Assembly (NCBI GenBank): GCA_024229615.1
Contig: JAAESG010000200.1
Coordinates: 1-32,087, forward strand
Origin: Gammaproteobacteria bacterium
GTDB taxonomy: Bacteria > Pseudomonadota > Gammaproteobacteria > GCA-001735895
Direction: 5' to 3'
Length of the DNA stretch: 32,087 bases
Below, in pieces: positions 1 through 32,087 of this stretch (the stretch's first letter is position 1; each line of letters opens with the position of its first letter). A program made the position numbers and the translations under genes. The notes beneath the pieces were generated by a model. It was not told where the DNA came from, ran no database searches, and saw only the letters and a list, made by a program, of their open reading frames with translations.

Positions 1-95
1 AAATCGAAATGGTTGGTCTGGATATCAACCACGAAACCTTGCGTGCCATGGAAGCGGAAGATGTTGCGCGAGCGATACGTCAAGAAGCTGGTTAA
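1..95 (+). CDS. C-terminal end of an unidentified protein (partial)
   Basis: An open frame enters from the left edge (first full codon at base 3) and stops with TAA at 93-95. It encodes about 30 residues ending RAIRQEAG, mostly charged and helical in character. The tail is too short to assign to a family. The next gene starts 51 bases downstream on the same strand with its own ribosome binding site, so the two may be cotranscribed. Confidence 0.5.
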   Translation, partial: IEMVGLDINHETLRAMEAEDVARAIRQEAG

Positions 96-146
96 CGGCT
101 CCTGATATTCATTATTTCGATTACTGACACATTAGGAGAAAATACT

Positions 147-395
147 ATGTCTACTGGATTAGTTGATAACTGGCTTAACCTCGATACATTCGGTGCGATC
201 TATCCCTTCGTTGGAACGGAAGGCCTGCTGACAATTCTGGGATTGGTTTTCTGGTTTGGCTGGCACGTCTGGCAACACAAGAAGGAATCCGCCGAATTCG
301 AGGCTGACCTCGAGAATATCAAAAAGCAGGGAGGTCCCGGAAAGATCCTCGATAAGGAAGCAAGCAGGGAAGTGAGCGATTCTGTAGGGGGTTAA
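147..395 (+). CDS. Small single-helix membrane protein, 82 aa
   Basis: Function unknown. The ATG at 147 is preceded by AGGAG at 134-138 with good spacing. One hydrophobic segment (roughly residues 24-42, rich in Gly, Leu, Phe and Trp) is followed by a basic HKK and then an acidic and basic soluble tail. The topology looks like a short membrane anchor with a cytoplasmic C-terminus. It directly follows the gene entering from the left edge and is closed by a strong terminator 40 bases downstream, so it is the last gene of that transcript. It may be a small accessory subunit of the upstream protein, but that is inference from position only. Confidence 0.7.
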   Translation: MSTGLVDNWLNLDTFGAIYPFVGTEGLLTILGLVFWFGWHVWQHKKESAEFEADLENIKKQGGPGKILDKEASREVSDSVGG

Positions 396-434
396 TTACC
401 CTGCAGTAAGCTTCAGCTAGCATGTTGTAAGAAG

Positions 435-466
435 ACCCTCTCGACCCTGGTCGAGGGGGTTTTTCA
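435..466 (+). terminator. Rho-independent terminator
   Basis: An 11-12 bp stem (left arm 435-446, right arm 449-460, one G-T wobble) is followed at once by a T run. It closes the transcript that ends with the 82-aa membrane protein. Confidence 0.9.
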
Positions 467-543
467 TTATTATGCTTGAGCGAGTTGTCGCCGGGTTAAT
501 AGATGCATATTCATGCTGTTTCGAACGCAGGTAGGAGTTTGCG

Positions 544-1038
544 ATGATAAAAAATGCACTCTCGGTGATGCCGGCTCGACCCGTCTTGTACATCGTGCCG
601 GTGATCGTGGTTTTGGTGCTGTCCTTTTATTACTGGGACAAGTACTCGAGATGCACGAGTAATAAACAATTTCGCAGCTCGTTGAATGAATTACTGCATG
701 CGGAGGATAGCGATGCATTATTTCGATTGTCGGATATCACCGGTTTCATGTGGGACAGGGTCAGGATCGTCACCAACTTCGAACCCGAGAGCAATACTGG
801 TCATTGCCCCTTCGGCTGGAACTGGCCCACGGGTGACCGCGACAAGTTGATTGCTTCGGGTTTACTCACGGTCCTGATTTTTGTCGACAAGGGCACGATG
901 GTCGAAGTGCTTGAATTAAGTGGCGATGAAGTCGCCTTTCATGGTGCAGATGCCAGTTTGAAGCCGCAGGCCGCTGTTTTCAGTATCGCTACAAACTCCG
1001 AGAATAGCGCTGGTGTCGCACTGACCCTGAGTAAATAA
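544..1038 (+). CDS. Hypothetical one-helix membrane or exported protein, 164 aa
   Basis: Not recognised. The ATG at 544 has GGAG at 533-536 upstream. The N-terminus carries one strong hydrophobic segment (about residues 14-29), followed by WDKYSRC and a globular domain of about 130 residues with several Trp, Cys and Gly residues in the middle. The hydrophobic segment is most likely a signal anchor that places the C-terminal domain in the periplasm. It stands alone between a terminator and the intergenic repeat that precedes folD. It shares its general plan (N-terminal helix plus a domain of about 130 aa) with the hypothetical after folD, but I see no clear sequence similarity between the two. 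Confidence 0.65.
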   Translation: MIKNALSVMPARPVLYIVPVIVVLVLSFYYWDKYSRCTSNKQFRSSLNELLHAEDSDALFRLSDITGFMWDRVRIVTNFEPESNTGHCPFGWNWPTGDRDKLIASGLLTVLIFVDKGTMVEVLELSGDEVAFHGADASLKPQAAVFSIATNSENSAGVALTLSK

Positions 1039-1155
1039 TCTAACAGCATTGCCGGACTCTGGCGAGTGAGGGGACAGTCTCGAACCCGGCATGGATATTG
1101 AGAGCAGATTCCAGCGAATGGATAAATTAGGTGTCGTATTACTGATATTTCACCG

Positions 1156-1208
1156 CAGGGTGCGGCATAGCATCGTCGCAGTAGAAGGGTGGTGAGAAAT
1201 GCGGGTTA
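1156..1208 (+). repeat. 53-bp dispersed intergenic repeat, copy 1
   Basis: It matches 2880-2932 in the same orientation at 50 of 53 positions by direct comparison. It lies in the 254-base gap between the 164-aa hypothetical and folD. The flanks of the two copies are unrelated. No internal palindrome long enough to be a REP hairpin is visible. Confidence 0.75.
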
Positions 1209-1292
1209 ATTGTAAAATGGGCTGATTCGAGCTGGTCTGCCGGAAACGGGGGAAGCGGCTCAACGGCTAAACACTTTGTTGGGAGTAAAAAA

Positions 1293-2171
1293 ATGGCGAA
1301 GATAATTGACGGCAAGGCATTTTCAGCGAACCTGCGCGGGGAAATTGCGCGCAAGGTAGCACTTTTAAAACAGGCGCACTCGATAACACCCGGTCTAGCC
1401 GTGGTGCTGGTCGGTGAAGATCCGGCCAGCCAGGTTTACGTGCGCAGCAAGGGCAAGCAAACCGCCGAAGCTGGCATGAACTCCTACGAGCATAAACTCG
1501 ACGCCGGCACCAGCCAACAAGATTTGCTCGCATTGATCGATCAACTCAACAATGATCCGGATGTACACGGCATCCTGGTGCAGCTCCCCTTGCCTGATCA
1601 TATCGACGAAGAGGCGGTGATCAATTCGATCTCGGTGGACAAGGATGTCGATGGATTCCATCTTTCCAATGTTGGCCGACTTTCAATAGGTGCGGAGGGC
1701 ATCGTGCCCTGTACACCGCTGGGGTCGTTGATGATGCTCAAGGATCACCTGGGCGATTTATCCGGCTTAAAGGCGATCATCGTGGGCCGTTCCAATATTG
1801 TGGGTAAACCGATGGCTGCATTGCTGTTGAAAGAGAGCTGTACGGTTACAATTGCACATTCACGAACCCGCGATCTACCCGCCGAATGTCGGCAGGCCGA
1901 TATCGTCGTGGCGGCCGTAGGACGCCCCGAGATGGTCAAGGGTGACTGGATCAAAGCGGGCGCAACCGTCATCGATGTGGGCATTAACCGTATCGAGAAA
2001 GAAGATGGCACCACACGATTGGTAGGCGACGTCGCGTTCGACGGTGCGGCCGAGGTGGCTGGTGCGATAACACCGGTTCCGGGCGGAGTAGGGCCGATGA
2101 CGATCGCCTGTTTGTTGCATAACACCCTGCAACAAGCCTGTCGCCTCAACGATCTCGATGTGCCCGAGTAA
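1293..2171 (+). CDS. folD: Bifunctional methylene-THF dehydrogenase / methenyl-THF cyclohydrolase FolD
   Basis: FolD interconverts 5,10-methylene-THF and 10-formyl-THF with NADP in the cytoplasm. The product is 292 aa, the usual length. Visible signatures include YVRSKGKQ with the catalytic Lys near residue 57, the folate-site QLPLP motif, the DVDGFH loop, the Rossmann segment [10 protein letters not shown], and the C-terminal [10 protein letters not shown]. The start is supported by GGGAG about eight bases before the ATG. It looks monocistronic. In this neighbourhood it would process methylene-THF formed when formaldehyde or methyl groups from methylated amines are captured by the GcvT-like proteins. 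That link is inferred, since folD is also a housekeeping gene. Confidence 0.95.
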
Positions 2172-2244
2172 AACCGGTGTGCAGAGGGTCGAGACTTGCC
2201 TGGCCGGTTAAAGATGATCGATTCGTTGCGTATCTGACCGAAGT

Positions 2245-2724
2245 TTGCCGGTTGTGTCCCTGATCTTACGACGTAGTCTGATATTTATCACCCTGTTGAC
2301 GCTGGGGCTGGTGTTGTATGCGGTGTGGTATGGCATCAAGGCGGATCGTTACGAAGAGACTGCCGTTCCTTACCTGGAAAAGGTCATGCCCAAATTGACC
2401 AGTTGGCAATATGAGCAGTTGGAGCCCCTGTTATCGCCCAGTGCACGAGTCGATTTTGAAAATGTAGAATTGCAGGCTGCCTATCGGTCATTCAGCCAGC
2501 TCGGCCAGTTTCAGTCGATGGATAGACCCCGTTACGCGGCGAGTCGAAATGACAGCAGCAAGCAGTTAGGGGAGGTCGAGATAATAGACTACCAGGTGGC
2601 TTTACAGTTTGATTCCGGCCCGGCAATGATCAAGATAAAACTTATTGCCGACGGCACTTCATACTACGTCCATCACTTCGGTTTTCACTCGGAAATTTTC
2701 TCCTCACAGACGACTATCGATTGA
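2245..2724 (+). CDS. Hypothetical one-helix membrane protein, about 159 aa
   Basis: Not recognised. The frame opens after a TGA at 2215, and no ATG occurs before residue 49. Translation would therefore begin at TTG 2245 or GTG 2254, and neither has a strong ribosome binding site. An N-terminal helix (about residues 9-30) is preceded by two arginines, which predicts an inside N-terminus. The remaining 125 residues form a soluble domain with alternating charged and aromatic residues, probably facing the periplasm. It starts 73 bases after folD and may be read from the folD transcript. Confidence 0.55.
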   Translation: MPVVSLILRRSLIFITLLTLGLVLYAVWYGIKADRYEETAVPYLEKVMPKLTSWQYEQLEPLLSPSARVDFENVELQAAYRSFSQLGQFQSMDRPRYAASRNDSSKQLGEVEIIDYQVALQFDSGPAMIKIKLIADGTSYYVHHFGFHSEIFSSQTTID

Positions 2725-2879
2725 ACACGTTCTTTTTCGTGTAGCGGGATTTACCGGATACCGACTGGCAATCCTGATGACGTGGTATGAGGAACCGAGC
2801 ATTCAGGTCCTGTCCGCTGGCCTCGCTGTCCTGCGGCTTGAATCATTATGTCGAGCGCTCTGACCGAGCCAAATGCAGG

Positions 2880-2932
2880 CAGGGTGCGGCATAGCGTCGT
2901 CACAGTAGAAGGGTGGTGAGAAATGCGGGCTA
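2880..2932 (+). repeat. 53-bp dispersed intergenic repeat, copy 2
   Basis: This is the second copy of the 1156-1208 repeat, with three mismatches. Its right end includes the stop codon (2930-2932) of the minus-strand GcvT-like gene, so the element abuts or has supplied the end of that gene. Confidence 0.75.
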
Positions 2933-4030
2933 GATAGCGTGAAGTCGCTCTCTCTTCGGGTCTACGAAGGGGATAGGTGCTGCGGTGGCCCGACATTGTA
3001 TGCCAGGTCCCTTCAATTCAAGCACGGTTCCCTCGATGGCGGCGGACGGAACAAGGTGTACCAGGGCCAGGGATTTCCCGAGGCGCCGCGAATAGGCTGG
3101 AGTCGTGACGTGGCCTACGATCTGTCCATTGATGGAGAGTTTGGCGCCATGCTCGACGACATCGTCGTGATCCGCGACTATGCCGAAGAATTTTACTTTC
3201 TCTTTGCCTTCAAGTTCAAACACGGCCTGCTTGCCGCGAAAGTCGCCCTTGTCGCGTGACACCGCCCAGCCCATGTCGACCTCCCAGGGTGTATTTTGCT
3301 CAGTTGCCTCGGCCCCGTAGGCCATCAGCCCGCTTTCGATATGCACCATCTCCAATCCCCCGAAAGAAATCGGCCTGAGCCCGAAAGCCTGGCCCAGCTG
3401 CATGAGTTCCTGCCAGACTTCGACCACTACGTCAGCGCCCATGAAGAGTTCGTAGCCGCGTTCGCCGGAGTAACCCGTGCGCGAAACCATCATCTTCCGG
3501 CCGCCGAGCGTGGTGTGGAGCTGGTGGCAGAAAGGCAGACTGCGTAGATCAGCATTGGACAGTGTTTCCAGAAAATCGATTGAATTCGGTCCCTGTAGCG
3601 TAATGATATGCACGTTTTCATCGAGCTCGACGCTGAGGTCTCGATTGTGGGCATAATCCTGCAGGAGTTGGTAAGAGGGGCCGATGGCACTTGCCACCAG
3701 GAAGTGATCCTCGGCGACATGGAAGATAATGGCGTCGTCGCAAAAATGGCCGTCGTCCTTCAGAATGGGGCAGTAAGCCGACTGGCCAACCTTGATGCGG
3801 GTCATATCGCGTGTGACGAGATAGTCGGCGGCTGCCAGCGCATCTGGCCCGCGAAGCTGAATTTTCGTCAGTGCCGAAGTATCCCACATGCCCAGGTTTT
3901 CGCGTATTGCGTTGTGCTCGAGATGTGGGTCGTTGGGAAAGCTGAAGGCGACTGCCATATTGTTCCACTCACCCATCTCGGCGCCTAGTGCGCGCACAGT
4001 TGCGTCCAGTGCTGATGTCCGAGTTACCAT
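2930..4030 (-). CDS. GcvT-family aminomethyltransferase-like protein, 366 aa
   Basis: This is a tetrahydrofolate-dependent aminomethyltransferase fold. The length suits GcvT/DmdA-type proteins. Visible family marks are LGMWDTSALTKI near residue 47, the CDDAII segment (equivalent of the conserved Asp that binds folate in glycine-cleavage T-protein), a QGP motif, SRTGYSGERGYELF, and NTPWEVDMGWAV, followed by a C-terminal beta-barrel region. No glycine-cleavage H or P genes are near, so a role in glycine cleavage is unlikely. In a TMA-oxidising cluster, transfer of one-carbon units from a methylated amine or formaldehyde to THF is plausible. It is divergent from the glycosyltransferase across a palindromic site, and it is a paralogue of the gene at 21359-22465. 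The substrate is unknown. Confidence 0.85.
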   Translation of the reverse strand: MVTRTSALDATVRALGAEMGEWNNMAVAFSFPNDPHLEHNAIRENLGMWDTSALTKIQLRGPDALAAADYLVTRDMTRIKVGQSAYCPILKDDGHFCDDAIIFHVAEDHFLVASAIGPSYQLLQDYAHNRDLSVELDENVHIITLQGPNSIDFLETLSNADLRSLPFCHQLHTTLGGRKMMVSRTGYSGERGYELFMGADVVVEVWQELMQLGQAFGLRPISFGGLEMVHIESGLMAYGAEATEQNTPWEVDMGWAVSRDKGDFRGKQAVFELEGKEKVKFFGIVADHDDVVEHGAKLSINGQIVGHVTTPAYSRRLGKSLALVHLVPSAAIEGTVLELKGPGIQCRATAAPIPFVDPKRERLHAI

Positions 4031-4311
4031 GTCTGTTATTCCTCAGGTTATGCGATAGCAAGATGTGTTGGATTGGGTGTTGTTTTAAAAGCCTGTAAGA
4101 CTAAACGAGCTTCCCGAGACTTGTAGAAAATCGGGTTCTATCGACTGTTTGTTCGAACTTGTAACTGACTAACCAGTCAGCTATTATCGATGCACGGTCA
4201 TCCGGTGTCAATGATTTCACTGCCAGCCAGCCTCATTTACGCCATCGTGAATGGCGCAGTATAGTGCCAGCAAATATCTCAACACATGACCAATCTGAGG
4301 GGAATATCAAG
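4031..4311. promoter_or_regulatory. Divergent promoter region with a palindrome
   Basis: This 281-base gap separates the minus-strand GcvT-like gene from the plus-strand glycosyltransferase gene and must carry promoters for both. The only clear regulatory-looking element is an inverted repeat, CTGACT-AACC-AGTCAG, at 4165-4180. The size and symmetry resemble TetR-family operators. No TetR gene is present in the window. Confidence 0.45.
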
Positions 4312-5610
4312 ATGAGTGTAGGCAAGACTATCGCATTTTTTCCGGAGGCCTGTTACGGGCCGGCACTGAACTCGGTCGGCATCGCCCAGGCCTGTGAAAA
4401 ACTCGGACATAAGCCGGTTTTTCTGACCGATCCGGGACTTTCCGGGGTTTACTCGGGTTATGGTTTTGACGAGTATCCGGTCAATATGTCCGAGCCGATG
4501 GAAGCGGAAGCCATGGCGAAGTACTGGACCGATTTCATCGACGGTCATATTCCGAATTTTGCCAAGACACCCTACGAGCAGATCGATAATTATGTGAAGG
4601 AATGCTGGGAAAATATCGTCAATACCTCGGTGTGGGCGGAAAAGGACCTGCCGGCCATTCTCGACAAGGTCAAACCCGATCTGATCTGTGTCGACAATGT
4701 CATCCTGTTTCCCGCCTGCAAACAGTACGGCGTGCCCTGGGTGCGAATTATTTCCTGCAGCGAGAACGAGATTACCGACCCGGACATTCCACCACACCTG
4801 TCTGGCTGTGGGGAGAACGACCACGAATGCCATAAGGCCTACCTCGAGCGCTTCAACGAAGTGATTGCTCCAATTCACGCCGGGTTCAATGAATTCCTTA
4901 AGGAATGCGGCGAAGAACCCTACCCTCTGGGTGAATTCTTCGAATCTTCACCTTATCTGAACCTGCTGCTTTATCCCGAACCCGTCAAGTTCAAGCGGCG
5001 CAATCCGCTCGACCCGAAGCGCTTTCAATTTCTTGAAGGCTGCGTGCGTAAAGACGCTGCTTACGATATTCCCGATTTCGCTGCGCACAACGATGCACCG
5101 CTGATTTATCTCAGCTTTGGCAGCCTCGGTTGTGGCGACACCGATTTGTTGAATCGCATCATCGGCGAGCTGGGGAAATTGCCTTGTCGCGCGCTGGTAA
5201 ACGTGGGTGATTATATGGATGCCTACAGCGATCTGCCGCCCAATGTGCAGGTGAAAGATTGGTTCCCGCAACCAACCCTGATTGCGCAGGTCGATCTGGT
5301 GATCCATCACGGCGGCAACAATACCTTCACCGAATGCCTTTATTTCGGCAAACCAGCGATCATCATGCCTTACGTCTGGGACGGTCACGATAACGCGACC
5401 CGGGTCGAGGAAACCGGTCATGGTTTCAAGATGCATCGATCTAATTGGCAGCCGGGCGAGTTGGCGACAAAGATCGAGGCTTGCCTGACGGATGAGGTCA
5501 TGAAGGCCAAGATGGCGGCGACTTCTGCTCACATGCAACAGTTTAACGGTCCCGAAAAGGCCGCCGGTCTGCTCGACCAGCTGTTAAAGGAGCATGACTA
5601 TGGTGCATGA
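4312..5610 (+). CDS. GT1/MGT-family UDP-glycosyltransferase-like protein
   Basis: It resembles two-domain GT-B macrolide-type glycosyltransferases, which move a sugar from a nucleotide donor to a small hydrophobic acceptor. The C-terminal half carries the donor-binding signature: LIYLSFGSLG, then VKDWFPQPTLIAQVDLVIHH, GGNNTFTE, GKPAIIMPYVWDGHDNATR. The His-Gly-Gly region and the final Asp/Asn are in place, although the usual D-Q is replaced by D-G-H-D. I choose the ATG at 4312 because GAGGGG sits at 4297-4302. A longer GTG frame opens at 4264 without comparable support. The protein is about 432 aa with no signal peptide. The first cupin gene overlaps its 3' end, so they form one unit. The acceptor is unknown, and a glycosyltransferase is unusual in methylated-amine clusters. 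Confidence 0.82.
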   Translation: MSVGKTIAFFPEACYGPALNSVGIAQACEKLGHKPVFLTDPGLSGVYSGYGFDEYPVNMSEPMEAEAMAKYWTDFIDGHIPNFAKTPYEQIDNYVKECWENIVNTSVWAEKDLPAILDKVKPDLICVDNVILFPACKQYGVPWVRIISCSENEITDPDIPPHLSGCGENDHECHKAYLERFNEVIAPIHAGFNEFLKECGEEPYPLGEFFESSPYLNLLLYPEPVKFKRRNPLDPKRFQFLEGCVRKDAAYDIPDFAAHNDAPLIYLSFGSLGCGDTDLLNRIIGELGKLPCRALVNVGDYMDAYSDLPPNVQVKDWFPQPTLIAQVDLVIHHGGNNTFTECLYFGKPAIIMPYVWDGHDNATRVEETGHGFKMHRSNWQPGELATKIEACLTDEVMKAKMAATSAHMQQFNGPEKAAGLLDQLLKEHDYGA

Positions 5611-5965
5611 CGGTCTGGCGTCGTCTGCCCCGCATATTGCACCGGCAACGACCCTGGGTGAGCTCACCGACTGGGGTGATCAACCCGATATGATTGAGGG
5701 CCAGTCGCACTCCAGTGGATTGCTGCTGTGGATGAGTGAAGACAAGAGGTCTGAATCGGGATTATGGGTATGCACCCCCGGAACCTGGCGCCTCAGTCTG
5801 CCCGGTGATGAACTCTGCCATTTCATAGCCGGGTGTGCGACCTATACCAGCGATGAGGGCGAAGTAATCGAGGTGACTCCCGGCACCGTGGTGCATTTCC
5901 TGCAGGGCTGGAGTGGTCAATGTGTCGTCCACGAAACTCTGCGCAACGTATACATGCTGCGGTAA
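5600..5965 (+). CDS. Cupin-domain protein (Cupin_3/DUF861-like), 121 aa
   Basis: This small single-domain beta-barrel protein has the pattern ESGLWVCTPGTWRL, then LPGDELCHFIAGCATYTSDEG and TPGTVVHFLQGWSG. That layout is typical of EutQ-like or ureidoglycine-aminohydrolase-like cupins, whose enzymatic roles are often undefined. The ATG at 5600 is preferred over 5594 because AAGGAG at 5587-5592 is seven bases from the former and only one from the latter. It overlaps the 3' end of the glycosyltransferase gene, so translation is probably coupled. The next gene encodes a clear paralogue. Function cannot be assigned beyond the cupin fold. Confidence 0.8.
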   Translation: MVHDGLASSAPHIAPATTLGELTDWGDQPDMIEGQSHSSGLLLWMSEDKRSESGLWVCTPGTWRLSLPGDELCHFIAGCATYTSDEGEVIEVTPGTVVHFLQGWSGQCVVHETLRNVYMLR

Positions 5966-5970
5966 TACAA

Positions 5971-6315
5971 ATGAAAACACCGGTATTAAGAGATCCATGC
6001 GCTATTACCGAATTGGTGGACTGGGGTATTATCCCGACCATGATCGAGGGTGAATCGCATACCTCGGGCGTTATCCTGCACAAGGGTTCCAACGGCGAGT
6101 CGGAAACCGGCGTGTGGATTTGTACGCCGGGATACTGGGACTGTCATGTTACATCGGATGAGTTCTGTCATTTTCTGGAAGGGCGTTGTACCTATACGCA
6201 TGAATCCGGTGATGTCATTGAAATCGTGCCGGATACGGCCGCGTTTTTCCCAAAGGACTGGAAGGGTACTTGCCGGGTCGAAGAAACCATTCGCAAGGTC
6301 TACATGATTCGATAG
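5971..6315 (+). CDS. Cupin-domain protein, tandem paralogue, 114 aa
   Basis: It is collinear with the preceding cupin: LVDWGIIPTMIEGESHTSGVIL matches the equivalent stretch of its neighbour, followed by ETGVWICTPGYWDC, SDEFCHFLEGRCTYT and PKDWKGTC. The ATG at 5971 begins five bases after the upstream stop and has no strong Shine-Dalgarno sequence, which suggests translational coupling. An upstream in-frame ATG at 5920 lies inside the preceding gene and lacks homology, so I reject it. The tandem pair may form a heteromeric cupin or reflect recent duplication followed by divergence. The substrate is unknown. Confidence 0.82.
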   Translation: MKTPVLRDPCAITELVDWGIIPTMIEGESHTSGVILHKGSNGESETGVWICTPGYWDCHVTSDEFCHFLEGRCTYTHESGDVIEIVPDTAAFFPKDWKGTCRVEETIRKVYMIR

Positions 6316-6542
6316 ATGGGAGCGATTAAACTGGAAATCCCGTAACTGCATTTTGTTGTGCTTCGGGAAAGTTATTGGCAGGCGTAGCCATGGCATATAT
6401 TAGTATTATTCGGGTTCAAAGAGTCGACCCTAGCATCCCGCCAGGGCATGCCCGGAATTCAGTAATATATTGCTGGATTGGAACGGGGAAATAATCCGTT
6501 AGAATCGGGGTGTTTACTTACAACGATAATTGAGGAGATATT

Positions 6543-7811
6543 ATGGGAATCACACGAAGAAAATTTGTTCAGGCTACCGCGGCCGGCACGCTTGTTGCCG
6601 GTAGCGGTTTCTCGCCGCTTAGCTTTGCGGCAAGCCATAAAACCGTCAAGGTCGGCATGAATATCCCGATGACCGGTGACTATGCGCCCTGGGGTCTGCC
6701 CGGACTGTATGGCTGCCAGATCGTCGCCGATAACATCAATGCCACCGGCGGTGTCGACATTGGTGGGCAAAAACACAAGATCGAAATCGTCTCTTACGAC
6801 CATGGCTATGATATTGAGAAAGCCGTTCAGGGTTACAAGAAGATGGTCTTGGAAGATGAGGCCAAAATGGTGATGATGTTGGGCGGAGCAACCGTTGGTG
6901 CGGTCATGCCGTGGGGAGAACGCAAAGACGTTTTCACGACGACACTGTTAAGCAGCGATATCACCCCGGATACTGAACACCTGGTGGCAACCTGCGAATC
7001 CCACCCGCTTTACGTGGTCACCGGTGTCGAATGGTTGGCGCGTAACTTTCCTGATGCCAAAAAAGCGGTAATCGTTACCAATAACGACGTGGAATACGGT
7101 TTGCAGGCAGCCGCTACCTACCAGGCTGCATTTGAGGTCGCCGGTATTAAAGTTGTCGATATGAACCTGCACGGTTTCGATGTCACCGATTTTGCGCCAA
7201 TCGTCAGTTCGGTGCTGGCCAAAAATCCCGACATCTTCTGCATGGCAACTAGCTTTTATACTACGCCGTTGATGGAACAGTTGTTTCATCAGGGCTACAA
7301 GGGGAAAATCATTTCCACGACGCTGGATTACCACGAAGAAGTTATTGCCAAAACCAGCGAGGACTTCGTAAATGGCACGATTCACCAGTTCCCGTCGTTC
7401 GATGACCCGAAATTAAATGATAAGGGCATCAGTTTTCCCGACCCGGGCGGCTTTGATGCCGAGTACCGCAAGCGCCACCCGAATGACTGGTCTGCAGTAT
7501 CCTGGGAGTATCCGGCGATCATGCTGAACTGGCTGGAAGGTGCAAAAACAGCGGGTTCGACCGACTCGAGTAAGGTTCTGAAAGCCCTCAAGAACAATTC
7601 GAATCCAGAATTTGTCTTTGGTGGTGGAAAGTGGTGGGGCAAGGAGCTATGGGGTCGCGATAACGTTGTTATCGGCAACTGGCCAGTGGTGGTCATCGAG
7701 GGTGGCAAGACGCGCATTAAGGAGTTCGCCAGCGTTACCGACTGGGTGGATAAGCACTCTGATGTACTGATCAAGTATATGAAATCACATGGCCTGCGAA
7801 CTGTAAGCTAA
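6543..7811 (+). CDS. ABC importer substrate-binding protein (branched-chain amino acid/amide type), Tat-exported, copy 1
   Basis: This is the periplasmic receptor of a HAAT-family importer, 422 aa. The N-terminus MGITRRKFVQ followed by an Ala/Gly-rich stretch and a likely AxA cleavage site near SFAAS is a twin-arginine signal. The mature part starts VKVGMNIPMTGDYAPWG, the usual opening of LivK/UrtA/AmiC-type receptors. Two lobes are evident, and Trp-rich loops occur late in the protein (GGGKWWGKELWG). It has GAGGAG upstream and a hairpin after the stop. It is very similar along its length to the copy at 12571-13839. Association with TMA genes suggests a methylated amine or related nitrogen compound as ligand, but the sequence alone does not fix it. 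Confidence 0.9.
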   Translation: MGITRRKFVQATAAGTLVAGSGFSPLSFAASHKTVKVGMNIPMTGDYAPWGLPGLYGCQIVADNINATGGVDIGGQKHKIEIVSYDHGYDIEKAVQGYKKMVLEDEAKMVMMLGGATVGAVMPWGERKDVFTTTLLSSDITPDTEHLVATCESHPLYVVTGVEWLARNFPDAKKAVIVTNNDVEYGLQAAATYQAAFEVAGIKVVDMNLHGFDVTDFAPIVSSVLAKNPDIFCMATSFYTTPLMEQLFHQGYKGKIISTTLDYHEEVIAKTSEDFVNGTIHQFPSFDDPKLNDKGISFPDPGGFDAEYRKRHPNDWSAVSWEYPAIMLNWLEGAKTAGSTDSSKVLKALKNNSNPEFVFGGGKWWGKELWGRDNVVIGNWPVVVIEGGKTRIKEFASVTDWVDKHSDVLIKYMKSHGLRTVS

Positions 7812-8117
7812 CAAATCATCGTCTGGGCCAGGGCAATGTTGCCCTGGCTTTAACGACCGGGACACCAGGACCGATTGGGTTGCCTGACATGTATTACCAG
7901 GCGAGTTAGTAAAAAGCCAGACTCAAGGCGCCATCAACCTGCCAAGCTGCAAAGAGCTTTATCGTGTTACGGGATAAATTTAATGCGGGGTAGCGTAATC
8001 CTTTCCGAGATAGGCTTAGGTTACTTTTCCTATCATCTTTTTATAAATTCTGTGCTAGCCGTTTCAGTTATACAGGTTAGGCACGATCAACAGCAGGGTT
8101 ACTAACAGGACAACGAG
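7812..8117 (+). other. Gap between binding-protein and permease genes
   Basis: This 306-base gap contains a GC-rich hairpin at 7827-7848 just after the binding-protein gene. I see no gene I can support: a 76-codon open frame in it lacks a ribosome binding site and recognisable content. The arrangement suits partial termination, giving more receptor than permease. Confidence 0.5.
7827..7848 (+). terminator. Attenuator-like hairpin after binding-protein gene
   Basis: A perfect 8-bp stem, GCCAGGGC/GCCCTGGC, with a 6-base loop (extendable by two bp) lies 15 bases after the stop codon. Only a short T stretch follows, so termination is probably incomplete. Confidence 0.55.
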
Positions 8118-8987
8118 ATGGAGCTTTTTCTCCAATCAATAGCAAACGGCCTCGTCCAGGGCGGGTTTTTTGCACTGTTTGCGGTCGGACTGGTACTCAT
8201 CTTCGGTGTCATGGGGGTTGTCAACTTTGCCCATGGCGAGCTCGTCATGGTGGGGGCATTTACGATCTGGGTTTTACATGCCCAGGCTGGCCTGGCCTAT
8301 ATTCCCGCAATCGCCGTCGCGATTGTGCTGGTGACCGTGATCGGACTGCTGATGGAGCGATTGCTGTTTCGACCCACACGTTCAGACCCGTTGGCCGGGT
8401 TGATATGCTCGATCGGCGTCCTCTTTATCTTGCAGGTTATCGCCGCTCTGGTTGGCGGTGACGGGCCTTCCAAGCAGGTGCCTCCACCTTACCAGGGCAC
8501 CCTGGTAATGTTTGACGCCTTGCGAATTCCCTATCAAAGAGTTTTTAGCCTGGCGATTTCCGTGGCGGCACTTGTTTCTCTGTGGTTTTTCCTGACGCAG
8601 ACCAAGTTTGGCTGGGCATTGCGCGCCGTGGCGATGGACAGGGAGGCGGCCGAATTACAGGGCATCAACACAAACAGGACTTCAATGGTTGCGATCGGTG
8701 TCGGCACCGCATTGGCCGGCCTGGCCGGGGGCCTGATCGCGCCACTGACCAATATCAATCCCCACATGGGGCATAACGTCATCGTCACAGCCTTCATCGT
8801 AACCATCGTCGGCGGCGTCGGCAGTTTGTCGGGCGCTGTCCTCGCCGCGATTCTGTATGCCCTGTTTCATACCCTCATCACGGTTTATTTTGGTGGCACC
8901 ATCGCAACCATAAGCGGCCTGGTACTCATGGTTGCTGTTCTGATCGTTAAGCCTACCGGCTTGATGGGAGTGAGTATCAGTGAATAG
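8118..8987 (+). CDS. livH: ABC importer permease, LivH family, copy 1
   Basis: This is an inner-membrane permease of a branched-chain amino acid/amide-type importer, 289 aa. It shows the family opening (LFLQSIANGLVQGGFFALFAVGL), multiple hydrophobic helices, the MGVVNFAHGELVMVGAF segment, and the conserved cytoplasmic coupling stretch with ALRAVAMDREAAELQGIN. The usual C-terminal helices VGGVGSLSGAVLAA follow. It overlaps livM by eight bases. The paralogue at 13973-14842 is nearly collinear. Assignment to the family is secure; the substrate is not. Confidence 0.92.
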   Translation: MELFLQSIANGLVQGGFFALFAVGLVLIFGVMGVVNFAHGELVMVGAFTIWVLHAQAGLAYIPAIAVAIVLVTVIGLLMERLLFRPTRSDPLAGLICSIGVLFILQVIAALVGGDGPSKQVPPPYQGTLVMFDALRIPYQRVFSLAISVAALVSLWFFLTQTKFGWALRAVAMDREAAELQGINTNRTSMVAIGVGTALAGLAGGLIAPLTNINPHMGHNVIVTAFIVTIVGGVGSLSGAVLAAILYALFHTLITVYFGGTIATISGLVLMVAVLIVKPTGLMGVSISE

Positions 8988-9966
8988 TAAGGGTGGATTC
9001 ACAATACAGCGCATGCTTTTTGGTGCGGTCTTATTGGCCATATTACTGGTTACGCCCCATCTTCTGAGTTTCCACCACAAGGATTTGCTGATCTTTCTCA
9101 CCATCAACGTTTTGGCCGTGTGTAGCTATCGACTGGTTACCCTGACTGGGGAGTGGTCGCTAATACATGCCGTGATGATGGGGGTGGGAGCTTATACGGT
9201 CGCCCTGTCAGTCAATCATTTTGAGCTGGCGATCTGGTTTACCCTGCCGCTGGCTGGCGTTGCCGCTGGACTGGTAGCGGCATTGTTGTGCTTCCCCTTA
9301 CTACGCATGACGCAGTTCTATTTCCTCATCGGCTCCTTTGCCGCGGGTGAAGCGATACGCCTGACCTGGGTGGAATTTGTCGGCGTGTTTGGCGGTACCA
9401 GCGGCTTGCGTGGCGTTGAAGCACCAATCGTCTGGGGTATCGATTTTCTCGATCCGATTCCCTATTATTACTTTAGCCTCTGTGTCGTCACTATCTGCCT
9501 GATTATTCTCTATCGCATCGAGCATTCAAGGGTTGGGTTGACGCTACACGCTATCCACTGGAAGGCGCCGCTGGCGGAATCCGTGGGTGTCGACGCCTGG
9601 CGCTACCGAGCGCTGGCTTTTATTCTGGGGTCGTTTTTCGCTGGCATCGCCGGCGGCTTGAAGGTTCAATATCTAGGCAGTGTGACACCAAACCAGTTCA
9701 CTATCGGCTTCATGGTTTTTATCCTGATCTGGGTAATTGTCGGCGGTTACAACAAGTTTTATGGTCCCATTATCGGTGTGGTCGTGCTGACCATTTTTGA
9801 TGAATCCATCCGCAGTTTTGAAATCATGCGCCCGGCGATCTACGGAGGCATGCTGATTTTGTCGATACTGTTCCTGCCCTTGGGTCTGGAAAGCATTCCA
9901 GCGAAACTCAAATTTTGGTTTGGATCGGGTACCTCGCCGGACGAACCACCGTTGTCAGACCAGTAG
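8980..9966 (+). CDS. livM: ABC importer permease, LivM family, copy 1
   Basis: This is the second permease subunit, 328 aa, with about nine to ten hydrophobic helices. Family marks are [19 protein letters not shown] near the N-terminus, [20 protein letters not shown], a coupling loop around [23 protein letters not shown], and [16 protein letters not shown]. It starts with GTG overlapping the end of livH, preceded by GGGAG, so translation is coupled. The short C-terminal tail (DEPPLSDQ) is shared with the second copy. Confidence 0.92.
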
Positions 9967-9987
9967 CACTGCAAAATAAAGACACCC

Positions 9988-10740
9988 ATGTCGATTTTGG
10001 AAATGAACAACGTTACAAAACAATTCGGTGGCCTGATGGCTCTGGATGATGTCAGTTTCCAGATTGATGAGGGTGAAATTCGGGGTTTGATTGGCCCCAA
10101 CGGCGCCGGCAAGAGCACCATGTTCAAGAATATCGCCGGCTTTTATAAGCCAACCAGTGGCAGTATTGTCTATCGTGGCGTAAACCTCGAGGGCAAGCAG
10201 CCGCATACCATTGCCGAGATGGGTATCGTACGCACCTTCCAGGAAACGACCCTGTTCCAGGAACTGAGCGTGTTCGAGAATGCGCTGGTTGGCGCACATA
10301 TCAAGAGCAGATCCAATGTCTTCTCCGCAGTGCTGGGACTGGATCGGCTGAAACAACAGGCGGCCAGTGAAAAGGTCATGGATGTGCTCGAATTCATGGG
10401 CCTTACCGAACGCAAGGATCAACTTGCTTCTGAACTGCCGCTGGGGTCGCAACGTGCGCTGGCGCTGGCCATAGCGCTGGTCTCCGAACCCAGGATGATG
10501 TTGATGGACGAACCCTTTGCCGGCATGAACGCCGAGGAAACCAATCACATGATGGGATTGACGCGCAAGGTGCGTGAATCGGGTATCACCATCGTACTGG
10601 TCGAGCACGATATGAAAGCGGTCATGGGTTTATGTAACTATTTGACGGTGCTCAATTTCGGAAAATTGCTGGCCGAGGGTACACCCGACGAAATCCGTAA
10701 CAATGATCGGGTTATCGAAGCCTATCTGGGTGGGGTGTAA
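9988..10740 (+). CDS. livG: ABC importer ATPase, LivG family, copy 1
   Basis: This is a cytoplasmic nucleotide-binding subunit, 250 aa. It has Walker [10 protein letters not shown], a Q-loop in [10 protein letters not shown], an ABC signature in the variant form LPLGSQRAL, Walker B MMLMDEP, and the switch His in LVEHDMKAV. The C-terminal extension ending IEAYLGGV is typical of LivG. The signature departs from the canonical LSxGQ, but the second LivG has the same variant, so it is a subfamily trait rather than decay. Its usual partner LivF is a pseudogene immediately downstream. Confidence 0.93.
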
Positions 10741-10745
10741 ATTAT

Positions 10746-11045
10746 GTGCTACAGGTAAATGGCATACACCTGCATTGTAGTCCGATCTCCGCGGTGCGGG
10801 GATCTCTCTCGAAGTCGACGAGCCGTCGCTCGGTCTTGTGCCGATTATCATTAAGGAGATAGCGCAAACTCGTCGGTATCAATAAGGCTGGTTCCTCGAT
10901 CATCTTGGTGGAACAAAATGCCGAACTCGCGTTAAGATTGGCGCGGCACGGTTTCGTGCTGGAGACCGGTGGCGTCGCTCTCGAGGGTGAGGCCGATGGC
11001 TTCATGGACAACCCGCACGTGCGCAAGGCCTATCTCGGCATCTAG
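10746..11045 (+). pseudogene. livF: livF pseudogene: internal deletion and frameshifts
   Basis: Three blocks of LivF coding sequence remain in order but in different frames. From GTG 10746 the frame reads LQVNGIHLHCSP...AVR, matching the LivF N-terminus. A one-base shift near 10800 gives ISLEVDE, which runs straight into PSLGLVPIIIKEIA. In an intact LivF about 150 codons separate these segments, so the Walker A and signature regions are gone. A second shift near 10865 gives LVGINKAGSSIILVEQNAELAL through RKAYLGI and TAG at 11043-11045. Comparison with the intact LivF at 16597-17304 makes the assignment secure. Operon 1 therefore cannot make its own LivF. Confidence 0.92.
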
Positions 11046-11052
11046 CCCCGTA

Positions 11053-11427
11053 TTACTCCAGCTCATCGGCTCGCAGGCTGCGATTGTTGCCGCGCAGGAT
11101 TACTATCATCGTGCACCCCTCAGGGCTGTGTGAACTGTGTTTCGAACCGGGCAGAAAGCGTACATAATCGCCACTGTTGAAACATTGTCCATCACAATCA
11201 ATTAACTGCCCTTCCAGTACCAGGAATTCCTCGTGACCGGTATGTTCGTGCGGTTTCGACCGTGCTCCGGCGTCCATGCGTAACAGGAAACACTCGAAAA
11301 CCCCGTTCGACAGATCTCCACTCAAGGGAATCCACCATAAGCCGGTTATCGGGTCGCCGTAGCGATCGTAAGGTTTGAACTGAGCGTTCGCGGTGTTGAT
11401 GATTTGACGCAGATTGGCGTCCAGCAT
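11053..11427 (-). CDS. ChrR-like cupin protein, 124 aa
   Basis: A single cupin domain has the pattern PHEHTGHEEFLVLEG, GDYVRFLPGSKHSSHS, as in the Zn-binding cupin domain of ChrR anti-sigma factors and in stand-alone ChrR-like cupins. The His/Glu cluster gives a likely metal site. I place the start at 11427 (MLDANLRQ), with GGGAG a little upstream. A longer frame to 11556 adds 43 residues without homology-like content. The gene converges with the livF remnant and has no anti-sigma N-terminal helical domain, so a simple enzymatic or sensor role is more likely than sigma-factor control. Confidence 0.7.
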   Translation of the reverse strand: MLDANLRQIINTANAQFKPYDRYGDPITGLWWIPLSGDLSNGVFECFLLRMDAGARSKPHEHTGHEEFLVLEGQLIDCDGQCFNSGDYVRFLPGSKHSSHSPEGCTMIVILRGNNRSLRADELE

Positions 11428-11452
11428 TTGGCATATTCTCCCGGCAGGTTTA

Positions 11453-12151
<699 letters not shown>

Positions 12152-12570
12152 TCGACTCGCCAACTCTCAGTTTTTTTTATAAAAGACCTGGTCCCTGTGA
12201 TCGACCCGCAAACCTATTAAGCTCAGCATCATGCCGTAGAAGCGGGCGATTTATCAAGTGACTCCGCGAGTCTAGCGGTACAGCCCGGGAGGTAACTGTT
12301 GTGGAATACCCATAGGGGATCAAGCTGGTCTCGATTCACTTGCCGAGGCAGGTGTAATTAGGGTTTTAAAATCGGTGGAAATTCCGATTCTAATCCTACC
12401 CCTTCGGTGGTACTTCTCTGTAGTAATTGACGATTTATATGTTTTTAGGGAACAGTACCCTACCGGGTTTGGCAAGGTCAGCCCTTTTATTTATGGTTGC
12501 AAGAACCGAAGACCGAATTGCAGAAGAATTTGGTTGAATTTTATAACTAACATAATTGGAGGAGAAAGCG
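12152..12570 (+). promoter_or_regulatory. Promoter region of importer operon 2 (divergent from dead tmm)
   Basis: This 419-base gap was once the divergent promoter region between tmm and the importer operon. It contains the 29-base element at 12406-12434 that recurs upstream of the second GcvT-like gene and tmd. The binding-protein gene has a strong GGAGGAG at 12558-12564. No gene is visible in the gap. Confidence 0.55.
12406..12434 (+). promoter_or_regulatory. Shared putative regulator site A (operon 2)
   Basis: GGTGGTACTTCTC is followed by AATTGACGAT at 12425-12434. It aligns without gaps over 29 bases with site B at 21164-21192, with 20 positions identical. TACTTCT fits the NarL-type heptamer consensus TACYYMT. 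Confidence 0.55.
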
Positions 12571-13839
12571 ATGGAAATTTCGAGAAGAGATATTCTGCGC
12601 GCGACCGCAGCAGGTGCGGTAATAGCCGGTACGTCCGGATTACCCACGAATTTATTTGCTGCGAGTAACAAAACAGTAAAGATCGGAATGAATATTCCGA
12701 TGACTGGTGACTATGCTCCATGGGGCTTACCGGGATTGTATGGCTGTGAAATCGTCGCCAAAGACCTCAATGCAGCCGGCGGTGTGAAGATCGGCGGCGA
12801 CAACTACAATATTGAAATGGTCGCCTTCGATCATGCCTATGATACCGAGAAGGCGGTACAGGGATACAAGAAGCTGGTACTCGAAGACGATGTCAAAATG
12901 GTCATGATGCTGGGTGGGTCGACCGTTGCCTCGGTGTTGCCATGGGCGCAGCGTAAGAAAATGCTGACCACCACATTGCTGCCCAGCGATATTACCACCA
13001 AGTCGGATTACCTGATTGCTACCTGTGAATCGCATCCGCTCTACAATGTTACCGGCGTAGAATGGCTGGCCAAGAATTTCCCTAACGCCAAAACTGCCGC
13101 CATTGTCACCAATAATGATGCGGAATACGGATTGCAGTCAGCTGCTACCTACAAGGCGGCCTTCGAGGTGGAAGGAATCGATGTCATCGATGTCAATCTG
13201 CATGGATTTGATATCACCGACTTTGCTCCGATCGTCAGTTCCGTGCTGGCGAAAAAGCCCGATATTTTTTGTATGGCCACCAGCTTTTATGTTACTCCAT
13301 TGATGGAGCAACTGTATCACCAGGGTTTCAAAGGCAAGATTATTTCGTGCACGTTGGATTACTACGATGAAATCATCGCCAAGACCAGTGAGGAATTCGT
13401 CAACGGAACCATCTTCCAGTTCCCCGATTTTGACGATCCTGCGTTAAACGATAAAGGTGTTAATTTCCCAAACCCCGGGGATTTCGACGCCAAGTTCAGA
13501 AAAGATCATCCCAACGACTGGTCAGCGGTTTCCTGGGAGTATCCCGCGATTCTGTTGAACTGGATCGAAGGCGCCAAACAAGCCGGAAGTGTCGAGCCAA
13601 CCAAGGTACTGAAAGCACTTAAATCCAATAAAAACCCTGAATTTGTATTCGGTGGTGGACAATGGTGGGGCAGTCAGTTGTGGGGCCAGGACAATTCCGT
13701 TGTCGGTAGATGGCCTGTGGTCGTGGTCGAAAATGGCAAGGCCCGCATCAAGGAATTCAGAAGTGTTTCCAGCTGGTTGGCCAAGAATAAAAAGGTGCTG
13801 ATCAAGCATATGAAGGAATTAGGACTGCGTACGGTCTAG
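12571..13839 (+). CDS. ABC importer substrate-binding protein, Tat-exported, copy 2
   Basis: This is the paralogue of the receptor at 6543-7811 with the same architecture. It has a twin-arginine signal (MEISRRDILRATAAG, cleavage probably after LFAAS), then VKIGMNIPMTGDYAPWG, two lobes, and Trp-rich GGGQWWGSQLWG near the C-terminus. The ATG at 12571 follows GGAGGAG with six-base spacing; an upstream TTG in frame is less likely. It heads the only importer operon here with all five components intact. A strong terminator follows the gene, so the receptor is probably made in excess over the membrane parts. The ligand is unknown; see the tmm remnant and shared promoter site for the methylated-amine link. 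Confidence 0.92.
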   Translation: MEISRRDILRATAAGAVIAGTSGLPTNLFAASNKTVKIGMNIPMTGDYAPWGLPGLYGCEIVAKDLNAAGGVKIGGDNYNIEMVAFDHAYDTEKAVQGYKKLVLEDDVKMVMMLGGSTVASVLPWAQRKKMLTTTLLPSDITTKSDYLIATCESHPLYNVTGVEWLAKNFPNAKTAAIVTNNDAEYGLQSAATYKAAFEVEGIDVIDVNLHGFDITDFAPIVSSVLAKKPDIFCMATSFYVTPLMEQLYHQGFKGKIISCTLDYYDEIIAKTSEEFVNGTIFQFPDFDDPALNDKGVNFPNPGDFDAKFRKDHPNDWSAVSWEYPAILLNWIEGAKQAGSVEPTKVLKALKSNKNPEFVFGGGQWWGSQLWGQDNSVVGRWPVVVVENGKARIKEFRSVSSWLAKNKKVLIKHMKELGLRTV

Positions 13840-13876
13840 TTTCATTCGGTTTATTATCTACTCCTCTAGGTAATTC

Positions 13877-13910
13877 AGGAGAGGGGATGTAATTCCCTCT
13901 CCTTTTTTTT
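13877..13910 (+). terminator. Rho-independent terminator after receptor gene 2
   Basis: A perfect 9-bp stem (13877-13885 with 13895-13903) and a 9-base loop are followed by an eight-T run. It lies between the receptor gene and livH of operon 2, so permease expression must depend on readthrough or another promoter. Confidence 0.9.
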
Positions 13911-13972
13911 AAACGGCTGGCAGGTGTGCGGCGTGCTGCCGTCCAGATGAGTAATAATCCAAGAGGTAATTT

Positions 13973-14842
13973 GTGGAGCTTATTCTCCAATTCATCATAA
14001 ATGGGCTCATCCAGGGTGGTTTCTTCGCGCTGTTTGCGGTGGGCCTGGTACTCATATTTGGTGTCATGAGCGTGGTCAATTTTGCCCACGGCGAACTGGT
14101 CATGATCGGTGCCTACACGATTTGGTTACTGCACGCGCAGAATGGGTTCGGATTTATTCCGGCTATCTTCGTTGCGGTAATGCTGGTTACTATCATTGGT
14201 TTGTTGATGGAGCGATTTCTGTTCAGACCGACCCGAGATGATCCATTAGCCGGATTGATTTGCTCAATCGGCGTACTGTTTATTTTACAGGTAGTGGCGA
14301 CACTGGTGGGAGGCGATGGGCCTTCCAAGCAGGTGCCGCCGCCGTTCCACGGCACCCTGGTTTTATTTGATTTTCTGCGCATACCCTATCAGCGTATTTT
14401 CAGCCTGGTGGTATCGGTCGGAGCCTTGTCGTTGCTGTGGTACTTCCTGACTCGAACCAAACTGGGGTGGGCCTTGAGAGCAGTAGCTCTGGATCGCGAG
14501 GCCGCCGCCTTACAGGGAATCAATATCAATCGCATTTCGATGATCGCTATCGGAGTTGGCGGTGCGCTCGCAGGTCTTGCCGGTGCGCTCATGGCGCCGC
14601 TAACCAATATCAATCCACATATGGGGCATAACGTCATCATTACCGCCTTTATCGTAACCATCGTTGGTGGGGTTGGCAGCCTCTCCGGTGCGGTACTGGC
14701 GGCCGTTTTGTATGCCCTGTTTCATACCTTTGTTACGGTTTACTTCGGTGGCACCGTAGCGACCATTTGCGGGTTGATTCTGATGGTTGTGGTACTGATT
14801 GTTAAGCCGACGGGAATCATGGGTGTCAGGGTGAGCGAGTAG
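13973..14842 (+). CDS. livH: ABC importer permease, LivH family, copy 2
   Basis: The product is 289 aa, the same length as copy 1 and very similar throughout: ELILQFIINGLIQGGFFALFAVGL, SVVNFAHGELVMIGAYT, ALRAVALDREAAALQGIN. It starts with GTG preceded by GAGGTAA. The gene lies 62 bases after a strong terminator. It forms the inner-membrane channel together with LivM. Confidence 0.92.
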   Translation: MELILQFIINGLIQGGFFALFAVGLVLIFGVMSVVNFAHGELVMIGAYTIWLLHAQNGFGFIPAIFVAVMLVTIIGLLMERFLFRPTRDDPLAGLICSIGVLFILQVVATLVGGDGPSKQVPPPFHGTLVLFDFLRIPYQRIFSLVVSVGALSLLWYFLTRTKLGWALRAVALDREAAALQGININRISMIAIGVGGALAGLAGALMAPLTNINPHMGHNVIITAFIVTIVGGVGSLSGAVLAAVLYALFHTFVTVYFGGTVATICGLILMVVVLIVKPTGIMGVRVSE

Positions 14843-14844
14843 CA

Positions 14845-15822
14845 ATGATGAATAGTCTGGTGAAAAAAATCATGTTTGGCGCGGGGTTGTTGCTGGTGTT
14901 GATCGCGGTACCTCACTTCCTCAAGTTTCACCATCAGGACTTATTGATATTTCTGACCATCAATGTGCTGGTAGTGGCCAGTTATCGAATAGTCACCTTA
15001 ACAGGGGAATGGTCACTCATTCATGCTGTGATGATGGGAGTTGGCGGATATACTGCAACACTGCTGTTTAAAAACTATGAACTCGGCATGTGGTTTACTT
15101 TGCCTCTGGCGGGGGGAGTTTCCGCGCTGATTGCAGCCATACTGTGTTTCCCGTTGTTCAGGATGACCCAGTTTTATTTTCTGATCGGCTCTTTTGCGGC
15201 TGGGGAAGCCATTCGCCTGACCTGGATCCAGTATGTCAATCCGTTTGGCGGCACCGGTGGATTGAGCGGTGTGGAACCTCCTATTATCGGCGGCATCGAT
15301 TTCCTCGATGCGATTCCGTACTACTACCTTACTCTGGTTGTGGTCAGCATTTGCCTGTTTATTCTGTATCGAATCGAGAATTCCAGAATCGGATTAACCT
15401 TGCACGCCGTGCATTGGAAGGCTGCCCTGGCCGAATCGGTCGGGGTTGATACCTGGCGGTACCGGGCACTGGCATTTATCGTCGGGTCTTTTTTCGTTGG
15501 CGTTGCGGGTGGGCTCAAGGTTCACTATCTTGGCACGATCACGCCGAACCAGTTTGGTGTTGGTTATATGGTGTTTATCCTGATTTGGGTAATCGTGGGT
15601 GGTTATAACAAGTTTTATGGGCCGGTTATCGGTGTTATCGTGTTAACCATGTTCGATGAGTCGATCCGAGGCTTCGATGAAATCCGCCCCGCTATTTACG
15701 GCGCGATGTTAATTGTTTCGATTCTGTTTTTGCCGCTCGGCCTGGAAAGTATTCCGGCGAAGCTAAAGGCCTGGTTTGGTGTCGGTTCTGCTCCCGACGA
15801 GCCACCCTTAACCGATAAGTAA
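14845..15822 (+). CDS. livM: ABC importer permease, LivM family, copy 2
   Basis: This is the second permease subunit, 325 aa. It is collinear with copy 1, including [39 protein letters not shown], the coupling region with [17 protein letters not shown], and the DEPPLTDK tail. It begins two bases after the livH stop, where two ATGs in tandem are available. Confidence 0.92.
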   Translation: MMNSLVKKIMFGAGLLLVLIAVPHFLKFHHQDLLIFLTINVLVVASYRIVTLTGEWSLIHAVMMGVGGYTATLLFKNYELGMWFTLPLAGGVSALIAAILCFPLFRMTQFYFLIGSFAAGEAIRLTWIQYVNPFGGTGGLSGVEPPIIGGIDFLDAIPYYYLTLVVVSICLFILYRIENSRIGLTLHAVHWKAALAESVGVDTWRYRALAFIVGSFFVGVAGGLKVHYLGTITPNQFGVGYMVFILIWVIVGGYNKFYGPVIGVIVLTMFDESIRGFDEIRPAIYGAMLIVSILFLPLGLESIPAKLKAWFGVGSAPDEPPLTDK

Positions 15823-15839
15823 AACGGAGTGAGATAACT

Positions 15840-16595
15840 GTGCCCGTACTGGAAATTAAAAACGTGACCAAACAGTTCGGTGGTTTAACTGCGCTTAACG
15901 ACATTAGTTTTAATATCGAAGAGGGTGAGATCAGGGGTTTGATCGGTCCCAATGGTGCGGGCAAAAGCACTATGTTCAAGAATATTGCCGGTTTTTACGC
16001 GCCGACCAAAGGCAGTATCGTGTATCAAGGTAAGCAAATTGAGGGTAAGAAGCCGCATACGATTTCCGAGCTGGGTATTGTGCGTACCTTTCAGGAAACC
16101 ACCCTGTTCCAGGAGTTAACCGTATTTGAAAATGCCCTGGTGGGCTGTCATATCAATGCGCGAACTGATTTGTTTTCGGCCATTTTCGGGCTCGACAGGA
16201 AAAAACAAAAGGCCGCCGAAGAAAAAGTAATGGAAGTGCTTGATTTTATGGGACTGAGTGATCGAAAAAATCAGCTTGCATCTGAATTGCCGTTGGGATC
16301 CCAACGAGCCCTGGCGATATCTGTCGCACTGGTTTCCGAACCCAAATTGATGCTGATGGACGAGCCCTTTGCCGGAATGAATCCGGAGGAAACCAACCAC
16401 ATGATGGATTTGACTCGCAAGGTGCGGGAATCCGGTATTACCATCGTCCTGGTTGAGCACGACATGAAGGCAGTCATGGGTTTGTGCCACTATCTTACAG
16501 TACTCAACTTTGGGCAGTTACTGGCAGAAGGAACGCCCGAGGAAATTCGAAACAATGACAAAGTCATTGAGGCCTACCTGGGCGGAGCAAACTGA
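15840..16595 (+). CDS. livG: ABC importer ATPase, LivG family, copy 2
   Basis: The product is 251 aa. It shows Walker [11 protein letters not shown]-loop [10 protein letters not shown], variant signature LPLGSQRAL, Walker B LMLMDEP and switch His LVEHDMKAV. It starts with GTG after CGGAGTGAG. The livF start codon follows the stop by one base, so the two ATPases are translationally coupled. Confidence 0.93.
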   Translation: MPVLEIKNVTKQFGGLTALNDISFNIEEGEIRGLIGPNGAGKSTMFKNIAGFYAPTKGSIVYQGKQIEGKKPHTISELGIVRTFQETTLFQELTVFENALVGCHINARTDLFSAIFGLDRKKQKAAEEKVMEVLDFMGLSDRKNQLASELPLGSQRALAISVALVSEPKLMLMDEPFAGMNPEETNHMMDLTRKVRESGITIVLVEHDMKAVMGLCHYLTVLNFGQLLAEGTPEEIRNNDKVIEAYLGGAN

Positions 16596-16596
16596 A

Positions 16597-17304
16597 ATGC
16601 TGTTAAAGGTCACCGATATCCATGTTCACTACGGTCATGTCGCAGCCCTTAAGGGGATATCGCTGGAAGTGGAAGAGGCGGGCTTCGTTACGCTGATTGG
16701 TTCGAATGGCGCGGGCAAGAGTACCACCCTGCGTGCTATTTCCGGCCTCGATCACCCCAGTGCGGGCGTCATCGTTTTTGAAGGTGAGCGCATTGAACGC
16801 CTGTCAGCGGACAAGATTGTCAGGTTGGGAATTGCGCATGTACCTGAAGGCCGCAGGGTGTTTAAGGACCTGACCGTAACGGAGAATCTGTTACTGGGTG
16901 CGTTTACGCGAGATGATCAAGCGGAGATTGAAAAAGATCTCGAGGCCGTTTTCGAACACTTTCCAAGGCTGCGCGAACGCAAGGACCAATCGGCGAGAAC
17001 CATGAGCGGCGGTGAGCAACAAATGGTCGCTATTGGCAGGGCACTCATGTCGAGACCCAAGCTATTGCTGCTGGATGAGCCATCGCTGGGTTTGGCGCCG
17101 GTTATTGTTCAGGAGATAGCCAGAATTCTGGTAGAGATAAACAAGCGAGGAGTATCGGTTGTTCTGGTAGAACAAAACGCGGAACTTGCCCTGGAACTGG
17201 CACAGCACGGATACGTTCTGGAAACCGGAAATATAGCCCTCGAAGGTAAGGCCAGCGGTTTGATGGATAACGATCACGTGCGCAAAGCATATCTGGGCAT
17301 CTAG
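16597..17304 (+). CDS. livF: ABC importer ATPase, LivF family, the only intact copy
   Basis: The product is 235 aa. It has Walker A GSNGAGKST, Q-loop around PEGRRVF, signature MSGGEQQM, Walker B LLLLDEPSLGL, and switch region LVEQNAELAL (Gln where His is usual, as in LivF proteins). The ATG at 16597 matches the family start MLLKVTDIHVHYG. A longer frame from 16510 overlaps livG and is rejected. Because livF of operon 1 is destroyed, this subunit probably serves both importers. The C-terminus RKAYLGI is identical to that preserved in the pseudogene. Confidence 0.94.
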   Translation: MLLKVTDIHVHYGHVAALKGISLEVEEAGFVTLIGSNGAGKSTTLRAISGLDHPSAGVIVFEGERIERLSADKIVRLGIAHVPEGRRVFKDLTVTENLLLGAFTRDDQAEIEKDLEAVFEHFPRLRERKDQSARTMSGGEQQMVAIGRALMSRPKLLLLDEPSLGLAPVIVQEIARILVEINKRGVSVVLVEQNAELALELAQHGYVLETGNIALEGKASGLMDNDHVRKAYLGI

Positions 17305-17613
17305 TTTTCGCAAATCCCCGGGGCCTGTTAGGAATGGCACTTACTTAAGCTCGCAAACATCGCCTACCAATACAGCCAGTAACGGATAAACGCTGAAAGT
17401 TTTCGCGAATGCCTCGGCGGCTATGCCGCCTGCGGTTTACTTCGCGAAAACTTTCAGCGTTTATCCGTCCTTAAAATTCCGGGTTGTTTCGAAAATCCAT
17501 GCTTTCGGCCTAATGTAAGTGCCTTTGGCGCCTGTTTACGCTACTTGAAATATCACTACTGGGGGCCATTATTAACCAACCAGGCGAAGTGAGTGACGTT
17601 TCAAATCGTGCTA
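17305..17613. other. Intergenic region between convergent livF and the PAS-GGDEF-like gene
   Basis: This 309-base gap between converging genes is almost filled by a 200-bp inverted-repeat element (17330-17529). No coding potential is visible. Its central hairpin could terminate transcription from either side. Confidence 0.6.
17330..17529. mobile_element. MITE-like element with 28-bp perfect central hairpin
   Basis: Outer 9-bp inverted repeats GGCACTTAC (17336-17344) and GTAAGTGCC (17515-17523) bracket a perfect 28-bp inverted repeat (17382-17409 and 17441-17468). Its 31-base loop holds a further stem, GGCGGC-TAT-GCCGCC. The direct repeat GCCTGTT occurs at 17323-17329 and 17530-17536, six bases outside the terminal repeats on each side, as a target-site duplication would. 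No transposase is encoded. A REP-like or cruciform terminator is the alternative. Confidence 0.6.
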
Positions 17614-19008
17614 TCAGCCCCGGGTTTGATGTTCAGAACAATCAGAGCTTACCGATGTACTGTGGTTGTGGACGCGTGCATCGTATAGCTCGATACGGCC
17701 ACCACCGAGGGCGTGGGCGTGATGCATGGCATGGCTCGCATGTCTTAACAATTCCTCAGCGGCTTGCTCATGGCTTTCGCAATGAGATGCGCCAATACTG
17801 GTTGTCACGAAAATCTCCGAGCTTGATATCATCAATGGTGTCAGAAACGCATCCTGGATTTTCTGTGCGAAATCGGTCACCGATGACTGTCCGCGGGTAG
17901 TTTCGATCAGCAATCCCCAGCGTTCATTTTCCAGACCCGTGATGCTGTCCTGGGGACCGATAAGTTTACCCAGGCGTTGTGCGACTTCGCGGGATAAACG
18001 ATCAATCGCATCGTTATCCGCCGATTCCAGGGCATTGAGTAAGCGATTCAGGTGGACCACATAAACGGTCAGTTGATGACCGTCGGTTGCCGTACGCAGA
18101 ATGGCATTTTGCAGTCGATCATTGAAAAGTTGTGGCGTGGGGAGACCGGTTACATCATCGTAGAGTATACTGATCAGTCGATTTCGGCTGTAGTTCTCCT
18201 TGCTTAAGGTGTCTGTAATGAATCCTTCCAGTCCAAGCCATTCATGGTTGCTGGAAAATATGCCTTTTCCGCACTCCCATACCCACTTGATCTTGTTATC
18301 GGCGGTCGTGATGCGATATGTTTTTTCAAATCGGCGGTTTTCGCGAATACCGCTTTGCACTTCTTCCCAGACTGCTTGCTGGTCATCGGGATGAATCATT
18401 GAGCCATAAGACAGTCGCTTGTTATTGATGATATCCTCGGGGTGATAGCCAGTCAGTTTATAACTGCTGCCACTGACATACTCCATGGTCCAGTCGGGAT
18501 TGTTTCTGCATCGGTACACCATACCCGGCAAATCATTGAGCAACGCGGTCAGGGTACGTTGATTTGCAAGCACCAGCTCCTCTTCACTAACGCGATCGCT
18601 GATATTGTTGATTGTGCCGACAATGCCGTTGATCTGCTGATCCGATGAGCGTGCAACGGCAGCATGTATTTCAGTCCAAAGGTAGTTACCGTCCGAGATC
18701 AGGAAGCGAAATGCCTGGGTGCAGTGATCCACTTCACCGCATTGCATTTTTGCGAAGATTTCCTTACTGCGCGATCTGTCCTGGGGATGCACATAGTCGA
18801 TGAAGTTGGTGCCGATGCACTCGTTGACTTCAAACCCCGAAAGTTGAGACCAGCTCCGGTTTAAAAAGCACCACTGACCTTGCAGATCAATTTCGAACAC
18901 CACCTGCGGCAAGCACCGTATTATGTTTCCATAGCGCTCATCGGTAACCAGGTCTGGCGCCTGGTTTTTAGCGGAAGATTCTGGACTGTTGTGGAGTTTG
19001 ATTCCCAA
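17614..19008 (-). CDS. PAS-PAS protein with a degenerate GGDEF domain, 464 aa
   Basis: Two PAS/PAC modules (about residues 25-140 and 150-272) precede a diguanylate-cyclase-like domain that begins DDVTGLPTPQLFNDRL. The GGDEF active-site motif is replaced by ENERW, and the metal-binding Asp after the first strand is not in its usual context. Catalytic c-di-GMP synthesis is therefore unlikely. It has no transmembrane segment and no EAL domain. The only possible start in frame is a TTG at 19008 with AGGAG just two bases away, so initiation may be weak or unusual. It follows the response-regulator gene by 95 bases on the same strand, which suggests a role in the same signalling pathway, possibly as a ligand sensor or GTP/c-di-GMP-binding effector. 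Confidence 0.85.
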   Translation of the reverse strand: MGIKLHNSPESSAKNQAPDLVTDERYGNIIRCLPQVVFEIDLQGQWCFLNRSWSQLSGFEVNECIGTNFIDYVHPQDRSRSKEIFAKMQCGEVDHCTQAFRFLISDGNYLWTEIHAAVARSSDQQINGIVGTINNISDRVSEEELVLANQRTLTALLNDLPGMVYRCRNNPDWTMEYVSGSSYKLTGYHPEDIINNKRLSYGSMIHPDDQQAVWEEVQSGIRENRRFEKTYRITTADNKIKWVWECGKGIFSSNHEWLGLEGFITDTLSKENYSRNRLISILYDDVTGLPTPQLFNDRLQNAILRTATDGHQLTVYVVHLNRLLNALESADNDAIDRLSREVAQRLGKLIGPQDSITGLENERWGLLIETTRGQSSVTDFAQKIQDAFLTPLMISSSEIFVTTSIGASHCESHEQAAEELLRHASHAMHHAHALGGGRIELYDARVHNHSTSVSSDCSEHQTRG

Positions 19009-19103
19009 TGCTCCTGCCCTGTTTCTGTTATTTTAGGACACCATTTTCAGGTGTAATTCTCGGTATCACAATTCCCTGTGAGGGGTAGTACCATGGGTGT
19101 AGT

Positions 19104-19778
19104 TCAGGACTCCCCTCGCGGGTTGTTGGAATAACCGTTTTCAAATGCCCATACGGCGACTTCAAGTCGTGAACTCAAGTTTAGTTTGCGCAGGATATTT
19201 TTCACGTGAACTTTCACCGTTCCTTCGCTTATCTCAAGCTCCCGGGCGATCAATTTATTGTTCTTGCCTTCGGCAATCAGTCCTACAATTTCCTCTTCTC
19301 GGCTCGTAAACTCAACCTGATTTGGTGGCGGCGAAAGGTTGTCGCTGCGCAGTACGTTAGCCAAAAGTGTAGAAATGGTTTCATCAAGAACGGTCTGTCC
19401 CTCAACCGCGCGATGTAACTTCATCAGAATTTCTTCTGGTTCCATATCCTTGAGCAGATAACCATCGGCACCGCTTCTGAGTGTGGAAACGATATCGGCT
19501 TCCGAGTTTGAAACGGTTAGCATGATGACCAGTAATTCCGGGTTATCTGTCTTCAGTTGCTTCAATACGGCAAGGCCGTCCATTCCCTTCATATTAAGAT
19601 CGAGTAAAACCAGATCCGGCTGCAGTTCCCGGGTCAGCTCGATGCCGCTAGGTCCATCTGCCGCGTCAGCCACGAGGTTGAAACTCGTATCGAGCTGAAA
19701 CAGTTGTTCTGAACCTTTGCGAAACAGGGGATGGTCGTCGATGACCAGAACAGAATAAGGCGGATCGTGATCAATCAT
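19104..19778 (-). CDS. NarL/FixJ-family response regulator, 224 aa
   Basis: The receiver domain has the acidic pair at 14-15 (VLVIDDHPLF), phospho-acceptor Asp60 (LVLLDLNM) and the conserved Lys in YLLKDM. It is followed by a LuxR-type helix-turn-helix: TSREEEIVGLIAEGKNNKLIARELEI, then SEGTVKVHVKNILRKLNLSSR. It overlaps the kinase gene by eight bases, so they are a cognate pair. The neighbouring methylated-amine genes carry a shared upstream element with NarL-like TAC cores, which makes it the best candidate regulator. The resemblance to NarL is clear, but the signal need not be nitrate. Confidence 0.92.
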   Translation of the reverse strand: MIDHDPPYSVLVIDDHPLFRKGSEQLFQLDTSFNLVADAADGPSGIELTRELQPDLVLLDLNMKGMDGLAVLKQLKTDNPELLVIMLTVSNSEADIVSTLRSGADGYLLKDMEPEEILMKLHRAVEGQTVLDETISTLLANVLRSDNLSPPPNQVEFTSREEEIVGLIAEGKNNKLIARELEISEGTVKVHVKNILRKLNLSSRLEVAVWAFENGYSNNPRGES

Positions 19779-20991
19779 TGCCGGCGTCAGCCATGGCTTT
19801 GCTTGAGCGCGGTACTTGTTGAACTAACTGTACTAATTTCTGAGGTTTGAAAGAGATTGTTATTTTAGTGCCACCGCTCGATTGTTCCTCGACTGTAAAC
19901 TTGCCATTCAAGGTTTGACTGCGTTCCTGCATGATAATAAGGCCGTGATGTTTTGCCCGCCTTTGCATTTGATCTATCCCCACGCCATCGTCTTCGATAG
20001 ATATCTGTATGCAATGGTCGTGGTCCTGGTGCAGCATCACCCGGGCACGTTTGGCATGCGAGTGCCTTACGGTATTGGATAATGCTTCCCGAATGATATG
20101 TTGAATCTGCATTTCCTCGTCGGTGGTCAACTCGTCGCTGCCCAGTCGGTTATCGAGTTCGAACACGATATTGCTGCGTTTTCCAAACTCGGCTATCGAT
20201 TCTTCAATCGCCTGATTGAAGTTTTCTCCGTTCATCGTCAAACGGAATATCGTCATCAATTCGCGCAGCTGACGATAGGCTACTTTGAGATTGCCACGAA
20301 GTTCCTGGATCACCAGTTCGACTTCGCTCGAGTCACGCTGATTTTCAGTCATTCCATTTTTAAATATCGATTGCAGCCGACTTGCCTGAATCTTCAGGTA
20401 GGTGAGTGACTGCGCCAATGAATCATGCAGTTCTCTGGAGATGGTTGCCCGCTCCTGTTGTAGCGCTCGGCGGTGGTTGACCTGTGCCAGGCGAGTCGCA
20501 CAGATGACATCGGCGAATCCCTGGGCCAGAATTTCGACTACCTGGTGCCGGGTTTCCCTGACCTTTTGTGCACTTTCGCATATCAGTACCAGTACGGCGT
20601 ACTCGACACTGGCCTCGCAATTTATCCGGGTCGCTTTAACGAGTAGATTGGGTTGATTGTCAGCGCAATACCAGAACCCCGAGCTTGACCTGGCGTGCTC
20701 GAGGGAGCGGGCATAATTCTGTACGCTCAAACCATAGTTCGAGATATCTCCGTTACTGGCGATCAGGGTAGCCTGCGAGTCGTCCATCGCGTAGTGGTAT
20801 ATTGCGCTGGTCTGTATCGGCAGCAGGTCTTTGATACTGCTCAGCATGGGACGATAAGGATCGGTAGAATCGGGTTTCGTCAGAATGCTGAACAGGGTGG
20901 TATTGAGCAACTTGTAGGCAGTACAGCAATCGCGCTGGCTTTCATCCTTCAATTCCATACTCGTCTGCCGAGCAATATCGAGTGTCTGCAT
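19771..20991 (-). CDS. Soluble NarX-like sensor histidine kinase, 406 aa
   Basis: The N-terminal half (about residues 20-165) looks like a GAF-type sensor with several Cys residues (22, 23, 109, 125, 138, 164). It is followed by the HisKA_3 dimerisation box ISRELHDSLAQSLTYLKIQ with phospho-acceptor His189. The catalytic domain has the N box IIREALSNTVRHSHAKRA, G1 box DDGVGI and a final GGTKITISF. There is no transmembrane segment, unlike true NarX/NarQ, so the signal is cytoplasmic. The start has GGGGGA just upstream. It lies divergent from the second GcvT-like gene, across a 367-base promoter region. Confidence 0.92.
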   Translation of the reverse strand: MQTLDIARQTSMELKDESQRDCCTAYKLLNTTLFSILTKPDSTDPYRPMLSSIKDLLPIQTSAIYHYAMDDSQATLIASNGDISNYGLSVQNYARSLEHARSSSGFWYCADNQPNLLVKATRINCEASVEYAVLVLICESAQKVRETRHQVVEILAQGFADVICATRLAQVNHRRALQQERATISRELHDSLAQSLTYLKIQASRLQSIFKNGMTENQRDSSEVELVIQELRGNLKVAYRQLRELMTIFRLTMNGENFNQAIEESIAEFGKRSNIVFELDNRLGSDELTTDEEMQIQHIIREALSNTVRHSHAKRARVMLHQDHDHCIQISIEDDGVGIDQMQRRAKHHGLIIMQERSQTLNGKFTVEEQSSGGTKITISFKPQKLVQLVQQVPRSSKAMADAGND

Positions 20992-21163
20992 TGATCCCCC
21001 GGTTACCGAATCGATCCGTAAACGTCAGTCTGGCATGATAGCAGTTCGATCTCTTGATCCGAGTCAGGTCTTTCTGCCGTCATCTGGCGCTGGCGTCGAG
21101 GTTTTATCAAAAAGCGGTAAAATCATCTTAATACAAGCCTGCGTTTATTGACATTACTCACTA

Positions 21164-21192
21164 GGTAGTACTACCGATGTGTAATTGACGAT
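21164..21192 (+). promoter_or_regulatory. Shared putative regulator site B
   Basis: The palindrome GGTAGTACTACC (21164-21175) is followed by AATTGACGAT (21183-21192). The spacing from the TAC core to AATTGACGAT is identical to sites A and C. Confidence 0.6.
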
Positions 21193-21231
21193 AAGTAGCA
21201 TTATGCCAAACATATTGTACGCGTGAAGAGT

Positions 21232-21269
21232 CTTTGAAAAATTCCACAATGTATTTTTCAAAGCGCTTT
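21232..21269. promoter_or_regulatory. Inverted repeat and LacI-type palindrome in the leader
   Basis: CTTTGAAAAAT and ATTTTTCAAAG form a perfect 11-bp inverted repeat around 10 bases. The right arm runs into AAAGCGCTTT, which has the central CG symmetry of LacI/GalR-family operators. It could be an operator or an RNA hairpin in the leader of the GcvT-like gene about 90 bases downstream. Confidence 0.45.
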
Positions 21270-21358
21270 ACAAATTCGAACGCTTGCTGCCAGCGGACTC
21301 TGGATTCGCATCGGTATGAGCCTCGACTATCTCAAAACTACGATGCTGGGGAAAGGAT

Positions 21359-22465
21359 ATGACATTTAAAAGAAACACTGCGCTTGCCGAGCGTCATGTT
21401 GCATTGGGCGCCGAGCTTGAAGAATGGAATGACATGGGAATGGCCTGGGAATACGATCAGGATGTCAATGATGAACATCGAGCGGTGCGCAATGCAGCGG
21501 GCTTGTTCGACGTATCCGGCCTCAAGAAAGTTCATATACTCGGACCCGACGCACTCGCCGTTGCGGATCACATGATTACCCGCGACATGAGTAAAATTTC
21601 CTGTGGTCGTTCAGTCTACGCGATCATACTGGACGAAAACGGTGGTTTTACCGACGATTGCATCATGTTCAACCTGGCTCCGAATCACATTATGATGGTA
21701 CATGGCTCTGGCACGGCGATGACCCAACTGCAGAAATCTGCCGAGGGCAAGAACGTTCAGGTCCAGTTTGATGATGATTTGCATGATCTGTCATTTCAGG
21801 GACCGAAGTCGGTGGAGGTTCTGAAAGATCATACGCCCATCGATCTCGAGGCTTTGAAATATTTCCATCAACAGTCGACCACGCTGTTTGGTCGCGACTG
21901 TATCATTTCACGTACCGGCTTTTCAGGCGAGAGAGGCTACGAGGTTTTTGCCAAGTCCGATGACGCGGTGATTATCTGGGATTCGATTCTCGAACACGGT
22001 CGGCCCGCGGGCGTGCTCCCCTGTACCTTTAACTGTATCGATGCGATCCGGGTTGAGGCGGCACTGCTGTTTTATCCGTTCGATATGAATGAATCCAACA
22101 CGCCCTGGGAAGTGGGGCTGGGATTTGCGGTTTCCAAGGACAAACAGGGAGACTACCGGGGTAAACAGGCCTGCATGGATTCGATGGGCAAGGAAAAGAT
22201 CAAGGTATGTGGCATCATCGCGGATAGCGATAGCGCCGTGGATGCAGAAGCTGAACTGTTTCAGGACGATCGCAAGGTCGGGAAAGTGACGGCACCGAAT
22301 TTTTCACCGGTGTTGAATCAATCGATAGCCCTGGTGCAGATCGAGCCTGCGCTTGCCGAACCGGGTATCCAGGTTGAAGTCAGGGGTGGAGGCACTTCGT
22401 GCACCGCTACGACCACCAGCCTGCCATTTTACAATCCTAGCAAAAGTAATCGCGAACAGACTTAA
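21359..22465 (+). CDS. GcvT-family aminomethyltransferase-like protein, 368 aa (second paralogue)
   Basis: This is the paralogue of the minus-strand gene at 2930-4030 and begins similarly: ALGAELEEWNDMGMAWEY against ALGAEMGEWNNMAVAFSF. Folate-binding family marks are AGLFDVSGLKKV, TDDCIM (conserved acidic residue), QGPKS, SRTGFSGERGYEVF and NTPWEVGLGFAVSKD. The start has GGGGA eight bases before the ATG. It sits directly upstream of tmd under a shared promoter element, with only a hairpin between them. The most likely role is THF-dependent capture of one-carbon units from TMA oxidation, analogous to the GcvT-like domain of TMAO demethylase. This is inference from fold and context; direct demethylation of another N- or S-methyl substrate is equally possible. 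Confidence 0.88.
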   Translation: MTFKRNTALAERHVALGAELEEWNDMGMAWEYDQDVNDEHRAVRNAAGLFDVSGLKKVHILGPDALAVADHMITRDMSKISCGRSVYAIILDENGGFTDDCIMFNLAPNHIMMVHGSGTAMTQLQKSAEGKNVQVQFDDDLHDLSFQGPKSVEVLKDHTPIDLEALKYFHQQSTTLFGRDCIISRTGFSGERGYEVFAKSDDAVIIWDSILEHGRPAGVLPCTFNCIDAIRVEAALLFYPFDMNESNTPWEVGLGFAVSKDKQGDYRGKQACMDSMGKEKIKVCGIIADSDSAVDAEAELFQDDRKVGKVTAPNFSPVLNQSIALVQIEPALAEPGIQVEVRGGGTSCTATTTSLPFYNPSKSNREQT

Positions 22466-22478
22466 ACATCTGGACAAT

Positions 22479-22502
22479 ACCCTCCTCCCCCTGGAGGAGG
22501 GT
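22479..22502 (+). terminator. Hairpin after the second GcvT-like gene
   Basis: A perfect 10-bp stem, ACCCTCCTCC/GGAGGAGGGT, has a 4-base loop and only a weak T stretch after it. It probably acts as a partial terminator or a 3'-end protecting hairpin. Confidence 0.65.
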
Positions 22503-22653
22503 TGGTTCGGTATTCCAGGTACAGATCTATCCCCAATTTCGAGGCTGACATCGGTCACTCGCCCCGGTCCTGTTTATCAGCTCGACTTTTTTATTAAAAA
22601 ACGGCAGGTTTCTCCCACCATCACAGCGCCTAAGTAGTAGTACGTACTCCATT

Positions 22654-22682
22654 GAGGTTACAACTTCGTGGCAATTGACGAT
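22654..22682 (+). promoter_or_regulatory. Shared putative regulator site C (tmd)
   Basis: AATTGACGAT at 22673-22682 is preceded by TACAAC at the same spacing as in sites A and B. The GGTRG part is less conserved here, but a separate palindrome AGTACGTACT lies 6 bases upstream of this block. Confidence 0.5.
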
Positions 22683-22792
22683 TGCCAGGCCTGGATCGAT
22701 GATTTAGGGTCAGTACTTAACCCGGCTTGTGGAGCACGGACGAGCGACTGGTGCTCGTGTCCAAACCCCGGGTTGTGTGAATAACTCAATAA

Positions 22793-25003
<2,211 letters not shown>

Positions 25004-25018
25004 ACGGAAGCGGACACA

Positions 25019-25050
25019 GCGGCGGGGCCCGAAAACCAGGGCTCCGCCGC
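25019..25050 (+). other. Intercistronic GC-rich hairpin after tmd
   Basis: A 12-bp stem (25019-25030 with 25039-25050, one G-T wobble) has an 8-base loop and no T tract. It probably stabilises the tmd mRNA 3' end or reduces readthrough into the membrane oxidoreductase gene, giving more Tmd than membrane protein. Confidence 0.6.
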
Positions 25051-25162
25051 ACTTCCCGCGATCTGCCAGGAGTGCGCTGATCGATAGACACTGGCTCACC
25101 CGAATCATTCTTAAAGTTTGCAAGCCTGACGCAAATTTAATTCTGACAGCGATTTGGAAACC

Positions 25163-27319
25163 ATGATTGACTCCGGACATGAACCTCAGACAGTAACCCG
25201 CATATTGTTCCAGGATTTCCCTACCTGGATGATGGTGGTCTTTTACCTGGCGGCGATCGCTGCCATTGTGGCCTTTGCTTACGGATGTTACGTGCAGCTA
25301 CGCAAGTATCGGCGCGGCCAGTCTCTTTCACTACCGGGAGTCGTGCAGGGAGTGCTGGCGATGGCTGGAGAGCTACTCAGTCATCGCAACCTGAAGCGTC
25401 GTGATCGCAGCGCGGGTCTGGCACATGGATTGATATTTTTTGGATTCGCGATGTTGTTCGTGGGCACTGCGACTATCACCCTCGAGTACGATATCCTGGC
25501 ACCGATCACGGGCTGGAGGTTCTGGTACGGTTCTTTTTACCTGTGGTTTTCCCTGTTCGTCGATCTGGCAGGTCTGGCGCTTATCGGCGGTCTACTTTAC
25601 ATGATGTATCGGCGCAAATGGCTGGCCTTGCCCAAGCTCGATTATACGCGTCCCGATCGGAAACCGGATGAAGCGGATTTCGACCGCAGCTGGTATCGTC
25701 GCGAGGACTGGCTGTTTCTATGGACGTTGATTTTAATCGGCGTCACCGGCTTTTTACTCGAAGCCGACCGACTGTTGTGGTTGCAAGATGACGCTACGGT
25801 GTGGAATTACCGCTGGTGGTCTCCGGTCGGTGCGCTGCTCGCCGGGTTACTGGATGGGCTGGGAGTGACGAATGCTGCTGCCGAAAGTGCTCGCTACGTA
25901 CTCTGGTGGATACACGGCTTGCTCGCTTTTTGTTTCATCGGGATACTGCCATTCACCAAGGTCAAACATATCTTCACCGCGATGGCATCGCTCTCCTTGC
26001 GCCATCCGAAGCCGGCAGCGTGCCTGCCGAGTACGGATATCGAGGCCGATACCATCGGCCATCGATTGATCACCGATTTTACCTGGAAACAGTTATTGCA
26101 TCTGGATGCCTGCACCAAGTGTGGTCGTTGTCACGAAGCCTGCCCGGCGAATGCCACGGGCTTCCCCCTGTCACCTCGCGATCTGGTACTAAGCCTGCGT
26201 GAATTGGCCAATAGCAAGTTGCAAAGTCGCGTCTTGCCGGGGACAGAAGCCTTGCAGGCCGTCGGTGACGGTATCAATCAGGTTCGTCACGAAACGCTCT
26301 GGTCCTGTCGCAGCTGTGCTGCCTGCGTCGAAATATGCCCGGTCGGAATAGAACATGTGCCGATGATCGTCGAGATGCGCAGGGCTCTGGTGGAAGATGG
26401 TGAAATGGACCCTGCGGTTCAAACCGCGTTGCAAAATGTACAGAAACGGGGTAACTCGATCGGCGAAAACAAACGTCGGCGAGCGGCCTGGACCAAGAAG
26501 CTTGATTTTGAAATCAAAGACGCTCGCAAGGAGGTCGTAGAGGTCCTGTGGTTTGTCGGTGATTACGCTTCCTTCGATCCGCGCTATCAGAAGGTCGCAC
26601 AAACTTTCGCCCGAATCTTGCGTGCCAGTGGCGTTGATTTCGGCATTCTTTACGAAGCCGAAATGACCGCCGGTAATGATGTTCGACGGGTCGGTGAAGA
26701 AGGTTTGTTTGAGTATGTCGCAGAAGCCAACATCGAAACCCTGTCGGCTTGCGAGTTCGAGACCATCGTCACCACCGACCCGCATAGTTTTAACACGCTC
26801 AAAAATGAATATCCCGATCTCGGCGGTGAATTTAACGTTGTGCACGCTACGCAAATGCTTGAGCGCATGCTCGTAGAAGACAGAATTCCACTACGGCGTA
26901 AGCTTGAACGGCGCGTAACTTACCACGACTCCTGCCATCTGGGTCGGCTTAACCAGGAGTACGGTGCACCGCGCGAAGTACTGTCGAGCATCGGTGTGGA
27001 TATTGTTGAAATGCCACGTAACTATTGCAACTCGTTTTGTTGTGGTGCCGGTGGCGGCCGAATCTGGACTCCGGATCCGCTGGAGATGGAGAAACCAGCT
27101 GAAAATCGGATGCGCGAAGCCGCACTAATCGAAGATATCGATGCGTTTGTGGTGAACTGCCCGAAGTGTATGAACATGTTCGAAGATGCTGTTAAATCGA
27201 CGGGCAACGACGATCGACTGGAGGTTGTCGAGGTTATCGAACTGGTTGCCGCCTGCATGGACCTTGAGCCTGTCGCTACGGTGACGGAAGCAGCAATTGA
27301 AGCAGAGCAAGAGCAGTGA
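25163..27319 (+). CDS. Membrane ETF:quinone oxidoreductase-like Fe-S protein (EtfD/DgcB type)
   Basis: It likely takes electrons from reduced ETF and delivers them to membrane quinone, as proposed for mycobacterial EtfD and for DgcB of dimethylglycine catabolism. The N-terminal ~290 residues are a NarI-like membrane domain with several helices and candidate heme His residues (WWIHGLLAF, TKVKHIF). Two 4Fe-4S motifs follow (CTKCGRCHEACP, CRSCAACVEICPVG), then two CCG-type domains. The second CCG domain is complete (HDSCHLGR, FCCGAGGG, NCPKCMNMF). The first has lost its cysteines (TTDPHSFNT where TTCPHCFNT is usual). I choose ATG 25163; a TTG nine bases upstream is possible. The next gene overlaps its stop. 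Confidence 0.9.
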   Translation: MIDSGHEPQTVTRILFQDFPTWMMVVFYLAAIAAIVAFAYGCYVQLRKYRRGQSLSLPGVVQGVLAMAGELLSHRNLKRRDRSAGLAHGLIFFGFAMLFVGTATITLEYDILAPITGWRFWYGSFYLWFSLFVDLAGLALIGGLLYMMYRRKWLALPKLDYTRPDRKPDEADFDRSWYRREDWLFLWTLILIGVTGFLLEADRLLWLQDDATVWNYRWWSPVGALLAGLLDGLGVTNAAAESARYVLWWIHGLLAFCFIGILPFTKVKHIFTAMASLSLRHPKPAACLPSTDIEADTIGHRLITDFTWKQLLHLDACTKCGRCHEACPANATGFPLSPRDLVLSLRELANSKLQSRVLPGTEALQAVGDGINQVRHETLWSCRSCAACVEICPVGIEHVPMIVEMRRALVEDGEMDPAVQTALQNVQKRGNSIGENKRRRAAWTKKLDFEIKDARKEVVEVLWFVGDYASFDPRYQKVAQTFARILRASGVDFGILYEAEMTAGNDVRRVGEEGLFEYVAEANIETLSACEFETIVTTDPHSFNTLKNEYPDLGGEFNVVHATQMLERMLVEDRIPLRRKLERRVTYHDSCHLGRLNQEYGAPREVLSSIGVDIVEMPRNYCNSFCCGAGGGRIWTPDPLEMEKPAENRMREAALIEDIDAFVVNCPKCMNMFEDAVKSTGNDDRLEVVEVIELVAACMDLEPVATVTEAAIEAEQEQ

Positions 27320-28692
27320 TGTCGGCAATCATGATGGCTCATAGTGACCATTCGATTAACGAATTGCTTGATCAGGCTCGGATCAACCAGGATCCCTATC
27401 GTGCAGCTGCCCTGCATCCGTGGCTGGATGGTTCACAACGGGCGATTTGCGAAAAAATCATTTTCGCACACCGCCGTCAGCCGCGATTATTCGCACAGGC
27501 CAGTTATACACCGGTATCGCTTTTGCAGCGACTCGCGCGGGAAAAGGATCAGATTACACTGAACAAACTGGTTAAGAATACAGCCACGCCAACCAAGGTA
27601 TTGAAACAACTGTTGCAGGGTGATGATGACAGGCAGCGTCAGGATGCTGTCGCCGCTCATCCGAATGCCAGCGCCGCTTTGCTGGACTCGATTGAAGATC
27701 AGGAATCGTCTGTTCGACGCGAGGCAATTTGTTATAACCAGAACACCGGCCTGATGCAGATGTACAGATTGTTGGAGCGTGCATCGTTACACGAATGTAA
27801 GGGAATGGCGCAAAATCCACACGCTGATTCGACGCTGCTGCGTCAATTGTGGACTGCATTTGGCGATCAATATTTACGTGCCGAAATTGCCAGCCACAGC
27901 AATTGTCCGACCGAACTGCTAAGCGCTGCACTAAACAGCGAATCAACCTTGTTAAGGCGCAAAGCAGCCGGCAATGCAAACTTATCGGACTCGCAGCTTG
28001 TGGATCTATTGACAGATAGTAACGCCCAGGTTCGAGTAGCATCACTGCGGCGCCTCGAACACGCGACGCTTTCACTGATTGATGATCCGGCTCGTCGGGT
28101 GCGTCGTGAAATGGCCCGTAAATCGGTGCTCGATTCACAACTGATTAAAAATCTCGCAGATGATGAAGATCATTGGGTACGTCGCTGGGTAGCACGAAAT
28201 TCAGTCGCACCCGAATCCGTACTGAGAAAACTGGCTAAGGACGAACAAACCGAAGTTCGGCGTGGGGTCGCGCGTAACTCATCCACGCCTGTCGATTTAA
28301 TCATCGAACTGGCATCCGATGCGGAATCCTGGGTACGCGCCGCTGTTGCGATTCGCAGTGATCTGGACGAGGAGATTATCCAGCAACTGCACGACGATGA
28401 ATCGGTGGATGTGCTCGCCGGTCTCGGCCGCAATCCGGCTTCGCCACAAGCTCTGCTTGCGCACATCGCCGTACACCCGGATCGGGATGTTCGCAGGTCG
28501 GTGGCGCTTAATCCGCGGGCGTCATCCGAAGTGCTGGAGCGGCTGTTGGAAGATCCGTATCCGATTAACCGTGCGACTCTGTGCCGGCACCCAGCCTTGG
28601 GCGAGGATGAACTGTGGCAATTAACCGACGATGCGCAAGAGCAGGTGCGATTCAGTGCCGTGCAGCAATTGTGCTCGCGCGGCGCTAGCTAA
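27319..28692 (+). CDS. LRV/HEAT-like repeat protein, about 457 aa
   Basis: Most of the protein is a tandem array of repeats of about 26 residues with the pattern LAxDxxxxVRxxVAxNxxxPxxLLxx. Examples are LAKDEQTEVRRGVARNSSTP and VHPDRDVRRSVALNPRASS. This fits the leucine-rich-variant (LRV) class of HEAT-like alpha solenoids. The Cys-rich Fe-S N-terminal domain seen in the Azotobacter LRV protein is absent; only scattered Cys residues occur. The ATG at 27319 shares bases with the stop codon of the membrane oxidoreductase gene, and a GTG three bases earlier is possible. It lies between that gene and etfBA, so a scaffold or assembly role for the ETF-oxidoreductase complex is plausible. It has no signal peptide or helix. 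Confidence 0.85.
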   Translation: MSAIMMAHSDHSINELLDQARINQDPYRAAALHPWLDGSQRAICEKIIFAHRRQPRLFAQASYTPVSLLQRLAREKDQITLNKLVKNTATPTKVLKQLLQGDDDRQRQDAVAAHPNASAALLDSIEDQESSVRREAICYNQNTGLMQMYRLLERASLHECKGMAQNPHADSTLLRQLWTAFGDQYLRAEIASHSNCPTELLSAALNSESTLLRRKAAGNANLSDSQLVDLLTDSNAQVRVASLRRLEHATLSLIDDPARRVRREMARKSVLDSQLIKNLADDEDHWVRRWVARNSVAPESVLRKLAKDEQTEVRRGVARNSSTPVDLIIELASDAESWVRAAVAIRSDLDEEIIQQLHDDESVDVLAGLGRNPASPQALLAHIAVHPDRDVRRSVALNPRASSEVLERLLEDPYPINRATLCRHPALGEDELWQLTDDAQEQVRFSAVQQLCSRGAS

Positions 28693-28699
28693 CTGGCAT

Positions 28700-28722
28700 A
28701 TGACCTGTTTTGACCAGGTCAT
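28700..28722 (+). other. Intercistronic hairpin before etfB
   Basis: A perfect 8-bp stem, ATGACCTG/CAGGTCAT, has a 7-base loop in the 66-base gap between the repeat-protein gene and etfB. No T tract follows, so an mRNA processing or stability element is more likely than a terminator. Confidence 0.5.
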
Positions 28723-28758
28723 CAGACACTTAAAGGTAATACTTGAGGTAATTGAAAG

Positions 28759-29556
28759 ATGAAAATACTGGTACCGGTAAAGCAGGTGGGCGTGCTCGAT
28801 GAAGATTTCGAGCTACGCGATGACGGGCGTGATGTAGACCCCGATTATCTCGAACATGAGCTCAACGAGTGGGACGACTATGCCTGGGAAGAAGCGCTGC
28901 GTTTGCGCGAAGAATATGGCGACGATGTAGAAATTATTCCGCTGACGGTTGGCCCCGAAGAAGCCGAAGATGGTTTGCGTAAATGTCTTGCCAAAGGTGG
29001 CGAGCGCGGAATTCGTGTGTGGGATTCAGCGATGGAAGATTCAGATCCGATGGCTATCTCGCGGGTAATCGCCAGTGTTGCCGAGCGTGAGCAGGTTGAT
29101 ATGGTGTTTGCCGGTACGCTGGCTTCGGATCACGGTTTTGCGCAAACCGGAGTGAGTGTTGCGGGTCGACTGGGGTGGCCGCAGGCGGCCGTGGTTTCAA
29201 ATCTCGAATATCAACCAGGCGCCAGCACTGCGCAGTTGCGACGTGAACTGGAAGGTGGTCTCGAGGAAGTAATGACGATCCAGTGCCCAGCGGTACTGAC
29301 GATCCAGCTTGGGATTAACGAACCTCGTTACGCATCATTGCGTGGTATCAAGCAGGCCAAGGCCAAGCCGATCGAGGAACTCAGCCACACCGACCTGGGC
29401 TTGAGCGATGATCAGGTTGGTGTGGCAGGATCCGCGTCACGAGTACGCCGCATGTACGTGCCGGAAAAAGGCCAGGCTGAATTGATCGAAGGTACTTCGG
29501 CAGAACAGGCCCAACGTATTGCCGAAATCATCAAACAAATGCAGGGGGAAGCGTAA
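28759..29556 (+). CDS. etfB: Electron transfer flavoprotein beta subunit
   Basis: The product is 265 aa. It begins MKILVPVKQVGVLDEDFELR and carries LNEWDDYAWEEALRL, the AMP-binding region with VFAGTLASD, and the recognition loop INEPRYASLRGIKQA. In that loop Leu194 corresponds to the Leu that docks into trimethylamine dehydrogenase in the Methylophilus ETF. Overall resemblance is to the Methylophilus TMADH-partner ETF rather than to the general beta-oxidation ETF. It overlaps etfA by one base. It forms a soluble heterodimer with EtfA. Confidence 0.95.
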   Translation: MKILVPVKQVGVLDEDFELRDDGRDVDPDYLEHELNEWDDYAWEEALRLREEYGDDVEIIPLTVGPEEAEDGLRKCLAKGGERGIRVWDSAMEDSDPMAISRVIASVAEREQVDMVFAGTLASDHGFAQTGVSVAGRLGWPQAAVVSNLEYQPGASTAQLRRELEGGLEEVMTIQCPAVLTIQLGINEPRYASLRGIKQAKAKPIEELSHTDLGLSDDQVGVAGSASRVRRMYVPEKGQAELIEGTSAEQAQRIAEIIKQMQGEA

Positions 29557-30518
29557 TGGCTGAAATACTCGTAATAGCGGAACAACGACGCGGTGATTTG
29601 ATTGCCGCAAGCCTGGAATGTATCGCTGCCGCGGTTGAGTTGAAACAGCAGGGCGACCGTTCGGTTGCGGTATGTATACTCGCACCATCACCGCAGGATT
29701 ATGTCGAACAATTGTCGGCAGCGGGGGTCGATGAAATTATCACCATCGAGGCCGCGCAGGCCGAATTTCAAAGTGATGAATTCAGCGCGACGCTATTGTC
29801 ATTGATCGAACAGCGACGGCCTGAACTGGTGCTGACAGCACATAGCATAGACGCCTGGGGTTATGCACCGGCGCTGGCTATCCAGGGTGGCTTCGGATAT
29901 GCCAGCGATGTATTTGCTATACGCTACGAAAACAACGAGCTGATTGCGACCCGTGCCGGTTATGCCGAAAAAGTACATGTCGAAGTTGATTTCCCCGGGC
30001 GGACAACCGTACTGCTGACAGTACGCGGCAATACTTTCAAGCCTGTCGAAGCCAATGGAAGTCCACAGCTAAGCAGTTTCGAGACTAAAGCGATTTCTGC
30101 GCGCAGTACCCATGAAGAATATATCGAGCCGGAATCCGGTGGCGAAGTCGACATTACCCAGGCTGAGTACATGCTGTCTATCGGTCGTGGTATCTCGGAG
30201 GAAGATAATGTGGAGGAATTTGCCGAACTGGCCGAGTCGATGGAATTTACCCTGGGTTGTTCGCGACCGATCGCCGATAACGGCTGGTTGCCAAAGTATC
30301 GCCAGGTTGGTCAGTCCGGAAAGACGGTCAGCAATTGCTCGGTATACCTGGCGCTTGGTATTTCCGGCTCGGTGCAGCATATGGCGGGTATGAAGCACGT
30401 GCCCAACATCATCGCGGTCAACACCGACCCCGAGGCATCTATTTTTAATATCGCGCGTTACGGCGTGGTCGCCGATATCTTCGATATTGCCGAAGAACTT
30501 CGAAATCACTTCGAGTGA
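29556..30518 (+). CDS. etfA: Electron transfer flavoprotein alpha subunit
   Basis: The product is 320 aa and carries the FAD-binding C-terminal domain: SIGRGISEEDNVEEF, CSRPIADNGWLPKYRQVGQS, LALGISGSVQHMAGMKHVP and AVNTDPEASIFNIARYG. The pattern CSRPIADxGWLPKxRQVGQSGK matches the alpha subunit that accepts electrons from Methylophilus TMADH. Start and stop are shared tightly with neighbours (TAATG overlap with etfB). It receives single electrons from the Tmd 4Fe-4S cluster and hands them to the membrane oxidoreductase two genes upstream. Confidence 0.95.
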   Translation: MAEILVIAEQRRGDLIAASLECIAAAVELKQQGDRSVAVCILAPSPQDYVEQLSAAGVDEIITIEAAQAEFQSDEFSATLLSLIEQRRPELVLTAHSIDAWGYAPALAIQGGFGYASDVFAIRYENNELIATRAGYAEKVHVEVDFPGRTTVLLTVRGNTFKPVEANGSPQLSSFETKAISARSTHEEYIEPESGGEVDITQAEYMLSIGRGISEEDNVEEFAELAESMEFTLGCSRPIADNGWLPKYRQVGQSGKTVSNCSVYLALGISGSVQHMAGMKHVPNIIAVNTDPEASIFNIARYGVVADIFDIAEELRNHFE

Positions 30519-30542
30519 TGGGCTCCGGAGAGGTCGAGAGCT

Positions 30543-31601
30543 ATGCAAACGCTTGAATCTGCGAGGGCCAGTTATCGGGTACGCAGTGTACGCTGGGGAT
30601 TCTACTGGGCGCTGTGGTGCGCGGTTCTCTGGGGTGCCTGGTATGTACCCGGAACGGCGGTCTGGTACGAGGCCCCATTTGTCGAGTTGGGCTCAGCTAG
30701 CCAGGGTGATTTCCTGCTCGCTGCCGCGGTGATCACCGCGCTCAGTTCGTTGGCGATATTGTTCTTCCTGTTCGTCTGGATCGGTGTGCTCGAAAAGTGG
30801 GGGGAGTATGCGCGCACTTTCCGACAGATACGTATCTCGAAATGGTACTACCTGGGTGCAATATTTGGTGGACCCTGTGCGCTGTTTGGATCATATCTGG
30901 CGATTGGTTACGTGGGTCCTGTCTTCGCGGCGATTGCGGCGTTAATGTATCCGGTAGTCGGCGCCACCCTGGCCCGATTCTGGTATTACGAAAAAATGAG
31001 CGCACGCGCCGTGATTGGAATCATCGTCATTCTGATCGGGGGAGCCTCGATTTATGCTCCGGGACTGTTGAGCGAATTTAGCAATCCGGAAGGCGGTGCC
31101 TGGCTCGGATACCTGGGCGGTGTCATGGCGGCTGTTGGTTGGGGGGTAGAGGGCGCTATTGCCGGGCGTGCCCTGGATGTCAGCGATCCCGATGTTGGTA
31201 TTACCCTGAGATTTACCGGGGAAGCTTTCTACTGGATCTTCCTGATTCTTCCGGCGATAGCAATATTCAGCGATGCCGATGTAATCGGCCTGATTCTGGC
31301 CGCGTTCAATTTTTCGGCGATGGTCTGGATCCTGCTGGCCGGTGTCAGTTTCGCGTTCTGCTATGTCGCCTGGTATAAATCTTTTCCGTTGATCGGTGTT
31401 GGAAGGGGCCAGGCTATCGCAGCTTTGTATGGTGTTTTTGCGGTGATTTTCCTTTCCATTTTTACCCTTAGCCTTCCCGAGTGGCACTTTCTGATCGGTT
31501 TGACACTCACTGTACTGGGCGGTTTTATAATGTTTACCGAGAAGACGGAAATGCTCGAAGTCATCCGTAGCAGCAACCTGGCCGTGAGTGCCGAGGTATG
31601 A
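30543..31601 (+). CDS. DMT-superfamily (EamA-like) transporter, 352 aa
   Basis: About ten hydrophobic helices are arranged as two similar halves, as in drug/metabolite transporters. The first half has LWCAVLWGAWYVPGTAV and GPVFAAIAALMYPVVGATLARFWY, and the second has the corresponding GVGRGQAIAALYGVFAVIF. The length is somewhat above the usual ~300 aa because of an N-terminal extension and a loop after helix 1. It begins 24 bases after etfA with GGAGAGG upstream, so it belongs to the tmd-etf operon. It may export or import an amine, amino acid or intermediate of TMA oxidation; direction and substrate cannot be read from sequence. Confidence 0.82.
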   Translation: MQTLESARASYRVRSVRWGFYWALWCAVLWGAWYVPGTAVWYEAPFVELGSASQGDFLLAAAVITALSSLAILFFLFVWIGVLEKWGEYARTFRQIRISKWYYLGAIFGGPCALFGSYLAIGYVGPVFAAIAALMYPVVGATLARFWYYEKMSARAVIGIIVILIGGASIYAPGLLSEFSNPEGGAWLGYLGGVMAAVGWGVEGAIAGRALDVSDPDVGITLRFTGEAFYWIFLILPAIAIFSDADVIGLILAAFNFSAMVWILLAGVSFAFCYVAWYKSFPLIGVGRGQAIAALYGVFAVIFLSIFTLSLPEWHFLIGLTLTVLGGFIMFTEKTEMLEVIRSSNLAVSAEV

Positions 31602-31888
31602 CCAAGCTACACATGAAAGGTTTTGTGCTGTGCCTGCTGGAAGAGTATCCGGAAGGGCTGTGGGATTCTGAAATAGCGGGAAAAGTACTCGAAGAGTTTC
31701 ATCACTCCGGCGACTATTGGCGGGGTGAAGTACGAGCCACGCTTACCGACCTGTTTTCGGGTGCTCTATTGGAAGAAGTTGAAGATCGACTGGATGAAGA
31801 AGAGTATTTTGGGGCCGATAAAATATCGGTTAAATTCAGGCTAAGCGCCTTCGGGCGCCAGAGAATGGTTGAAACAGGATTGCTTTAG
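31598..31888 (+). CDS. Small winged-helix-like protein, 96 aa
   Basis: Not firmly recognised. Its ATG overlaps the TGA of the transporter gene (ATGA), so translation is coupled. The pattern of an N-terminal helix (KGFVLCLLEEYPEGLWDSEIAGKV), then GEVRATLTDLFSGALLEEVED and a beta-hairpin ending VKFRLSAFGRQRMVETGLL, looks like a PadR- or MarR-like winged helix. The middle is strongly acidic (DRLDEEEYFG), unusual for DNA binding, so a protein-interaction role is possible. Confidence 0.65.
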   Translation: MTKLHMKGFVLCLLEEYPEGLWDSEIAGKVLEEFHHSGDYWRGEVRATLTDLFSGALLEEVEDRLDEEEYFGADKISVKFRLSAFGRQRMVETGLL

Positions 31889-31926
31889 TCGGCGTCTCGT
31901 TGCCATTCAGATTCGGGAGAAAAAAT

Positions 31927-32037
31927 ATGTCGGAATTTTGGGGTTTTCCCGGTGCGGACATACTGGCCGTTATCATGATTTGCGTCATCTGCGCCCTCTG
32001 TCTTCGCCAGGCTCGGACCTGGGTAAAAAAACTGTGA
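31927..32037 (+). CDS. 36-aa single-helix membrane peptide
   Basis: This reading frame is too short for most ORF cut-offs: MSEFWGFPGADILAVIMICV, then a short Cys-containing helix end and RQARTWVKKL. The ATG is preceded by GGGAG at 31916-31920 at a suitable distance. One hydrophobic helix with a basic C-terminus predicts an inner-membrane peptide. It is 38 bases after the winged-helix-like gene on the same strand and is probably the next gene of the operon. It may be a small partner of the DMT transporter or of a gene beyond the window. Function unknown. Confidence 0.6.
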   Translation: MSEFWGFPGADILAVIMICVICALCLRQARTWVKKL

Positions 32038-32087
32038 GTTGGTATTTAACTCTTTCAGTACGCATCGAAATGTTCCAGATCGATATA

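Follow-up and report, generated by a model that had tools for sequence, protein, structure and literature searches.

An LRV/HEAT solenoid gene kept between dgcB and etfB in proteobacterial trimethylamine dehydrogenase operons, a possible adaptor between ETF and membrane-bound DgcB

In Methylophilus, trimethylamine dehydrogenase (TMADH) and electron transfer flavoprotein (ETF) form the classic model pair for mobile-domain electron transfer between proteins, and the accessible part of PMC8097209 describes ETF in this complex as a mobile carrier anchored via domain III. As to membrane oxidoreductases of the EtfD/DgcB family, the accessible part of a 2026 paper (PMC13083937) reports an AlphaFold3 model in which the long disordered C-terminus of mycobacterial EtfD (9ojn) is placed against ETF, and states that a C-terminal region of this type is short or absent in FadF and DgcB. 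In the dimethylglycine operons of P. aeruginosa and Vibrio (dgcAB-etf, or dgcAB_fixAB), an FMN enzyme, DgcB and ETF are encoded together, as in the locus described below, but no inserted repeat protein is named in the part of PMC12093977 that is accessible. Methylophilus dmd-tmd is mentioned without a solenoid gene in the accessible part of PMC8399692. A full-text literature search, with subscription journals mostly outside its reach, retrieved no description of an LRV/HEAT protein encoded by a TMADH or DgcB operon and, with queries that did not name a fusion outright, no paper on a DgcB–EtfB fusion. The LRV repeat family itself is known; its use in the operon studied here, its spread and the fusion that takes its place elsewhere appear to be undescribed in the searchable literature.

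The window (the whole stretch of 32,087 nucleotides analyzed, from a gammaproteobacterium) carries on its plus strand a tmd-dgcB-LRV-etfB-etfA operon, in which LRV stands for the solenoid gene. The product of tmd (22811..25003) is a full-length orthologue of the M. methylotrophus TMADH (1djn; 1338 bits over 728 residues), and the tie to trimethylamine that had been proposed from the sequence alone is thus backed by a bona fide TMADH gene. Residues C31, C346, C349, C352 and C365, which we take to be the flavin-linking and Fe-S cysteines, are invariant across six operon TMADHs. The next gene, dgcB (25154..27319, ATG probably at 25163), codes for a membrane Fe-S/CCG oxidoreductase of the EtfD/DgcB family, as judged by Pfam matches to CCG (5.4e-22) and Fer4 families and by the closest solved structure, 9ojn, an “iron-sulfur-binding reductase” (E 1.3e-75). 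Mycobacterial EtfD is thus a homologue of the operon DgcB, but its C-terminal region is long, whereas the DgcB of the window ends in a short tail and is accompanied by a separate solenoid. This acidic 18-residue C-terminal tail (codons 27263..27316), delimited by comparison of DgcB tails, is a putative docking peptide. The beta and alpha subunits of ETF, recognized with Pfam, are encoded by etfB (28759..29556) and etfA (29556..30518). Since a further ETF (38% identical) and ETF-QO are encoded elsewhere in the same genome, the operon ETF looks dedicated to the TMADH operon.

The sequence-only reading had placed an alpha-solenoid of about 26-residue repeats, coupled to the oxidoreductase gene and followed by etfBA, at positions 27319-28692, and all of this was borne out. 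The open reading frame (27319..28692, plus strand) encodes 457 amino acids; its ATG at 27319 overlaps the dgcB stop codon (27317-27319) by one base, and its own stop codon occupies positions 28690-28692. Identity autocorrelation of the protein peaked at lags of 26 and 52 (0.172-0.173) and 78 (0.164), whereas 1000 shuffled sequences did not exceed 0.133. Pfam assigns the protein to the LRV repeat family (PF01816, E 7.3e-19, 67.2 bits with a cut-off of 21.6), with an LRV_2 match (5.9e-10) that is also above cut-off and a HEAT match at 2.2e-6. No NCBIfam family covers it, and the gene is annotated as “hypothetical protein” in Paracoccus aminovorans and Azoarcus sp. KH32C. The solenoid is present in a single copy in its own genome, the second match (E 0.08) being noise, and no membrane-like stretch was found in the window protein.

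AlphaFold2 modeling with nine orthologues produced an all-helical solenoid (mean pLDDT 91.8, 33 helices of at least four residues). The nearest solved sequence in a PDB search was the LRV protein 1lrv (E 7.7e-6), presumably the Azotobacter vinelandii leucine-rich repeat variant protein, and sequence, PF01816, Foldseek (TM 0.57 by target length) and VIA-align (Z 12.4) agree that the two belong to the same repeat family. The Azotobacter-type LRV protein carries a 4Fe-4S cluster. Our solenoid differs from it in being about twice as long, in its place in a TMADH-DgcB-ETF operon and in having no conserved cysteine set: of the six cysteines of the window protein only that at position 196 is strongly conserved (25/28), two columns in the whole family alignment are at least 70% cysteine, and the Fe-S LRV domain is absent among Pfam matches up to E 1. 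An Azotobacter-type 4Fe-4S LRV protein was therefore rejected as an identity for the solenoid. The top-ranked Foldseek matches were A chains of PP2A, whose scaffold subunit A is a HEAT solenoid that works as a scaffold. This likeness may be at the level of fold only, with an E-value of 1.4e-7 but a TM of 0.27 (mostly 0.2-0.35) and VIA Z of about 10-13 with many high rmsd values, and kinship is not claimed. VIA-align gave Z of 12-15 to alphaReps, Integrator, PP2A and 1lrv, values that in repeat proteins may reflect just a common arrangement; a shared solenoid fold says nothing of function.

The tmd-dgcB-LRV-etfB-etfA order recurs in alpha-, beta- and gammaproteobacteria, and every full-length LRV orthologue with readable flanks has dgcB upstream and etfB downstream. 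Of the 369 genomes in a class sample, 27 gave an LRV-like match at E ≤ 1e-6, and the full family was found in seven (eight copies including that of the window, E ≤ 2.2e-45), with dgcB upstream of seven copies and etfB downstream of six, the missing sides being contig ends. The other 22 of the 30 LRV-like matches, which were short, had nothing matching dgcB, etf or tmd around them in the stretch read and were set aside as not being relatives. When the same 369 genomes were viewed from the opposite side, a close DgcB (at least 60% identical) was found in six, in seven copies that all lie beside LRV; one further genome has a distant DgcB (37%), to which no LRV is adjacent. On plasmids, LRV accompanied all seven DgcBs of 59-63% identity and was matched in none of the 24 records of lower identity, 23 of which are listed by name. 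Within the genus, the family was present in one of 30 other genomes (G027, 55% identity), and the operon is therefore patchy at this level, while in a phylum sample of 398 genomes, where the operon is rare, the LRV search retrieved at E ≤ 1e-15 the window's own genome alone.

A scan of named genomes with the solenoid sequence as sole query returned no relative, probably because this sequence drifts too fast: its mean distance is 0.95 vs 0.26-0.53 for the operon neighbors, i.e., about twofold greater. Named genomes were also scanned with a TMADH alignment, and among the best 80 of 580 relatives the TMADH was at least 71% identical in 26; the dgcB-to-etfB interval was readable in 21 of these and contained LRV in 18. 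For two of the five loci with an unreadable interval (L053 and L071), the genome does contain the LRV operon, and a tmd (73-76%)-dgcB-LRV-etfBA operon is also present in L070, L075 and L080, reached via TMADHs of 62-65% identity. The named carriers belong to Methylophilaceae, Methylophaga, Paraburkholderia, Caballeronia, Cupriavidus, Hyphomicrobiaceae/Methyloceanibacter and Rhodobacteraceae. One of them, Methylophilus sp. QUAN, encodes in its LRV operon an ETF that is almost the same in sequence as the one in the crystallized TMADH-ETF complex (1o94, 3clu). The association with EtfD/DgcB-like genes, which the sequence-only reading had singled out as the point to check, thus spans three proteobacterial classes and is not confined to a single species. 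By gene order, the assignment of the solenoid to the TMADH-ETF-DgcB system is well supported. A cytoplasmic protein that has a regulatory or otherwise unrelated role and travels with the operon as a passenger would fit the fast evolution of LRV and its at least two losses (see below), but it fits poorly with one exact position kept across three classes and with the 22 other LRV-like matches, none of which has an operon gene nearby in the stretch read; we consider such a passenger very unlikely.

In three operons (L052, L065 and L077) LRV is missing between dgcB and etfB, which are separated by -4, 61 and 97 bp, respectively; the rest of the operon is intact, and no LRV was found elsewhere in these genomes. 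The DgcB tail, counted past the last conserved helix, is 11-34 amino acids long (median 18) and mostly acidic in 31 DgcBs that are accompanied by LRV, with those of L046-L048 barely so, whereas the three DgcBs of this clade that lack LRV have tails of 9, 10 and 2 amino acids. Of ten DgcBs that are more distantly related and also without LRV, nine have tails of 0-12 residues and the tenth, that of Shinella, continues for 350 residues into EtfB; one LRV-less outgroup DgcB (L145) has a 12-residue tail. Tail shortening, seen in two independent losses, may have arisen as a side effect when LRV was deleted. Departures of ETF-beta from the positions it usually conserves number three in L052, three in L065 (one of them being the start-codon letter only) and four in L077, compared to at most two in 27 operons with LRV; with two independent losses, this is treated as a lead and is not relied on.

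The Shinella protein belongs to a set of fusions in which DgcB, a linker of 90-131 amino acids and EtfB form one open frame without stop codons. Such fusions were found in eight genomes or records: the plasmid of Shinella sp. PSBB067 (L137; a 91-residue linker with coding-like base periodicity), L083 (a 131-residue linker) and L151-L156. The last six, all full-length and with linkers of 90-109 residues, came from a search of 15 genomes, which also matched the L083 genome again, revealed unfused DgcB together with LRV in one genome and gave no match in seven. By eye, the linkers start with a similar helical-looking stretch, which in most is followed by a Pro/Ala-rich part. In a search of plasmids the Shinella record alone covered most of the query, and the phylum sample contained no DgcB-EtfB fusion. 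The point of fusion corresponds to the dgcB/etfB junction, i.e., to the place of the LRV gene in other operons, so that the DgcB C-terminus is joined to EtfB by a covalent linker instead of a solenoid. No LRV match was found in the Shinella plasmid record, and no LRV orthologue in the other seven fusion genomes, where two short and weak matches (8e-9 and 7e-6) were seen. The adjacent enzyme is not always TMADH: in five of the six longest fusion loci, the sequence read on either side revealed no TMADH gene, although in one of these five, L151, the contig ends inside dgcB. The fusion may therefore serve an enzyme other than TMADH.

A quick tree of DgcB with SH-aLRT support included the seven fused proteins that were long enough for placement. 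They form one clade (support 100) that adjoins a clade (98) of 26 DgcBs, 23 with LRV and the three LRV-less ones described above; DgcBs of Actinobacteria and haloarchaea, which are without LRV, fall outside both. Neighboring DgcB clades therefore display two arrangements at this joint: DgcB is either covalently linked to EtfB or has a tail and is accompanied by a solenoid encoded separately. Given this topology, a single gain of LRV followed by at least two losses (L052 together with L065, and L077) is probable, and since the operon remained intact after these losses, LRV is not strictly needed.

Over 22 operons, the partial distance correlations of LRV were +0.39 with EtfA, +0.37 with EtfB, +0.29 with DgcB and -0.45 with TMADH; the sample is small and such values are no proof of contact. 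Three clues, distance co-variation, the length of the DgcB tail and gene fusion, thus point to the junction of DgcB and ETF. From the sequence alone, the protein had been taken for either a docking scaffold or a maturation factor of the respiratory complex. The first alternative is now favored, since DgcB-EtfB fusions replace LRV at the junction and since the DgcB tail varies with its presence, and the second has lost ground. A solenoid fold, the lack of a conserved cysteine set and of a membrane-like stretch are also counted in favor of an adaptor, as is the modeled contact of the mycobacterial EtfD C-terminus with ETF, given that DgcB is without such a region.

We weighed the second alternative in two forms. 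The main rival to an ETF tether is an assembly factor for DgcB that would hold the apo-protein or its cytoplasmic domain until the Fe-S clusters are in place and the protein is inserted into the membrane, and would then leave. The LRV start is at or near the dgcB stop in most loci (within 31 bp in 26 of the 30 measured, with starts chosen by a script), LRV is confined to one DgcB clade and correlates positively with DgcB, and a PDB search with DgcB matched EtfD alone and so supplied no DgcB example of unaided assembly. All this would suit an assembly factor, but the fusion proteins do without LRV, DgcBs of the LRV-less lineages keep almost all positions that are invariant in the LRV-containing set (4, 4 and 8 departures), and the partial correlations are equally high with EtfA and EtfB. 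On balance, an assembly role for LRV seems unlikely to us. In the second form, LRV would be needed for maturation of TMADH (covalent FMN) or of ETF (FAD/AMP loading), with which it shares an operon. Flavinylation of recombinant TMADH from E. coli is incomplete, which would agree with a factor of this kind. However, the LRV-TMADH correlation is negative when the other proteins are held constant, LRV-less TMADHs keep their conserved positions (1, 1 and 4 departures), and structures have been solved for orthologues of the Methylophilus operon ETF, with recombinant chains presumably among them. We give this form little credence.

Judging from genomic comparisons, we see about even chances that the solenoid serves as an adaptor by which ETF is tethered to the C-terminus of DgcB. 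It would then be an accessory subunit of the trimethylamine branch, in which electrons pass from TMADH to ETF, DgcB and quinone: one surface of the solenoid would bind the C-terminal tail of membrane-bound DgcB and another would bind ETF (EtfAB), which would thereby be kept beside its membrane acceptor with no free diffusion, and electron transfer might gain in efficiency. More tentatively, and with slightly less confidence than an even call, we propose that ETF, in textbooks a freely diffusing electron carrier, is bound to its membrane oxidoreductase in TMADH systems, and that tethering at the C-terminus of EtfD/DgcB proteins has arisen in at least three ways: by a long disordered region (mycobacterial EtfD), by a covalent linker to EtfB, or by an acidic tail with the LRV solenoid, Methylophilus included. 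If the solenoid does hold ETF at the membrane enzyme, free diffusion of ETF would not be required here, and the coupling of methylamine oxidation to respiration in bacteria gains a missing part; decades of work on the paradigm TMADH-ETF pair would then have left out one of the partners it has in nature. The DgcB-EtfB fusions provide a direct genetic test, in which one fused gene would be expected to replace three.

Several variations were seen around these genes. In L070 and L080, a second tmd is located directly upstream of dgcB. In one genome of the phylum sample (G444), etfA precedes dgcB, and the stretch read contains no LRV. In the window, tmd is preceded by a gene for a GcvT/aminomethyltransferase-like protein (21359..22465, plus strand; GCV_T, PF01571, 1.8e-69, and GCV_T_C), and a gene of this type is found near many, though not all, TMADH operons.

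Genes in which DgcB, the membrane Fe-S/CCG oxidoreductase, is fused to EtfB, the ETF beta subunit, were found in eight genomes or records, including a Shinella plasmid (L137, 7001-10066) and several MAGs, with linkers of 90-131 amino acids between the two parts; the other fusions lie in L083 (2-1651) and L151-L156. Our literature searches met no description of DgcB-EtfB fusions. Glycine 196 of ETF-beta (etfB codon at window 29344-29346) is invariant across 27 operons that carry the LRV solenoid gene between dgcB and etfB, and is replaced by serine in two sister operons lacking it (L052 and L065). This residue falls within a stretch that we take to be the recognition loop.

Downstream of etfA, an EamA/DMT-type transporter gene (window 30543-31601) is followed by a gene for a 96-aa protein matching no Pfam family (31598-31888). 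Homologues of both were found again near trimethylamine dehydrogenase (TMADH) operons of other genera (L051, L053, L054, L057, L076, L138 and the LRV-less locus L077), and in Paracoccus and Azoarcus the pair near the operon is annotated as a DMT transporter and a small hypothetical protein. The two genes are a candidate transporter/regulator pair for methylamines.

Divergent from the operon and upstream of it, genes encoding a protein with PAS and GGDEF domains, a response regulator of the LuxR type and what looks by eye like a histidine kinase occupy 17614-20991 on the reverse strand, and similar regulator genes stand near the operon in genomes L042, L043 and L045 and in Azoarcus. Farther upstream are two branched-chain-type ABC transporter gene sets (6543-10740 and 12556-17304), near-duplicates in tandem, each comprising a binding protein, two permeases and an ATPase. 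At 4264-6315, a UDP-glycosyltransferase-like gene precedes a pair of EutQ-like cupin genes, which overlap and appear to have arisen by tandem duplication.
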